Below, piece by piece: positions 1 through 64,000 of a stretch of 64,000 nt of DNA (position 1 is the stretch's first letter; the number at the start of each line of letters is the position of its first letter). Below the pieces are notes generated by a model. The model did no database searches. It was not told the DNA's origin and worked only from the letters and a program-made list of their open reading frames with translations. Position numbers and translations under genes: made by a program. Location of the stretch: positions 1,054,001 through 1,118,000 of the forward strand of contig NZ_CP011994.1 of the NCBI RefSeq assembly GCF_001632845.1. Direction: 5' to 3'. The DNA is from Ectothiorhodospira sp. BSL-9. GTDB taxonomy: Bacteria > Pseudomonadota > Gammaproteobacteria > Ectothiorhodospirales > Ectothiorhodospiraceae.

Positions 1-512
1 GCCACATAGAAGGCGGTGTCGGCGTAGAAGGGCACGGTATGAGCCAGCTGCGAGGCCGACGTATCCGGATAACTGACCATCACATTGAAGGTGTCGGACA
101 CCGCCCGGAGTTGCAGGGCGATATACGGCACCAGCCCCACCAGGGCGATGATGGTGACCAGGCCGCCCAGCATCTGGCTCTTGCCGTAGCGGGAGGCCAC
201 GAAATCGGCGATGGAGGTGATGCGGTTGACCTTGGAGATGCGCACCATCTTGCGCAGCACGATCCAGAACAGGGCCGCCATGAGGGTGGGGCCCAGATAG
301 ATGGGCAGGTAGTGGATGCCGCCCTCGGCGGCCAGGCCGACGCTACCGTAGAAGGTCCAGGAGGTGCAGTAAACGGCGATGGAGAGGGCGTAGACGTAGG
401 GGCTGTTGATGATGCTGCGCCCCTGGTCCGAGCGCTTGTCACCCCAGTAGGCGATCCCGAAGAGGAGCAGCAGATACCCCAGGGAGACGCCAATGACCAG
501 CCCGATGTTCAC
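1..512 (-). CDS. SLC5-type (sodium:solute symporter) sensor protein, N-terminal part, cut by window edge
   Basis: About 170 residues are visible, read from a GTG at 512. They contain four hydrophobic segments (about residues 3-21, 38-57, 68-86 and 108-130) and the family-typical stretch YCTSWTFYGSVGLAAEG, as in the symporter domain of CrbS/CbrA-type sensor kinases. The GTG overlaps the stop of the upstream small membrane protein (GTGA), so the two are translationally coupled. In CrbS/CbrA the symporter domain is followed by PAS, kinase and sometimes receiver domains. That part would lie left of the window, so a plain solute:sodium symporter cannot be excluded. A sensor is favoured because a receiver protein and a PAS/pseudokinase fusion lie in the same gene run. 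Confidence 0.75.
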   Translation of the reverse strand, partial: MNIGLVIGVSLGYLLLLFGIAYWGDKRSDQGRSIINSPYVYALSIAVYCTSWTFYGSVGLAAEGGIHYLPIYLGPTLMAALFWIVLRKMVRISKVNRITSIADFVASRYGKSQMLGGLVTIIALVGLVPYIALQLRAVSDTFNVMVSYPDTSASQLAHTVPFYADTAFYV

Positions 513-808
513 GGCTCGTGCCCCGGATCATGGGTGCGATAGTCTCCCGGCTCCTCATGGGATGAGCGGGCCACAATCAGCACCACCAGAATGATCAGCG
601 CCAGCCAGGCCCCATACAGATAGAAGAACAGCAGCGGGATGCCCAGGACAAATCCATCCGCATCAAAGACCACCAGCAAAGGCGGAAAAAACAGGACGAG
701 CCCCAGCATGAAGGCCGCCACATAGCGCTCGCGGGCACCACTGGGCGGGGCCATGCGCAGATTCCGCTTACCCGGCGCCGTCTTGTCGGACAGCGGTGCG
801 CGGGCCAT
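509..808 (-). CDS. Small two-helix inner-membrane protein of unknown function
   Basis: The 99-residue protein has a basic N-terminus (about residues 1-27) and two hydrophobic segments, about residues 30-47 and 55-78. It ends in a short charged tail (SSHEEPGDYRTHDPGHEP). It starts 5 nt after the exonuclease/pseudokinase gene and its stop overlaps the GTG of the SLC5-type sensor. Small membrane proteins of this kind commonly sit immediately upstream of SLC5-domain sensor kinases, so an accessory role to the sensor is plausible but inferred. I do not recognise a named family. Confidence 0.7.
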   Translation of the reverse strand: MARAPLSDKTAPGKRNLRMAPPSGARERYVAAFMLGLVLFFPPLLVVFDADGFVLGIPLLFFYLYGAWLALIILVVLIVARSSHEEPGDYRTHDPGHEP

Positions 809-813
809 GGCGA

Positions 814-2955
814 TCAGGCCCCCGCCGCCGAGCCGCTGCTGTTCTGATGGGTGATGCTGCGCTCCCGCTGGCGCAGCTGGGCGGCCATGTTGGAGGAACG
901 CATCACCTCGCCGAAGGTCTTGAAGCCCTGGGACTGCAGCCGTTCCACCAGGGTCACCAGCAGGTGGGCCGTGGCGATGGCATCCCCGAGCGCGGTATGT
1001 CGACCGGTGATCTGTATCCCGTAGCGTTCGATCAGGGCATCCAGGGAGTGGTCCTCATCTTCGTCCTCCACCATCACCGACAGCAGCAGGGTATCCAGCA
1101 CCGGATTGTCGAAGCTGACGCCGCAGCGCTTTTCCTTGAGGCTGATGAACTTCATGTCGAAGGCGGCATTGTGGGCCACCATCACCGCGTCGCCCACGAA
1201 GGTCTTGAACTGGGGCAGCACCTCGGTGACCGGAGGCTTGCCCTCCACCTGGTCGTCGGTGATGCCATGGAACCGGATCGACGCGGGGGGAATGGGGCGG
1301 CCGGGGTGGATCAGGCGCTCGAAGGTCTCGCCGCTGAGCACGCGGCCCTTGACCACGCGCACCCCGGCAATGGAGATGATCTCATCCCCACCCATGGGAT
1401 CCAGGCCGGTCATCTCGCAGTCAAAGACCACGAAGGTGAGTTCGTCCAGAGGGGTGGCAGCCAGTTCCGGGTCGCCCTCGTGTTCGCGCATCAGGCCGAA
1501 GTCGTAGAACTCGGGCCGTGGCGGCAGACGGTCGCCCTCGGGCAGGAACTGCGGCCGCTTGGGCGCAATCATGGGCAGGCGCAACAGGGACTCGCCATTG
1601 CGACCACAGGCCTGGCTCCACAACTCGATGCCATGGCGCTCAAGTACCTCGCGGATGGACTGGTGGGCCAGTTCCTCGCCGCAGGAACTGTCCAGCCAGT
1701 TTTCCAGGGCACTGGAGGGTACCGGCGGCCCCTGCCAGGAGAAGTCCATATAGACGCGCCGGTCCCCCAGCAGGGCTTCCGCATAGAAGGTATCGGCCCG
1801 GGAGAAACGCACCAGGTGGCGCAGCAGTCGTTCGATCACCTGCACCAGCGAGAGGCTGTCCCCCTGGATCCACAGCGGCTGCCCCACCGTGACCAGCTTC
1901 ACCTCGGGCAGATCCTCCAGACGCCTGGCCACACAGTTGACCAGGTCGGTACTCAGGAGATCGGACATGGGATAGCGCCCCAGGGCATGGCCACGGAAGA
2001 TGCCAGCCAGTTCGTCCACGCGCCGGCTCAGTTCCTCGCTCTCCGCGCGCAGCACATGATCGAACTGGCGGCGTTTTTCCCCGGGCATGTTCGGGTGGGC
2101 CTCGATTGTCTCGGCGGCCGCACGCAGATTGGCCACCCCACCCCGCAGATCCACCGTGAGGGCGCGGCGCACCGTATCCACCTGGGTCATCATTTCCAGT
2201 TCGCTGGAGATATCCACCAGGGTGATCAGATAGGCGCTGGTGTTGCCGTCCGGATCCAGGATCAATGACATGCGCCCCTGCAGCATGCGGGTGGCGCTGG
2301 CATCGGTGCACACGAATGAGGCGGACAGGTCCTCACCGCTGCCTTCGGCGTCGCGGCGACGCCATTCGAGCCGATCCAGGGTATGCATCACCGGCGCTCG
2401 TGAGATCACCTGAAACAGGGGCCGCCCCAGGCCCACGGCCTCCGGCGTCTGCAAAATGGAGACAGCCGACTGGTTGTAGAGCAGCATCTGGTGATTGCGG
2501 TTGCACACCAGCACGCCCTCGGTGAGCCCCTGCAGGATCACCTCGAGCCAGGTTTTCTGTTCGTTGATCTGGGCCGTGGCCGTGGCCATGGCGCTGCGCA
2601 CCTCGCGCCGGGAGCTGCGCAGGGAAAGGGCCAGGGAACGCACCGACTCGGGCAGGTCACCCAGGGCATGATGGGGCGGACTGGTGATCTCGGTGTCGGC
2701 GTTGCGGGATTCCAGCAGTGCACGTACATCGCGGCTGATGCGCCGGGCAGGGCGGAACACCAGACGACGCACCACGAACCAGACCAGGTACACGGGCACC
2801 GCAAAGGCCAGCGCTCCCACCAGTGGCGGTCCCAGCCACACACTGGGGAACTGGCCCTGACTGATGGCCTCCCAGTTGAATACAGTCACCAGGACTGCGT
2901 AGGCGAACGCCACCAGGGAGGCGAAGAGCAGGGCGATGAGGGTGCGTTTATCCAC
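814..2955 (-). CDS. Membrane-bound PAS/pseudokinase fused to a DEDDh 3'-5' exonuclease
   Basis: The 713-residue protein has two N-terminal membrane helices (about 8-29 and 40-63), a HAMP-like segment, a PAS domain (about 133-250, with LTEGVLVCNRNHQMLLYNQS), a histidine-kinase-like core (about 255-460) and a DnaQ-type exonuclease domain (about 508-675). The nuclease motifs are complete: ExoI DCE (D512, E514), ExoII with NAAFD (D600), and ExoIII HTALGD (H653, D658), which makes it DEDDh class. The kinase core looks dead: the expected H-box is replaced by VDLRGG and the ATP-lid motif by WQGPPVP. It lies between a stand-alone receiver gene and an SLC5-type sensor. Exonucleases of this family are known near CrbS-type loci. 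The role of the membrane-tethered fusion is unknown. Confidence 0.85.
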   Translation of the reverse strand: MDKRTLIALLFASLVAFAYAVLVTVFNWEAISQGQFPSVWLGPPLVGALAFAVPVYLVWFVVRRLVFRPARRISRDVRALLESRNADTEITSPPHHALGDLPESVRSLALSLRSSRREVRSAMATATAQINEQKTWLEVILQGLTEGVLVCNRNHQMLLYNQSAVSILQTPEAVGLGRPLFQVISRAPVMHTLDRLEWRRRDAEGSGEDLSASFVCTDASATRMLQGRMSLILDPDGNTSAYLITLVDISSELEMMTQVDTVRRALTVDLRGGVANLRAAAETIEAHPNMPGEKRRQFDHVLRAESEELSRRVDELAGIFRGHALGRYPMSDLLSTDLVNCVARRLEDLPEVKLVTVGQPLWIQGDSLSLVQVIERLLRHLVRFSRADTFYAEALLGDRRVYMDFSWQGPPVPSSALENWLDSSCGEELAHQSIREVLERHGIELWSQACGRNGESLLRLPMIAPKRPQFLPEGDRLPPRPEFYDFGLMREHEGDPELAATPLDELTFVVFDCEMTGLDPMGGDEIISIAGVRVVKGRVLSGETFERLIHPGRPIPPASIRFHGITDDQVEGKPPVTEVLPQFKTFVGDAVMVAHNAAFDMKFISLKEKRCGVSFDNPVLDTLLLSVMVEDEDEDHSLDALIERYGIQITGRHTALGDAIATAHLLVTLVERLQSQGFKTFGEVMRSSNMAAQLRQRERSITHQNSSGSAAGA

Positions 2956-3000
2956 GAAATAGGCTGCCTGGCTTGGATGCAGGTGCGTGAAACGCCCTTA

Positions 3001-3381
3001 TCAACCGTTGTTGTCGGGCATGTAGTCGCGTACCCGCGCCACAACCTCGCGGGTGGAGAAGGGCTTGGTGATGTAGTCATCAGCCCCCATGGCCAACCCT
3101 TTCTCCTGCTCGATCTGCCGCCCCTTGGCGGTGAGCATCAGGATACGTACGTCCTTCCAGTCCGGGTTGGCGCGGATGGTCTGGCAGACATCGTAGCCGT
3201 CCCGCTTGGGCAGCATGACATCCAGCAGGATCACCTGGGGTGGTCGCTCGCGCACGGCCTCCAGGGCGCTCTCGCCATCCCGGGCGACGCGCACGTCGAA
3301 GCCCGCCTCTTTCATCAAAAATTCCAGTGAGAGGACGATATTGGGCTCATCATCCACCACCAGTACGGATTGGGGTGCCAT
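3001..3381 (-). CDS. Single-domain response regulator (CheY/receiver fold)
   Basis: The protein has 126 residues and is a receiver domain only, with no DNA-binding or output module. The acidic pair D10/D11, the phospho-acceptor D54 (in VILLDVMLPKRDG), T84 and K106 (in DDYITKPFS) are all present, so it should be phosphorylatable. It is the first gene of the minus-strand run toward the SLC5-type sensor and ends 45 nt before the pseudokinase/exonuclease gene. The likely phosphodonor is therefore the kinase expected in the cut sensor at the window edge, since the adjacent fusion has lost its H-box. The pairing is inferred from order only. Confidence 0.9.
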   Translation of the reverse strand: MAPQSVLVVDDEPNIVLSLEFLMKEAGFDVRVARDGESALEAVRERPPQVILLDVMLPKRDGYDVCQTIRANPDWKDVRILMLTAKGRQIEQEKGLAMGADDYITKPFSTREVVARVRDYMPDNNG

Positions 3382-3650
3382 CTCCTCCTCCTTATATCCT
3401 CACCAGGCCGTGCGTCTCGATTCTGCCCGCAGGCCCTTGGGGCCAGCGGGTTAGCGGCCATTCAAGGGCCGCACTGGGTGGACGAATCGGCTTGCTTTGG
3501 TGTCTTGTCTTGTGGTGCGCAGAACAGAACCCGATGGTCTACTAACCTCTGGCTATAAGGTCAAAATAGCACAGCCAAAGGGGGGCGTCATGACAGGAAC
3601 GCGCGCGCGCGCACATTTTATGATGCGACCACCTTTCGCAACCGGGACGC
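3382..3650. other. Intergenic region between argH and the receiver gene
   Basis: There are 269 bases without a credible gene. It includes a run of alternating GC at 3601-3612, a short tract that could form Z-DNA, and moderately AT-rich sequence at 3535-3580 that could hold the minus-strand promoter of the receiver gene. No convincing -10/-35 pair or terminator was found. Confidence 0.5.
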
Positions 3651-5051
3651 TCAGCCCCCGGGGGTCAGACGGTTCCGGGCCTCCCGGATACGCTCGCGTA
3701 CCTGGGCCGGGGCGGTGCCTCCATGCAGGTTGCGGGCAGCCACCGAGCCCTGCAGGGTCAGCACCTGGAAAACATCATCCTGAATCATGGATGAAAACCC
3801 TTGCAACTCATCCAGATCCATCTGGGACAGGTCACGGCCGGTCTCCACCCCCAGGCGCACGGCGCGGCCCACCACCTCGTGGGCATCGCGAAAGGCCATC
3901 CCCTTGCTCACCAGATAATCGGCCAGGTCAGTGGCGGTGGCAAAGCCGCCCCGAGCGGCCGCCTCCATGGCCTCGGCGCGCACCTGGATGTGGGGGACCA
4001 TGTCGGCAAAGGCCCGCAGGCTCCCGGCCAGGGTGTCCACGGTGTCGAACAGGGGCTCCTTGTCCTCCTGATTGTCCTTGTTGTAGGCCAGCGGCTGGGC
4101 TTTCATCAGGGTAAGCATGGCCACGAGGTTGCCGTTCACCCGGCCTGTCTTGCCCCGCACCAGTTCCGGCACGTCCGGGTTCTTCTTCTGGGGCATGATG
4201 GACGAGCCGGTGCAGAAGCGGTCGGGCAGGTCCACGAACCCGAACTGGGCGCTGGCCCAGAGGATCAACTCCTCGGAGAAGCGTGACAGGTGGGTCATGA
4301 TCAGCGCCCCGGCGGCACAGAACTCGATGGCGAAATCCCGATCACTGACCGCATCCAGGGAGTTGTCGGACACCCGTTCAAACCCCAGCAACTCAGCGGT
4401 GTAGTGACGATCCAGGGGGTAGGGGGTGCCGGCCAGGGCGGCGGACCCCAGGGGCATCACGTTCACCCGACCCCGGCAGTCCACCAGCCGGGCGTGATCC
4501 CGCTCCAGCATCTCGAACCAGGCCATCATGTGGTGACCAAAGGTCACTGGCTGGGCCGTCTGCAAATGGGTAAAGCCGGGCATGACGGTCTCGGCCTCGC
4601 GCTCGGCCAGATCCAGCAGGCCCTGCTGCAGGCGGCGGATCTCGGCCAGGATGCCATCGATGGCCTCGCGCAGGTACAGGCGGATATCGGTGGCCACCTG
4701 GTCATTGCGGGAACGCCCGGTATGCAGCTTCTTGCCCACGTCGCCGATGCGCTCGATCAGGCGGGCCTCCACGTTCATGTGGACGTCCTCCAGGCTCACC
4801 GACCAGTGGAAATTCCCCGCCTCGATCTGCGCCAGGATCTCCCCCAGGCCCTGCTGGATCTGCTCGCATTCATCATCGCTGATCACACCCACGCGGGCGA
4901 GCATGCGCGCATGGGCACAGGAACCTTCGATGTCGTGCCGGTACAGGCGCTGATCAAAACCCACCGAGGCGGTGAAGGCTTCCACGAATTGATCGGTGGG
5001 CTCGGAAAAACGTCCGCCCCAGAGTTTGTCTTGTGCTGGCTTTTCGCTCAT
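3651..5051 (-). CDS. argH: Argininosuccinate lyase
   Basis: This is the last enzyme of arginine synthesis, cleaving argininosuccinate to arginine and fumarate in the cytoplasm. Its 466 residues are normal for the family. The fumarase/aspartase superfamily signature [19 protein letters not shown] (with the mobile-loop catalytic serine) is near residue 280. The N-terminus starts [20 protein letters not shown], and the LWGGRF motif is typical. The gene is divergent from algZ, with 90 bp between the starts. The argH/algZ neighbourhood matches the Pseudomonas arrangement. Confidence 0.97.
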
Positions 5052-5141
5052 GGGTCATGCATGCCTTTGGGTCATTGGCGCGGAGTATACCATTGGGATA
5101 ACGTACCCTGGAGGACGGCCTTTGCAACGGATATTCAGCCC

Positions 5142-6215
5142 ATGACAGTCATGCCAAAACACTCACGGACCGGGAGCACGACGAGCCGCCGCCGCGCCTT
5201 CCTGCCGGATTTCTGCGAAAGCCGCACGGTCTTCGTGGTGGTGCTCATGGCACAGCTGCTGGCCTTCATCCTGGCCCTGGCGTCCGAGCCCCGACCTCAG
5301 GGTTTTTGGGTCAACCTGGCCCTGACATCCTTGTTCGTGCAGTGGGTGGCCCTGGGCACGGTGTTCACCCTGTGCCTGAATCGGCGCTGGCTGCGGCGCC
5401 TGCGCCCCCTGAACGCTGCGGTGGCTGCCTGGCTCATCATGCTGGCAGTCACCCTGGTGCTGTCCGTCATCGCCGTGCAGCTATCACATCACCTGGGATG
5501 GTACACCCTGGGTTCGGGCTTCCCGGTGGATGAATTTCTCATGCGCACCCTGGCCGTGAGCGCCATCGTCTGCGCCGTGGCACTGCGCTATCTGTATGTG
5601 CAGAAACAGTGGCAAGAGAACGTGGAAGCCGAGGCCCGCTCCCGGGTGCAGGCGCTGCAGGCCCGCATTCGCCCGCATTTCCTGTTCAACAGCATGAACA
5701 CCATCGCCAACCTCACCCGCAGCCAGCCGGAGCAGGCGGAATCCACCGTGATGGACCTGGCCGACCTGTTCCGCGCCACCCTGTCCACCAAGGACAGCGT
5801 CACGCTTGACGAGGAGGTGGGTCTGACACAACGCTACCTGCGGATCGAGGCCCTGCGACTGGGGGATCGCCTGCGGGTGGACTGGCGCATTGATGAGTCG
5901 GTGCCCATGGACTACCCCATTCCCAGTCTGACGCTGCAACCCCTGGTGGAGAATTCCATTTACCATGGTATCGAACCCCTGACCGAGGGCGGCACGGTGA
6001 CCGTGGAGATTCGGCTGCGGGATCATTATCTGCATATCATGGTGGAAAACCCGTTGCCCCCGGAAAAGGAACGCAATCAGCGGCCCGGCAATCGCTTCGC
6101 CCAGGAGAGCATCCGCCAGCGACTGGCGCTGGCCTACCGGGGCGAGGCGCGCATGGAGACGACCCAGAGCCAGGAACGCTATCGTGTGGATATCTCACTG
6201 CCCAGGAGGAAGTGA
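5142..6215 (+). CDS. algZ: LytS/AlgZ (FimS)-type membrane sensor histidine kinase
   Basis: The 357-residue protein has four predicted membrane helices in the first ~150 residues, followed by a His_kinase (PF06580-type) domain. The phospho-acceptor motif RPHFLFNSMNTIANL and the N-box LVENSIYHGI are present. The glycine-rich ATP motif is weak (MVENPLPPEKERNQ), as in many AlgZ-like kinases. The frame is open far upstream, but that part overlaps argH antisense, so ATG 5142 is chosen. ATG 5151 is an alternative, and no strong ribosome site precedes either. The stop overlaps the start of algR. In Pseudomonas this pair controls twitching, alginate and virulence genes; the targets here are unknown. 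Confidence 0.9.
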   Translation: MTVMPKHSRTGSTTSRRRAFLPDFCESRTVFVVVLMAQLLAFILALASEPRPQGFWVNLALTSLFVQWVALGTVFTLCLNRRWLRRLRPLNAAVAAWLIMLAVTLVLSVIAVQLSHHLGWYTLGSGFPVDEFLMRTLAVSAIVCAVALRYLYVQKQWQENVEAEARSRVQALQARIRPHFLFNSMNTIANLTRSQPEQAESTVMDLADLFRATLSTKDSVTLDEEVGLTQRYLRIEALRLGDRLRVDWRIDESVPMDYPIPSLTLQPLVENSIYHGIEPLTEGGTVTVEIRLRDHYLHIMVENPLPPEKERNQRPGNRFAQESIRQRLALAYRGEARMETTQSQERYRVDISLPRRK

Positions 6216-6949
6216 TGAAGGTGCTGATCGTGGATGACGAGCAACCGGCCCGTGAGCGGCTGGCCTCGCTGCTGGAGCGGATGCCGGAGTACGAGGTGGT
6301 CGCCAATGCATCGAATGGCCTGCAGGCGGTGCGACTGGCCCAGCAACTGGAACCGGACATTGTTCTGCTGGATATTCGCATGCCGGGCATGGATGGCCTG
6401 GAGGCTGCCAGCCATATCGCCGAGATGGATACCCCACCGGCCGTCATTTTCATCACCGCCTACGAAGGTCATGCCATCGAGGCCTTCGAGACCCAGGCCG
6501 TGGGTTACCTGCTCAAGCCGGTGCGTCAGGAGCGCCTGCAGGAGGCCCTGGAACAGGCCGGTCGGCCCAACCGGGCGCAATTGGGGCATCTGCAGGACTC
6601 CACCCCTCAGGGCCGTACCCGTAGCCACATCTGCGCCCGGGTGCGCGGCAACCTGGAACTCATCCCTGTGGAAAGCGTGCATTATTTCCAGGCGGATCAG
6701 AAATATGTCACCGTGCGTCACGACGAGGGCGAGGTGTTGATCGAAGAACCCCTCAAGGCCCTGGAAGAGGAGTTCGGCGAGGACTTCCTGCGCATCCACC
6801 GCAATGCCCTGGTGGCCAGGAGCCGGTTCTGCGGCATGGAGAAGAACAACCAGGGGGGCTTTGAGGTGGTGCTCAAGGACTCGGGCGAGCGCCTGGAGGT
6901 CAGTCGGCGCCACGTGGCCGAGGTGCGCCGTTTCCTGAAGACCCTGTAA
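6215..6949 (+). CDS. algR: LytTR-family response regulator, AlgR-like
   Basis: The protein has 244 residues: an N-terminal receiver domain (VLIVDDEQPARERL, phospho-acceptor in IVLLDIRMPGMDG, conserved lysine in YLLKPVRQ) and a C-terminal LytTR DNA-binding domain from about residue 135 (VHYFQADQKYVTV ... FLRIHRNALV). A GTG at 6212 is also in frame. The ribosome site AGGAGGA at 6204-6210 gives sensible spacing only to ATG 6215, which overlaps the algZ stop (TGATG). It is the output partner of AlgZ. LytTR regulators bind direct repeats upstream of their targets. Confidence 0.92.
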   Translation: MKVLIVDDEQPARERLASLLERMPEYEVVANASNGLQAVRLAQQLEPDIVLLDIRMPGMDGLEAASHIAEMDTPPAVIFITAYEGHAIEAFETQAVGYLLKPVRQERLQEALEQAGRPNRAQLGHLQDSTPQGRTRSHICARVRGNLELIPVESVHYFQADQKYVTVRHDEGEVLIEEPLKALEEEFGEDFLRIHRNALVARSRFCGMEKNNQGGFEVVLKDSGERLEVSRRHVAEVRRFLKTL

Positions 6950-7033
6950 CACCGTTTTTGGAATTTGGAACAAAGATCGGGGCCTGGAAGATCCAATGAC
7001 CGGGCCTGGGTCAAGTAAAGTTGACAGAGACCC

Positions 7034-7060
7034 GTCTGCCCCGTGTGTTGAAAGGCAGAC
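7034..7060. promoter_or_regulatory. Inverted repeat upstream of hemC
   Basis: GTCTGCC (7034-7040) is repeated inverted as GGCAGAC (7054-7060) with a 13-nt loop, about 70 nt before the hemC start. It lies just downstream of TTGACA (7021-7026), which resembles a -35 element, but no good -10 is placed at the right distance. It could be an operator or a leader hairpin. There is no direct support for either role. Confidence 0.3.
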
Positions 7061-7132
7061 ATAATGTATGGTTGCGTTGTACGATACCGCAAACCTTCAA
7101 CATGGCCAGATTACGCGAGCTTCTACCCGCCC

Positions 7133-8101
7133 ATGCCCAAGACTGAACTCAAGATCGCCACCCGGAAAAGCCCTCTCGCCCTGTGGCAGGCCGAGGAGGT
7201 GTCCCGCCGGGTCAGAGCCCTGTTCCCGGATGTGCAGGTCACACTGGTGAAGATGTCCACCCAGGGTGATCGCATCCTGGATACCCCGCTGGCCAAGGTG
7301 GGCGGCAAGGGCCTGTTCGTGAAGGAACTGGAAACAGGGCTGCTGGAAGGGGACGCAGACATCGCCGTACACTCCCTCAAGGATGTACCCATGGAATTGC
7401 CCGAGGGCCTGGAACTACCCGTGATCCTGGATCGGGAAGACCCCCACGACGCCTTCGTCTCGAATCATTACACCTCCCTTGAGGAGCTCCCCGAAGGTGC
7501 CCGGGTAGGCACCTCCAGCCTGCGGCGGCAAAGCCAGCTGCGGGCCCGATTCCCCAGCTTCCAGGTGCTGGATCTGCGCGGCAACGTGAACACGCGCCTG
7601 GCAAAACTGGATAATGACGAATACGACGCCATCCTGCTGGCCTCGGCCGGACTCAAGCGTCTGGGATTCGGTGAGCGCATCACTCGGGTGCTCAGCGCGG
7701 AGGAGAGCCTGCCGGCCATCGGACAGGGTGCCATCGGCATCGAATGCCGCTGCAATGACCCGGATGTGATGGAACTGATCGGCCCCCTCAATGATCCGGA
7801 TACCAATGTGAGGGTCACGGCCGAGCGGGCCTTCAACCATCGCCTCAATGGTGGTTGTCAGGTGCCCATCGGCGGCTACGCCGAATTGCGCGACGATGGC
7901 ACCCTGCACATGCGTGGCCTGGTGGGTGAGCCTGATGGCTCGCTGGTCTACCGGGCCAGCCTGGATGGTCCGCGCGAGAAGGCCCACGAACTGGGCGTGG
8001 CCCTGGCGGAGCAACTGCTGCGCGAGGGCGCCGACCGGATCCTCAAGGACCTGGGCCTGAACCCCGCCGAACCGTCCAAAAGTCAAAACCCGATGTCATG
8101 A
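7133..8101 (+). CDS. hemC: Hydroxymethylbilane synthase (porphobilinogen deaminase)
   Basis: The enzyme polymerises four porphobilinogens into hydroxymethylbilane for haem, sirohaem and B12 synthesis. It has 322 residues from ATG 7133, reading [20 protein letters not shown]. The frame is open further upstream but family homology begins at this Met. The active-site HSLKDVP and the dipyrromethane-cofactor cysteine in [16 protein letters not shown] are present. The stop overlaps hemD (ATGA), and the four genes hemC-hemD-hemX-hemY are tightly packed, so one transcript is likely. Confidence 0.97.
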
Positions 8102-8931
8102 GTTCAGCAGAAGCCAGGGCAACAGCACCCAGGGAAGGCGCCGCGGGCCCGCTGCAGGGGGTGACCGTGATGGTGACCCGTCCGGCCCACCAGGCCGATC
8201 GTTTCTGCCAAATGGTGGAAGAGGCCGGCGGGCAGGCCCTGCGATTTCCAACGCTGGAGATCAAGGAGGCGCGTGACACCACCGCTCTGGATGCCCTGAT
8301 CGACAGGCTCGAAGACTTCCACATCGCGGTGTTCGTCAGCCCCAACGCCGTGAACCGGACCCTCAACCGGATCCATGGAAGAAGGCAGATGCCTTCGGGG
8401 CTGAAACTGGCCACCGTGGGCCGTAAATCGGCCCAGGCCCTGGAGCGGCTCGGTTACCAGGTGGACATCTGCCCACCCAGCCGCTTTGACAGTGAGGCCC
8501 TGCTGGAACAACCTGAATTGCAGGACATGCAGGGCCGGGAAGTGGTGATCTTTCGGGGCGACGGGGGCCGGGAACTGCTAGGTGCTACACTCACTGCTCG
8601 GGGGGCAAGGGTGACCTTCGTGGAGTCCTATCGTCGCGGCCTGCCGGATGCGGATACCGACCGGGTGCTGCGACAGTGGTCCCGAGGGGACATCCATGTG
8701 ATTGCGATCACCAGCAGCGAGGGGCTGCGCAACCTCTACGAAATGGTAGGCAAGGTGGGGCAGTTCTGGCTGCGCGGCACACCGCTCGTGGTGGGCTGCG
8801 AACGCATGCTGGACACGGCCCGGGAGATGGGCTTCAAACAGACCCCAGTCGTGGCCGCAGACCCCAGCGACGAGGCCATGCTGGAGGCCGTGCAGAAATG
8901 GGCTGAAAAGAGGAAGCAAACTCATGAGTAG
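8098..8931 (+). CDS. hemD: Uroporphyrinogen-III synthase
   Basis: The enzyme closes and inverts ring D of hydroxymethylbilane. The 277-residue protein has the two-lobed HemD layout with conserved patches [16 protein letters not shown] at the N-terminus, [13 protein letters not shown], and [15 protein letters not shown] in the C-terminal half. It overlaps hemC by 4 nt and hemX by 8 nt. Primary sequence conservation is low in this family, so the assignment rests on these patches and on the strongly conserved hemC-hemD-hemX context. Confidence 0.93.
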
Positions 8932-10435
8932 ACAACGATCGAATCCAAAGGCCAAAGGCGGCGCCAAGCCAACGGCAACCGGGGCGGGCACCCCTGCGGC
9001 CAAGACGAGAACACGGAGCCGTGGCAAGGCCTCCGGTAACTCCCTGAGCGCCGCGGCCAAAACGGATACGGTGGCGTATAACGCCGATTCCAAGGACAAG
9101 GACGCACTTTCCGGCCAGGTCGGCACCAAGCCTGCGGACCAGGCCGGGGCAGACAAAACCCAAACCCCAAAGCCCGAGGCATCAAAACCCGTGGACAACA
9201 AACCAGAAACTTCGAAAGCCGACTCGACAAAGAGCGGGTCCGACAAATCCGAACCCGTAAAGGGCGCTGCCGCGAAGACGACCGCAGGCAGCCCCGGTGC
9301 GGCCAAGCCGGCCAGCCCGGCTCCCGGTCAGGGTGGGGGTGGCGCGGGCCGCACGCCGCCGCCTCCGTCCGGCGGTGACACCAACGGCCGCAACAGCAAG
9401 CTGCCGCTGATCGTTGGTGGTGTTGCCGTGGTGCTGGCCCTGGGCATCGGCATGAATGCCTCCTCGAATGCCAACAAGGCGATGGAGATGGCCAACGAGG
9501 CCAACGATCGCCTGAGCAGCGCCCTGCGCGAGCTGGCCGAGATCGAGGAACGCACCCAGGCACTGCCCGAAACCATCAGCCGCATGGAGACCCAGGTCAG
9601 CGAGCTGGAGGGTGACGTGCGCACCGAGCTGGAGAAGGCCCTGGAAGAGGCCCGCACCGAACTGGCCAGCATCGAGGAGCGTCAGCAGCGTCGCCTGCAG
9701 ACCCTGGAAGAAGGCCTGGGCGCCATCCAGGATGAATCCGAACGTCCGCATCGCGAATGGCAGACCGCCGAGGTGGCCTATCTGATGGGCATCGCGGATC
9801 ACCGCCTGAGCCTGATGAACGATCCCAAGGGCGCCATTGCGGCACTGAAATCGGCCGACAACATGCTGCAGGCCATGGGTGATCCCAAGTTCAGTGAAGT
9901 ACGTGACGCCATCGCCGAGGAAATCGCCGCCCTGGAGGGCTACGAAGGCACCAATGTGCAGGAAATCGTGGCCGAACTGGACAAGATCACCGAAGAACTC
10001 AGGCCCCTGCCGCTGCAGAAGCCGGAAACCGAGTCCGGTGGTCGCCTCTCGCTGGTCAACGGTGAGGCCCCCAACGGTGACTCCCCCTGGTGGGAGCGCG
10101 CCTACTATCAGGTGGTCTCCGAGTTGAACCAGCAGGTGACGGTGCGCCGTCACGATCAGGCCGTGCGTTCCATGCCTGATGCGGATGCCGAACTGTTCAT
10201 GCGTCAGGTCCTGGCGCTGCGCATCGAGTCCGCCCGTCTGGCCGCACTGCGCAACAACGAGGCTGAATATCGCGAAAACCTCCAGAGTGCCCGCTCCCTG
10301 CTGGCGGAGTACTTCGCCTCCGAGCCTGTCGCTCCTTTGATGAAGCGCCTGGAAGACCTGGAAAAACGTGATCTGCGCCCCGAGCAGCCTGAAATCGGCA
10401 AGTCGGCTGAGCTGCTGGCTAAGCTGGAGGGTTAA
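8924..10435 (+). CDS. hemX: HemX-like single-pass membrane protein
   Basis: The 503-residue protein is not itself a methyltransferase despite the usual family name. Residues 1-155 are a disordered cytoplasmic region rich in Ala, Lys, Ser, Thr and Pro. They are followed by one membrane helix (about 160-177), a coiled coil (about 180-262) and a conserved periplasmic HemX domain (EWQTAEVAYLMGIADHRLSL ... WWERAYYQVV). It sits between hemD and hemY, 3 nt before hemY. Its function in haem synthesis is unresolved; a scaffolding role is an inference. Confidence 0.88.
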   Translation: MSRQRSNPKAKGGAKPTATGAGTPAAKTRTRSRGKASGNSLSAAAKTDTVAYNADSKDKDALSGQVGTKPADQAGADKTQTPKPEASKPVDNKPETSKADSTKSGSDKSEPVKGAAAKTTAGSPGAAKPASPAPGQGGGGAGRTPPPPSGGDTNGRNSKLPLIVGGVAVVLALGIGMNASSNANKAMEMANEANDRLSSALRELAEIEERTQALPETISRMETQVSELEGDVRTELEKALEEARTELASIEERQQRRLQTLEEGLGAIQDESERPHREWQTAEVAYLMGIADHRLSLMNDPKGAIAALKSADNMLQAMGDPKFSEVRDAIAEEIAALEGYEGTNVQEIVAELDKITEELRPLPLQKPETESGGRLSLVNGEAPNGDSPWWERAYYQVVSELNQQVTVRRHDQAVRSMPDADAELFMRQVLALRIESARLAALRNNEAEYRENLQSARSLLAEYFASEPVAPLMKRLEDLEKRDLRPEQPEIGKSAELLAKLEG

Positions 10436-10438
10436 TCA

Positions 10439-11728
10439 ATGAAATCTCTTATCGTAATCTTTCTCGTGTTGATCGCCTCTGCGATCGCGACCCTGTTGTT
10501 CATGGAAGAGCCTGGATACGTGCTCTTCGCCTACGGCGACATGAGCATTGAAACCAGCATGGCCTTCTACATCGTGGCCATGGTCGTTGCGCTGCTGGTG
10601 CTCTATGGCGTCATCCGCTTCCTGGTGGGCCTGTTTGGTCTCCCCGGTAACATGAGTGCACGCCGCAAGCAGAAGAAGGCCCTGGCCTGCCAGAAGGGCC
10701 TGGCCCTGGGCATGGCAGAGATGACCGAAGGTCGCTGGCACAAGGCCGAAAAGCTGCTGGTGCAATCTGCGCGCCGTGGTGATTCCCCCACCCTGAACTA
10801 CCTGTCCGCGGCACGCGCCGCCCAGGCCCAGGGTGCCTATGACCGCCGCGATGAGTACCTGCGTCAGGCCTCCCAGGCTGAGGCCGGAGCCGAAGTGTCC
10901 GTTGGCCTCACCCAGGCCGAGCTGCAGCTGGACCACGGCGAGACCGGTCCTGCCACCAGCACCCTGCGTCACATGAATGACGTGGCCCCTGGTCATCCCC
11001 AGTTGCTGCGTCTGCGGGCTCGGCTCTACCGGGAGACCGGCGACAGCGCTTCCCTGCTGAACGTCCTGCCCGAGTTGCGCAAGGCCAAGGCCCTGGACAA
11101 CGAGGCCCTGAACGAAATGGAAGCCGAGGCGTTCACCGCACGGGCAGCCGAGCTGGCCTCTGCCGGTGACCTGGGCAAGCTGGAAGGTACCTGGGTAAAC
11201 CTGCCCAAGACCTCCCGCAGCCGCAATGAACTGGTGGAGCCCTATGCCCGCGCGCTGATCAACCTCAATGAGCCGGATCGTGCCGAGGTGGTCTTGCGTA
11301 GCAGTCTGAAGCAGAACTGGAATGAGCGTCTGGTGGAGTTGTATGGTCAGCTCAACGTCAACGACACCAACCGCGCCATCAGTGTGGCTGAAGGCTGGCT
11401 GCGTGATCATCGCCGTGATCCGGTGCTGCTGCTCACCCTGGGTCGTCTGTGCAAGAAGGGCAAGGCCTGGGGCAAGGCCCGCGGCTACCTGGAATCCAGT
11501 GTGAATGCCAAGCCCACGCCCGAGGCTTACCGTGAGCTGGGCGAGATCCTGGATCAGGTGGGTGAAGAAAAGCTGGCTCAGGATGCCTACCGCAAGGGCC
11601 TGCAGGTGGCCGTCGACGGCAGCCTCTCCGAGCCGGTGGTGCCCGTGGCACCCAAGCCCGAAGCAGGCAAGCCGCTGTCCGGTCGTCGCCGCGGCAAGAT
11701 GGGTCAGCCCCGACTGTCCAGCGCCTGA
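10439..11728 (+). CDS. hemY: HemY-like membrane-anchored TPR protein
   Basis: The 429-residue protein has two N-terminal membrane helices (about 2-21 and 42-64), followed by tetratricopeptide-like helical repeats in the soluble domain. This matches the gammaproteobacterial HemY family, which is unrelated to the Bacillus protoporphyrinogen oxidase of the same name. It starts 3 nt after hemX. It ends 19 nt before a perfect hairpin and about 90 nt before a strong rho-independent terminator, so it closes the hem operon. Confidence 0.88.
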   Translation: MKSLIVIFLVLIASAIATLLFMEEPGYVLFAYGDMSIETSMAFYIVAMVVALLVLYGVIRFLVGLFGLPGNMSARRKQKKALACQKGLALGMAEMTEGRWHKAEKLLVQSARRGDSPTLNYLSAARAAQAQGAYDRRDEYLRQASQAEAGAEVSVGLTQAELQLDHGETGPATSTLRHMNDVAPGHPQLLRLRARLYRETGDSASLLNVLPELRKAKALDNEALNEMEAEAFTARAAELASAGDLGKLEGTWVNLPKTSRSRNELVEPYARALINLNEPDRAEVVLRSSLKQNWNERLVELYGQLNVNDTNRAISVAEGWLRDHRRDPVLLLTLGRLCKKGKAWGKARGYLESSVNAKPTPEAYRELGEILDQVGEEKLAQDAYRKGLQVAVDGSLSEPVVPVAPKPEAGKPLSGRRRGKMGQPRLSSA

Positions 11729-11746
11729 TCTCAGGCAGGGACTCCC

Positions 11747-11771
11747 GACACGGTCCGCACAGGACCGTGTC
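11747..11771 (+). terminator. Hairpin after hemY
   Basis: A perfect 10-bp stem (GACACGGTCC / GGACCGTGTC) encloses a 5-nt loop, 19 nt after hemY. No T-run follows, so it may stabilise the 3' end or act together with the stronger terminator downstream. Confidence 0.5.
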
Positions 11772-11817
11772 GGCCCCCTGAAGGCTGGACCCAGCCAAGG
11801 CTTGATCCAGATGAATG

Positions 11818-11852
11818 AAAGGCCATCCGCCCAGGCGGGTGGCCTTTTTTTT
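11818..11852 (+). terminator. Rho-independent terminator of the hem operon
   Basis: The stem AAAGGCCATCCGCC pairs with GGCGGGTGGCCTTT, with one G-T pair and a very short loop, and is followed directly by a run of T. This is a classical intrinsic terminator for plus-strand transcription from hemCDXY. Confidence 0.9.
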
Positions 11853-11936
11853 GTGCAAAACCTGACGCCTCACGCCGGACACGACCTTCCCCTAAACGGT
11901 ATAGTCACACAAAGCCAGTCAATCAGGAGAATGACC

Positions 11937-12878
11937 ATGAAACCGGTACTGATCATGGGCTGCGGCTATGTGGGGGAGCGCGTCGGACACCGCATGGCTC
12001 ACGAGGGGCGCCGGGTCATCGCAGTGGCCCGTAGCATCGACCGGGTGGAGGCCCTCAAGGCCATGGGTTTTGAGGCCATCCGGGCCGATCTGGATACCGG
12101 TGAAGGCCTGGACGAACTCCCCCTGGCCGGTTGCCTGGTCCTGCACAGCGCTCCGCCACCCAACGAAGGACGGGTGGATCCAAGAACCGCCAGATTCATC
12201 GAATTGTGTCGTCGGCAACCACCCGAGAAGATTGTCTACATCAGCACCACCGGGGTTTATGGGGATCAGGGCGGGGCCCAGGTGGACGACCTCACCGAAC
12301 CCTCACCCATGACCGACCGGGGGCATCGCCGACTGGATGCAGAAAAGCGCCTGAGCCAGCTCATGGCCGAGGCGGGCATCCCGGTGGTGGTGCTCAGGGC
12401 CCCGGGGATCTACGGGCCCTTCCGACTTCCCCTGGCTCGCATCAGGGCAGGAGAGCCGGTCATCTGCCCCGAGGACTCCGGTCCTGGCAATCGCATCCAT
12501 GCCGATGACCTGGCCACCCTGTGCGCCGCTGCCCTGGATCATGGGCCGGAAGGGCAGACCTACAACGTGGGGGACAGTGACCATCGCTCCATGACGGATT
12601 TCGTCTATGCCGTGGCCGACGCTGCAGACCTCCCGCGCCCCCCCTGCGTCAGCATGGCAGAGGCGGAAAAGGTGCTCAGTCCTGGCATGATGTCCTTCCT
12701 CCGGGAGTCGCGTGTCGTCGTGGCGGGGCGAAGCCTGGTGGATCTCGGGGTGGACCTGCAGTACCCGCGGATGGAAGCGGGCATCCGGGCGTCGCTCAAG
12801 GTGGAACAGGGCGATGACACCCTGGATGACTCGGAGATCACGCCCTACCACATCAGCCGCCGCCACACACCCGGATGA
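11937..12878 (+). CDS. NAD(P)-dependent epimerase/reductase, YeeZ-like SDR
   Basis: The 313-residue protein has an extended-SDR Rossmann fold. It begins MKPVLIMGCGYVGERVGHRM, with the nucleotide motif GCGYVG, and contains VYISTTGVYGDQGG and VVVLRAPGIYGPFRLPL, as in nucleoside-diphosphate-sugar epimerase relatives such as E. coli YeeZ. The usual YxxxK pair is not obvious: the tyrosine of GVYGD is present but the lysine position reads differently. The frame is open far upstream. The ribosome site AGGAG (11925-11929) fits ATG 11937 (7-nt spacing) better than ATG 11931. The substrate is unknown. It stands alone after a terminator. Confidence 0.8.
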   Translation: MKPVLIMGCGYVGERVGHRMAHEGRRVIAVARSIDRVEALKAMGFEAIRADLDTGEGLDELPLAGCLVLHSAPPPNEGRVDPRTARFIELCRRQPPEKIVYISTTGVYGDQGGAQVDDLTEPSPMTDRGHRRLDAEKRLSQLMAEAGIPVVVLRAPGIYGPFRLPLARIRAGEPVICPEDSGPGNRIHADDLATLCAAALDHGPEGQTYNVGDSDHRSMTDFVYAVADAADLPRPPCVSMAEAEKVLSPGMMSFLRESRVVVAGRSLVDLGVDLQYPRMEAGIRASLKVEQGDDTLDDSEITPYHISRRHTPG

Positions 12879-12967
12879 TATCCAGGCTGGTGGTGGGGCC
12901 ATTGCCTTGCCCCCCCAACGGTGGCAGCATTGCGAACCCTTCTTAATACTGACGCGAGGACACACAC

Positions 12968-13528
12968 TTGATACGCAAGAATCCCACGGGCCACCTTCCC
13001 CAGGTGGCTGAGTCCGCATTTGTGGACCCCACAGCGATCCTCTGCGGCAAGGTGGTGGTGGGGGAGCATGTCTTCATTGGGCCCTATGCCGTGATCCGGG
13101 CCGATGAACTCGATGCTCAGGGTGAGCTGGAGCCCATCATCATCGGCGACAACTCCAACATCCAGGACGGCGTGGTGATCCACTCCAAGTCCGGTGCCCG
13201 TGTGGAGATCGGCGAGAACACCTCCATTGCCCACCGCTCCATCATTCACGGCCCCTGCAAGGTGGGGAGCCACGTCTTTATCGGCTTCAATACGGTGCTG
13301 TTCAACTGCTCGGTGGGGGCGGGGTCGGTCATTCGCCATAACTCGGTGGTGGAAGACTGCCACATACCGGAATCCTTCTATGTCCCGTCCACCAGCAATA
13401 TCCACTCGGAGACCGACCTGGAAGGCATCGAGTCGGTCACGGCGGATGCTTCAAGCTTCTCGGAGGATGTAGCCCAGACAAACGTGGGCCTCGTGCAGGG
13501 CTACAAGCGCATTCAGAACGAACTCTGA
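12968..13528 (+). CDS. Gamma-class carbonic anhydrase-like left-handed beta-helix protein
   Basis: The 186-residue protein is built of hexapeptide repeats. The Cam-type zinc ligands are recognisable: His in QDGVVIHS, and the pair in IAHRSIIHGPCKVG that matches the HxxxxH spacing of Methanosarcina Cam. The tail NVGLVQGYKRIQNEL also resembles Cam. The acidic loop of archaeal Cam is absent, as in CamH-type proteins, and no signal peptide is seen. The start is TTG 12968, supported by GAGGA at 12956-12960 (7-nt spacing). Reversible CO2 hydration is likely, but an acyltransferase of the same fold is the alternative. Confidence 0.8.
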   Translation: MIRKNPTGHLPQVAESAFVDPTAILCGKVVVGEHVFIGPYAVIRADELDAQGELEPIIIGDNSNIQDGVVIHSKSGARVEIGENTSIAHRSIIHGPCKVGSHVFIGFNTVLFNCSVGAGSVIRHNSVVEDCHIPESFYVPSTSNIHSETDLEGIESVTADASSFSEDVAQTNVGLVQGYKRIQNEL

Positions 13529-13536
13529 GGGGGGAG

Positions 13537-13567
13537 CCAGGCCTCCGGCTTGAGCCGGGAGGCCTGG
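13537..13567. terminator. Bidirectional hairpin between convergent genes
   Basis: CCAGGCCTCCGGCT pairs with AGCCGGGAGGCCTGG (one bulged G). This 14-bp GC-rich stem lies between the ends of the carbonic-anhydrase-like gene (plus) and the DUF4168 gene (minus). There is no T-run on either side, so termination strength is uncertain. Confidence 0.6.
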
Positions 13568-13589
13568 AGCAGGTAGCCCGCAGCAGCGA

Positions 13590-14000
13590 TTACATCCGCT
13601 CGGCGGCCATCTCCTGAACCTGCTGGAGCATGGCCGGGTCGTTCTGCAACGACATGGCCACTTGATTGTACTCATCCACACTCATGCCTTCTTCCTGAAC
13701 GGCATTGATCATTTCCTCCTGTGCCTCCTGCTGCAGGGCCTGGGCCTCGGCTTCATCCGTCACATCCTGGAGCTGCTCGGCAAAGTCATCGCGGATATGC
13801 TGCACGGCCACGAAGGCATCCACGAAACGATCCAGGGTTTGGGGATCCACCTGGGGTGCCTGCTGCTGATCCATGCCCGGGGGCTGTTGCTGCTGGCCCT
13901 GGAAATCACCCTGCTGCTGGGCCACAGCATGGCCACCCACACCCAACAGGCCGGCGATGGCCACGGCGAGGGACAGGGCGCGAAGGGGATGATGGTTCAT
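13590..14000 (-). CDS. Secreted DUF4168 protein
   Basis: The 136-residue protein has a Sec signal peptide (MNHHPLRALSLAVAIAGLLGVGGHAVA, with an AxA cleavage site). A Gln/Pro-rich linker and a helical DUF4168 domain with Gln- and Glu-rich repeats follow. It is predicted periplasmic. The frame is open to 14141, but ATG 14000 is preceded by AGGAG and begins the signal peptide. A sigma-54 promoter match lies at 14041-14056 and an activator-like dyad at 14144-14160. Both lie next to the gene of a sigma-54 activator, which makes it the obvious candidate target of that two-component system. The DUF4168 function is unknown. Confidence 0.85.
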   Translation of the reverse strand: MNHHPLRALSLAVAIAGLLGVGGHAVAQQQGDFQGQQQQPPGMDQQQAPQVDPQTLDRFVDAFVAVQHIRDDFAEQLQDVTDEAEAQALQQEAQEEMINAVQEEGMSVDEYNQVAMSLQNDPAMLQQVQEMAAERM

Positions 14001-14040
14001 ACGGTTTCTCCTGACTGTGATTAGCGTTGCGTACTGGATA

Positions 14041-14056
14041 TGCATACGCCGTGCCA
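14041..14056 (-). promoter_or_regulatory. Sigma-54 promoter of the DUF4168 gene
   Basis: On the minus strand the sequence reads TGGCACGGCGTATGCA. It has the invariant GG and GC exactly 10 nt apart, a full TGGCACG -24 element, and ATGCA where TTGCA is consensus. Transcription would start about 30 nt before the ATG at 14000. Confidence 0.75.
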
Positions 14057-14143
14057 CTAAAGCCGCATTCCGACCTTCGCCTTTCACCCTATACCTTTTC
14101 AACGGGAATGGTCGTGCTACACCGTTGTGATCCTCGCTCAAGA

Positions 14144-14160
14144 TGAGTCACGATGACACA
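14144..14160. promoter_or_regulatory. Dyad-symmetric candidate activator site (UAS)
   Basis: TGAGTCACGATGACACA is a 7-3-7 dyad with one mismatch. It lies about 90-100 nt upstream of the sigma-54 promoter and 12 nt past the stop codon of the NtrC-family activator gene. This is the usual position for an enhancer bound by such an activator. Confidence 0.5.
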
Positions 14161-14172
14161 TGCGCCAGGATG

Positions 14173-15606
14173 CTACGTGCGCCTGGGTGCCCGGGTGTCC
14201 ATATCGGTGTCGTCATCCTGAGAGCCATCCCCCAGGCGCCGGTAGAGGGTGCGGCGACCGATCCCCAGCACCTTGGCCGCCTGGCGCTTGTTGCCATCCA
14301 GGCGCTCGAGCACCCAACGGATGTAGCGATCCTCGATCTCCTGAAGGGTAGGCATATGGGTGTCCTCCTCCGACCACAATTGGGTAGCTGCTGCGCTGGC
14401 ACCTGATTCGGTGCGGGCAGCATCAAGCCGTTCAGGGAGATCGGCCAACTGGATTTCACTGCCGCGACAGAAAGTGACCGCCCGCTCGATGAGGTTGGTC
14501 AATTCCCGCACGTTGCCGGGGAATGAGTAACTGCGCAGGGCCCGCAGGGCCTCGGGTGTGATGCCCTCCACTGGACGATCCATGGCCGCTCCGAAACGGG
14601 CCAGGAAACGCGCCGCCAGGCGTTCGATGTCATCACCGCGTTCCCGCAGCGGAGGCACGTGCAGGCGGAAGGTTTCCAGCCGATAAAACAGGTCCTCCCG
14701 GAAGCAGTTCTCGGCGATCATGGGCCCAAGGTCACGGTTGGTGGCCGCCACGACGCGCACATCGGTTTCCTTTTCCTGATTACTGCCCACCGGACGCACT
14801 CGGCCATCCTGTAGCAGGCGCAGCAGCTTGGCCTGCATGGCCATGGGCATCTCGCCGATCTCGTCCAGCAATAGGGTGCCTCCGTGGGCCTCGGCGAAGA
14901 GGCCCCGACGGGCCTGTTGCGCCCCGCTGAAGGCCCCCGCAGCATGGCCGAAGAGCTCGCTTTCCATGAGCTCGCCGGGTATGCCCGCGCAGTTGATGGC
15001 CACGAAGGGGCCGCCGGCCCGATCACTCTCCGCGTGGATGGCCCGGGCCACCAGTTCCTTGCCGGTGCCCGACTCCCCGGTGACCAGCACCGGTCCGGAG
15101 GCACGTGCCAGTCGACGCACATTTTCATACAGGGTCTGCATGGCGGGGCTGCTGCCGATCAGGCCATGGAAATCATCCGCCTCCAGCAGCTCACGGTAGC
15201 GGGCCACTTCGGCCTGTAATCGACGTGTGCGCAGGGCACGGCGCACGGAGATGACCAGGTGATCCAGATCCACCGGCTTGGTGAGAAAATCGTCGGCCCC
15301 CTGCTTGAGGGCCTCCACCGCCTGAGCGATGGTGCCGAACGCGGTGAGCATGATGAACGAGGGCGGCATGGGCAGGCGACGGGACTGTATGAGCAAGTCC
15401 TGGCCATCGTTTCCCGGCAGGCGCAGGTCACTGAGGACCAGCGAGATACGCCCGGTTTCAAGATGCTCCCGGGCCGCCTCGGCATCGCCCACGGCTACCA
15501 CATTCAGGCCGGCATCCTTGAGCTCTTCCACCACCAGGTCACGATGGGAGGCATCGTCCTCCACGACCAGGATCTGCTCAGGGTTGTTGTTGGAGGTCTG
15601 GGTCAT
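14173..15606 (-). CDS. NtrC-family sigma-54-dependent response regulator
   Basis: The 477-residue protein has a receiver domain (ILVVEDDASHRD, phospho-acceptor in VLSDLRLPGNDG, lysine in FLTKPVD), an AAA+ sigma-54 interaction domain (Walker A GESGTGKE, Walker B LLLDEIGE), and a Fis-type helix-turn-helix at the C-terminus (NKRQAAKVLGIGRRTLYRRL). The sigma-54 contact loop reads GAFSGA instead of GAFTGA, a conservative Thr-to-Ser change. The start at 15606 (MTQTSNN) is preferred to 15630 because AAGGC precedes it. It overlaps the 3' end of the kinase gene by 29 nt. The likely target is the adjacent DUF4168 gene. Confidence 0.92.
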   Translation of the reverse strand: MTQTSNNNPEQILVVEDDASHRDLVVEELKDAGLNVVAVGDAEAAREHLETGRISLVLSDLRLPGNDGQDLLIQSRRLPMPPSFIMLTAFGTIAQAVEALKQGADDFLTKPVDLDHLVISVRRALRTRRLQAEVARYRELLEADDFHGLIGSSPAMQTLYENVRRLARASGPVLVTGESGTGKELVARAIHAESDRAGGPFVAINCAGIPGELMESELFGHAAGAFSGAQQARRGLFAEAHGGTLLLDEIGEMPMAMQAKLLRLLQDGRVRPVGSNQEKETDVRVVAATNRDLGPMIAENCFREDLFYRLETFRLHVPPLRERGDDIERLAARFLARFGAAMDRPVEGITPEALRALRSYSFPGNVRELTNLIERAVTFCRGSEIQLADLPERLDAARTESGASAAATQLWSEEDTHMPTLQEIEDRYIRWVLERLDGNKRQAAKVLGIGRRTLYRRLGDGSQDDDTDMDTRAPRRT

Positions 15607-17086
15607 CTTTGCCTTCGGTTGCCACGACATTCAGGGGAAGATGAAGCACGAACCGTGCCCCACCCAGGGGGCTATCCTCCACGTGGATCTCGCCATGGTG
15701 CTCCGTGACGGCCCCATGGGCCACCGCCAGTCCCAAACCCGTACCGCTGCCCACGGACTTGGTGGTAAAGAAGGGTTCAAACAATCTTGAGCGATGGTTT
15801 GGGTCGATGCCCGGCCCATCATCCTCCACCACCAGTTCCAGACGCCCTTGCGCCGATGCCCAACTTACCTGGACCTGTCCGCCCAGCGTGGCCTGGATCG
15901 CGTTGCGCAACAGGTTCGTCAGGGCCTGTTCCAATCGTGCCCGGTCCATGGGGATCACCGGGCCATCCTCCTGATTGACCAGACGCAGCGTGGTTCCCCG
16001 GGTCTGAGCTTCATCCTCCACCTGGGCGAGGGCAGCGCTGACCAGACGCCGCACGGGTTCATCACGCACACGGGGGGGATTTCGTCGACCAAAGTCCATC
16101 AACTGGCGCACGATACGGTCCATGCGGCCCACCTCCTGGCGGATCTCTGCCAGCGCCCGGGCCTGAGGGGTTTCGGCGTCCACGCGTCGCAGAGCCCGTT
16201 GCGCCTGCCCGTTGATCACCCCCAGGGGAGAACCCAGTTCATGGGCGACCCCGGCCGCCAGCTGGCCGATGGCGGCCAGCTTTTCCGATTGGCGAAGGCG
16301 TTCCTCCAGGGCCGCCTGGTGGCGGCGCTGGGCCTCCAGTTCGGCATTGGAGCGATCCATATTGTCCAGCATCCGGTTCATGGCCTCGGCCAGCACCCGC
16401 AGTTCCCGCGGCCCTGCACCCGCCACACGCAACTGACGATCACCCTGGCCCACTCGTGCCATGGCATTGACCAGGCGGCCCACATGGCGCCCCACGGCCC
16501 GCTGATGACCCAGCACGACCACTGCAACGAACAACAGGCTGAGAACCCCCAGGGCCATGAGGGCGCGGGAGCGCACCTGCATGAGATCTTCATGGAAGTC
16601 GCCGCCGTGGCGGGTGACCTGGAGCAGCCCGTTGATGCGGCCACCGGCATCACTCAGGGGCATGAAGAAGGAATAGATCTCCTGGCCACTGCGGTCGTCA
16701 AAGGCCCCGTGGGTGCCGGTCACCGTGGCGAGACGGGCATCGCGACGGCGATCCATGGAGGGACTGCGCGGGCCGCTGGCGGCCACCAGTTCACCCTGCT
16801 GGTCGTAGACGTAGGCACCGTAAACCTGATCGATGCGAAAGGCAGAGTCCAGGGCCTGCTGGACATTGGCCCGCTCACCGCGGGCCAGGGCATCGCTCAG
16901 CGGCAGGTGGATGGCCCGGGCCACCAGTTCGATGTCCTGCTGCATGCGCGTTTCCATGTGCGCCTCCAGACTCGTGAGGCCCGACCATCCGGCCAGCAGT
17001 ACGATGAGGAGCAGGGGGGCCAGCACGAAGCCCAGCAGGGCGGCCCGCAGGCTGTAGGGATAGGCAGGGAATTTCATGGTATGCAC
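15578..17086 (-). CDS. Membrane sensor histidine kinase paired with the sigma-54 regulator
   Basis: The 502-residue protein has two membrane helices (about 14-36 and 175-197) flanking a roughly 140-residue periplasmic sensor. A HAMP linker and coiled coil follow, then a complete kinase core: H-box GVAHELGSPLGVINGQ, N-box ALTNLLRNAIQA, and ATP lid VVEDDGPGID with GSGTGLGLAVAHG. Start is GTG 17086, or ATG 17077 three codons later; neither has a clear ribosome site. It overlaps the regulator gene, so the two are co-expressed. The ligand is unknown. The chemoreceptor gene ends only 25 nt upstream. Confidence 0.92.
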   Translation of the reverse strand: MHTMKFPAYPYSLRAALLGFVLAPLLLIVLLAGWSGLTSLEAHMETRMQQDIELVARAIHLPLSDALARGERANVQQALDSAFRIDQVYGAYVYDQQGELVAASGPRSPSMDRRRDARLATVTGTHGAFDDRSGQEIYSFFMPLSDAGGRINGLLQVTRHGGDFHEDLMQVRSRALMALGVLSLLFVAVVVLGHQRAVGRHVGRLVNAMARVGQGDRQLRVAGAGPRELRVLAEAMNRMLDNMDRSNAELEAQRRHQAALEERLRQSEKLAAIGQLAAGVAHELGSPLGVINGQAQRALRRVDAETPQARALAEIRQEVGRMDRIVRQLMDFGRRNPPRVRDEPVRRLVSAALAQVEDEAQTRGTTLRLVNQEDGPVIPMDRARLEQALTNLLRNAIQATLGGQVQVSWASAQGRLELVVEDDGPGIDPNHRSRLFEPFFTTKSVGSGTGLGLAVAHGAVTEHHGEIHVEDSPLGGARFVLHLPLNVVATEGKDDPDLQQQP

Positions 17087-17111
17087 CGGGCGGTGTATTC
17101 ATGGGAAGCGA

Positions 17112-18755
17112 TCAGCCGCTTCGGTCATGATACCCGATACGAAAACCACCCCAATGCCGCCCCTTGACGAAAATGGGCACCGAGAGGTCATGCATGATCT
17201 CTCCGGTGTCCCGCTTGTAGGTCTGTAACAGATAGGGCTTCTGGTGGGAGCCACAGCGGGAACCGGTCCGGTCCTTGAAGATCCGCTTGGTGCGGTTGTT
17301 GGCCAGGTCCTTGGCATAATCGCCGGTCAGGGCCTTGGCATAGCGACGGTTATGGGTGGGGAAATAGCCATGATCATCCACGGCCCCCGCATAGGCGATA
17401 AAGCGATGGCGCTCCAGGATGGGCTCCTGAATGGCTGGTAGCACCTTGTCGGTGAAATCGTCGAAGCGGGTCTTGTGCTTCACCGGGTCGGTATCCGGGA
17501 TGGGCTTGTAGTTGCGGTCGAACAGATCCTCCAGGCGAATGCGGCCCGCATCCACGGCCGCCTCGAACGCGCGGCCCACCGCTGCAGCAGCCTGTTCCGC
17601 TTCCTGGCGCACCTGATCGTGCACGCCGCCCAGTCCCACATCGCCCAGAAGCTCGTAGATCAATTCCGCCCGCTCAGCCAGTTGCTCCGCCTGGGAGGAC
17701 AGATGGCTCACATCGTCCTCGGTCTCCCGCAGGTGGCTGCTCACGGTCTGGATGGCCCGGGTCACCTCGTCCAGGTGATTGTGATTCTGCTCAGCACCAC
17801 TGACCACCGTCTGGATACAGTTGTCTGCATTGGCTGAGTGGTTGAGGATGTCGGAGAGATGCTGGTCCACCTTCACGGTGCGGTCGGCGCTGCCCTGTAC
17901 TGACTCTACCAGTTGCTGCATGGTGGAGGCGGCCTGGTGGGTCTCAGTGTTGATCTCCTGGACCATCTGGCCGATCTCACCGGTGGCCTGAGAGGTTCGG
18001 TTGGCCAGGCTGCGCACCTCGTCGGCCACCACCGCAAAACCCCGGCCCTGTTCGCCAGCACGGGCGGCCTCGATGGCCGCGTTCAAGGCCAGCAGATTGG
18101 TCTGCTCGGCAATGCCGCTGATCACCCCGGTGATGCGCTGGATCTCTCCGGCCCGGCCTTCCAGACGGGACATGAGCCGGGAGGCCTGCTCCATGCGTCC
18201 CTTCATCTCCTCCATGTGACTGAGGGCATCCTCGACGCAGGCATGACCGGCGTGACTGGCCTCGTTGGTCAGGCGTGCGCTCTCGGCAGCCTGCTCGGAA
18301 CTCTCCACGGACGTCTGCACCGTGGCTGAGATCTGCCCGGACGCATCGGCGATGCCATTGACGGTGGAAACCTGGGAGTGCACCCGCTGCTTGAGGATGA
18401 CCGAGGCATGGGACACCTCGGCGGCAGAGACGGCGATGCGGGATCCGGTATCGGCCAGGCGGCCCGCCAGCTTGCGTTGCCTGTCCAGGGCCTGGGCGAT
18501 GACCTTGCTGCGCGGATCCTCCGTGACCGTCAGCGGGGCAGGGGAGCGGGAGAGGGTCTGCGCGTAAAGTGTTTCCAGGGCCTGCTCACGGGGTGCCACA
18601 TGCAATCGGTCCATCAACGTGACGGCGCCGCCGGTGGCCAGCATGGACGCCAGGATGGCGGCCCCCGGCCCGGGTCCCATTAGCCAGACGAGGATCAGTG
18701 CGAGCAGCCCGGCCAGAACCACCAGACCGATCATGAGGAGTATGCGTTGTGTCAT
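17112..18755 (-). CDS. Methyl-accepting chemotaxis protein with C-terminal sensory domain
   Basis: The 547-residue protein has two membrane helices at residues 4-25 and 29-46 with almost no periplasmic loop. A helical signalling domain follows, with the hallmark hairpin ([40 protein letters not shown]). After it lies a roughly 140-residue globular C-terminal domain ([20 protein letters not shown] ... [20 protein letters not shown]) of a type also seen in other proteobacterial receptors. Sensing is therefore probably cytoplasmic. No CheR-docking pentapeptide is seen at the C-terminus. It lies 25 nt upstream of the kinase/sigma-54 regulator pair and may share its transcript. Confidence 0.88.
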
Positions 18756-18900
18756 GGCGAGATCCGTGATGAGAAGAACACGGGGCGCCTGCCCGGCGCC
18801 TCCCTGCGAGTATAAGTATCGGCCAATACCGTCAGGCCTGTAGGGTTTGACTCATCTCAATCTAACGCAGACCACGACACCCGCAAAGCACGCTCGTCGG

Positions 18901-20364
18901 CTAGATGCCCAGTTCGTCCCAGATCTCGTCGACGCGTCGTTTCACCTCGTCACTCATGACGATGGGCGTACCCCATTCCCTTTGGGTCTCTCCAGGCCAT
19001 TTGTTGGTGGCATCGAAACCCATCTTGGAGCCCAGCCCGGACACGGGCGATGCAAAATCCAGATAATCAATAGGGGTATTATCGATGGTGACCGTATCAC
19101 GACCCGGATCCATGCGGGTGGTCATGGCCCAGATCACATCCTTCCAGTCCCGCGCGTTCACGTCATCATCGACGATGATCACAAATTTTGTATACATGAA
19201 CTGACGCAGGAAGGACCATACCCCGAGCATCACCCGCTTGGCATGGCCGGCATACTGCTTGCGGATACTCACCACCGCCAGGCGGTAGGAACAGCCCTCG
19301 GGGGGCAGATAGAAGTCCACAATCTCCGGGAACTGCTTGCGCAGGATGGGCACGAAGACTTCGTTGAGAGCCACACCCAGGATCGCCGGCTCGTCCGGTG
19401 GCCGGCCCGTATAAGTGCTGTGGTAAATGGGGTCGGGCCGGTGGGTGATGCGTTCCACGGTGAACACCGGGAAGCTGTCCACTTCGTTGTAGTACCCGGT
19501 ATGGTCACCAAAGGGCCCCTCGGGTGCCATGTCGTCCGGGTGGATCACACCTTCGAGGATGATCTCGGCCGTGGCCGGCACCTGCAGATCATTCCCCAGG
19601 CAGCGGGTAAGTTCCGTGCGCGAACCTCGCAGCAGCCCCGCAAAGGCGTGCTCGGAGAGGGTGTCGGGCACCGGGGTGACGGCCCCCAGGATGGTGGCCG
19701 GATCGGCCCCCAGCACCACCGAGACCGGGAAGGGCTCGCCGGGATGTGCCTGTTGCCATTCCCGAAAATCCAGCGCGCCGCCCCGATGGGAGAGCCAGCG
19801 CATGATCACCCGGTTGCGACCGATCACCTGCTGGCGATAGATTCCCATGTTCTGACGCTCCTTGTGGGGGCCACGCGTGACCACCAGGCCCCAGGTGATC
19901 AACGGTCCGGCATCACCCGGCCAGCAGACCTGTACGGGTAATTCCCCCAGATCCACTTCATCACCCTTTTTGACCACGGTCTGACACACCCCATGGCGCA
20001 CCTTCTTGGGTGCCATGTCCAGCACCTTCTTGAACACGGGCAGGGTACTCCAGGCCTCCTTGAGACCCTTGGGCGGATCCGGTTCCTTGAGGAACGCCAG
20101 CAGCTTGCCCACCTCGCGCAGGGCTTCCACGGAGTCCTCCCCCATGCCCAGGGCCACCCGGCGGGGGGTGCCAAACAGGTTCCCCAGCACCGGCATGCGG
20201 TGTCCGGTGGGGTTTTCGAAGAGCAGGGCAGGGCCCTCGGCCCGCAGGGTGCGATCGCAGATCTCGGTCATCTCCAGGCGCGGATCAACCGGCGCCTGAA
20301 TGCGTTTCAGTTCGCCCCTGGCCTCCAGGCCCTGAATGAATTCGCGAAGGTCTCGATATTTCAT
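18901..20364 (-). CDS. ubiD: 4-hydroxy-3-polyprenylbenzoate decarboxylase
   Basis: This prenylated-FMN-dependent decarboxylase acts in ubiquinone synthesis. It has 487 residues from ATG 20364 ([20 protein letters not shown]). The longer open frame upstream overlaps xthA and is not used. The family motif [13 protein letters not shown] and the C-terminal [11 protein letters not shown] are intact. It follows xthA by 11 nt in the same direction. The flavin prenyltransferase gene ubiX is not in the window. Confidence 0.96.
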
Positions 20365-20375
20365 GATCGTCCGGT

Positions 20376-21143
20376 CTAAAGGTGGAAATCGGCGACGACA
20401 GGGGCGTGATCGGAGGGGCGCTCCAGCTTTCTCGGCGCCGTGTCGATCATGCTGGCGGTGCATTGCCCGGCCAGTGTGGTTGTGGCCAGGATCAGATCGA
20501 TGCGCAGCCCCTGGTTGCGACGAAAGCGGGCGGCCCGGTAGTCCCACCAGCTGTAACTGGGATCCGGTTGCTCGAATTGCCGGAATACATCCACGAAGCC
20601 CATATCCAGGATGGCCTTGAGGGCCTCACGCTCCGGGGTGGAGCACAGGATGCGCTCGTGCCAGGCCTCGGGGTCGTACACATCCCGATCCTCCGGGGCG
20701 ATGTTGAAATCACCCAGCACCACCACATGCTCATGGCGCTCCTGCTCGGCACGCAGAAATGCCGTCACCCGGTGCAGCCATTCCAGCTTATAGGCGTACT
20801 TGTCCGAACCCACCTCGGAGCCGTTGACCACATAGAGGTTGACCACCCGGACACCACCCACGGTGGCGGCCATGATGCGGCGATCCGCGCTCTCCACACC
20901 GGGCGGGTCGGTGACCGGATCCAGGGCCTGGGTCTTTGAGAGCAGGGCCACCCCGTTATAGGTCTTCTGGCCCGCAAAAACGGCCTGATAGCCCGCCTCC
21001 GTCAGGGCTTCAACGGGGAAGGCCTCGTCGATGAGCTTGGTTTCCTGCAGGGCCAGCACGTCCGGACGCTGCTGCTCAAGCCAGTCCAGGACGTGAGGCA
21101 GACGCACCTTCAGGGAATTGACGTTCCAGGTGGCAATCCTCAT
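20376..21143 (-). CDS. xthA: Exodeoxyribonuclease III (AP endonuclease)
   Basis: The 255-residue protein has the exonuclease-endonuclease-phosphatase fold and begins [20 protein letters not shown]. Catalytic motifs are present: QETK (metal-binding Glu), [12 protein letters not shown] (Asp and Asn), and [10 protein letters not shown] (Asp-His). It cleaves at abasic sites and removes 3' blocks in base-excision repair. The start overlaps the prlC stop by 4 nt (ATGA). The longer open frame upstream, which runs over prlC, is rejected. Confidence 0.96.
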
Positions 21144-23182
21144 GCCGCGGCCAGCCCCGAATGACGCAGCAGGGCCTCGATGTCCGGCTCCCGGCCCCGG
21201 AAGGCCTTGAAGAGTTCCAGGGCAGGGCGGGACCCCCCCTGCTCGAGGATCTCGGTGAGAAAGGCATGGCCCACGCCGGGGCTGAACAAGCCTTCCTCCT
21301 CGAAGCGGGCAAAGGCATCGGCAGAGAGCACCTCGGCCCATTTGTAGCTGTAATAACCCGCCGCGTAACCCCCGGCGAAGATATGCGAGAACCCATGCTG
21401 GAATCGGTTGAAGGCGGGTGGCTTCATCACCGCCACCTGATCACGGACTTCGTCGAGGATCTCCTGGACGCGGCCACCCCGATCCGGATCGTATTCCGCG
21501 TGCAGGCGCATGTCGAACAGGGAGAACTCCAGCTGCCGGACCATCTGCATGGCGGCCTGGAAATGCCGGGTGGCCAGGAGCTTGTCGAACAGTTCCTGGG
21601 GCAGTGGCTCGCCGGTCTCGTGATGGGCGGCGAACATGTCCAGGGCCTCGCGCTCCCAGCACCAGTTCTCCATGAACTGACTGGGCAGTTCCACGGCATC
21701 CCATTCCACGCCGTTGATCCCGGCCACATCCGCGCAGTCCACGCGGGTGAGCATGTGATGCAGGCCATGACCGAATTCATGGAAGAGGGTGAGCACTTCA
21801 TCATGGGTGAACAGCGCCGGCTTGCCGCCCACGGGGGGCGTGGAGTTGCAGGTCATGTAAGCCACCGGCAGCTGCAGGTCATCGCCGTCCCGCAGACGAT
21901 TCAGGCACTCATCCATCCAGGCGCCGCCGCGCTTGTGGCTGCGGGCATACAGGTCCAGGTAGAAGCGCGCCCGAGGGGTGCCATCGGGGTCCTGGATCTC
22001 GTAGAAGCATACGTCCTCATGCCACACCGGGACACCGTTCTCCTGCCGGATGCGCACCTGATACAGCCGCTCCACCAGGTCAAACAGCCCCTGCAGCACG
22101 CGGTCCACCGGGAAATAAGGCTTGAGATCCTCCTGGGAGAGGTTATAAGCGTGCTGGCGCAGCTTTTCCGAGGCATAGGCCAGGTCCCAGGCCTGCAGAT
22201 CCTCCAGCGACAGGTGCTCCCGGGCGAACGTGCGCAGATCGTCCAGTTCCCGGACAGCAGCGGGACGGGCACGCTGGGCCAGATCATTGAGGAAGCCCAC
22301 CACCTGCTGCGGGGATTCGGCCATCTTGGTGGCCAGGGAGAGCTGGGCGTAGTTGTCGTACCCCAGCAGTCGGGCCTGCTCATCACGCAGGGCCAGGATG
22401 CGTTCCATCACCTGGGAGTTGTCGAACTTGCGGTCATGGGGCCCTTCGTCGGAGGCGCGTGTGACATAGGCGCTGTACACCTCGCGACGCAGTTCCCGGT
22501 CGTCGGCAAAGGTCATGATGGCGTAATAGGAGGGAAACTCCAGGGTGATCAGGCAGCCCTCCAGGGAGCGCTGCTGTGCGTTCTGCCGCAACATGTCCAG
22601 GGCCGACTCAGGCAGGCCCTTCAGGGAATCCTCCTCGGGCACGTGACGTTGCCAGGACTGGGTAGCATCAAGCACATTCTCCTCAAACCGGGAGGTGAGC
22701 TGGGAGAGTTCCTGAGCGATCTCCTTGTAGCGGACCTTCTGTTCGTCCCGCAGGTCCACGCCGCTGAGATGGAAATCCCGCAGGGCGTTGGTGATCACCC
22801 GCTGCTGCGTGGGGGAGAGGTCGGTAAAGCCCGGGCCATCGGCAATGCTCTGGTAGGCCTGAAACAGCCGGATGTTCTGGCCCATCTCGGTGGCATAGTC
22901 GGAGAGCTTGGGCAGGCAGGCATTGTAAGCCTGACGAAGCGACTCGGAATTAACCACGGAATTCATGTGGCGCACCGGGGACCAGATTCGGTTGAGCCGG
23001 TCTTCCAGCAGGGAGAGGGGATGGATGAGATTGTCCCAGGTGAACGGCCCGGGCTGATCCAGCAGGGCGTTCATGGCGTCGCGGTTTTCCGCCAGCACCT
23101 GGTCCAACGCCGGCTCCACGTGTTCCGGCAGGATCTCGGGAAACGGGGGCAACCCGCTCATCTGCAAAAGGGGATTATTCAT
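21140..23182 (-). CDS. prlC: Oligopeptidase A (M3 metallopeptidase)
   Basis: This cytoplasmic zinc peptidase degrades signal-peptide fragments and other oligopeptides. It has 680 residues from ATG 23182 (MNNPLLQMSGLPPFPEI), the start that matches E. coli PrlC. A GTG five codons upstream (23197) is also open. The zinc motif is HEFGH in LFHEFGHGLHHMLTR. It heads a prlC-xthA-ubiD run with short overlaps or gaps. Confidence 0.95.
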   Translation of the reverse strand: MNNPLLQMSGLPPFPEILPEHVEPALDQVLAENRDAMNALLDQPGPFTWDNLIHPLSLLEDRLNRIWSPVRHMNSVVNSESLRQAYNACLPKLSDYATEMGQNIRLFQAYQSIADGPGFTDLSPTQQRVITNALRDFHLSGVDLRDEQKVRYKEIAQELSQLTSRFEENVLDATQSWQRHVPEEDSLKGLPESALDMLRQNAQQRSLEGCLITLEFPSYYAIMTFADDRELRREVYSAYVTRASDEGPHDRKFDNSQVMERILALRDEQARLLGYDNYAQLSLATKMAESPQQVVGFLNDLAQRARPAAVRELDDLRTFAREHLSLEDLQAWDLAYASEKLRQHAYNLSQEDLKPYFPVDRVLQGLFDLVERLYQVRIRQENGVPVWHEDVCFYEIQDPDGTPRARFYLDLYARSHKRGGAWMDECLNRLRDGDDLQLPVAYMTCNSTPPVGGKPALFTHDEVLTLFHEFGHGLHHMLTRVDCADVAGINGVEWDAVELPSQFMENWCWEREALDMFAAHHETGEPLPQELFDKLLATRHFQAAMQMVRQLEFSLFDMRLHAEYDPDRGGRVQEILDEVRDQVAVMKPPAFNRFQHGFSHIFAGGYAAGYYSYKWAEVLSADAFARFEEEGLFSPGVGHAFLTEILEQGGSRPALELFKAFRGREPDIEALLRHSGLAAA

Positions 23183-23277
23183 GAGGGCTCGGATCACGAT
23201 AAGGTCAGGGTATTAATGTAACACGCGAAATCCCTTCTGAGCGTACTCGCCGAGTGATCCCGCAGGCGTGCCGGAGA

Positions 23278-24216
23278 TCAGGTTTTGCCATGGACGGTGA
23301 GGAGCCTTCCGGTCGTTCGGTCAGCCCGCGAGGAAGAGCCAGGCAAGGCCCCCACCGATAGCAGGAAGCCCAGACCACTCAGACGAGCCATCCAGCGATA
23401 CCGGGTCACCAGTTGATCCTCGGGGAGGGCGGAGAGAATATACGGGCGACGACGGTCGGGACCACGGCTCATGAGATGCGTGGCGGGGGCCATGGCGCGC
23501 TCCGCGCGCTGCATCAACGCCTGATCGGTGGCGGCCTGCCGGGCGGCCTCCCATTCGTCCAGGCAGATCTCGCCATCACCATTGGCATCGAAGCGGGCAA
23601 GGGTGGCCGGATCCTTTTTCCATTCCCTCAGGATCTGCGCCACCTCCGTACTCAAGGTGGTTTCATCGCCGGTGACGTGACTGCGGAAATAACCGATGGC
23701 ATAGAGGTCATCCTCAAGATGCAGGCGGTTTTCGATATAGCGATAACGCCCCGCCCCCAGGAAGGTCCCGCCGCCCCCCGGGCCCACCAGCGGCCGGCGC
23801 GAATCCCCGTGCCAACGGTCCTGATGCACGTGGACCACCTGAGCGCCCTCCGGGTCCACCACGCATTGGCCGGTATCATCCACCAGGTAGAACAGATCCG
23901 TGCTGGTTCCCTGATCCACGCAGGTCCAGCGCTGGCGCGATCGACGCCCGGAGCCGCTACGGTCGCGTCGATCAATCCGATAGGAGTACCAGGCGCAGTG
24001 GGTGCCGGTGAGGGGGGCAATGATGGGGGGGCCTTCCATGAGGCGGGCCTGGCCGATCAGTTCAACATAGCCCTGAGCGGCCGAGCGGACCCGCGAGGTG
24101 GGCGTATCGGCAATCAGGCGCTTGCGGGTGGCCCCGCGGATGAAGCCGAACAGCGAGAGGCAAAGAAGGGCGCCCAGCAGGCCTGCCAGGAGCCAGAATT
24201 CACCTGGATCCAGCAC
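23278..24216 (-). CDS. GIDE-domain membrane protein with an EF-hand insertion
   Basis: The 312-residue protein has an N-terminal membrane helix (about 5-27), a GIDE-like region (about 40-190: GYVELIGQARLMEGPPIIAPLTGTHCAWYSYRI) and a C-terminal hydrophobic stretch (about 277-292). Around residues 211-223 it has a canonical calcium-binding EF-hand loop, DANGDGEICLDEWE. No RING finger is present, so it is not a ubiquitin ligase. It lies 18 nt downstream of lemA, a pairing seen in many bacteria. The function is unknown; calcium-responsive membrane quality control would be speculation. Confidence 0.75.
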   Translation of the reverse strand: MLDPGEFWLLAGLLGALLCLSLFGFIRGATRKRLIADTPTSRVRSAAQGYVELIGQARLMEGPPIIAPLTGTHCAWYSYRIDRRDRSGSGRRSRQRWTCVDQGTSTDLFYLVDDTGQCVVDPEGAQVVHVHQDRWHGDSRRPLVGPGGGGTFLGAGRYRYIENRLHLEDDLYAIGYFRSHVTGDETTLSTEVAQILREWKKDPATLARFDANGDGEICLDEWEAARQAATDQALMQRAERAMAPATHLMSRGPDRRRPYILSALPEDQLVTRYRWMARLSGLGFLLSVGALPGSSSRADRTTGRLLTVHGKT

Positions 24217-24234
24217 GGGCAGAACGACCCTTGA

Positions 24235-24807
24235 TCAATTGAACAGGGCCCGCACGTCCACATCCTGGGTCTCGCGGCGGGAGAATTCCAGGAGATCGAA
24301 GGGACCGAAGCGGAACAGATGGGCAATCACAAGATCGGGGAATTGCTCGATGCGCACGTTGTTGCGATTGACGCTTTCGTTGTAATACTCGCGCCGGTCG
24401 GCGATGGCGTTTTCCAGGCCGCTGATACGGGTCTGCAGGTGGCGATAGCTCTCATCGGCCTTGAGATCCGGATAAGCCTCGGCCACGGCAAATAGATTGC
24501 CCAGACCAATGCGCAGGCCATCCTCGGCCTCGCCCAGGGATTTGACATCGCCTCGTTGCTGCGCGGCATTCACCGCTGACCGGGCCCGCATGACCCGCTC
24601 CAGGGTTTCCTTCTCGTAGGCCATGTACTGGCGGCAGACCTCCACCAGCTTGGGCAACTCATCATAGCGCTGTTTGAGCAGCACCTCGATGTTGGACCAG
24701 GACTTGGAAACCGCGTGCTTGAGGTTCACCAGGTTGTTGTAGATGAGCACCGAATACAGGGCAATCAGGAAAAAGATGCCCAGCATGACATAACCGCCGA
24801 TATCCAT
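24235..24807 (-). CDS. lemA: LemA family protein
   Basis: The 190-residue protein has one N-terminal membrane helix (MDIGGYVMLGIFFLIALYSV) and a cytoplasmic helical bundle with the family stretch YNNLVNLKHAVSKSWSNIEV. The frame is open to 24849, but ATG 24807 begins at the membrane helix and is preceded by GAGGT. It is followed by the GIDE-domain gene, the usual partner. The biochemical role of LemA is not established. Confidence 0.92.
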   Translation of the reverse strand: MDIGGYVMLGIFFLIALYSVLIYNNLVNLKHAVSKSWSNIEVLLKQRYDELPKLVEVCRQYMAYEKETLERVMRARSAVNAAQQRGDVKSLGEAEDGLRIGLGNLFAVAEAYPDLKADESYRHLQTRISGLENAIADRREYYNESVNRNNVRIEQFPDLVIAHLFRFGPFDLLEFSRRETQDVDVRALFN

Positions 24808-24833
24808 GACATTGACCTCTGTCGGATAGTGAA

Positions 24834-24864
24834 ACCGCCTGGGGACCATTGTGCCCCAGGCGGT
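24834..24864 (-). terminator. Hairpin downstream of gyrB
   Basis: A perfect 11-bp stem (ACCGCCTGGGG / CCCCAGGCGGT) encloses a 9-nt loop between gyrB and lemA. Read on the minus strand it is followed by TTTC. It is the likely gyrB terminator, although the T-run is short and the hairpin lies 73 nt past the stop. Confidence 0.6.
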
Positions 24865-24936
24865 CGCGGAATGTCGCCCAGCGGATCGGCTGTTTTCGAC
24901 CCATGATCGCCTGGATCAGGGTCGGGCAGGGAGAAA

Positions 24937-27466
<2,530 letters not shown>

Positions 27467-27473
27467 GCTTCGG

Positions 27474-28559
27474 TCAGTTCCAGTCGGGCCTGAGCTTCCC
27501 ATGTTCCACGTGGAACATCTTGTGGCTCGACCAGTGGCCCACACCCTGCACCTGAGCCTCCTCGATGGCGCTGACAAACACCTGACATTCCAGTCCACGG
27601 AGAAATTCCAGGGCGGCCTCCCGCCGATTCGCATCCAGCTCCGAGGGCAGATCGTCCACCAGGACCACAGCGGACCGCCCCGTCGCTTGCCGATGGGCAG
27701 CCACTTGAGTGAGCCTCAACAAGAGCACCGCCGTCTTTTGCTGCCCCCGGGATGCCTCCATGGCCAGCGACACCCCGTCCCGCTTCAGGACCAGTTCTGC
27801 ACGATGCGGGCCCATCAGGGTGTACCCCAGTTCCCGCTCTCGATGCCGCCCAGACGCCAGGGCTTCGCCGAGATTCACGCCATCCTTCCAGCCACGGCGA
27901 TACTCCCAGGTCATCCCATCCACGTCCGGCAACTGTCCACGCAGCCCCACCAGGATCTCCCACAGTCGTTCCAGGTAGCGGCGCCGATAGCGATCCAGCG
28001 CTTCTCCCCGCTCTCCCAGTTCCCGCTCCCATCCCGTCAGCACGTTGTCCGGGAAGCCTCGCCTCAGCGCCTCGTTACGCTGATTCAATGCGCGGCGATA
28101 GCCCTGCAGGATCGTCATGTACTCGGGTGCCTCGTGGAACAGGCCCCAGTCCAGAAAGGACCTGCGCTCCGCTGGCGACCCCGCCAGCAATTCGTGGCTG
28201 TCTGGGTGAATCACCTGTACCGGCAGCACCCGGGCCAGTTCCGATTGGGAGCGCACAGTGCGCCCGGCCAGACGACCACGCGTCCCCGAGGCACCCTTGC
28301 GAATACCCACGCGGATCTTTTCCGACTGGAGGTGGGTCACCTGACCGGTGACCATGAGTTCGCGGCTGCCCCGGTGGACAACATGCTCGATGCGCGGCGT
28401 TCGAAAGGATCGCCCCGTGGCGAGCATATGAATCCCTTCCAGCAGACTGGTCTTGCCGGAGGCGTTGGGGCCAATGATGAGATTCAGGCCCGGTACGGGA
28501 TCGAGCCGGGCCCTTTCAAAGATGCGAAGGTTGAAGACTTCGAGCCGGGAGAGACTCAT
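27474..28559 (-). CDS. recF: DNA replication and repair protein RecF
   Basis: This is a 361-residue SMC-like ATPase. Walker A is GPNASGKTSLLEGIH, the signature region is EASRGQQKTAVLLLRL, and Walker B is VVLVDDLPSELD. With RecO and RecR it loads RecA at gaps. ATG 28559 is two bases after the dnaN stop; an in-frame TTG at 28565 is a less likely start. The 3' end carries the second parS site, which encodes the unusual C-terminal peptide MFHVEHG. Confidence 0.96.
   Translation of the reverse strand: MSLSRLEVFNLRIFERARLDPVPGLNLIIGPNASGKTSLLEGIHMLATGRSFRTPRIEHVVHRGSRELMVTGQVTHLQSEKIRVGIRKGASGTRGRLAGRTVRSQSELARVLPVQVIHPDSHELLAGSPAERRSFLDWGLFHEAPEYMTILQGYRRALNQRNEALRRGFPDNVLTGWERELGERGEALDRYRRRYLERLWEILVGLRGQLPDVDGMTWEYRRGWKDGVNLGEALASGRHRERELGYTLMGPHRAELVLKRDGVSLAMEASRGQQKTAVLLLRLTQVAAHRQATGRSAVVLVDDLPSELDANRREAALEFLRGLECQVFVSAIEEAQVQGVGHWSSHKMFHVEHGKLRPDWN
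27501..27518. promoter_or_regulatory. parS: parS centromere site 2 (inside recF 3' end)
   Basis: A second perfect TGTTCCACGTGGAACA core lies at 27502-27517, within the last codons of recF. Its centre is 55 bp from that of site 1. Two identical 16-mers so close, one of them inside coding sequence, indicate selection for ParB binding. Confidence 0.9.
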
Positions 28560-28561
28560 CC

Positions 28562-29662
28562 TCAAAGGCGGATAGGCATGACCACGTAAATAGCCCTGGG
28601 CATCACCTGGTCGCGAATGACGATGGAGGCCCCGGACATGCGGAACTTGATCTCCATGATCTCGCCCTCCAGATGATTCACCACATCCAGCAGGTACGTG
28701 CTGTTGAAGCCGATCTCCATGGCAGGACCGGCGTATTCCACCTCCAGCTCTTCTTCCGCCTCTTCCTGCTCAGGATTGTGTGACTGCAGCTTGAGGAGGT
28801 TTTCTCCCAATTCCATGCGTACCCCGCGCACCTTCTCGTTGGAGAGGATGGCCGTGCGTCCCAATGCCTGTTTGAGCAGTTCCCGGTCCACCTTGAGCAC
28901 ATGCCCGTCGTCCTCAGGCACCACCCGTTTGTAATCCGGAAACCGCCCATCGATCAGCTTGGAGGTGAACTGCAGACCGGCAAAGACGGCCCGCAGATGA
29001 CTGGCCCCCAGCTCCAGACGCACCTTGTCATCCACCCGCTCAAGCAAGCGGCTCAATTCCATCACCCCCTTACGGGGCAGGATCAACTGCTGACTTTCCT
29101 GGGTTTCAACGATGGACTCGATCGCACACAAGGACAGTCGATGCCCGTCGGTGGCCACCGTGCGAACCGTACCCGGCTCCACCTCGAACATCAGTCCATT
29201 GAGGTAATACCGCACATCCTGCACCGCCATGGCAAAGGAGGTGCGCTCCATGAGATCCAGCAATTCACGCTGCGTGACTTCCAGCGACAGATTGGCGCGC
29301 ATCTCTTCCAGGGAGGGATAGTCATCGGCGGGCAGCGTGCTCAAGGTGAAACGAGAGCGCCCGGAACTCACCAGCAACCGGTCTCCCTCGTGATGCAACC
29401 CGACGGTTGCCCCCTCCGGCAATGCCTTGCAGATATCGAGCAGCTTTCGTGCGGGCACGGTCACCACACCCGGGCTGGCCACCGAATGCTCCATGTCGGC
29501 CACCCATTCCACTTCCAGGTCGGTGGCTACCAGTTCCAGTCGGGAGGTCTCCGCCCGGATAAGCACGTTGCTCAGTATTGGCATGGTCTGCCGTTTTTCC
29601 ACGGCGCCGACGACTTGCTGTAGCGGTTTGAGCAGGCGTTCGCGCTCTATGCTGAATTTCAT
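28562..29662 (-). CDS. dnaN: DNA polymerase III beta subunit (sliding clamp)
   Basis: The 366-residue protein has the normal length for the three-domain clamp that forms a dimeric ring around DNA. It begins MKFSIERERLLKPLQQVVGA and ends with the conserved MPRAIYVVMPIRL. It lies between dnaA and recF. A 275-bp AT-rich gap with DnaA boxes separates it from dnaA. Confidence 0.98.
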   Translation of the reverse strand: MKFSIERERLLKPLQQVVGAVEKRQTMPILSNVLIRAETSRLELVATDLEVEWVADMEHSVASPGVVTVPARKLLDICKALPEGATVGLHHEGDRLLVSSGRSRFTLSTLPADDYPSLEEMRANLSLEVTQRELLDLMERTSFAMAVQDVRYYLNGLMFEVEPGTVRTVATDGHRLSLCAIESIVETQESQQLILPRKGVMELSRLLERVDDKVRLELGASHLRAVFAGLQFTSKLIDGRFPDYKRVVPEDDGHVLKVDRELLKQALGRTAILSNEKVRGVRMELGENLLKLQSHNPEQEEAEEELEVEYAGPAMEIGFNSTYLLDVVNHLEGEIMEIKFRMSGASIVIRDQVMPRAIYVVMPIRL

Positions 29663-29937
29663 CAGGGAGACCCTTTAATAATGATCTTTTTAAAGACTTA
29701 CTTTAGTAATGATAATTAGCAACCGGCATTGGCCTGGATAACGCTCGGGTTAACCATATTTTTCATGAACTTGCACGACCTCGGGACTGTGCGCAGCCGC
29801 TCGGATAAGCCACGCACAAACTGTTGAGGGAATGTGGATAACTCCGGAAGCCGGTTTTGTCCCGTGCTGCCCCACAGGTTATCAACAGTCCTGCCCACCG
29901 CCCACACCGGATCACCTGTCTCCAGCCCGGTTCCAGG
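29663..29937. other. dnaA-dnaN intergenic region, candidate part of oriC
   Basis: This 275-bp gap contains an AT-rich stretch (about 29675-29725) next to dnaN, a perfect DnaA box at 29833-29841 (minus strand) and a one-mismatch box TTATCAACA at 29879-29887. Several weaker GGATAA-type matches lie between them. An unwinding-prone element beside DnaA boxes next to dnaA is the standard layout of an origin. Which of the two dnaA-flanking gaps is the active origin cannot be decided from sequence alone. The region also carries the dnaN promoter. Confidence 0.6.
29833..29841 (-). promoter_or_regulatory. Perfect DnaA box in the dnaA-dnaN gap
   Basis: TGTGGATAA on the plus strand is the complement of the consensus TTATCCACA. 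Confidence 0.8.
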
Positions 29938-31356
29938 TCAGCTGGTCAGCGTTCTCAGCAGGTTGACGAAGTCCTCATTAATACGGGCATCTGATTCCCG
30001 CAGTTCCTGAACCTTTCGACAGGCATGCAGCACCGTGGTGTGGTCACGCCCCCCAAAGGCCTTGCCAATCTCTGGCAGGCTGTGATTGGTGAGTTCCTTG
30101 GAGAGCGCCATGGCCACCTGTCTGGGGCGGGTGATGGACCGGCTGCGCCGATTGGAATGCAGATCCGACACCCGGATCTTGAAGTATTCGGCCACCGTCT
30201 TCTGGATGTTGTCGATCGTGACCAGCTTGTCCTGCAGGGCGAGCAGGTCGTGGAGGGCCTCCTTGGCGAACTCCAGGGTGATGGCGCTGCCCGTGAAATG
30301 TGCATTGGCCAGCACCCGGCGCAACGCGCCTTCCAACTCACGGATGTTGGAGCGGATCCGTTTGGCCACGAAGAAGGCCACCTCACTGGGCAATTCCACC
30401 CCGGCCTCCTCGGCCTTGCGATTGAGGATGGCCACCCGGGTCTCCAGTTCCGCCGGTTCGATGGCCACGGTCAGACCCCAGCCGAAGCGGGACTTGAGGC
30501 GGTCCTCCAGACCATCCACTTCCTTGGGATACCGATCACAGGTCAGGATCACCTGTTGCTGGCTCTCCAGCAACGCATTGAAGGTGTGGAAGAACTCCTC
30601 CTGCGAGCGCTCCTTGCCCGCGAAGAACTGGATATCGTCGATCAGCAGGGCGTCCACCGAGCGGTAGTAGCGCTTGAACTCGTCAATGGAGTTGTGCTGC
30701 AGGGCCTTGATCATGTCGGCCACGAAACGCTCCGAGTGGAGATACACCACCTTGGCCCCGGGGCGATGGGCCAGAATGGCGTTACCGATGGCGTGCATCA
30801 GGTGGGTCTTGCCCAGACCTGTACTTCCATACAGGAATAACGGATTGTAGGCCATGCCCACATTGCCGGCCACCTGAAGGCTTGCCGCCCGGGCCAGCTG
30901 GTTGGACTTGCCTTCCACGAAATTATCGAAGGTGAAATTGGGGTTCAGGTTGTTGGTGAACTGAGGCGAACTGGCCGCTGGCTGTGGCGCCGCCTCCTGC
31001 TGCGGTTGCCGCATGGCTGTATTGCGGACCCCGCGCGGGCCATGGCCCTGACCGGCGCTACCAGGGGCGTTTGCGGTTCGGGCAGGGGCCTTGGCCGGAG
31101 CAGGGCGCTGGCTGCTGCCCACTTCCAGATGCACCCGCATCGACTGTTCACCGGAGGTGTCGTTCACCACCTGGTCGATGCGTTCGAAAAAGTGATCCTT
31201 CACCCAGTCCAGCACGAATCGATTGGGTGCGAGCAGGCGCAGGACTTCCGGCTCCTCCACCGCATGCAGAGGACGTATCCAGGTGTTGAGCTGTTGTTCG
31301 GAGAGTTCGCCCTCCAGGCGCGTGACGCATTGCTGCCAAAGGGAGCTGCCGACCAA
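29938..31356 (-). CDS. dnaA: Chromosomal replication initiator protein DnaA
   Basis: The 472-residue protein has an N-terminal domain I ([20 protein letters not shown]), a low-complexity Ala/Pro/Gln-rich domain II (about 75-145), an AAA+ domain III (Walker [16 protein letters not shown], Walker B LLIDDIQF) and the domain IV helix-turn-helix ([20 protein letters not shown] with the signature [13 protein letters not shown]). It binds DnaA boxes and opens oriC. Its own upstream region has a DnaA box over a promoter-like sequence, which suggests autoregulation. Confidence 0.98.
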
Positions 31357-31393
31357 GGGTAATTCTCCAGGGCTGGTGGTGGATAAACGCGCC

Positions 31394-31423
31394 AGTCTAC
31401 TCTGGGCGCGGAAGAGTTATCCA
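31394..31423 (-). promoter_or_regulatory. Candidate dnaA promoter overlapping a DnaA box
   Basis: On the minus strand TGGATA (31423-31418) and TAGACT (31399-31394) are 18 nt apart and resemble -35 and -10 elements. The -35 lies inside the DnaA box, so DnaA would repress its own gene. The -35 match is weak. Confidence 0.35.
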
Positions 31424-31425
31424 CA
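31417..31425 (+). promoter_or_regulatory. Perfect DnaA box upstream of dnaA
   Basis: TTATCCACA matches the consensus exactly, about 60 bp upstream of the dnaA start. Confidence 0.85.
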
Positions 31426-31465
31426 CCTTTTTCCACATCCTGATCACCCTTCATGGGCCACGACA

Positions 31466-31494
31466 TTGACACCCACGGGAATCGCGGGTACTTT
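31466..31494 (+). promoter_or_regulatory. Candidate rpmH promoter
   Basis: A perfect -35 TTGACA (31466-31471) is followed after 17 nt by TACTTT (31489-31494), a partial -10 match, about 60 nt before the rpmH start. Confidence 0.45.
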
Positions 31495-31556
31495 TACGCG
31501 CCTTGGATGGGGTGTTCCGTCCACTCACTCATTAGAATCTATCCTGGTCCGCCATC

Positions 31557-31691
31557 ATGAAAAGAACATTCCAGCCCAGTAACCTGCATCGCAAGCGCAC
31601 CCATGGTTTCCGTGCCCGCATGGCCACCCGTGGCGGCCGCAAAGTGCTGGCTGCGCGCCGCGCCAAGGGCCGCGCCCGTCTCTGCCCCTGA
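31557..31691 (+). CDS. rpmH: 50S ribosomal protein L34
   Basis: The 44-residue highly basic protein begins [20 protein letters not shown] and contains [20 protein letters not shown], the L34 signature. It is first in the rpmH-rnpA-yidD-yidC-mnmE run, divergent from dnaA. Confidence 0.98.
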
Positions 31692-31695
31692 TCGA

Positions 31696-32094
31696 TTGGC
31701 CCGACCAGCCGGCAGGCCCGCAGACAGGGGTTTCCCCCGCGCCGCCAGGCTGACGTGCGCCAGCGATTACCAACAGGTTTTCGCGGGCGCACGCCGGGTT
31801 TCAGAAGCACCCTTTACCGGACTCTGGCGTCATCACCCCAGCGACGCGCCGCAAACCGCGCGACTGGGGATGGCAGTGGCGAAGCGCAACGTGCGGCTCG
31901 CCACACAGCGCAACCGGGTCAAACGCCTGATCCGGGAATCGTTTCGACATCATCGGGATTCACTCGGGGCCATCGATATCGTGGTCCTATGCAAACCCCG
32001 GGCCGAACGCTACAGCAACGAGCAGTTGCGTGAAGCCCTGGACCGACTCTGGCAACGGATGAGTATCCAATGCGAAAGATCCTCGTCTTCCTGA
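31696..32094 (+). CDS. rnpA: Ribonuclease P protein component
   Basis: The protein has 132 residues if started at TTG 31696, 4 nt after rpmH. It is the basic protein subunit that assists the RNase P RNA in maturing tRNA 5' ends. The signature [20 protein letters not shown] is intact, as is the N-terminal [20 protein letters not shown]. The frame is open from 31603 inside rpmH, so a start within rpmH is possible; no ATG lies at the homology boundary. The 3' end overlaps yidD by 25 nt. Confidence 0.92.
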
Positions 32095-32321
32095 TCCAGG
32101 TCTACCGATACACGCTCAGTCCGTTCGTCGGGCAACACTGCCGTTTTCTGCCCACCTGTTCCTGCTACGGGATTGAAGCCATCGAACGCCATGGTGCCCT
32201 GTATGGCTCCTGGCTGACGATCAAGCGGCTTGCCCGCTGCCATCCCTGGTGCGAGGGCGGGTATGACCCCGTTCCGGACCCCGCTCACGGCCATCATCGA
32301 CCCCCGCGAAATCATGGATAA
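32070..32321 (+). CDS. yidD: Membrane protein insertion efficiency factor YidD
   Basis: The 83-residue protein has an amphipathic N-terminus and three conserved cysteines ([31 protein letters not shown]), as in the YidD family. It helps insertion of membrane proteins together with YidC. It overlaps rnpA by 25 nt and yidC by 8 nt, so the genes are translationally coupled. Confidence 0.95.
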
Positions 32322-34278
32322 CCTCCGTCCAATACTCTATCTCACCCTCGTCTTCCTGCTATTCCTCATCTGGCAGGCCTGGCGTGTGGACTACGGTCCC
32401 CAGCCCGAGTTCTCTCCCGACCGTTCCGATGCCGCGCATCAGGAGGCTGGCGAGCGCCGTGATGACATGCCGGATGCCCCCGACTCGGAGGCCAGGGACG
32501 CCCCCCTGGAGGCCGATGCCATCAGTGGCATTGAGCGTCAACAGATCCGCGTGGTCACCGACACGCTGGACCTGCTGATCGATACCCGTGGCGGTGATCT
32601 GGTGCGTGCGGATCTGCCCAGTTATCCGGTGAGCCTTCGGGAGCCCGACAACCCGGTGAGGCTGCTGGATGAGCGCACCCGTGACTACGTGGCCCAATCC
32701 GGTCTGATCCATGACCGTGTGCCCAATGTGGAACACGCCGGCCGCGCCCCTTCCCACCACGCCATCTTCCGCGCCGAACAGACCGAGTTCCGCATGGAGG
32801 ACGGGCAGGACGAACTCCGTGTGCCGCTCACCTGGGAAAGCGAAGACGGAATCCGCGTCACCAAGACCTACACCTTCCGCCGCGGCGACTTCCTGGTGGA
32901 CGTCAGCCACCAGGTGGAGAACACCAGTGACCAGCCCTGGACCGGTCGGCAGTACCGTCAGTTGCGCCACGGGCCCACACCCGATCGTGACTCCTGGTTC
33001 CTGTACACCTTTACCGGCGCTGCCTACTACGATGGCCGCTATGAAAAGGAACGCTTCGAGGACCTGGCCGAGGACGTTCGCGAACGCAATATCACCGAAG
33101 GCTGGATCGCCGTCATCCAGCACTACTTCCTGAGCACCTGGGTACCCTTCGACGACGAGGTCAACCTGCTCTACACCCGCGAGGTGACCTCCGGAGGTCA
33201 GCCCCAGTACATCATCGGCCTGCGTTCCGAACCGGTGACCATCGAACCGGGCGGGCAGGGTGAACTCAATTCGCGGATCTGGATCGGCCCCAAGGCTCAG
33301 CAGCCCTTGTCTGAAATCCGGGATGGCCTGGAACTGACCGTGGACTACGGCATCTTCACGGTGCTCTCCGCGCCCCTGTTCTGGCTGCTGCGGGTCATCC
33401 ATGACTTCGTGGGCAACTGGGGCTGGGCCATCATCATCCTGACCCTGCTCATCAAGCTGGTCTTCTACAAGCTCTCGGCCACCAGCTATCGTTCCATGGC
33501 CAAGATGCGTGCAGTGCAGCCCAAGATGATGGCGCTCAAGGAGCGCTTCGGGGATGACAAGCAGCGCATGAACCAGGCGCTGATGGAGCTGTACAAGAAG
33601 GAGAAGATCAATCCCCTGGGGGGCTGTCTGCCCATCCTGGTGCAGATCCCGGTCTTCATTGCCCTCTACTGGGTGCTGCTGGAGAGTGTCGAGCTGCGGC
33701 AGGCCCCGTGGATCCTGTGGATTCAGGATCTGTCGGTACGCGATCCCTACTTCGTGCTGCCCCTGCTCATGGGCGCCAGCATGATCGCCCAGTACAAGCT
33801 GAACCCGGCGCCCATGGACCCGGTACAACAGAAGATCATGATGGCCCTGCCCATCATCTTCACCGTGTTCTTCGCCTTCTTCCCGGCGGGTCTGGTGCTG
33901 TACTGGTTGTCCAACAACCTGCTGTCCATCGCTCAGCAGTATTACATCACCCGTAACATCGAGGCGGCCATGGTCAAGCCCGGTGGCAGCCCACCCAAGG
34001 GCTCCCGCAGCAAGCAGGGTGATGATGACAGCGCGGATGACGCTGGCACTGATAGCGCTGAAGCCAGCGACACCAGCCCGGGCCAGGCGGACAGTGAAGC
34101 CGCCACCGAGACCCGTGCCGAGTCGCCGGCGGAGCCTGCGGCAAAGGCCGACGATAAAACCGACGAAGCACCGTCGCAGCCACCCAAGGCCCAAGCCGCA
34201 AAACCCGCCCAGAACAAGGGCGGTGCAGGCAAGGGTTCGCGCCGGAAGCGCCCGCGGGGTGGTAAATCGCGTAAGTAA
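32314..34278 (+). CDS. yidC: Membrane protein insertase YidC with a long charged C-terminal tail
   Basis: The 654-residue protein has an N-terminal membrane helix ([20 protein letters not shown]), a large periplasmic beta domain (about 60-340) and the five-helix insertase core ending in the family stretch [10 protein letters not shown]. coli YidC ends shortly after this core. Here about 102 more residues follow (33970-34275), first Asp/Glu/Ala/Ser-rich and then strongly basic ([16 protein letters not shown]). Start ATG 32314 begins at the membrane helix; the longer upstream frame overlaps yidD. It works alone and with SecYEG. Confidence 0.96.
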
Positions 34279-34284
34279 TCCACG

Positions 34285-35628
34285 GTGATCGGGGCCGACG
34301 CCGATACCATTGCCGCCATCGCCACCCCACCGGGGCGCGGTGGCGTGGGTATCGTGCGCGTCTCCGGACCCCTGGCGCGCACCGTGGCCCAGGGGTGCCT
34401 GGGGCGGGTGCCGGCCCCGCGCCGGGCCCTGCTGGCGGACTTTCAGGATGCCTCGGGGCAGGCCATCGACACCGGCCTGGCCCTGTTCTTTGCCGGGCCC
34501 CATTCCTACACCGGCGAGGATGTTCTGGAGCTGCAGGGCCATGGGGGTCCCGTCATCATGGACCTGATCCTGGCCGCCTGTGTCGACCGGGGTTGCCGGC
34601 TGGCCCGGCCAGGTGAGTTCACCGAGCGCGCCTTTCTCAATGACCGCCTGGACCTGACCCAGGCCGAAGCCGTTGCCGACCTGATCGACGCCGGCTCAGC
34701 CGCTGCGGCCCGCAGTGCCCGCCGTTCACTGGAAGGCGGGTTTTCCCGCTGCGTGGACGAATTGCTTACCGCGTTGACCGAGTTGCGGGTCTACGTGGAG
34801 GCGGCCATGGATTTCCCCGACGAGGAACTGGATCTGCTGGAGGACGCGGGCATCCGCCAGCGCCTGGACGCCCTGAGCACCCGCCTGGACACGCTCATGG
34901 ACAGCGCCCGCCAGGGCAATCTGTTGCGCGAAGGCGTCCATCTGGTGATTGCCGGACGCCCCAACGCTGGCAAGTCCAGCCTCCTCAATCGCCTGGTGGA
35001 CCGGGAAGCCGCCATTGTCACCGCCATCCCCGGCACCACCCGCGACGTACTCAAGGAGCATGTCAGCCTGGACGGGCTACCCCTGCACCTGGTGGATACC
35101 GCCGGACTGCGCGAGTCCGATGATCCGGTGGAACAGGAAGGCATCCGCCGGGCCTGGGCCGAGATCGAGAAGGCCTATCTGGTGCTGCTGGTGGTGGATG
35201 CCACCCTGGGCGAGGGGGAGGCCGAGGCAGACATCCGCCAACGCCTGCCCGAGCACCTCAGGGTGATCACAGTCCATAACAAGCTGGATTGCCTCGACCA
35301 GGTCCCGGTGGACTGTAGCGATAGCCTCTACCTCTCCGCACGCACCGGCGAGGGCATCAGCACCCTGCGGGAACTGCTCAAGCAGCATTTGCATTACGAT
35401 GGCGACCCGGAGGGCCTGTTCACCGCCCGCCGCCGCCACCTGGATGCCCTGGACCGCACCCGCCAGCATATCCATGAAGCCCGCCAGCATTTCCACACCA
35501 CCCAGGCCCCGGAGCTCATGGCCGAAGAACTGCGCCTGGCCCAGGACACGCTGGGGGAAATCACCGGCAAGGTGACCTCCGATGACCTGCTGGGGCAGAT
35601 CTTTTCCTCATTTTGCATCGGTAAATAG
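34285..35628 (+). CDS. mnmE: tRNA uridine-5-carboxymethylaminomethyl modification GTPase
   Basis: The 447-residue protein (also called TrmE) forms a complex with MnmG to modify wobble U34. It has an N-terminal formyl-THF-binding domain (TIAAIATPPGRGGVGIVRVS), a helical domain, an inserted G domain (Walker A GRPNAGKSSLLN, G3 DTAGL, G4 NKLD) and the C-terminal FCIGK with the catalytic cysteine. Start is GTG 34285, 6 nt after yidC. Confidence 0.97.
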   Translation: MIGADADTIAAIATPPGRGGVGIVRVSGPLARTVAQGCLGRVPAPRRALLADFQDASGQAIDTGLALFFAGPHSYTGEDVLELQGHGGPVIMDLILAACVDRGCRLARPGEFTERAFLNDRLDLTQAEAVADLIDAGSAAAARSARRSLEGGFSRCVDELLTALTELRVYVEAAMDFPDEELDLLEDAGIRQRLDALSTRLDTLMDSARQGNLLREGVHLVIAGRPNAGKSSLLNRLVDREAAIVTAIPGTTRDVLKEHVSLDGLPLHLVDTAGLRESDDPVEQEGIRRAWAEIEKAYLVLLVVDATLGEGEAEADIRQRLPEHLRVITVHNKLDCLDQVPVDCSDSLYLSARTGEGISTLRELLKQHLHYDGDPEGLFTARRRHLDALDRTRQHIHEARQHFHTTQAPELMAEELRLAQDTLGEITGKVTSDDLLGQIFSSFCIGK

Positions 35629-35664
35629 GGGGCCACCCTGATCCTGCCCGGACCGGCCCAACCC

Positions 35665-38142
35665 GTGGACTCGGCGCTGCCGCCGCTGCTCAAGGCCCTG
35701 GAGGAAGTCGGCACTGCCGTCCTTCAGGCCCCGCCGGGGGCCGGCAAGACCACACGCGTGCCCCTGGCTCTGCTGCACGTGCCCTGGTGTCGGGGCCGCA
35801 TCCTCATGCTCCAGCCGCGCCGGCTCGCTGCCCGGGGCGCTGCCGTCTTCATGGCCTCGCAACTGGGTGAGCCGGTGGGGCAGACCGTGGGTTACCAGAC
35901 CCGCCTGGAACGCAAGCTGGGGCCCGATACCCGGATACAGGTGATCACCGAGGGGATTCTTACAAGGCGTCTGCAGCAGGATCCTGGCCTGGAGGGCGTG
36001 GACCTGGTGATCTTCGATGAATTCCACGAACGCAGCCTGATCTGCGATCTGGGATTGGCCCTGTGCCTGCAGGCCCGGGAACTGCTGCGCGAGGATCTGC
36101 ATCTGCTGGTGATGTCGGCCACCCTGGACGCCGAACCCGTGGCCCGGATCATGGGGGATGCCCCCGTGATCACCAGCGAAGGGCGCCACTATCCGGTGGA
36201 TATCCATCACCTTCCGCCCAGCCGCTCACCCCGCCCGGACATGGAGCCCTTGATGGTGAACACCCTGCACCGGGTGCTTGGGGAGGAAACGGGCAGCGTG
36301 CTGGCCTTTCTGCCGGGTCAGCGGGAGATCCAGCGGGTGGCCCAGGGGCTTGAGGCCCGGGATCTGCCAGCAGGGGTCAGGGTGCTGCCCCTGTATGGTC
36401 GACTCCCGGTAGAAGCTCAGCAGCAGGCCGTCGCCCCGGCTTCGCCCGGGGAACGCAAGGTGGTCCTCACCACCGATGTGGCCGAGACCAGCCTGACCAT
36501 CGAGGGCGTTCGGGTGGTGGTGGACAGCGGACTGGCCAGAAAACCCCGTTTTGACCCCGTCTCCGGCATGACCCGCCTGGAGACCCAGCGCATCAGCCGT
36601 GCCTCGGCCACCCAGCGCACCGGCAGGGCAGGGCGCCTGGAACCCGGGGTCAGCCTGAGGCTCTGGACCCAAGGTGAAGAACAGGCCATGCCGGCCCAAC
36701 GTATCCCCGAGATCCTCGAGGCAGACCTGGCGCCCCTGGCCCTGGAACTGGCCTGCTGGGGCGCGGATCCCCAGGAACTGGCCTGGCTGGACGCACCCCC
36801 CCTCGGGGCGCTGGCCCAGGCCCGTTCCCTGTTGCAGGCACTGGGCGCCCTGGATACATCCCATCGACCCACGGACCACGGCCGCCGCATGGCCACCCTG
36901 GGCGTGCATCCCCGCCTGGCCCATCTGCTGTTGTCCGGCCAACGCCTGGGCCAGCAGACCATCGCCTGCCAGTTGGCCGCGCTGCTGGAAGAGCCCGACC
37001 TGCTCATGGGGCTGGATGGCCCGGCCCAGGTGGATATCCATCTGCGTCTGGAGGCCCTGGAAGGCCGTGAGATCCCCGGGCACCGGGTCAACAAGGGCGT
37101 GCGCCACCGGGTGCGCGAACAGGCCCGGCGCCTGGCCCAGCGTCTGGCACGTACACAGGGCAAGCCGGGGTCCGATACCCAATCCCGAGAACCCGTGGGA
37201 CTGCTGCTGGCCATGGCCTACCCGGACCGCATCGGACTGCGCCGGGAGGGTGCCCAGGCCCGCTACCGCCTGAGCGGCGGCCGGGGTGCCGCCCTGCCGG
37301 CCCAGGAATCCCTGGGTGGGCAGGAGTGGATCGTGGTCCCCAGCCTGGATGCCGGACAGCGGGAGGCCCGTGTCTTCCTGGCAGCCCGGCTGGCCCGGGA
37401 GGATCTGGAGGACCACCTGGCGGATCGCTTCACCCTCTGTGAACAGATCACCTGGGATGCGAGGGCCGGCGCGGTCCTGGCACAACGGGAGCGGATGCTG
37501 GGCAGCCTGCCGGTGAGCATCACGACGGTGGACCAACCCGATCCGGATGCCATTCGCGCTGCATTGCTGCAGGGGATTCGCCAGGCGGGTCTGGACAGCC
37601 TGCCCTGGACGCCCCAGGCGGAATCCCTGTGTCAACGTGTGGGCTTCCTGCATCGCACCCTGGGCGATCCCTGGCCGGATCTTTCCCGGGAGGCACTGCT
37701 TGAGGACTTGGAAGGCTGGCTGGGCCCGTGGCTGACCGGCATGAGTCGCTTGTCGCACCTGGCCCGTCTGGATCTGCATGCCATCCTCATGGCCCGCCTG
37801 GACTGGCCATTGCCCCGAGACCTGGACCAACTGGCCCCCACCCACTGGCCACTCCCGGGTGGGGCACGTGTCCGGCTGGATTATGGCCAGGGGGAGGTGC
37901 CGGTGCTGGCGGCGCGCCTGCAGCTCCTGTTCGGCCTCACCCAAACCCCGCGCCTGGCACAGGGACGGGTGCCGGTGATGATCCATGTACTGTCACCCGC
38001 GCAGCGCCCGGTACAGATCACTCAGGATCTGGCCGGATTCTGGGAACGCACCTATCCCGAGGTGAAGAAGGATCTCAAAGGACGCTATCCCAAACATGCC
38101 TGGCCTGAGGACCCCCTCACGGCACCGCCCCGACGGCGCTGA
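35665..38142 (+). CDS. hrpB: ATP-dependent helicase HrpB
   Basis: This is an 825-residue DEAH-type RNA helicase. Walker A is APPGAGKTTRVPLALL, the Walker B variant DEFH lies in VIFDEFHERSLICDLGLAL, and SATLD and the C-terminal motif TQRTGRAGRLEPG are present. The length and the C-terminal HrpB domain match the family. It starts at GTG 35665, 36 nt after mnmE. The cellular role of HrpB is poorly defined; it should not be confused with the T3SS regulator of the same name. Confidence 0.93.
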   Translation: MDSALPPLLKALEEVGTAVLQAPPGAGKTTRVPLALLHVPWCRGRILMLQPRRLAARGAAVFMASQLGEPVGQTVGYQTRLERKLGPDTRIQVITEGILTRRLQQDPGLEGVDLVIFDEFHERSLICDLGLALCLQARELLREDLHLLVMSATLDAEPVARIMGDAPVITSEGRHYPVDIHHLPPSRSPRPDMEPLMVNTLHRVLGEETGSVLAFLPGQREIQRVAQGLEARDLPAGVRVLPLYGRLPVEAQQQAVAPASPGERKVVLTTDVAETSLTIEGVRVVVDSGLARKPRFDPVSGMTRLETQRISRASATQRTGRAGRLEPGVSLRLWTQGEEQAMPAQRIPEILEADLAPLALELACWGADPQELAWLDAPPLGALAQARSLLQALGALDTSHRPTDHGRRMATLGVHPRLAHLLLSGQRLGQQTIACQLAALLEEPDLLMGLDGPAQVDIHLRLEALEGREIPGHRVNKGVRHRVREQARRLAQRLARTQGKPGSDTQSREPVGLLLAMAYPDRIGLRREGAQARYRLSGGRGAALPAQESLGGQEWIVVPSLDAGQREARVFLAARLAREDLEDHLADRFTLCEQITWDARAGAVLAQRERMLGSLPVSITTVDQPDPDAIRAALLQGIRQAGLDSLPWTPQAESLCQRVGFLHRTLGDPWPDLSREALLEDLEGWLGPWLTGMSRLSHLARLDLHAILMARLDWPLPRDLDQLAPTHWPLPGGARVRLDYGQGEVPVLAARLQLLFGLTQTPRLAQGRVPVMIHVLSPAQRPVQITQDLAGFWERTYPEVKKDLKGRYPKHAWPEDPLTAPPRRR

Positions 38143-38156
38143 ACCCGCGCATCCCA

Positions 38157-38191
38157 CTATCCACAAAACCTGTGGATAACTATGTGGGTAA
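38157..38191. promoter_or_regulatory. Cluster of three DnaA-box matches
   Basis: CTATCCACA (38157-38165, one mismatch), TGTGGATAA (38171-38179, perfect, minus strand) and TGTGGGTAA (38183-38191, one mismatch) lie within 35 bp. Confidence 0.65.
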
Positions 38192-38241
38192 AATGTCGGG
38201 AACTCTCGCAATCGCCCGTGTGGCCGCCTCCCTTGGCCAGA

Positions 38242-38260
38242 TTGGTCAAAATTTGATCAA
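38242..38260. promoter_or_regulatory. Palindromic operator candidate 1 upstream of T6SS
   Basis: TTGGTCAAAATTTGATCAA is a 19-bp dyad with one mismatched pair. Its half-site resembles that of the second palindrome 54 bp downstream. Confidence 0.5.
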
Positions 38261-38313
38261 TTCCCATAAGTAACTGTTTTTCTGATTTTTTAATCAGTCC
38301 ATGGCCATCTGGT

Positions 38314-38330
38314 TTGTCAAGTCTTGACAA
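38314..38330. promoter_or_regulatory. Palindromic operator candidate 2 upstream of T6SS
   Basis: TTGTCAAGTCTTGACAA is a perfect 7-3-7 dyad. It contains TTGACA but no -10 is placed for it, which favours a regulator site over a core promoter. Confidence 0.5.
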
Positions 38331-38440
38331 GCGGATACGCTCAAGTGAAGCCCGAATTGCTAGTGCATACGCCTGGGGAAATCCCGAGCCTCACACCTGG
38401 GCTAATCGTCTCGACACCCTCTCAAGCCCCTGGCGAGGTG

Positions 38441-38475
38441 TTGACTTTCCTTGTGGCATATGGAGTAATTCTTGC
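38441..38475 (+). promoter_or_regulatory. Overlapping sigma-70 and sigma-54 promoter candidates for the T6SS operon
   Basis: TTGACT (38441-38446) and AGTAAT (38464-38469) with a 17-nt spacer fit sigma-70 (5/6 and 4/6). Independently, GG (38462-38463) and GC (38474-38475) are 10 nt apart with TTGC at the -12 position, as in sigma-54 promoters. The -24 element lacks the usual CAC. Only one is likely real. Confidence 0.4.
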
Positions 38476-38551
38476 CGTTGCATCGCCCCATAGGGGCATG
38501 CCAGGGATTGCTTGAACACAAGGGCTTGAAGCCCAGCCAAGGAGTGGCCAC

Positions 38552-39130
38552 ATGAACCAGCCCGTCAGGGGGTGCCAGGGCACCCAACCCCGTCAATACC
38601 CATCTGTGCCATCGTCCCGCCCACGCACCGGGCTCCACGGGAAGATGCCTGCCCGGCAAAGCGCCGCGCCCTCCCGCTATCGCCCACCCCTGTGGCCCTG
38701 GCTATGCCTGCTCATGCTGCTCAGCGGCTGCAGCAGTCCGCAATTACGGGTTGATCTGCACTCCACCGCCAATCTCAATCTCAGTGACGAAGGACAGCCC
38801 CTGCCTGTGGTGGTGCGGGTCTATCAGCTCAGCGACCTGAAGGCCTTCGAGGATGCCGATTTCCGGGACCTGTGGCTGCATGACCTGCAGACCCTGGGCA
38901 ACACCGCGCTCAGCCGCAAGGAGTTGATCCTGAACCCGGCCCAACAGGCAGATCTGCAATTGCAGCGTCACCCAAAGGCGGTTTACCTGGGGGCCGTAGC
39001 CATCTTCCGTGAACCCTCTGACCCCGCCTGGCGGGACGTCACCCCCTTGCCCAAGGGTTATGTCGGTAAACGCATGGACCAGCGTCTCACCGTCAGCTTG
39101 CGCGGCAACCAGCTGAACATTCAGGAATAA
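38552..39130 (+). CDS. tssJ: T6SS outer-membrane lipoprotein TssJ
   Basis: The 192-residue lipoprotein binds TssM in the trans-envelope complex. The lipobox LLSGC puts the lipidated cysteine at residue 60 from ATG 38552, or residue 29 from ATG 38645. A strong ribosome site (AAGGAG, 38539-38544, 7-nt spacing) supports 38552, whereas signal-peptide length favours 38645, which has only a weak site. The mature domain has the TssJ pattern (VVVRVYQLSDLKAFEDADF). It is first in the ten-gene plus-strand operon. Confidence 0.9.
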   Translation: MNQPVRGCQGTQPRQYPSVPSSRPRTGLHGKMPARQSAAPSRYRPPLWPWLCLLMLLSGCSSPQLRVDLHSTANLNLSDEGQPLPVVVRVYQLSDLKAFEDADFRDLWLHDLQTLGNTALSRKELILNPAQQADLQLQRHPKAVYLGAVAIFREPSDPAWRDVTPLPKGYVGKRMDQRLTVSLRGNQLNIQE

Positions 39131-39161
39131 TCCCCAATACCGACCAGGGAAGGGCAGGCAC

Positions 39162-40496
39162 ATGACAGCCATCCGCAAGGTGATCTGGAGCGAGGGCATT
39201 CTCCTCGGCCAGCAGCATTTTCAAGCCTGGGACCGTTACCACGAACAGGCATTGATCGAGCGGTTCCGCATCACTCACCCGCGCAGCTGGGGCCTGCATC
39301 GACTGCGTCTGGACCCGGACGCCCCCGCCATGGGCATCTGCCGCATCCTGGAGCTGGAGGCCATCCTTCCGGATGGGCGCCTGGTCACGGTAGACCCTTT
39401 CGATGATGTCCCTCTGGCCTGTGAACTCCCCGATGCCGCACGCGAGCCGGTCGTCGTTTATCTCCTGCTGACCCGCGAGCGCCAGGCCCTGGGGATGACC
39501 GGATATGAAGCCGCCGGCCATCGCCGCGGTGCCTGGCAGGTGGACTATGTGGAACTGGCCGATGAGCACGACACCCAGCGTCGGCAGGAAGTGGCCCTGG
39601 GCCGACTGAACCTGATCCTGGGCACCGAGACACCTGCGGATCCCGACCTGATACGCCTTCCTGTCACCCGGCTCACCCCACGCATGGGCGGTGGATTTCA
39701 GATCGACGACGACTTTGTTCCCCCCCTGCTCAGCCTTGAGGCATCACCCGCCCTGCAGCGTTTCACCGGGCAGCTGGCAGAGCGGATTCGACTCCATTCC
39801 CGTGAACTGGCCAGGGAATGCAAAGTGTGCAAGCCCTCCGACCGTCACCTCATCCATGCCCTGAATGCCCGTCTGCAGCGCTTATTGATCCGTCTGGAAC
39901 ACCTGCGGGCCATGGAATCGAGCCATCCCGAAGGGCTTCACCTGGCGCTGGCGGAGGCCTGCGCGGAAATCCAGTCCCTGGTGCCGCAGGATGACGAAGA
40001 TTGGGCCCTGCCCCTCTATCGACATGGGGATCCAGCCCCGGGCTTACGGACACTTCAGGCACACTTTGGGGCGTTGCTGGATCGCTTTCGTGCCTTGCAC
40101 ACGCGCCCTCCCGTCCTGCAGCAGCTTGCCGATGGTCGATTCCAGGCGCGGGATCTGACGCGCAGTCTTTCCTCGTCGCAACTCTTGTACATCACTGCCA
40201 GGACCGAAAGGGAGGATACGGACTGGATCAGGGATTTCCCCCGTCAGGCCAAGGTGGCCAGCGCGGATCAACTGGATCTGCTGATCCGCACGGCCCTGCC
40301 GGGCGTATCCCTTTGTCATCTACCGCGTCCCCCAGCGGATCTGCCCGTGCCCAGGGGGCGGGAGTGTTTTCGACTGGAACCGCAGGGAGAGTCCTGGCAA
40401 GCGTTGCTGGAGAGCGACAGCCTGGGCATCTTCCTGCCCGCAGGCCTGCGGCATCTGCAACTGGACCTCATGGTGGGGGAGCGGGAGGCTCCATGA
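39162..40496 (+). CDS. tssK: T6SS baseplate protein TssK
   Basis: This 444-residue protein forms trimers that link the baseplate wedges (TssF/TssG) to the membrane complex. It begins MTAIRKVIWSEGILLGQQHF, the conserved TssK N-terminus, and ends with the receptor-binding domain. Its stop overlaps the tssL start (ATGA). Confidence 0.94.
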   Translation: MTAIRKVIWSEGILLGQQHFQAWDRYHEQALIERFRITHPRSWGLHRLRLDPDAPAMGICRILELEAILPDGRLVTVDPFDDVPLACELPDAAREPVVVYLLLTRERQALGMTGYEAAGHRRGAWQVDYVELADEHDTQRRQEVALGRLNLILGTETPADPDLIRLPVTRLTPRMGGGFQIDDDFVPPLLSLEASPALQRFTGQLAERIRLHSRELARECKVCKPSDRHLIHALNARLQRLLIRLEHLRAMESSHPEGLHLALAEACAEIQSLVPQDDEDWALPLYRHGDPAPGLRTLQAHFGALLDRFRALHTRPPVLQQLADGRFQARDLTRSLSSSQLLYITARTEREDTDWIRDFPRQAKVASADQLDLLIRTALPGVSLCHLPRPPADLPVPRGRECFRLEPQGESWQALLESDSLGIFLPAGLRHLQLDLMVGEREAP

Positions 40497-41188
40497 AGAA
40501 CCCCTATCTTCACTGCGCCGGTCCGCTACTGGTCACCCTCGCGGCCCTGAACGAGCCCGACCAGAACCGGTCTGATGCCTCCACGTGGCGCCAAAGGGTC
40601 CTGGAGGATATGGAGCAATTCAGCCGGCGGGCCCAGGCGAGAGGCCTTCCGGGGCCGGGCGTGCAGGATGCCCGCTATGCCCTGACCGTGCTGGTGGATG
40701 AACGCGCCATGGCGCTCACCGATGCCCTGGCCCAGTCCTGGGCCGAAGAACCCCTGCAGGTGACCCTGTTCGGCGAGTATCGCGGTGGTGAGGCATTTTT
40801 CGAGCGTCTGGCCGAGCTACGCCAGCACCCCCGCGACCATGCGGACCTGCTGGAGTTGTATCTGTGCTGTCTGCATCTTGGGCTGGAGGGGGTCTATCGT
40901 CTTCGCGGACCGGAGAGGCTGGAGTCCCTGAAGAGTGATCTGCGCGAACAGGTGCGACAACTGCAGGAATCGGACGGTGACTCAACCACTGCCACATCCC
41001 TGGCTGGCAAGAATACCCGGCACCAGCCACGACCTGTGCCTCTTTCCATCCGTGGTATCAGCCTCACCCTGCTGGGCCTTATCCCGGTACTCGTGTTCTT
41101 CCAGGGCTGGCAATTGCACACCCTGGACCGGGACCTGAGCATCACGCTGGACAGCCATGCTGAAGCCATCTCACGGGTGCTGCCATGA
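40493..41188 (+). CDS. tssL: T6SS inner-membrane protein TssL (DotU family)
   Basis: The 231-residue protein has a cytoplasmic helical DotU domain and a single C-terminal membrane helix (about 187-207). No OmpA-like peptidoglycan-binding extension is present. The motif YALTVLVDERAMALTDALAQ near residue 61 is typical. It works with TssM and TssJ and overlaps both neighbours by 4 nt. Confidence 0.92.
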   Translation: MKNPYLHCAGPLLVTLAALNEPDQNRSDASTWRQRVLEDMEQFSRRAQARGLPGPGVQDARYALTVLVDERAMALTDALAQSWAEEPLQVTLFGEYRGGEAFFERLAELRQHPRDHADLLELYLCCLHLGLEGVYRLRGPERLESLKSDLREQVRQLQESDGDSTTATSLAGKNTRHQPRPVPLSIRGISLTLLGLIPVLVFFQGWQLHTLDRDLSITLDSHAEAISRVLP

Positions 41189-44100
41189 CCCACCTTTTTG
41201 CGCGCCTTCGAAGCCCCCTCATGCGCCTGGCCGGGCCGGCGGCAGGGCTGGTGGTGGCCCTTGGGCTGGTGGTCCTGTTCTGGTCGGACATTCGAGCGGG
41301 TCTGGACCGGGTGCCCCTCTGGCTGCCATGGGCGGTCCTGCTCATCCTGTGCGTCGGTTTGCTGGTGTGGTGGCGTACCCGCATCCACCGTGACCGCACG
41401 CCCATCAGCGATACCCCAAACGGTTCCCGGGATGCCGTGGATGAAGAATGCCGGGATCTGGATGAGGCGTTCAAGGCCATCCATAAGGATCTGGAAGCCA
41501 CCTCGCCAACCCGAATCGGCCTTCGCCGCCGACACGCCGCAGCCCCCTGGTATCTGCTCATGGGGCCGAGCAACAGCGGCAAGACCTACCTCTCGAATAA
41601 CATCGCCCAGGTGGCCGGTCACGACTCACAGGAGACGACTGCCCACACAGCGATCGACGTCCGACTCCTGAAAGGCGCCGTGTGGGTGGAGCTTCGGGGA
41701 ACACTCATGGAGCAAGCGGATCGTCAGGACCTGTGGCGACATCTGCTGGATCGTTTGCGACAGCACCGATCCCGCCAGCCCCTCAAGGGCCTGATCATGA
41801 CCCTGAACCTGCCAGCGCTGCTGGAGATGGAACCGCCACAGCGGGATGCACGGGTGGGCATGTTGCGACGCCACCTCCAGGAACTCTGTGAAACCCTGGG
41901 TCAGCTCCCGCCGATGCATCTGGTGCTCACCCACATGGATCAGATACCGGGGTTCACCTGGCTGGCGCCGATCCTGGCGGACGAAGACTCCGGGACCTGG
42001 GGTTTTGCGCTGGATCCTCAACGGGACACCCTGCCACAGCTGGATGAGGCCTTGGCCAGTCTTCTGGAGGAACTGGACCACAAGCGACTCAGGGCACTGG
42101 ACCTTGGCCGCGATCCGGCCAGGGGGGCTGAGATCATCGCCTTTCCCCATCGCATGGAGCGGGCCGCCGGATGTCTGCGGGATGTACTCACACGCTTGTG
42201 CCGCCCCGAACCCGGGCGCGAGATCCCACCCATGGTTGGGGTGTACCTGACCGGCACCACGGGGGCCGAAAATCCGACAGTCGAGGATATGGCGGACCTG
42301 ACCCTGGAGCACATCCAGGGTGACCCCGCAACGGCCCAACCGACCCAACGCCAGGCGTTTCGCACCAGGGCGCTGCAAGGGACCCTGCTCATCCTCACGG
42401 CGGCCTTGCTGATATCGTCCTTGACCCTGATGTATCCCGCCAAGCGCACCCAGGCGGACCTGATGCACACCGGTGTGAGCCTGCTGCAGGACCTGTCCGA
42501 CAACCTCCAGGACCGGGAACCTGAGATCCTTGCCAGCCTGGCGGCCATCCATGCCCATGGCCAGCGACTGGAATCGCCCCATGGGCATGCGCCGTTGCCT
42601 CTGCATCCTCTTCCCTGGTGGCCTCGAAACCAGGCAGTGGCCCTGGATGACAGCCTGGCCCAGGTGATGAACGCGATGATCCTGCCTGATGTCCTCAACG
42701 CGCTGGAGGCGCGTATCCGGGAGCGCGCCCACCAATGGGCATCCCTGGACCCGACGCAGCGGGAACTTGAACGCCCCGTCCACTATGAGGATCTGAGGCT
42801 TTATCTGATGATCCATTGGCCCGACCACCGGGACGAGCACATCCTCCTGGAGGGACTGAACACGCTGACCCGGTCCAACCTGACCTCCCATGGCCCGGTC
42901 CATCAACCGGATGCCCCCACCCTGGGCGCACTCTGGCGGCGCTGGTTCGCCCATGGCCTGACACCCGACTCCCCCATGCAATCCGGGCTGGTAGCCAAGG
43001 TGCGCGGCCAACTTCAGACAGAGGCCTCACCCCAGGCCGCCTATGCACGGCTGCAGTCCCGGGCGGCACGGGAAATGGGCCACGTGGCGCTTGAGGAGAT
43101 ACTGGGGCGCGATGGGGCACGACTGATCCGTGCGGAGCACGCCCTGCCGCAGCTCTACACTGCCAGGGCCTGGCAGCAATTCACGCTTCCCACCATTGAT
43201 GAGCTGGTGGCGCAGGCCCTGCAGGGGGATTGGGTCACCCAGGAGGACACCGACACCCACGCGCGACAACCCATGGACCCGGAGCAGGTGGAGGCCCTGA
43301 CCCATGACCTGCGCCAACGCTATCTGGATGACTACCAGAAGGCCTGGGGTGACTTCCTGTCTGGTCTGAGCGTGATGCCCTTTCGTGATCTGTCCGCCGC
43401 CGCCGATGGCCTGGGGCGGCTCAGTGCCGAAACAGGCCCGCTGACACGCCTGGCCACCTGGACCCATGACAACCTCAATCTGCATGAATCACCCGGGCAT
43501 CTTCACGAGGCCCTGGGGGCATTATCCAGAGGAGTTGACACGTCCAGCTTCCAGCATCCCATTCTGGCAGGAGGGCAGGACAACCCGGGGCCACTGCTGG
43601 CGTTGTTATCTCCGGAAGAGGACACCCTGGTGAGCACCGCCCTCAGCGACCACCTGGAGACCCTGCGGGCCATTGCTTCACATCTGGAATCCCTGATGGC
43701 CAGTGCCGATCCGGGCCGAGAGGCCCGGGTAGCCGCCGCCGGGCTCCTGCAGGGGCAGGGTGGTCACACCCCACTGCAGGCGGCCTGGATGTCCACGTCC
43801 TCATTATTGGCCGATCTCCCGGCCGCCGAACGCCCGATGCTCGAGCCCTTGCTGCGATCCGCGGTGCGCGAGCCCTGGCGAACCCTGGTGAACACAGCGG
43901 TCGGGGATCTGGAACGCCAGTGGCAGGTACAGGTCATGGGCCCATGGCGGGACGGTCTGGCGGGCCGTTTCCCCTTCGATCCCCAGGGGCGGGATGCGGC
44001 CCTGGTGGACGTGGTGGATTTCTTTCACCCCGAGCAGGGCCTGCTCTGGGGTTTTGTTCATGAACAGTTGAGCCCCTTCCTGCAGGACACCCGGGGCGCG

Positions 44101-44643
44101 TGGCGACCCCGGACCTGGATCGGCGTGGGACCCACGTTTTCGCGGGGCTTCGTCCGGAACATGGCGCAGGCCGACGAGATCACCCGCAGCCTGTTTGCCC
44201 ACGGTCAGGGAACAGCCCAATTGAGCTTCCACCTCTATCCCATGCCCAGCCCCGGTCTGAGCGAGGTGGTCTTCGAGAGCAATGGTCAGGTCTACCGTTA
44301 CCGCAACGAGCCCCAGGAATGGCGGCGCTTCGCGTGGCCCGGGGATGCCGGCACCCCCGGTGCCCGCGTGCGCGCCGTGGATCATCATGGCCTCGCCACT
44401 GGCGAATACCGCGAGGAGGGCATCTGGGGTCTGTTCCGTTTGCTGCACGAGGCCCATGTGGAGGCCGATGACGGGGAGGGTCATGTTTACACCACGCGCT
44501 GGCAACTGCCCCATCAAGGCCAGGGTGACCCACCGGAGATCCGTTTCCGGATTCGCCCTGATCGGCAGCAGAACTTCCTGCGCCAGCAACTCTTCACCGG
44601 CTTTGAGCTGACCCGCTCGCCCTTCCTTGGGAGTCGTGGATGA
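41185..44643 (+). CDS. tssM: T6SS membrane complex protein TssM (IcmF family)
   Basis: The 1152-residue protein has membrane helices at about residues 15-33, 46-62 and 395-415. A cytoplasmic NTPase-like domain lies between helices 2 and 3 with an intact Walker A, GPSNSGKT (127-134), and the rest is a large periplasmic region. It forms the core channel with TssL and TssJ. It overlaps tssL and tssA by 4 nt each. Confidence 0.94.
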   Translation: MTHLFARLRSPLMRLAGPAAGLVVALGLVVLFWSDIRAGLDRVPLWLPWAVLLILCVGLLVWWRTRIHRDRTPISDTPNGSRDAVDEECRDLDEAFKAIHKDLEATSPTRIGLRRRHAAAPWYLLMGPSNSGKTYLSNNIAQVAGHDSQETTAHTAIDVRLLKGAVWVELRGTLMEQADRQDLWRHLLDRLRQHRSRQPLKGLIMTLNLPALLEMEPPQRDARVGMLRRHLQELCETLGQLPPMHLVLTHMDQIPGFTWLAPILADEDSGTWGFALDPQRDTLPQLDEALASLLEELDHKRLRALDLGRDPARGAEIIAFPHRMERAAGCLRDVLTRLCRPEPGREIPPMVGVYLTGTTGAENPTVEDMADLTLEHIQGDPATAQPTQRQAFRTRALQGTLLILTAALLISSLTLMYPAKRTQADLMHTGVSLLQDLSDNLQDREPEILASLAAIHAHGQRLESPHGHAPLPLHPLPWWPRNQAVALDDSLAQVMNAMILPDVLNALEARIRERAHQWASLDPTQRELERPVHYEDLRLYLMIHWPDHRDEHILLEGLNTLTRSNLTSHGPVHQPDAPTLGALWRRWFAHGLTPDSPMQSGLVAKVRGQLQTEASPQAAYARLQSRAAREMGHVALEEILGRDGARLIRAEHALPQLYTARAWQQFTLPTIDELVAQALQGDWVTQEDTDTHARQPMDPEQVEALTHDLRQRYLDDYQKAWGDFLSGLSVMPFRDLSAAADGLGRLSAETGPLTRLATWTHDNLNLHESPGHLHEALGALSRGVDTSSFQHPILAGGQDNPGPLLALLSPEEDTLVSTALSDHLETLRAIASHLESLMASADPGREARVAAAGLLQGQGGHTPLQAAWMSTSSLLADLPAAERPMLEPLLRSAVREPWRTLVNTAVGDLERQWQVQVMGPWRDGLAGRFPFDPQGRDAALVDVVDFFHPEQGLLWGFVHEQLSPFLQDTRGAWRPRTWIGVGPTFSRGFVRNMAQADEITRSLFAHGQGTAQLSFHLYPMPSPGLSEVVFESNGQVYRYRNEPQEWRRFAWPGDAGTPGARVRAVDHHGLATGEYREEGIWGLFRLLHEAHVEADDGEGHVYTTRWQLPHQGQGDPPEIRFRIRPDRQQNFLRQQLFTGFELTRSPFLGSRG

Positions 44644-46283
44644 ACGCACCATCTACCAGACCATCGGCAGCGATGGATGACCCCGCATCCCTGATCCCGC
44701 TGGCAACCGCGCCACTGCCCGAGGGGTCGGGCGTTGAGGATCCTCGCCATCATCCCACCCTGCTGGCCATCAAACAGGCCATGGGGCGCCTTCAGGGGAC
44801 GGATTTTGACCAGGTCATCCAGGATGCCAGCGGTTTCCTGGCCACCCAGGCCAAGGATCTGCGGGTGGCGGGGTTTCTGTGGCTGGCGCTGGTCACCCGT
44901 GATCAGATCGATGGACTCATCACCGGCACGGCATTGTTGCGACAGTTGCTGGAATACCAGGATGCCCCCATCCACCCCGGCAAGCCTGCCCAGCGACGCG
45001 CTGCCCTGGACTGGCTCAACAGCGAACGGGCAAGGCTCCTGTTGAATCGCCTGGATGCCGCCCCGGAACCGGAGGCGCTGGAGCTTATCCAGGGTGACCT
45101 TGAGCACATCGAGACATGCCTGGCCCAGGGGCCCTGGGATGATCCGGAAGCGCCCCCACGCTGGCATGTGCTGCGTCAATGGCTTCAGGCCCGCCGAAAG
45201 GACACGGTGACAGGCCAAGGCGCAACCAGCGACGCATCCGTTGCGCCGCAGGAGTTGGGCCAGAAACCTCAGCCCGGGCCATCACCACCCGCCATCGCAG
45301 CACCGGATGCTGCGGCTCCAAGTCACTCAGGGCATCCAGGTCCTGCGGGGATGGTGGATACCGCCACGGAGACCTTGCTGTCCACCGCCCGCGACCTGCA
45401 CGACGCCCTGCACAGGCAAGGCCGCCCCATCGAGGCCCTGGCCTTCGCCCGTGCGGCCCGTTGGGCGCCCCTGACCCTGCCACCCCACAACCAGGGCATC
45501 ACCCGCATCCCGCCACCCCGCCCGGCGGGCTGGGCCTGCCTGGATGACGCTCAGGCCCGTGGCGACTGGGCGGGCGTGCTCACAAGCGGTGGCGCCCTGT
45601 TCTTCGAACCGGGTTTCCACCTGGCCCTGGATCTGCAGCAGCGTCTGGCCATCGCTGCCGAACATCACCACGCCCATGATCTGGCCCTGGATATTCAATC
45701 CCAGGTCCGTGCCCTGATCCAGCGACTGCCCGGGCTGGAAACCCTGTGCTTCGAGGATGGCCGACCCTTTGCCGATACCACCACCCTCGCATGGCTGCGG
45801 GACGGCCCTGCCACGGAATCCCGCCAGGCCCTCTTGCCGACCAGCCCATTCCCGTTGGCCGATCAGGACGCCTCGGCACCGCATCCCGACACCCTCAAGG
45901 ACCTGTCCCTGACCGATGCCTGGCAGGCCCTGGCGCACTGGCCCATGACCACCGAACGACAGCGCCTGATGGCGATGATCGCCCGGGCTGATCTTTGTCT
46001 TCGGGCCCGGCGACCGGATGTGGCGCTCCCGGTCCTGAAGGCCGCCCGGGCTCAACTGGAGGCGGTCAGGATCGTGGACTGGGACCCGGCCATGGGCAGG
46101 ACCCTGCTCACCCGTCTGCACCAGGTGGCGGTCACGCTGGATGCCCGGGGGCGGTCCCAGAAGGCGTTGATACAGGAATGTGAACAGGAACTGGCGCGCC
46201 TGGACCCCCAGGCCGCCATGGATGTCTTCCCCCTGCCCGAGGAGCGGTCGCGGACCGCGCCGGGCCTCCATGACAAACCATAG
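44640..46283 (+). CDS. tssA: T6SS cap/assembly protein TssA
   Basis: The 547-residue protein has an N-terminal ImpA_N domain (about 30-150: HPTLLAIKQAMGRLQGTDFD, and EYQDAPIHPGKPAQRRAALD) and a longer C-terminal VasJ-like helical part. TssA primes baseplate and sheath assembly. The middle (about 185-235) is a Pro/Ala/Gln-rich linker. Its position between tssM and tssB fits the role. Confidence 0.85.
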   Translation: MNAPSTRPSAAMDDPASLIPLATAPLPEGSGVEDPRHHPTLLAIKQAMGRLQGTDFDQVIQDASGFLATQAKDLRVAGFLWLALVTRDQIDGLITGTALLRQLLEYQDAPIHPGKPAQRRAALDWLNSERARLLLNRLDAAPEPEALELIQGDLEHIETCLAQGPWDDPEAPPRWHVLRQWLQARRKDTVTGQGATSDASVAPQELGQKPQPGPSPPAIAAPDAAAPSHSGHPGPAGMVDTATETLLSTARDLHDALHRQGRPIEALAFARAARWAPLTLPPHNQGITRIPPPRPAGWACLDDAQARGDWAGVLTSGGALFFEPGFHLALDLQQRLAIAAEHHHAHDLALDIQSQVRALIQRLPGLETLCFEDGRPFADTTTLAWLRDGPATESRQALLPTSPFPLADQDASAPHPDTLKDLSLTDAWQALAHWPMTTERQRLMAMIARADLCLRARRPDVALPVLKAARAQLEAVRIVDWDPAMGRTLLTRLHQVAVTLDARGRSQKALIQECEQELARLDPQAAMDVFPLPEERSRTAPGLHDKP

Positions 46284-46306
46284 CCACAAGGATGAGGACG
46301 CTTGCC

Positions 46307-46831
46307 ATGACCCGCAGCTTTCAGAATGAAGTGCCCCGTGCACGTGTGAACATCGCCCTGGAGGTCAACCAGGGTGGCGCCCGCCGGAAGGTGGATCTGC
46401 CCTTCAAGATGCTGGTGATGGGTGATTTCAGCCACGGGCGTGCCCAGGGCCGCGTGGCGGAGCGTCCGCGCATGGGCGTTCACAGCGGCAATCTGCAGGC
46501 GGTGCTCAAGGACATGGCCCCGTCACTGCGCTTGACCGTGCCGGACAGGATTTCATCGCAAAATCAGGAGATCCCGGTGGATCTCACCTTCGAGCACATG
46601 AAGGATTTTTCCCCCGAGGCGGTGGCCGCCCGGGTGCCCTCGCTGGCCCGGCTGATGGCCATGCGCAATCTGCTCAAGGAGCTCAAATCCAGCCTGCTGG
46701 ACAACACCGCCTTGCGCCGGGAACTGGACCGGATCGTGCGGGACGACGAAGAACTCAAGGCCCTGCAGGGTCAGCTCAAGCGCCTGCTACCCCCGGCCGA
46801 GGCTTCATCACAAGACACCGCCAACCACTGA
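46307..46831 (+). CDS. tssB: T6SS contractile sheath small subunit TssB
   Basis: This 174-residue protein (VipA-like) assembles with TssC into the contractile sheath. It has the conserved RARVNIALEV and the sheath segment KVDLPFKMLVMGDFS. ATG 46307 is chosen because GAGGA precedes it by 8 nt; an in-frame ATG at 46292 lacks room for a ribosome site. Confidence 0.95.
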   Translation: MTRSFQNEVPRARVNIALEVNQGGARRKVDLPFKMLVMGDFSHGRAQGRVAERPRMGVHSGNLQAVLKDMAPSLRLTVPDRISSQNQEIPVDLTFEHMKDFSPEAVAARVPSLARLMAMRNLLKELKSSLLDNTALRRELDRIVRDDEELKALQGQLKRLLPPAEASSQDTANH

Positions 46832-46885
46832 TCAGCCCATCAAGCTCGTAAACCCATCATCCGGGAAGACTGCAAGGAGAAGCAG

Positions 46886-48403
46886 ATGACCGCCACACAG
46901 ACCGTGGACACCCCAAGTCAGGTCGCACCCTACGCCCGCCTGTGCAACCTGGCCGCCGTCACCCCCCTGGAACAGGGACTGGATCTGGATCGTTTCAGCG
47001 ATGCAGGGGAACTGGCCCAGGCTCCCCAGGGGGATCGCCTCACCGCCGCCCTGGGGGTGCTGCTGGACTTTCTGGAACCCCCTGCCACGGGCGAGAGCGC
47101 GGCGCGCATCGACAAGACCCTGGTGGATGATTTCATTGCCCGCATTGATGGTCTGATCGGCGAACAACTGGACGAAATCCTGCACCATCCAGAGTTTCAG
47201 CGGCTGGAAGCCGCCTGGCGCAGCCTGCAGTTTCTCACCGAACGGGCCGATCCCCGCGCCCATGTGAAGCTGGAACTGCTGGATGTGAGCAAGGCCGACC
47301 TTCAGGAGGATTTCGAGGATGCTGCCGACACCACCCAGAGCGGGCTGTACCGTCAGATCTATGTGCAGGAATATGACACCCCCGGCGGCGAGCCGGTCAG
47401 TGCGCTGATCTCTGACTACTGTTTCGATAATACCGCCCAGGACATCAGCCTGCTGGGGGAGATTGCCCGGGTGAGTGCCGCCTGCCACTGCCCCTTCATC
47501 GGTTCGGTGGGGCCCCGATTCTTCGGCAAGCACAAGACCAGCGAACTGACCCGCATCCAGGACCTGGGGGCCCATATGGACCAGGCCGCCTTCATCCGCT
47601 GGAATGCCTTCCGCGACAGTGAGGACGCCCGTTACGTGGGCCTGACCCTGCCCCGGTTCCTGCTGCGCCTGCCCTACGGCCAGGATCACCCGGTGCGCAG
47701 CTTCTGCTACCAGGAGAACACCCTGGGACCGGAACCGGACAAGTACCTCTGGGGCAATGCGGCCTTCGCCTTTGCCGCCAACATGGCGGAGAGCTTCCGG
47801 GATCATGGCTGGGCAGTGAACATCCGCGGCCCTGAATCCGGCGGCAAGGTGCCCGGGCTGCCGCTGCACCAGTACGACCTGGGCCAGGGCCTGCAGACCC
47901 GCATGCCCACGGAGTTTCTCATCTCCGAGACCCGGGAGCTGGAGTACGCCCGCATGGGGTTCATCCCCCTGAGTTACTACAAGAACCGGGATTTCGCCTG
48001 TTTCTTCTCGGCCAACTCCACTCAGCGGCCCGGTGAATATCCGTCACCGGAGGCCACCGCCAACAGCCTGGTGAACGCCCGTCTGCCCTATGTGATGCTG
48101 GTGTCCCGCATCGCCCATTACCTGAAGATCCTGCAGCGGGAGAACATCGGCGCCAGCAAGTCCCGGCAGGTGCTGGAGGATGAACTCAATCAGTGGTTGC
48201 AGACCCTGGTCACCCGCATGAAGGACCCGGACCCGGCCCTGGTGGCCAGTCATCCGCTACGGGACGGGCGAGTCAGCGTGGAGGAGATTCCCGAGAATCC
48301 GGGGCTGTATGCCGTGAATCTGTTCGTGATGCCCCATTTCCAGATCGAGGGGGTGGATGTGCGGCTGTCCCTGGTGGCGCAGATGCCCAAGGACGCCGGG
48401 TAA
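46886..48403 (+). CDS. tssC: T6SS contractile sheath large subunit TssC
   Basis: This 505-residue protein (VipB-like) forms the outer sheath with TssB. It has the conserved HPEFQRLEAAWRSLQFLTER and the C-terminal EIPENPGLYAVNLFVMPHFQ motif. The ribosome site AAGGAG precedes ATG 46886. In characterised systems a ClpV ATPase recycles the contracted sheath, but no clpV gene is present in this locus. Confidence 0.96.
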   Translation: MTATQTVDTPSQVAPYARLCNLAAVTPLEQGLDLDRFSDAGELAQAPQGDRLTAALGVLLDFLEPPATGESAARIDKTLVDDFIARIDGLIGEQLDEILHHPEFQRLEAAWRSLQFLTERADPRAHVKLELLDVSKADLQEDFEDAADTTQSGLYRQIYVQEYDTPGGEPVSALISDYCFDNTAQDISLLGEIARVSAACHCPFIGSVGPRFFGKHKTSELTRIQDLGAHMDQAAFIRWNAFRDSEDARYVGLTLPRFLLRLPYGQDHPVRSFCYQENTLGPEPDKYLWGNAAFAFAANMAESFRDHGWAVNIRGPESGGKVPGLPLHQYDLGQGLQTRMPTEFLISETRELEYARMGFIPLSYYKNRDFACFFSANSTQRPGEYPSPEATANSLVNARLPYVMLVSRIAHYLKILQRENIGASKSRQVLEDELNQWLQTLVTRMKDPDPALVASHPLRDGRVSVEEIPENPGLYAVNLFVMPHFQIEGVDVRLSLVAQMPKDAG

Positions 48404-48484
48404 GTCATACACGCCCCGAACCCCGCCCCGGTGAAGGGGCAAGCCCTTGAAGTCCCCAACCATCCATTGCAAGGAGAGCATGAC

Positions 48485-48970
48485 ATGGCCGTACCCGCCT
48501 ACCTGAGCATCCGTGACGATCAGGGCGCCCCCGTGGAGGGGCCCGTGCAGATCACTGGCCGTCGCAATTCGGTGGAGGTGCTGCAACTGGATCACCAGAT
48601 CCGCATCCCCACGGATTCGGACACCGGCAGCCTGACCGGCACCCGCAAGCACGAACCCCTGCGTTTCGTGAAGACCTTCGACAAGGTCTCCCCCTATCTC
48701 TACAAGGCCTGCAGCAATGGCCAGACCCTCTCGGAGGTGGTGATCAGCTGGTTCCGCATCGATGACAGCGGCAGCGAACGGGAATACTTCCGCCATCGCC
48801 TGGAGGACGTGAAGGTCACCTCAGTGAAACCCACGATGCACAACGTCAAGGATCTGGACAAGGAGCGCTATCCCCACCTGGAGGAGGTCTCCCTGCGCTA
48901 CGGTCGCATCACCTGGACCTATGTGGACGGCAACATCGAATTCCAGGATTCCTGGGTCGAGGGCCGTTAG
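48485..48970 (+). CDS. hcp: T6SS inner tube protein Hcp (TssD)
   Basis: The 161-residue protein makes hexameric rings that form the expelled tube. The frame opens at 48431, but MAVPAYLSIRDDQGAPVEGP at 48485 matches the family start and has AAGGAG at 48471-48476. No C-terminal effector extension is present. Confidence 0.95.
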   Translation: MAVPAYLSIRDDQGAPVEGPVQITGRRNSVEVLQLDHQIRIPTDSDTGSLTGTRKHEPLRFVKTFDKVSPYLYKACSNGQTLSEVVISWFRIDDSGSEREYFRHRLEDVKVTSVKPTMHNVKDLDKERYPHLEEVSLRYGRITWTYVDGNIEFQDSWVEGR

Positions 48971-49050
48971 GAAACAGGCGCTCCAGAGCCCCTCTTCCGC
49001 AATGGAAGAGGGGTGGCGGTGCCACCGGTTCATCAAGGAAGAGAGACCCC

Positions 49051-50838
49051 ATGGACATCCTTCAATACCTTCACACACCGGATGAGTTCACCCATGTCCG
49101 GGACGAGGCATGCTTGCGCGAACGCATGCACCTGGATCGCGCTGCCCGGGAGTTCGCGGAAGATTTTCCGGAGCCGGCCCGGCGCCTGGGCCTGGACACA
49201 CCCGAAAACCCGGGCCCGGGGATGGACACCCTCCTGCAGGGCGTTGCCCGTATTCACGCCGATATCAGCCGGCGTCTGGATGATGACCTCCCGGAGATCT
49301 CCGGGGCACTGCTGGAACAACTGTGGCCCGGCGCCATGAGTGCCTATCCCGCCTGCACGATCCTCGCCTTTCAGCCTCGATTGCGAGGCGGCATGACACA
49401 GACAGTGCCGGCCGGAGCAGTGGTGGAAAGTGACCCTGTAGGCCATGAGTCCACCCGTTGCCGCTTTCGCACCGTCACCGAATTGACCCTCCACCCGCTG
49501 GAACTGATGAGCATCGAAACAGCGGATACGCCCGACGGCACGCGGGTATCGCTAGGCCTTGAAGTTCACGACCCCCGTGGTGCCGCCACAGTGCTGCCTG
49601 GGTACCTGGATCTGTATGCCGCCGATCCGCGTGGCGGCGCCGAACTGGTCCATGCCCTGCGTCACCACACCCGGGCCCTCAGCCTGTGGGTGGAAGGGCA
49701 GGGGGAGCGCCCCCTGGGGGTCTCCCGGGTTGTCGACGCTGCCCCCCGACCCTGGCAGGACCCCATGACGCCATGGGTGGACGCCTCCCACGCCGGGCTT
49801 CACCTGCTGCAGGACTACCTGCATTTTCCCGAGGCCTTCCGCTTCGTCCGGTTGCACACAGGAAGCCGGGAACGTCTCCCCCGAGGCATCGAAAAATTCA
49901 TCCTGCACCTGCAGCTGGATGTGCATCTGCCCACCTCCATGCCTGTGACCACCCAGAGCCTGCGGCTGCACTGCATCCCGGCCATCAACCTGTTTGAACA
50001 CAGCGCCGAGCCCATCGTCAGGGAACCGGGTCGTTGCCGTTACCCGGTGTTACCCGATGCCCGGGCGCGGCGATCCATCCATACCCATCGTGTGGAGAAG
50101 ATCATGGGCATCGATGGCACCAACGCCCAGCGCCGGGTTTACCGCCCGGCCCTGGCCCATGGCATGGACGATGGCCAACCCCTCTACCAGGCCCTGCCAC
50201 GGCCCGGCCCCCATGGCAGCTGGCAGACCTGGCTGGAGCTGGATCCGGCCCAGGCGCCACTGCGGGAAACCCTGTCATGCCGCTTGTTGGCCCATAACGG
50301 GGATCTGCCGCACCGTCACCTGAGCCCCGGCACGACAGTTCATGGGGTGAAGAACATCCCGGATACCCTGAAAGTGACTCACCTCATCCGCCCGACGCCG
50401 CACTATCCGCCGTCGGATCGGGCGCGATGGCGATGGGATCTGGTATCCCTGGTCTGTCTGCGTCAGCAGGGATTGATGTCCACCTCGGCACTGCGGCAGG
50501 TGATGCAGTTACTGGATCGCAGTGGCAGCGCGTCGCAACGGCGCCGGCTTGAAGGTCTGGGGCAACTCACCGTCACCCCCTGCAACCGCATGGAACGCGG
50601 GGCCGTGCTCCATGGCCTGGAGGCACACCTGCAGGTGGATGAGGATCATTTTGCCGGCGAGGCGGATCGGGTGCTGTTCACCGCGGTGCTGGAACGCTTC
50701 CTGAATCATTACGCACAACTCAACAGCTTTGTCCGGCTGTCTCTGGAACACCGCCCGGATTCAGGCTCGATTCCAGTGGGCTCTCCATCATCCCACCGCG
50801 TTCCCGGTGCCATGGCAGCCAGGGGGGATCTTTCATGA
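49051..50838 (+). CDS. tssF: T6SS baseplate protein TssF
   Basis: The 595-residue protein has an N-terminal FAEDFPEPARRLGLD and DDLPEISGALLEQLWPGA. The C-terminal segment (FTAVLERFLNHYAQLNSFVR) is shared with the VasA/ImpG family. TssF is present in two copies per baseplate wedge. It follows hcp by 80 nt, where a tssE gene would often sit but does not fit. Its stop overlaps the start of the tssG-vgrG gene. Confidence 0.92.
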   Translation: MDILQYLHTPDEFTHVRDEACLRERMHLDRAAREFAEDFPEPARRLGLDTPENPGPGMDTLLQGVARIHADISRRLDDDLPEISGALLEQLWPGAMSAYPACTILAFQPRLRGGMTQTVPAGAVVESDPVGHESTRCRFRTVTELTLHPLELMSIETADTPDGTRVSLGLEVHDPRGAATVLPGYLDLYAADPRGGAELVHALRHHTRALSLWVEGQGERPLGVSRVVDAAPRPWQDPMTPWVDASHAGLHLLQDYLHFPEAFRFVRLHTGSRERLPRGIEKFILHLQLDVHLPTSMPVTTQSLRLHCIPAINLFEHSAEPIVREPGRCRYPVLPDARARRSIHTHRVEKIMGIDGTNAQRRVYRPALAHGMDDGQPLYQALPRPGPHGSWQTWLELDPAQAPLRETLSCRLLAHNGDLPHRHLSPGTTVHGVKNIPDTLKVTHLIRPTPHYPPSDRARWRWDLVSLVCLRQQGLMSTSALRQVMQLLDRSGSASQRRRLEGLGQLTVTPCNRMERGAVLHGLEAHLQVDEDHFAGEADRVLFTAVLERFLNHYAQLNSFVRLSLEHRPDSGSIPVGSPSSHRVPGAMAARGDLS

Positions 50839-53800
50839 GCCCCGTACGACGGTCTGCAGGTGCCACTACCCAACAGGTGCGCACGTGCCTCCGACAGGGT
50901 GGCCTGCTGGAACGGATGCGTGTTCATCTGCATCGGGAAGAACCCGTGATGGTCTCGCCGGATCCTGGGTTGTCCTTTCCCTCGTCGCCAGTGAAGACCG
51001 TCCCGAACAGCAGGGGCCGGATCAACCTGTGCGCACCCACTCCAGGCCTGTATGGCGTGGAAGGCCACCTGCCCGCCGCCTGGCGCGAGGCAGCCCAGGG
51101 GGATAGCCAGGAGGCCCGGGCCCTGAGGGGGTTTCTGGATATTCCCGGCCGTCGGCAGGCCCACCTGAACTACCGGGTGTGGCAACGCTCACGCCCGACC
51201 CTGATCGATGGGCAGGGGAGTCATCCCCTGCAAGCCTGTCTGGCAGCCCTGGGAGGCCAGGGTTTTCAGGACAGGGCAGGCATCGACCCACTCATGGGAG
51301 GGATCACCGCCCAGCCCAGTGCCGATGCCCTGGCGGCCCGGATCAGCCGGTGGCTCGGACAGCGGTACCCCGATATTCACCACCCTGTGCGCATCGCACA
51401 GTTCCAGCCCCATTGGGTCAGCCTTTTTCCCACCACCGGCCTGGGCAGGTCGCCGGGCAACCGCCTGGGCATGGACACCCATCTGGGCGAGCGGGTGCCG
51501 GACCGCAGTGGTCCCATCCATATCGTCATCGGCCCGCTGTCCATCGATCAGGTCCGTGCCCTGTCGCCCGGCCAGCACGTGGGCCAGGCCCTGGCGGCCC
51601 ACATCCGCAGAGGTCTGGGCCGCCATCATGATTTTGTGCTGAGCCTGGAACACGTGCCCCGGCGATTACCCCAGCTGGGGTGCCAGGGACCGGTGCTGGG
51701 CATGGATATCCTGCCCACACAAGGGGATCTGCCTTACCCATCTCGCGCAGCTGGCCGGATAGCGCCTTCACAACCCCAGCCCATGAAATCCATGCCCATG
51801 ACCCCCATGACCCCCATGACACAGCGGCCTCGTCTTCAGCTTGACCTGCAATGCCAGGGAGGCGAACGCCTCACGGTGCTGGACTTCAGCAGCCAGGATC
51901 TTGCCCTGTCACGCTCCTACCGCCTGGATGTCCGCTGCCACAGCCACTCCCCTTTGGTGGCCAGCGAAGTCCTGGGGCAGGCCGCCTGTCTGCGCCTTGA
52001 CCGGGGGAGCGCCGCACCCTGCATCCATGGCCTGGTCACGGCGCTGGATCAGTCCCCTGGAGCAGCAGGCAAGGGGGTGATCCAGCACATCTGCCTGGAA
52101 TCCCCCCTGGCGCCCCTGGCCCGGACCCGCCAGAACCGCGTCTTCCCTGGCATGGGGGTACGGGCGGTGGTGGAGGAAGTCCTGCAGGGCCACGGCTGGA
52201 CACCGGCCCAATGGCGCATGGCCTGTCGGGACGATGACCCGGTGGAGGACCTGATCGTTCAGGTGGAGGAGGACGACCTGGCCTTCATCACCCGCCTGAT
52301 GGCCTTTCACGGGTTGTTCTATCGCTTTGAGCAATCCAGGCAGGGGGTGACCCTGGTCATTCACGACGATGCCTGTGACCTGCCTGAGGCGCCCGTGAGG
52401 CGATTGCCGTTTCATGCCCACAGTGGACAGCATGCCCCCGCGGACATCATCTACCGGCTGGCGGCCCGGGCCCGGTTGATGCCCGGGGCGGTGCAACTCA
52501 GAGACCATTTCCCGGACCATCCCCAGGTCGCGCTCCATGCCCGGCAGGAGTGCAAACAGCTCTCGGGGGGCTTGGAGGATCACTGGGGGGCGGGTTTTGC
52601 CACTCCGGGCCAGGGCGAGCATCTGGCCCGGGTGCGGGCCGAGTCCCTGGATACCCAAAGCCTCAGCTTCTCGGCCTGGACGGGGCATCGGGCCCTGACG
52701 CCGGGGCAGCGGATCACCCTCACCGGTCATCCGCATGCCGATTTCAATAAGACCTATACCATCACGGCCCTGCAACTTCGCGGGGAGCAGGCCTCCAGCC
52801 TGCCCGATGGCATGCCCACCACAGGCCCGGCCTTCAGCACACGGCTTGAACTCATCCCCTCCACTCAATCCTATCGCCCGCCGCTGACACCTCACCGCAG
52901 CAGCGCCCGTTTCGTTGCCCGCATCGACGGGCCCGAGGGTGAGCCCATCCATCTGGATGCCCATGGACGTTACCGGATCCGGTTTGATTTCGACTCCCGC
53001 GAGCATCCGCCCGGCCAGGCCAGCCATCCCGTACGAATGCTCACACCCTATGCCGGCGACGACTTCGGCTTCCACTTCCCGCTGCATGCGGGCACGGAGG
53101 TGCTGGTGGCCTTCGAGAACAACGATCCGCACCGCCCCATCATCCTGGGCGCCCTGCCCAATGCCGACCATCCCAGCCCCGTCACAGCACACAACCGCCA
53201 CCAGAACCTGTTGCGAACCCACGGCGGAAACGAACTGCTCATGAATGATCAGCCTCACGGCCCCGGTATAAGGCTCAGTACCCGGGACCATGGGTTACGT
53301 GTGCTCATGGATGCCACGCCGGAGGATCCTCATCTGGCCCTGCATGCGGATGATGGTCGCATGCTCTGGCAGGCGGGGCAGTCTTTGTCCCTTCAGACGG
53401 GCGGGGATCAGATTGTGGAGGTCGGCGGGGATCAGCGGGTCAACGTGCAGGGGGCCTCATCCCTGGAGACTCGCGAGGGTTCCTTGCAGCTGATCTCGGG
53501 GGAGGATCTGAGGGTTCAGGCAGGGGGGGATCTGCATCTTGAGGCAGGACAAGGGGATCTGGAGCAGCGCAGCCAGGGATCCATGAATCTGAGGGCGGGA
53601 CGTGGCATGCGCCTGGAGGTTCGCCAGGGGGATCTGGAATGCCATGTGGCGAACGGTCGACTGGGGATGTCGGCGGGCGGGAGGATCACCCTGCAGAGTC
53701 AGTCAGGGGAGATCCATATCGGTCACGCCCATGCCGGTATTCGTCTGACTCCCCGGGGCGAGCTGGTCATCCAGGGGCGGGAGGTCCGTATTGAAGCCGA

Positions 53801-53846
53801 AACCATCAGGGTGCAGGGGGACGGGATCGTCCACAACGGAGGCTGA
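50835..53846 (+). CDS. tssG-tssI: TssG-VgrG (TssG-TssI) fusion: baseplate protein joined in frame to the spike protein
   Basis: A single open frame of 1003 codons. Residues 1-300 are TssG: the ALRGFLDI and LNYRVWQRSRP segments, GNRLGMDTHLGERVPD, and GPLSIDQVRALSPG match the VasB/ImpH family. Residues 301-330 are a Pro/Met-rich linker with five in-frame ATGs (MKSMPMTPMTPMTQ, from 51783). Residues 331-1003 are a full VgrG: N-terminal gp27-like domain, OB fold (HLDAHGRYRIRFDFDS and HAGTEVLVAFENNDPHRPII), and a C-terminal needle with repeated Gly-Asp/Val turns. No effector extension is seen. Start ATG 50835 overlaps tssF. An internal start at 51783 could yield VgrG separately, but no ribosome site precedes it. 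A TAG (51760-51762) and a TGA overlapping ATG 51783 lie in one other frame, so a one-base error could mimic a fusion. Confidence 0.88.
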   Translation: MSPVRRSAGATTQQVRTCLRQGGLLERMRVHLHREEPVMVSPDPGLSFPSSPVKTVPNSRGRINLCAPTPGLYGVEGHLPAAWREAAQGDSQEARALRGFLDIPGRRQAHLNYRVWQRSRPTLIDGQGSHPLQACLAALGGQGFQDRAGIDPLMGGITAQPSADALAARISRWLGQRYPDIHHPVRIAQFQPHWVSLFPTTGLGRSPGNRLGMDTHLGERVPDRSGPIHIVIGPLSIDQVRALSPGQHVGQALAAHIRRGLGRHHDFVLSLEHVPRRLPQLGCQGPVLGMDILPTQGDLPYPSRAAGRIAPSQPQPMKSMPMTPMTPMTQRPRLQLDLQCQGGERLTVLDFSSQDLALSRSYRLDVRCHSHSPLVASEVLGQAACLRLDRGSAAPCIHGLVTALDQSPGAAGKGVIQHICLESPLAPLARTRQNRVFPGMGVRAVVEEVLQGHGWTPAQWRMACRDDDPVEDLIVQVEEDDLAFITRLMAFHGLFYRFEQSRQGVTLVIHDDACDLPEAPVRRLPFHAHSGQHAPADIIYRLAARARLMPGAVQLRDHFPDHPQVALHARQECKQLSGGLEDHWGAGFATPGQGEHLARVRAESLDTQSLSFSAWTGHRALTPGQRITLTGHPHADFNKTYTITALQLRGEQASSLPDGMPTTGPAFSTRLELIPSTQSYRPPLTPHRSSARFVARIDGPEGEPIHLDAHGRYRIRFDFDSREHPPGQASHPVRMLTPYAGDDFGFHFPLHAGTEVLVAFENNDPHRPIILGALPNADHPSPVTAHNRHQNLLRTHGGNELLMNDQPHGPGIRLSTRDHGLRVLMDATPEDPHLALHADDGRMLWQAGQSLSLQTGGDQIVEVGGDQRVNVQGASSLETREGSLQLISGEDLRVQAGGDLHLEAGQGDLEQRSQGSMNLRAGRGMRLEVRQGDLECHVANGRLGMSAGGRITLQSQSGEIHIGHAHAGIRLTPRGELVIQGREVRIEAETIRVQGDGIVHNGG

Positions 53847-54206
53847 GACGATGGATTTTTTTGTGGCGCCCTTTATTACAGGTTTTTTAATGAACTACCA
53901 ATAATAATAATAAGGGGGCTGGTCAAAGCGGGAAAACTCTTTGAAAAACGTTATGAATCATTATTTTGGATCAATTGGAACCTGTGCAGTACCGTTGGGG
54001 CAATTCAAGGATAGGGTGTGTGTGAAATGTGGATAACTTGACGACCCTGATCTATCCACCGTGAGTTCATGCTTTATCCACAGGTCTGTCCCCAGTCATC
54101 CGGGCAGAGGGAGGGTGTACGAGTGGCGGTTTTCGTCTACCCTCGTGGAGTGAGTTCACCAAGGCGTTCACAACGCCTTCCCCATACCCCTAAGGAGTCA
54201 GGACAC
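53847..54206. other. AT-rich intergenic region between T6SS and phasin genes
   Basis: These 360 bp hold no credible gene. They contain T-runs (53855-53890), an AAT trinucleotide repeat (about 53900-53912), and a DnaA-box cluster (54028-54082). AAGGAG lies just before the phasin start. No convincing terminator for the T6SS operon is visible apart from the T-runs. Confidence 0.6.
54028..54082. promoter_or_regulatory. DnaA-box cluster upstream of the phasin gene
   Basis: There are perfect boxes TGTGGATAA at 54028-54036 (minus) and TTATCCACA at 54074-54082 (plus). Between them lies a degenerate CTATCCACC (54052-54060). The two perfect boxes face each other across 37 bp. Confidence 0.6.
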
Positions 54207-54674
54207 ATGGCAGAACAGAAAAACCCCTTCGATATGTCGGAGATGATGAAGCTGTTTGATCCGAACCGTTACATGGAACAGATGAACCAGATGCTGAAGC
54301 AGTATCAGATGCCGCAGATGGACACGAAGGCGCTGATGGAGGCTCAGCGCAAGAACGTGGAGGCCATGGTGGCCGCCAATCGCACCCTGTTCGAGAGCAC
54401 CGAGGCGCTCATGAAGCGCCAGTCGGAACTGGTGAAGGAGGCCATGGAGGAGGTCAACAAGAACACCGAGAAGCTGTCCAAGTCCGAGGCTGGCGATCTG
54501 CCCAGTCACCAGGTGGAACTGATCGGTGCCATGTACGAGCGCATGAGTGCGAACATGCGGGAGATCAGCGAGAGCATGCGCGCTGCCCAGGAGTCTTCCA
54601 TGCAGACACTGGATGAGCGTTTCCGTGAGAGCCTGAAGGAGCTCAAGGAGATCTCGGAGAAGAGCAAGTCCTAG
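54207..54674 (+). CDS. Phasin family protein
   Basis: The 155-residue protein is almost wholly helical, Met/Gln/Glu-rich and without cysteine (MAEQKNPFDMSEMMKLFDP ... LKELKEISEKSKS). This pattern is typical of phasins that coat polyhydroxyalkanoate granules. ATG 54207 is preceded by TAAGGAG; the longer open frame upstream is not used. A strong hairpin follows. No PHA synthase is in the window, so the granule role is inferred from the family. Confidence 0.8.
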   Translation: MAEQKNPFDMSEMMKLFDPNRYMEQMNQMLKQYQMPQMDTKALMEAQRKNVEAMVAANRTLFESTEALMKRQSELVKEAMEEVNKNTEKLSKSEAGDLPSHQVELIGAMYERMSANMREISESMRAAQESSMQTLDERFRESLKELKEISEKSKS

Positions 54675-54687
54675 TCAGGTCTGATCC

Positions 54688-54726
54688 CGACAGGCGCACC
54701 CCGTCAGTGGCAGGGTGCGCCTGTCG
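54688..54726. terminator. Long hairpin between phasin and TSUP genes
   Basis: A perfect 14-bp stem (CGACAGGCGCACCC / GGGTGCGCCTGTCG) encloses an 11-nt loop between convergent genes. No T-run follows on either strand, but position and stability suggest a bidirectional terminator. Confidence 0.65.
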
Positions 54727-54766
54727 GCAAGGCAAGGGTGCCTGGCGGTGCTGTTGTCCGCCCTTG

Positions 54767-55522
54767 TTACAGTTCCCGGAAAAATTCCACGACCAGCAGG
54801 ATGCACAGCAGCCAAAGCAGCCCGCGCAGCCAGCCCCGATAGGTGTTCGCGTTCACCCGTTCACGGATCCACATGCCGGCTCGCAGGCCGATCAGGGCGG
54901 TGATGGCCAGGGGGAGGGAGAGCCAAAGCAGCTCCAGGCCCAGCAGGCCCAGGGCGGCAAAGGTGAGCGCCTGGGTGCTCTTGCCCAGCAGGAAGCACAG
55001 GTTGATGGCCTGCACCAGTACCAGGGGGGCGATCCGCAGTTCCAGGAAATAGATCATCAGCGCCGGGCCGCCCACGTTCACCGTGCCACCCAGGATACCG
55101 CCCACAAGGCCTGCCCCGGCACCGCTTGGCCCCGGGTATTGCCGCATCCAGCTCCAGTTCACCCGTTTGAGCTGGTCGGACACCAGATACAGCACCACCG
55201 TGGCGGCCAGCAATAATCGGAAGGGGTTGGGGTCCATGGCCACCAGGATGAGGGTGCCAATGCCCGAGCCCACCAGCATCCATACGGCCACCGGCCAGTA
55301 ACGGGCCACACTCTCCCGCCACCCGCCGCCGCGCAGCAGGCTCCAGAGATTGACGGCAACGTTCGGGGCCAGGGTGAGCAGGATGGCCGTCATCACGTCG
55401 GTGAAGAGGGCCAGTACCGGTGTGGCCACCATGGGGAATCCCAGGCCAAAGGCACCGTGCACCAGCCCCGCCACCAGTGTGACGATCAGGGCGATGAGGA
55501 TCTCTTCCATGCCAAAGCTCAT
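54767..55522 (-). CDS. TSUP (TauE/SafE) family membrane transporter
   Basis: The 251-residue protein has about eight hydrophobic segments in two repeats (LVHGAFGLGFPMVATPVLAL and LVGGILGGTVNVGGPALMIY), the hallmark of sulfite/organosulfonate exporters. The substrate is not predictable from sequence. It follows the DUF1028 gene by 12 nt in the same direction, so the two probably share a transcript. Confidence 0.88.
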   Translation of the reverse strand: MSFGMEEILIALIVTLVAGLVHGAFGLGFPMVATPVLALFTDVMTAILLTLAPNVAVNLWSLLRGGGWRESVARYWPVAVWMLVGSGIGTLILVAMDPNPFRLLLAATVVLYLVSDQLKRVNWSWMRQYPGPSGAGAGLVGGILGGTVNVGGPALMIYFLELRIAPLVLVQAINLCFLLGKSTQALTFAALGLLGLELLWLSLPLAITALIGLRAGMWIRERVNANTYRGWLRGLLWLLCILLVVEFFREL

Positions 55523-55534
55523 GGCATCATCGGC

Positions 55535-56521
55535 TCAGCCGTTGGGCTCAAGCGCTTCGGCCACCTCTGATGCTTCCCTGAACTCCTCGGGGATCAGCGT
55601 GCGCAGCAGTTCAGGGTCGTGAGGCAGGAAGCGGTTGCGGGCCACCCGGGTGAGCAGCAGTGCCCAGTGGTCCGAGGCCTTGAAGAGGCCACGGAACAGG
55701 GGCCTCGCCTCTTCCAGATAACCCGCATTGACCATGGCCACCCCGCGCCAGAAAACCAGTTCCGCTTCTTCGGGGGCCAGTTCCTCGGCGCGCATGAAGG
55801 CCTTGATGGCCTGGTCATATTCGCCGTGCCGGAGGTGATGTCCGCCCCGGGTGTTGTGATCGTAGGCCTCCCAGAGGGTGATCAGGCGCCGTAATTCCTT
55901 GACCGGACTGGCGTGGTCCTCCACCCGCAGGTCCAGTAGCGTATCCTCCGCCGGGTCACCGGTGGCCCTGGCGTTCACCACGATCATGGCCGCCGAGCGT
56001 CGACCGCGCAGGTCGCCGCCATTGTTCTGTGCCGCCTCCAGGGCCGCCAGCATGCGGTGATGCAACTCCCCGGAAGCCGCCTCGAAGGCGCTGCCCATGG
56101 CATCCCAGGTGCCGTCCCTGAGCAGCATGTTGCCCAGACACACATAGCCATCGCCCAGACTGTGGCCCGCCTGGTCGATGCAGAGCTGGCCCGTGTGAGC
56201 GGCGGCATTGCCCTCGGTGTCCACCATGGCCGCCTGTCGAAAGTCCATGTGATGATCCCGGGCCAGCAGCCGTCGCAGGGCGTCCCCGGCACTGGAGCCC
56301 TCCCGCATCAGACGCAGGCCTTCGCTGCCGTAGATCAGCTTCGCAAAAGACTGGATGGTTCCGGCGCCCACGCCGGCCCTGGCAAAGGGGGCCACGCTGC
56401 CCACCGCAAAATGATGCGATTGCACCGCCACGCCCATCCGACCGGTATCCGGGTCCCGGGCGACGATGGAGTAGGTGGCCACCGGTGGGCCCGGTGGTGG
56501 CGTATGGCTGGCGCGTGGCAT
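55535..56521 (-). CDS. DUF1028 family protein
   Basis: The 328-residue protein has an N-terminal DUF1028 domain (about 14-220) resembling Ntn hydrolases: TYSIVARDPDTGRMGVAVQS, GVGAGTIQSFAKL, and a GNMLLRDGTWDAM motif. A C-terminal TPR-like part follows (GEYDQAIKAFMRAEELAPEE). Catalytic activity is not established for this family. It precedes the TSUP transporter gene by 12 nt. Confidence 0.85.
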   Translation of the reverse strand: MPRASHTPPPGPPVATYSIVARDPDTGRMGVAVQSHHFAVGSVAPFARAGVGAGTIQSFAKLIYGSEGLRLMREGSSAGDALRRLLARDHHMDFRQAAMVDTEGNAAAHTGQLCIDQAGHSLGDGYVCLGNMLLRDGTWDAMGSAFEAASGELHHRMLAALEAAQNNGGDLRGRRSAAMIVVNARATGDPAEDTLLDLRVEDHASPVKELRRLITLWEAYDHNTRGGHHLRHGEYDQAIKAFMRAEELAPEEAELVFWRGVAMVNAGYLEEARPLFRGLFKASDHWALLLTRVARNRFLPHDPELLRTLIPEEFREASEVAEALEPNG

Positions 56522-56556
56522 GGTCTATCCCTGGTGTCGGAAATTCCCTGGAGAAC

Positions 56557-58047
56557 TCAGCGCAACAATCCCAGATTGAAGTGGCTGCCGATAAAGCGCT
56601 GAAACTTGGCCACATCCTCGAAGGCGATGCGCAGCTTGCCCTGTTCCATCTGGCTGAGTTCGTCCAGCATCACGGTATTGCCAGGTGTCTGCCTCTTTTC
56701 GATGGCTCGCACCTGGCCGCGCAGACGCATGAGCACCAGGAAGTCGAAGCTCTCTTCGATATCACCGGCCTGGTCCTTGGCCAGTACCCCCTTGCGTACC
56801 AGGGCCTGCAGGCGCTGATGGGTACCACCATCCAGCGCGCGGGCCTCCAGGGCCAGGGCCTTGATGCCATCGGTAAGGGCGAAGATGCCACCCTTCTTGA
56901 GATCCACCTGGCCCCGTCCGGCACCCTGAACGCCGGTCTTGATCTTGCCTCGCCAACCCAGTGGGGGCGCGAAACGCAGCATGTTCTCGGCCATGCGCAT
57001 GAGGAACAGCTTGTTCTCGTCCAGACGCTTGTAGATGTGCTGCTTGAGCTGCATCTCCAGGGACTGATCCCCGTGCAGGGTGCGGATATCCGTGAACATG
57101 CTGGCGTTGGGGATGTTCTCCGGGCTGGGCGTGATGAGCCAGCGGTCCAGCTCCTTGAGCCATTCGGAGCGGCTGCGCCGCCAGGCCTTGTTCTTGGCCA
57201 TGATGCCGCCGGGGCAGGGGGGCACGCCGATACTGATGAGATGATCGATGAGGGTGTGGGAGAAGGCCTCGATCTCGCGGATCTCGTCCTCGTCCAGGTC
57301 ATCGGCATAGAGAATGGCATTGTCCTGGTCGGTGGAGAGGGTCTGTTCACAGCGCCCTTCGCTCCCCATCACCACGAAGGCATAGCCACGGGAGAGGTTG
57401 GGAAACTGCTCCTTCTTCACCAGAGTCACCAGGCGCAGCAGGATCTGATCGTTCAGGTTGGCGATCAGTTTGACCATGTCGCGGACCGGTGTGGTGGTGC
57501 CGCTCAGGTGCACGACCAGGTCCTGGATGCGGGTGTGCAGGGCGCTGAGGTCCTCGATGCTGCGCGCCCGTTCGATGTCCCTGACCAGTTGATGTGGGGA
57601 ATGGCTTTGCATGCGCAGAATATCCGTGTCGGTGATGATGCCGTTGAGGGCCCCCTCCGAGTCCACCACCACCAGCCGGTGGATCCCCTGGTTGGACATG
57701 CGGTAGAGCGCCTCATACAGCACATCATGTTCGCCAATCGTGGTCAGCGGGCTGTTCATCACATCCTGAACCAGGAACGAACCGGGCGCCTTGTCCGAGG
57801 GCACCACCTTATTGCGCAGGTCCCGGTCGGTGACGATGCCGATGGGGGCGCCCCCCTCATCGCAGACCACCACGCTGGATATATTCTTATCCCTCATGGT
57901 TTTTACCACATCAACGAGGTTTTCGCCCGGCTGGCAGGTCACCACCTGTCGCTGGCAGATTTGATGCACGGGACGGAAGTAGGGGACCTCATCATGCATG
58001 AGCGCGTCGGATCCTTTTGCAGCTGGCATTGGCAGTGGGTTATTCAT
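56557..58047 (-). CDS. CBS-domain / DUF294 nucleotidyltransferase-like protein
   Basis: The 496-residue protein has two CBS domains (about 40-160: MRDKNISSVVVCDEGGAPIG and MSNQGIHRLVVVDSEGALNG), a DUF294 nucleotidyltransferase-like domain (GSEGRCEQTLSTDQDNAILY) and a helical C-terminus. No cyclic-nucleotide-binding domain is recognised. ATG 58047 is chosen without a clear ribosome site; Met codons at 58029 and 57999 are alternatives. It is divergent from the cytidylate-kinase-like gene. Related proteins occur beside DnaQ-like exonucleases and CrbS in acetate-switch loci. Here those parts lie about 54 kb away. Confidence 0.8.
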   Translation of the reverse strand: MNNPLPMPAAKGSDALMHDEVPYFRPVHQICQRQVVTCQPGENLVDVVKTMRDKNISSVVVCDEGGAPIGIVTDRDLRNKVVPSDKAPGSFLVQDVMNSPLTTIGEHDVLYEALYRMSNQGIHRLVVVDSEGALNGIITDTDILRMQSHSPHQLVRDIERARSIEDLSALHTRIQDLVVHLSGTTTPVRDMVKLIANLNDQILLRLVTLVKKEQFPNLSRGYAFVVMGSEGRCEQTLSTDQDNAILYADDLDEDEIREIEAFSHTLIDHLISIGVPPCPGGIMAKNKAWRRSRSEWLKELDRWLITPSPENIPNASMFTDIRTLHGDQSLEMQLKQHIYKRLDENKLFLMRMAENMLRFAPPLGWRGKIKTGVQGAGRGQVDLKKGGIFALTDGIKALALEARALDGGTHQRLQALVRKGVLAKDQAGDIEESFDFLVLMRLRGQVRAIEKRQTPGNTVMLDELSQMEQGKLRIAFEDVAKFQRFIGSHFNLGLLR

Positions 58048-58101
58048 TGTGAGCAGGCACACGTTGTACCATGAATCCTCGGACAAGGCCGAAGGTGGTG
58101 C

Positions 58102-58830
58102 ATGCGCGACGTCAACGAACTCTTACAGCGTTATATTCGTACCCAGGCAAGGGATATTGATCCCGACCGGGGGAGGGGTGCAAAAACGCCGCCCCTGGTC
58201 GCTGTTTCCCGGGATTATGGCGCGGGTGGCGAGCAGGTGGCCAGACTGCTGGCCGAGCGGTTGCAGGTGGAATTTTTTGACGAGGAACTGCTGGATCGGG
58301 TGGCCAAGCACGCCGAGCAGGATCGCAATCTACTCCGGGAACTGGACGAGAAGGTTTCTGCCTGGAAAAGTACCTGGGTGTACTCCGTGCTGTCCGGCGA
58401 CGCCTATTTTCTCACCACCTACCGGCGGGCCCTGGTGGATGTCCTGTTGGCCATCAGCCCCAAGGGTGGGGTCATCGTGGGCCGGGGGGCGCATATCTTC
58501 CTGCGGGATCGGGGAGCCTTTCGGGTTCGCATTGCCGGCTCCCCCAGGCATTGTGCCGTGCGCGTGGCCCTGGATGAGGGTCTGCCCGAGGCCGAGGCCC
58601 GGGAGAAGGTGGAGACCATCAATCATCAGCGCGAACAGTTTCTCTGGAACATGGTGCAGCGGCGCACCAACGACTTTCACCAATTCGACCTGGTGATCAA
58701 CACCGACAAGCTTCATGACTGGGACAAGGTGGTCAATTTGATTCTCAATGCCATGACGGACGCGGGCATCAAGGTGCCGACGCAACCCACCAGTGGTGCG
58801 GTTAAGGGCAAGGGCAGGAGACGTGTGTGA
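58102..58830 (+). CDS. Cytidylate kinase-like P-loop protein
   Basis: The 242-residue protein is of the cytidylate-kinase-like (CMPK-2) type. The N-terminal loop is degenerate, SRDYGAGGEQVARLLAERL, without the classical GxxxxGKS lysine-serine. The FDEELLDRVA and VIVGRGAHIFLRD patches are conserved. It ends in a basic tail (KGKGRRRV). The substrate is unknown. Its stop overlaps the atpC-like GTG by 4 nt. Confidence 0.82.
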   Translation: MRDVNELLQRYIRTQARDIDPDRGRGAKTPPLVAVSRDYGAGGEQVARLLAERLQVEFFDEELLDRVAKHAEQDRNLLRELDEKVSAWKSTWVYSVLSGDAYFLTTYRRALVDVLLAISPKGGVIVGRGAHIFLRDRGAFRVRIAGSPRHCAVRVALDEGLPEAEAREKVETINHQREQFLWNMVQRRTNDFHQFDLVINTDKLHDWDKVVNLILNAMTDAGIKVPTQPTSGAVKGKGRRRV

Positions 58831-59309
58831 CCGTTAGAGAGCAATCCGTACCATTGACGGCGACCATGGATCTGGAGATTGTCAGTGCCGAGGCAGCATT
58901 GTTCAGTGGCTCCGTGCACAAGGTCTGCCTGACGGGCAGCGGTGGCGAATTGGGGATTTTCCCCGGACACTCGGCACTGCTCACGCCCATTGTCCCCGGC
59001 GTGGTGCGTTACCTGCCTGAGGGGAAGACCGAGGAGGATCTGCTGTACATCTCTGGCGGCATGCTGGAGATCCAGCCCCATCGGGTGATCGTGCTGGCGG
59101 ATACGGCCCTGCGCAGCGACGAGATCGACGAGCAGGCGGCCCTGGAGGCCAAGCGCGAGGCCGAGGAGATCATGCAGGAGAGTGTGCTGTTCACCGACCG
59201 GGATGCGGCCCATGCGGCGTTCCTGCGTGCGATGGCGCAGCTCAAGGTCCTGGACGGGGTGCGGCGAAAGAACAAAAAGAACGGGCGATCATCCAGGGGC
59301 ACGGAGTGA
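58827..59309 (+). CDS. atpC: Orphan F-type ATP synthase epsilon subunit
   Basis: The 160-residue protein has the epsilon beta-barrel (MDLEIVSAEAALFSG, GELGIFPGHSALLTPIVPG, and YISGGMLEIQPHRVIVLADT) and the C-terminal helical pair. It is about 20 residues longer than E. coli epsilon because of an N-terminal extension and a basic tail. GTG 58827 has AGGAG at 58816-58820. Met 14 (58866) would give the canonical N-terminus. No other ATP synthase gene lies nearby; its partner gene here is the cytidylate-kinase-like gene. Confidence 0.9.
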   Translation: MTVREQSVPLTATMDLEIVSAEAALFSGSVHKVCLTGSGGELGIFPGHSALLTPIVPGVVRYLPEGKTEEDLLYISGGMLEIQPHRVIVLADTALRSDEIDEQAALEAKREAEEIMQESVLFTDRDAAHAAFLRAMAQLKVLDGVRRKNKKNGRSSRGTE

Positions 59310-59318
59310 CCCTCGCCC

Positions 59319-60284
59319 TCAGAAGCGGTCGCTGATCTCCGCCCGGTAAAACCACTCATTGCCCGGCAGGGCGTTGGGGTTGGGGAAGACGATGAAACCG
59401 TCACTGGGGGCCAACACGGGCTCGCCGGTATGCCGGTAACCGATCTCGTCACCCGCCTGAATCGGGTCAAAGCTTCCCCAGGCTCGCGTGAAACGGTCTT
59501 CCGGGTGATCCCGATCGATCACCTCCACCAGTTGCAGGACTTCCACATCCTGACGGGGCGTGGGGGCAGGCAGATCCAGCAATTGCAGGTGCGCCAGGGT
59601 GTTGACGATGGCCTGGTAGGCCACCTCCGGTGCGTTCGGGTCGTCATGCTGTCCACACTCCAGGGTCACCGCATAGCCCCCATGGGCCCGCATGAATTCG
59701 GTGGTGCCGATGCCGTAACCGGGGTCGGTGCTCAGCATCTGAGCCCGCAGGCTGGCGTTGGGGTTACGCAGGCGCCGCGCCACGCCCCGGGCGTAGGTAT
59801 CCAGCCAGCCCTCCACCATGCGGCGCACCCCCAGGCAGCGGGCCAGGGCCTGTTCCGCTTCGGCCTGCTGGAAATATTCCAGCTCGGAGTCATTGTTACG
59901 CGGGCCCAGCATCACGAAGGGTTCGCCGCCGGTATGGAAGGAATGCAGGTCCAGCAGCACGTCATGGGCCTGGAGCACCGGCCCCAGGCTGTTGGCGATG
60001 CGGTCCTCGAAGTCCTCCGGGGCATCCGTGAGACGAAAGTTGCGGTTCAGGTTGCGCTCGCCGTTGCGCTGCTCCAATTGCCATGCCAGGGGGTTGGCGA
60101 TGGGCACGAAGGTCAGCGTGCCCCGGGCCAGCTCCCGCTCCCCCGCATCCAGTTCCTGCATGATCCGGTGGATGGCTTGCGTGCCACAGGTCTCGTTGCC
60201 GTGTACGGCCCCGAGCACAATGAGACGAGGGCCGGTTTCCAGACCGTGATAGGTGATGGATTTCAGGGCGGTGGGCTGTTTCAT
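59319..60284 (-). CDS. M14-type succinylglutamate desuccinylase/aspartoacylase family protein
   Basis: This 321-residue zinc-dependent deacylase or amidohydrolase has the metal motif HGNE (VLGAVHGNETCGT), a second histidine in DLHSF, and the catalytic Glu region VTLECGQHDD. A C-terminal beta domain follows. The substrate cannot be read from sequence and there are no arginine-succinyltransferase genes nearby. It is last in the five-gene minus-strand run. Confidence 0.85.
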   Translation of the reverse strand: MKQPTALKSITYHGLETGPRLIVLGAVHGNETCGTQAIHRIMQELDAGERELARGTLTFVPIANPLAWQLEQRNGERNLNRNFRLTDAPEDFEDRIANSLGPVLQAHDVLLDLHSFHTGGEPFVMLGPRNNDSELEYFQQAEAEQALARCLGVRRMVEGWLDTYARGVARRLRNPNASLRAQMLSTDPGYGIGTTEFMRAHGGYAVTLECGQHDDPNAPEVAYQAIVNTLAHLQLLDLPAPTPRQDVEVLQLVEVIDRDHPEDRFTRAWGSFDPIQAGDEIGYRHTGEPVLAPSDGFIVFPNPNALPGNEWFYRAEISDRF

Positions 60285-60311
60285 GGTTCGGGCCTCACGG
60301 GCGGGGTGGGA

Positions 60312-60815
60312 TCAATCGGCGATGCCGGGCATGGCCAGCATGTCCAGCGGGACCAGATCCACGTCCGACTGTTCCAGCAGTGCCATGATCTGCCCTCGCT
60401 GAGCGGACTGCCGATGCAGCAGGTTGAGCAGGCACTCCCCCAGCACCAGCGTGCACTCCCGGGGTTCATGATCCAGGGTAAAGGTGATCTTCTTGTCCAG
60501 GTTGGGGTAGGCCAGGCTCTGGACGAAGTTCATGATCTCGCTGTCCGTGCGCATGCGCTCGGCGCGCAGCAGACCGTATTCGGTATACAGCACCTGATCC
60601 GGGGAACGGTAAACATAGGGTTTGTCCAGCATCCGCCCCAGCCAGATACGATCCTGGAGCAGCATCTGGTTGAAGAGGCCATGAATCGATCCCTGTGTAC
60701 CAAACCATTCTGTCTTGCGCACTTCGTCCTGCAGGGCATCGCAGTGCTCCAGCAGTTGGGCGTGGGCCCAGCGGCTGTAGCGGGCCTGAAGTCGCAGGGA
60801 ATAGAGGACGTCCAT
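60312..60815 (-). CDS. DinB-like four-helix protein
   Basis: The 167-residue protein begins MDVLYSLRLQARYSRWAHAQ, the DinB/DUF664-type N-terminus with a helical bundle. The metal-binding histidines of DinB proteins are plausible (in IHGLFNQMLLQDRIWLG and LLHRQSAQRG). ATG 60815 is preceded by GGAAGG; the open frame upstream runs over the DUF3775 gene. The biochemical role is unknown. Confidence 0.78.
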   Translation of the reverse strand: MDVLYSLRLQARYSRWAHAQLLEHCDALQDEVRKTEWFGTQGSIHGLFNQMLLQDRIWLGRMLDKPYVYRSPDQVLYTEYGLLRAERMRTDSEIMNFVQSLAYPNLDKKITFTLDHEPRECTLVLGECLLNLLHRQSAQRGQIMALLEQSDVDLVPLDMLAMPGIAD

Positions 60816-60828
60816 CAGGGCCTTCCGA

Positions 60829-61218
60829 TCAGTCGTCTTCGCATGAGTGGCCGAGCATGGCCAGGCCCTCGGCCAGATAGTCGGCTCCCATGGGTGTGGC
60901 CAGCAGGTAGTCGGCGGTGCGTGGGGTCCAGTTGGACTTGGCCTCTTCCAGGGCCAGATCCCACTCGTCCTCACTGTAGTCGCCGCGCCCCAGCCACATC
61001 AAGGCCACCATATTCGCCTGGAGCTCGGGCTCCAGTTCCTCCACGGTGTTCTTGAGTTCCAGGTAAACCACGTTGTCGGCGTGTTCCTCCAGGGCCTCGT
61101 CGATCCAGGTCTCGTTCTGGTGATCCGGTTCATCGGGCAGCATCACGTCTTCCTGGGCGTGAAACTCCCTGACGTGGCTGATGAACCAGCACACCAGGTT
61201 CGGACTGATCTGCAACAT
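60829..61218 (-). CDS. DUF3775 family protein
   Basis: The 129-residue acidic protein begins MLQISPNLVCWFISHVREFH and contains LQANMVALMWLGRGDYSEDE, as in DUF3775. ATG 61218 has a GGGGGA ribosome site 7 nt upstream; the upstream frame to 61275 is not used. The function is unknown. Confidence 0.8.
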   Translation of the reverse strand: MLQISPNLVCWFISHVREFHAQEDVMLPDEPDHQNETWIDEALEEHADNVVYLELKNTVEELEPELQANMVALMWLGRGDYSEDEWDLALEEAKSNWTPRTADYLLATPMGADYLAEGLAMLGHSCEDD

Positions 61219-61311
61219 GGGTGTTTCCCCCTGACGACGTGTTAACCCGGGATGATAACGGATCATGTCGGCCACCGCATGGGCGTCATCCCGTCGATCC
61301 TGTGGCGCGGG

Positions 61312-61638
61312 TCACATCTCCCGCACCAGCACCCAGGGGGCGACCACCACCGCCTCGAATCGGGGTTTGCGCGCCTCCCAGTCCTTGGCGTGATCCACAT
61401 CGGCGCGGGCCAGCAGGCCCCGGGTGAGCATATCCTCCACGCGTGGTTTGTCGTCCTGCACCAGGTGAACGGCGGCATCCAGCAGGGGCAATTCTTCGGC
61501 CACATGCAGGACCACGCCACGGGCAAAATGCGGCTGCAGTTCCGGCCAGGTGATCGGGCCCTTCTCGGGTTCCAGCAGCTGGCGGATCTCCTGCGGGGTT
61601 CTGGCCTGGGCGGTTTGGGGTTGCGTTGGCTGGGTCAC
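61312..61638 (-). CDS. DUF2288 family protein
   Basis: The 108-residue protein begins MTQPTQPQTAQARTPQEIRQ, with the core GPITWPELQPHFARGVVLHV typical of DUF2288. Its start overlaps the thioredoxin-like stop (ATGA). The function is unknown. Confidence 0.82.
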   Translation of the reverse strand: MTQPTQPQTAQARTPQEIRQLLEPEKGPITWPELQPHFARGVVLHVAEELPLLDAAVHLVQDDKPRVEDMLTRGLLARADVDHAKDWEARKPRFEAVVVAPWVLVREM

Positions 61639-62030
61639 TGGGCCTCCACGAAGTCACGGATGGTTTTCTCGTCCTTGGCCCCCATCATCACTTTCTCGAT
61701 CCGACCCTCCTGAACCCGCATCAGGGTAGGAGTACCCATGACCTTGAAGCGCCGTGCCACATCGGGTCGCTTGCTGACATCCACGTCGATGATATCGAAG
61801 CGATCATCCATCAAGGGTTTCAGGATCGGCGCAACCTGCTTGCACATGCCGCAGCGGGGGCTGTGGAAATAGAAGATCAGGCGGGGCTGTGCCTTCTGGG
61901 CCTCGCTGAGCAGATCGGTCATGTCCGGTGCAATGCGACCCTGCATGCCCTTGGAACGGTACAGGAACGCGAACTGCCCCAGCAGGAACAACACAATGAG
62001 ACTGATGATGATCCAGGCGGTGGAATCCAT
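61635..62030 (-). CDS. Membrane-anchored thioredoxin-like protein
   Basis: The 131-residue protein has an N-terminal membrane helix (about 5-24) followed by a thioredoxin fold with the active site CGMC (HSPRCGMCKQVAP) and the cis-Pro loop GTPTLMRV. Membrane orientation is not certain: the helix could be a signal anchor with the domain in the periplasm. It is first in the minus-strand run with DUF2288, DUF3775, DinB-like and M14 genes. Confidence 0.85.
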   Translation of the reverse strand: MDSTAWIIISLIVLFLLGQFAFLYRSKGMQGRIAPDMTDLLSEAQKAQPRLIFYFHSPRCGMCKQVAPILKPLMDDRFDIIDVDVSKRPDVARRFKVMGTPTLMRVQEGRIEKVMMGAKDEKTIRDFVEAQ

Positions 62031-62243
62031 GGGAAGGGTCCTGATTCAGGTGTTGAGGGTCACCGGGTTCAGCCGGCATTCAGCACGGCGGGCTTATACA
62101 TGAGCATGGGGGCCCACGGATCGGTTGCCGATCGGGCTGTCGCGAATATGGTGCCACAGACCATCCCCAAGAGGAGAGCTTCGACTGATGGAACAAGGGC
62201 CGATTGATGACCCTCTTGTCCGCGTACTGGTAGACTGGAGACC

Positions 62244-62579
62244 ATGAACAACCCCATCCCTCATTCGCTGTCTGGCAAGGTCACCCCGGTGGTTGGGGGA
62301 CTGTGCCTGCTGTGCCTGGCGATGTGGGGTGGGGTGCAGGCCGGCACCGCGGTGCCCTATTCGGGTGCCGGTGCCGGCCACGCCCTGCAGGTGGCCCAGA
62401 ATGGCCCCGTCACCCTGGACGAGGCAGTGGCCCAGGTGCAGGAGCAGACCGGGGGGCGGGTGCTGTCCGCCGAGACCCAGGAGCACGAGGGCCGGCTGGT
62501 GCATCGCATCCGTGTGTTGATCGAGGATCAGCGGGTGCGACACATCCTGGTGGACGCGGCCACGGGGGAATGGCAATAG
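62244..62579 (+). CDS. PepSY-domain secreted protein
   Basis: The 111-residue protein has a signal peptide (VVGGLCLLCLAMWGGVQAGT) and a PepSY-like domain (LDEAVAQVQEQTGGRVLSAE ... HILVDAATGEWQ). PepSY proteins often precede and are co-regulated with PhoP/PhoQ-type systems. GGAG at 62237-62240 precedes the ATG, and the regulator gene follows after 3 nt. Confidence 0.85.
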   Translation: MNNPIPHSLSGKVTPVVGGLCLLCLAMWGGVQAGTAVPYSGAGAGHALQVAQNGPVTLDEAVAQVQEQTGGRVLSAETQEHEGRLVHRIRVLIEDQRVRHILVDAATGEWQ

Positions 62580-62582
62580 GTC

Positions 62583-63269
62583 ATGCGCGTGGTGGTCATC
62601 GAGGATGAGCCGTCCCTGCTGGCACAGCTGCGCCATCGCCTGGAGCACGAGGGCTGGATGGTGGATACCAGCAGCGATGGCCGGGATGGCCTGTACCAGT
62701 TGATGGAATACCCCGCCGATGTGGCCGTGGTGGACCTGGGTCTGCCCGAATTGCCGGGGCTGGAAGTCATCCGCCGTGCCCGGGCCCAGGGGAGACGCCT
62801 GCCCATCCTCATCCTCACCGCCCGCGGGCAGTGGCAGGAAAAGGTACAGGGGCTTGAGGCCGGTGCGGACGATTATCTGGTGAAACCCTTTCACATGGAG
62901 GAGTTGGTGGCCCGGCTCAAGGCCCTGGCCCGTCGGGCGGTGGGCAGCACCGATGGCTGTCTCACCCTCGGGCCGCTGGTGCTGGATACCCATGCCCAGC
63001 AGGTCTCCATGGAAGGTGATGCCGTGGCCCTCACCACCTTTGAGTACCGCCTGCTGGAACACCTGGCCCGACACCCCGGGCAGGTGCTGTCCAAGCAGGC
63101 CCTCACCGATTACCTCTATCCCCATGACGAGGATCGGGACAGCAATGTGCTGGAGGTGCTCATCGGGCGCCTGCGGCGCAAGCTGGACCCACAAGGTCGT
63201 CATACCCCCATCGAGACCCTGCGCGGCCGGGGCTACCGTCTGACGCTGCGGCCCGACGAGGGCGCATGA
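62583..63269 (+). CDS. OmpR/PhoB-family response regulator, PhoP-like
   Basis: The 228-residue protein has a receiver domain (VVIEDEPSLL, phospho-acceptor D51 in VAVVDLGLPELPG, lysine in DDYLVKPFH) and a C-terminal winged helix (FEYRLLEHLARHPGQVLSKQ ... LRGRGYRLTL). Its stop overlaps the downstream kinase by 4 nt (ATGA). Confidence 0.93.
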   Translation: MRVVVIEDEPSLLAQLRHRLEHEGWMVDTSSDGRDGLYQLMEYPADVAVVDLGLPELPGLEVIRRARAQGRRLPILILTARGQWQEKVQGLEAGADDYLVKPFHMEELVARLKALARRAVGSTDGCLTLGPLVLDTHAQQVSMEGDAVALTTFEYRLLEHLARHPGQVLSKQALTDYLYPHDEDRDSNVLEVLIGRLRRKLDPQGRHTPIETLRGRGYRLTLRPDEGA

Positions 63270-64000
63270 ATTCCCTCACCCTGCGCGTGGGCCTGATTGC
63301 CACGTTGGTGGTGGCGGTCTTCGCTGGCCTCACCGCCCTGGCCCTGGAGCGGGCCTTTCGTGACAGTGCCACCCATGCTCTGCAGGAGCGCCTGCAGGCT
63401 CAGTTGTTCATGCTCATGGGAACCGTGGAGGTGGATGCGGGCGGTGCCGTGAGCATGCCGGAACGGCTGCCGGATGCGCGTCTCACCCTACCGGATTCGG
63501 GGCTGCAGGCCCATGTCACCGATGCCCGCGGGCGCATCCTCTGGCGCTCTCCGTCAGCGCTGGGCCTGCCCATGGGTGTCGGCGCGGAAGATCGATTCCT
63601 TGCCCGCATGACCGTGGACTGGGAGACCCCGGGCGGGCTGGTGCCGCTGACCTTCACGGTGATGGAGGATCGATCGGGACTCGAGGCGCAGTTGAGCGAG
63701 TACCGGCGCAGTCTGTGGGGCTGGCTCGCTGTCCTGGCGGTGCTGTTGCTGGCTGCCCAGTCCCTGGCCCTTTATCTGGGGCTGATGCCCTTGCGCCGGG
63801 TGGCCCGGGAGTTGCGGGCCATGGAGCAGGGCGATCAGGGTCAGATCACCGGCCATTACCCGGCGGAACTCAAGCCCCTCACCGATAACCTCAACACCCT
63901 CATCCAGCAGGAGCGCGCCCAGCTGGTCCGGTACCGGGACGGGCTGGCCGATCTGGCCCACAGCCTCAAGACCCCGCTGGCGGTGTTGCGCGGCAGCCTG
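63266..64000 (+). CDS. PhoQ-like sensor histidine kinase, N-terminal part cut by window edge
   Basis: From ATG 63266 about 245 residues are visible: a first membrane helix (about 7-27), a roughly 120-residue periplasmic sensor, a second helix (about 150-172), a HAMP linker, and the start of the DHp domain with the H-box DLAHSLKTPLAVLR at the right edge. The ATPase domain is outside the window. It partners the regulator just upstream. Confidence 0.9.
   Translation, partial: MNSLTLRVGLIATLVVAVFAGLTALALERAFRDSATHALQERLQAQLFMLMGTVEVDAGGAVSMPERLPDARLTLPDSGLQAHVTDARGRILWRSPSALGLPMGVGAEDRFLARMTVDWETPGGLVPLTFTVMEDRSGLEAQLSEYRRSLWGWLAVLAVLLLAAQSLALYLGLMPLRRVARELRAMEQGDQGQITGHYPAELKPLTDNLNTLIQQERAQLVRYRDGLADLAHSLKTPLAVLRGSL

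Follow-up and report, generated by a model that had tools for sequence, protein, structure and literature searches.

Does the small cluster of DnaA boxes between hrpB and the T6SS gene tssJ of Ectothiorhodospira sp. BSL-9 merely belong to the replication-origin region around it, or does it serve a function of its own? The window, meaning the whole stretch of 64,000 nucleotides that was analysed, is the replication-origin region: dnaA (29938-31356, minus strand) is flanked on one side by dnaN, recF and gyrB and on the other by rnpA, yidC, mnmE and hrpB, and the cumulative GC-skew minimum of the window lies near 53-54 kb. In sampled stretches the GC skew is mostly negative to the left of this point and mostly positive to the right of it until about 2.6-2.9 Mb. 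The perfect DnaA box TTATCCACA occurs five times in the window, at 29833, 31417, 38171, 54028 (minus strand) and 54074 (plus strand). All five are intergenic, as the original prediction had it; the one at 54074 falls inside only a mechanical ORF extension, in which the phasin match begins at residue 89 and the better start codon is at 54208. The number of perfect boxes expected by chance, put at about 0.5 in that prediction, is lower, about 0.15 from base composition, and TTWTNCACA was observed seven times in the window, where shuffles averaged 1.02. The whole genome has 14 perfect boxes, including these five, and a reversed-pattern control gave 4. Because the window holds dnaA-dnaN-recF-gyrB and the skew switch, the boxes at 29833, 31417, 54028 and 54074 are assigned to the dnaA/origin region, where such boxes are expected, and the cluster at 38157-38191 therefore needs its own explanation.

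The cluster begins 14 bp after the stop codon of hrpB, with tssJ about 390 bp further downstream, and consists of one perfect and two one-mismatch boxes whose positions and strands agree with those first claimed:

38157-38165, plus strand: DnaA box I, CTATCCACA, one mismatch (7/8 of TTWTNCACA), inverted relative to boxes II and III
38171-38179, minus strand: DnaA box II, TTATCCACA, perfect, 5 bp from box I
38183-38191, minus strand: DnaA box III, TTACCCACA, one mismatch (7/8), 3 bp from box II

The core thus reads box I (inverted), 5 bp, box II, 3 bp, box III. Boxes I and II stand head to head with box III beside box II at fixed spacing, which is the arrangement that marks a DARS core, and by this architecture the cluster is probably the core of a DARS-type, DnaA-reactivating element. 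The dnaA-flanking and oriC boxes (29833, 31378-31437 and 54028-54082) are also near-consensus, intergenic and in the same window, but lack the 5/3 three-box module. An Rfam scan of the window found no RNA family.

The module is repeated elsewhere in the genome. A search of the 3.55-Mb genome with ATCCACANAANCTGTGGATAANNNTGTGG, allowing up to 3 mismatches, found seven copies (506555 minus, 653105 minus, 1092159 plus, which is the 38157 site, 2497625 plus, 2555309 minus, 2712645 plus and 3178799 plus) and none with the reversed control. The clusters are not confined to the origin region, a point on which the original prediction had asked for a check, since the seven modules are spread round the chromosome, and the genes adjoining them are unrelated to one another. 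With at most one mismatch the module is present in 47 of 58 relatives (control matches, 0), and its copy number differs between species. When both gaps were left free (0-12 and 0-9 bases), it was found in 99 of 185 genomes of the class, with the 5/3 spacing in all but two distinct sites among the matches listed. At the level of the phylum, some families outside the class have the module too, with a few other spacings, and most other families are without it. Matches in a scan of named genomes came from Pseudomonas, Acinetobacter, relatives of the Xanthomonadales, Ectothiorhodospiraceae, many betaproteobacteria and a Zetaproteobacterium; single matches in Planktophila and Clostridia MAGs may be contamination. 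Two relatives each carry three module copies 2-8 kb apart (locus L079 in G008 and locus L081 in G001).

Beyond the core, further elements were found at fixed distances, counted from offset 0, the T of TCCACA at window position 38160:

38192-38210 (+32 to +50): conserved segment beside the core, 94% identical to the relative G009
38244-38258 (+84; class-wide +83): Fis-consensus palindrome GGTCAAAATTTGATC, 13/13 match
38267-38279, minus strand (+107; +115 to +120 in most relatives): weak IHF-like match AAACAGTTACTTA, 7/9
38314-38330: palindrome TTGTCAAG-T-CTTGACAA, in the genus of the form TGTCAAG-W-CTTGACA
38362-38370, minus strand (+202): degenerate fourth DnaA box GTATGCACT, 6/8, where many relatives have a perfect box

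The best Fis-consensus match stands at +83 or +84 in 55 of 72 sites of the genus and family, and the 13/13 score of the window copy was reached by no shuffle. In 21 of 32 class-level sites the best Fis match falls between +82 and +84 (binomial p about 1e-28); IHF matches recur there between +116 and +119, and a fourth DnaA box between +198 and +203. Sites of one genus are not independent, and for that reason weight is carried by a repeat test on 110 sites from named genomes, picked by the core alone: a 6/6 Fis match at +82 to +84 was found in 42 of them (0.28 expected), an IHF match of at least 8/9 at +115 to +120 in 61 (0.6 expected), and a perfect fourth DnaA box at +197 to +205 in 42 (0.14 expected). 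The pair TTGGTCA/TTGATCA had been considered as a direct repeat or unwinding element; this was dropped, the fixed offset and the G..C palindrome indicating a Fis-type site. The TGTCAAG-W-CTTGACA palindrome lies at +152 to +156 in 13 module copies of the genus, between unrelated genes. Whereas Fis and IHF matches are both strong at fixed offsets in relatives, the window copy combines its full Fis match with a weak IHF match and a degraded fourth box, and it may therefore be less active than the other copies.

What is known of DnaA reactivation comes from work on two E. coli sites, DARS1 and DARS2. The head-to-head boxes I and II together with box III are characteristic of DARS and essential for ADP release, and a review notes similar sequences in many proteobacteria (PMC4245941, PMC8682772, PMC10380432). 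DARS2 needs Fis and IHF as well (PMC4245941). In DARS1 (bioD-uvrB, 17.5 min), which reads TTATCCACT-ATTCC-TGTGGATAA-CCA-TGTGTATTA, the order, orientation and 5/3 spacing of the boxes are identical to those of the window core, and the flank from +30 to +130 is in register with the class matrix. It differs in being a single copy, in its weaker boxes I and III, in having no good Fis match at +83 and in an IHF match of only 7/9, at +118; we know of no need for Fis or IHF at DARS1. DARS2 (ygdT-mutH interval, 64 min) likewise has a three-box core of the same geometry, with weaker boxes, no good Fis match at +83 and the extra boxes IV-VI. A weight matrix was built only from 117 sites of other named genomes, with the genome under study left out. 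It gave the window site at 38157 a score of 77.3, the next best in the 64 kb being -1.0, and scored E. coli DARS1 at 50.9, the DARS2 interval at 25.8 and 17.4 (two places, either of which may be the published core), datA at -1.1 and oriC at -10.7. This separation of DARS from datA and oriC is the most discriminating result and, with the DARS1 three-box geometry, gives good support to the DARS-like function that was among those first proposed for the cluster. Homologues of Hda and Fis are also encoded in the genome. Hda, which in E. coli produces ADP-DnaA (RIDA), was found above cut-off at 252.6 bits, and a Fis homologue with 51% identity over residues 25-97 (E 1.9e-20).

By analogy with the E. 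coli sites, ADP-DnaA would bind boxes I and II head to head, and box III would steady the complex. The facing AAA+ domains would then let go of ADP, and the apo-DnaA would leave and reload with ATP, so that the level of ATP-DnaA would rise before the following initiation. Bending of the DNA and tuning of the complex would fall to Fis at +84 and, in most relatives, also to IHF near +117 and a fourth DnaA box near +200. From the sequence of the 38157 site we predict that proteins bind it, that ADP is released there and that the timing of initiation is affected.

Several other functions can be imagined for a group of DnaA boxes at this place. The boxes might only bind and store DnaA, the fixed layout merely lifting their affinity. 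They are near-consensus and close to the origin, and in E. coli DnaA boxes are reported to accumulate near oriC and DARS sites to titrate DnaA (PMC12371093), so that titration, as envisaged in the original prediction, is likely as a side effect. As the sole role it is unlikely, in that storage needs neither the strict 5/3 geometry, nor the inverted box I, nor Fis and IHF sites at fixed distance, yet all of these are kept across the class. An activity of the opposite sign is that of E. coli datA (downstream of glyVXY, 94.6 min), likewise a non-coding cluster of DnaA boxes which acts with IHF on the nucleotide state of DnaA, but by stimulating ATP hydrolysis. Intergenic boxes near the origin, and the IHF sites in the modules of most relatives, would suit a site of this kind; datA itself does not match the module by its matrix score, however, the head-to-head pair is, by published description, a hallmark of DARS, and in place of the one strong IHF site that accompanies the box arrangement of datA the window copy has a weak one (7/9), all of which makes a datA-like function highly improbable. 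It is still harder to credit that the cluster, which adjoins dnaA and is followed by AT-rich DNA, is a secondary replication origin or the remnant of an origin split by insertion of the T6SS. An origin would be marked by a box array at the skew switch, and the switch is near 53-54 kb rather than 38 kb; six more module copies lie elsewhere and E. coli oriC scores negatively. The split origin was dropped outright, as six unrelated loci carry the module and relatives that have hrpB without the T6SS there have no module there.

The number of copies, seven here and varying between species, and the further palindrome that some genus copies share at +152 to +156 might also suggest a mobile repeat of the MITE or REP kind, scattered through the genome and carrying DnaA boxes only by chance. 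The copies, however, agree in the positions of their binding sites and not in continuous sequence, and conservation in place is seen both from relative to relative and across the class, so that there is only a slight chance of this being the explanation. The position of the window copy raises yet another option, also part of the original prediction, namely a DnaA-controlled promoter element that couples transcription of the T6SS, from tssJ onward, to DnaA and replication. The module lies between hrpB and tssJ in G007 and G009 as well as here, and a module beside hrpB occurs in these three T6SS-bearing genus members and only in them; in the less close members G002, G003 and G005, hrpB is present with neither T6SS nor module beside it. 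Its presence thus does track the T6SS-bearing subclade, but the other six copies adjoin unrelated genes, and the likely promoter of tssJ (TTGACT-N17-AGTAAT at 38441-38469, which three species conserve though a promoter scan did not call it) is about 250 bp downstream of the core, whereas in DnaA-regulated promoters the boxes overlap or adjoin the promoter. Control of the T6SS is accordingly very improbable, and the link between module and T6SS is positional.

How, then, might this probable DARS-type element have come to lie here? Conservation of the cluster in relatives without this T6SS had been proposed as a check: the copy beside hrpB is absent in G002, G003 and G005, and the module is found in 99 of 185 genomes of the class. 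Since the hrpB-side module tracks the T6SS, the window copy seems to have been added in this subclade only, together with the T6SS or after it. The copy upstream of rimO, common to several genera of the family, is the older one. Compared with G009, the window copy is 86% identical in the core, 94% in the 18 bp next to it and 86% in the Fis segment. These parts stand out from the intergenic DNA around them; identity in the remaining segments between +50 and +200 is 38-63%.

The distance of the window copy is about 7 kb to dnaA and about 16 kb to the putative origin. With the origin set at the skew switch (about 1.108 Mb), the modules are found at about 16, 455, 601 and 1479 kb on the left arm and at about 1390, 1447 and 1605 kb on the right arm. 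Replication would double the near-origin copy, and with it the local dose of DARS, almost immediately after initiation. More broadly, and tentatively, since we would give this wider scheme somewhat less than even chances, DARS could be an ancient element of the proteobacteria, about 210 bp long and built on one fixed plan (core, Fis at +83, IHF at +117, fourth box at +200), of which E. coli DARS1 and DARS2 would be reduced or rearranged derivatives; in this genus it would have been amplified to up to seven copies, including one beside the origin, which would provide a dosage-based ATP-DnaA clock. If true, this would allow a test of how the copy number and position of DARS set the timing of initiation, and would provide a simple search model for wide annotation of DARS. 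The literature examined contained no description of a class-wide plan with Fis, IHF and fourth box at fixed places, nor of a seven-copy genome, and prior art outside E. coli may be wider.

Some features of the surrounding region deserve mention in their own right. The stretch 53847-54100, which directly follows the T6SS operon at a distance of about 22 kb from dnaA, is AT-rich, with TAATAATAATAA repeats, two perfect DnaA boxes (54028 minus, 54074 plus) and the GC-skew switch; it is conserved in G007 (91%) and G009 (77%) only, and is the probable replication origin. The neighbourhood of mnmE and mnmG, common elsewhere, is broken up in this genome, mnmG (G000:C1:1225383-1227230) being about 135 kb away from mnmE and dnaA. 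In the scanned T6SS ORFs at 38552-53846 (tssJ, K, L, M, A, B, C, hcp, F and G-vgrG) neither tssE nor tssH/clpV was found, and both may be located elsewhere. The last of these ORFs (50835-53846) encodes 1003 amino acids in one frame, with TssG at residues 32-291 and VgrG-type domains at 357-996, an apparent TssG-VgrG fusion.
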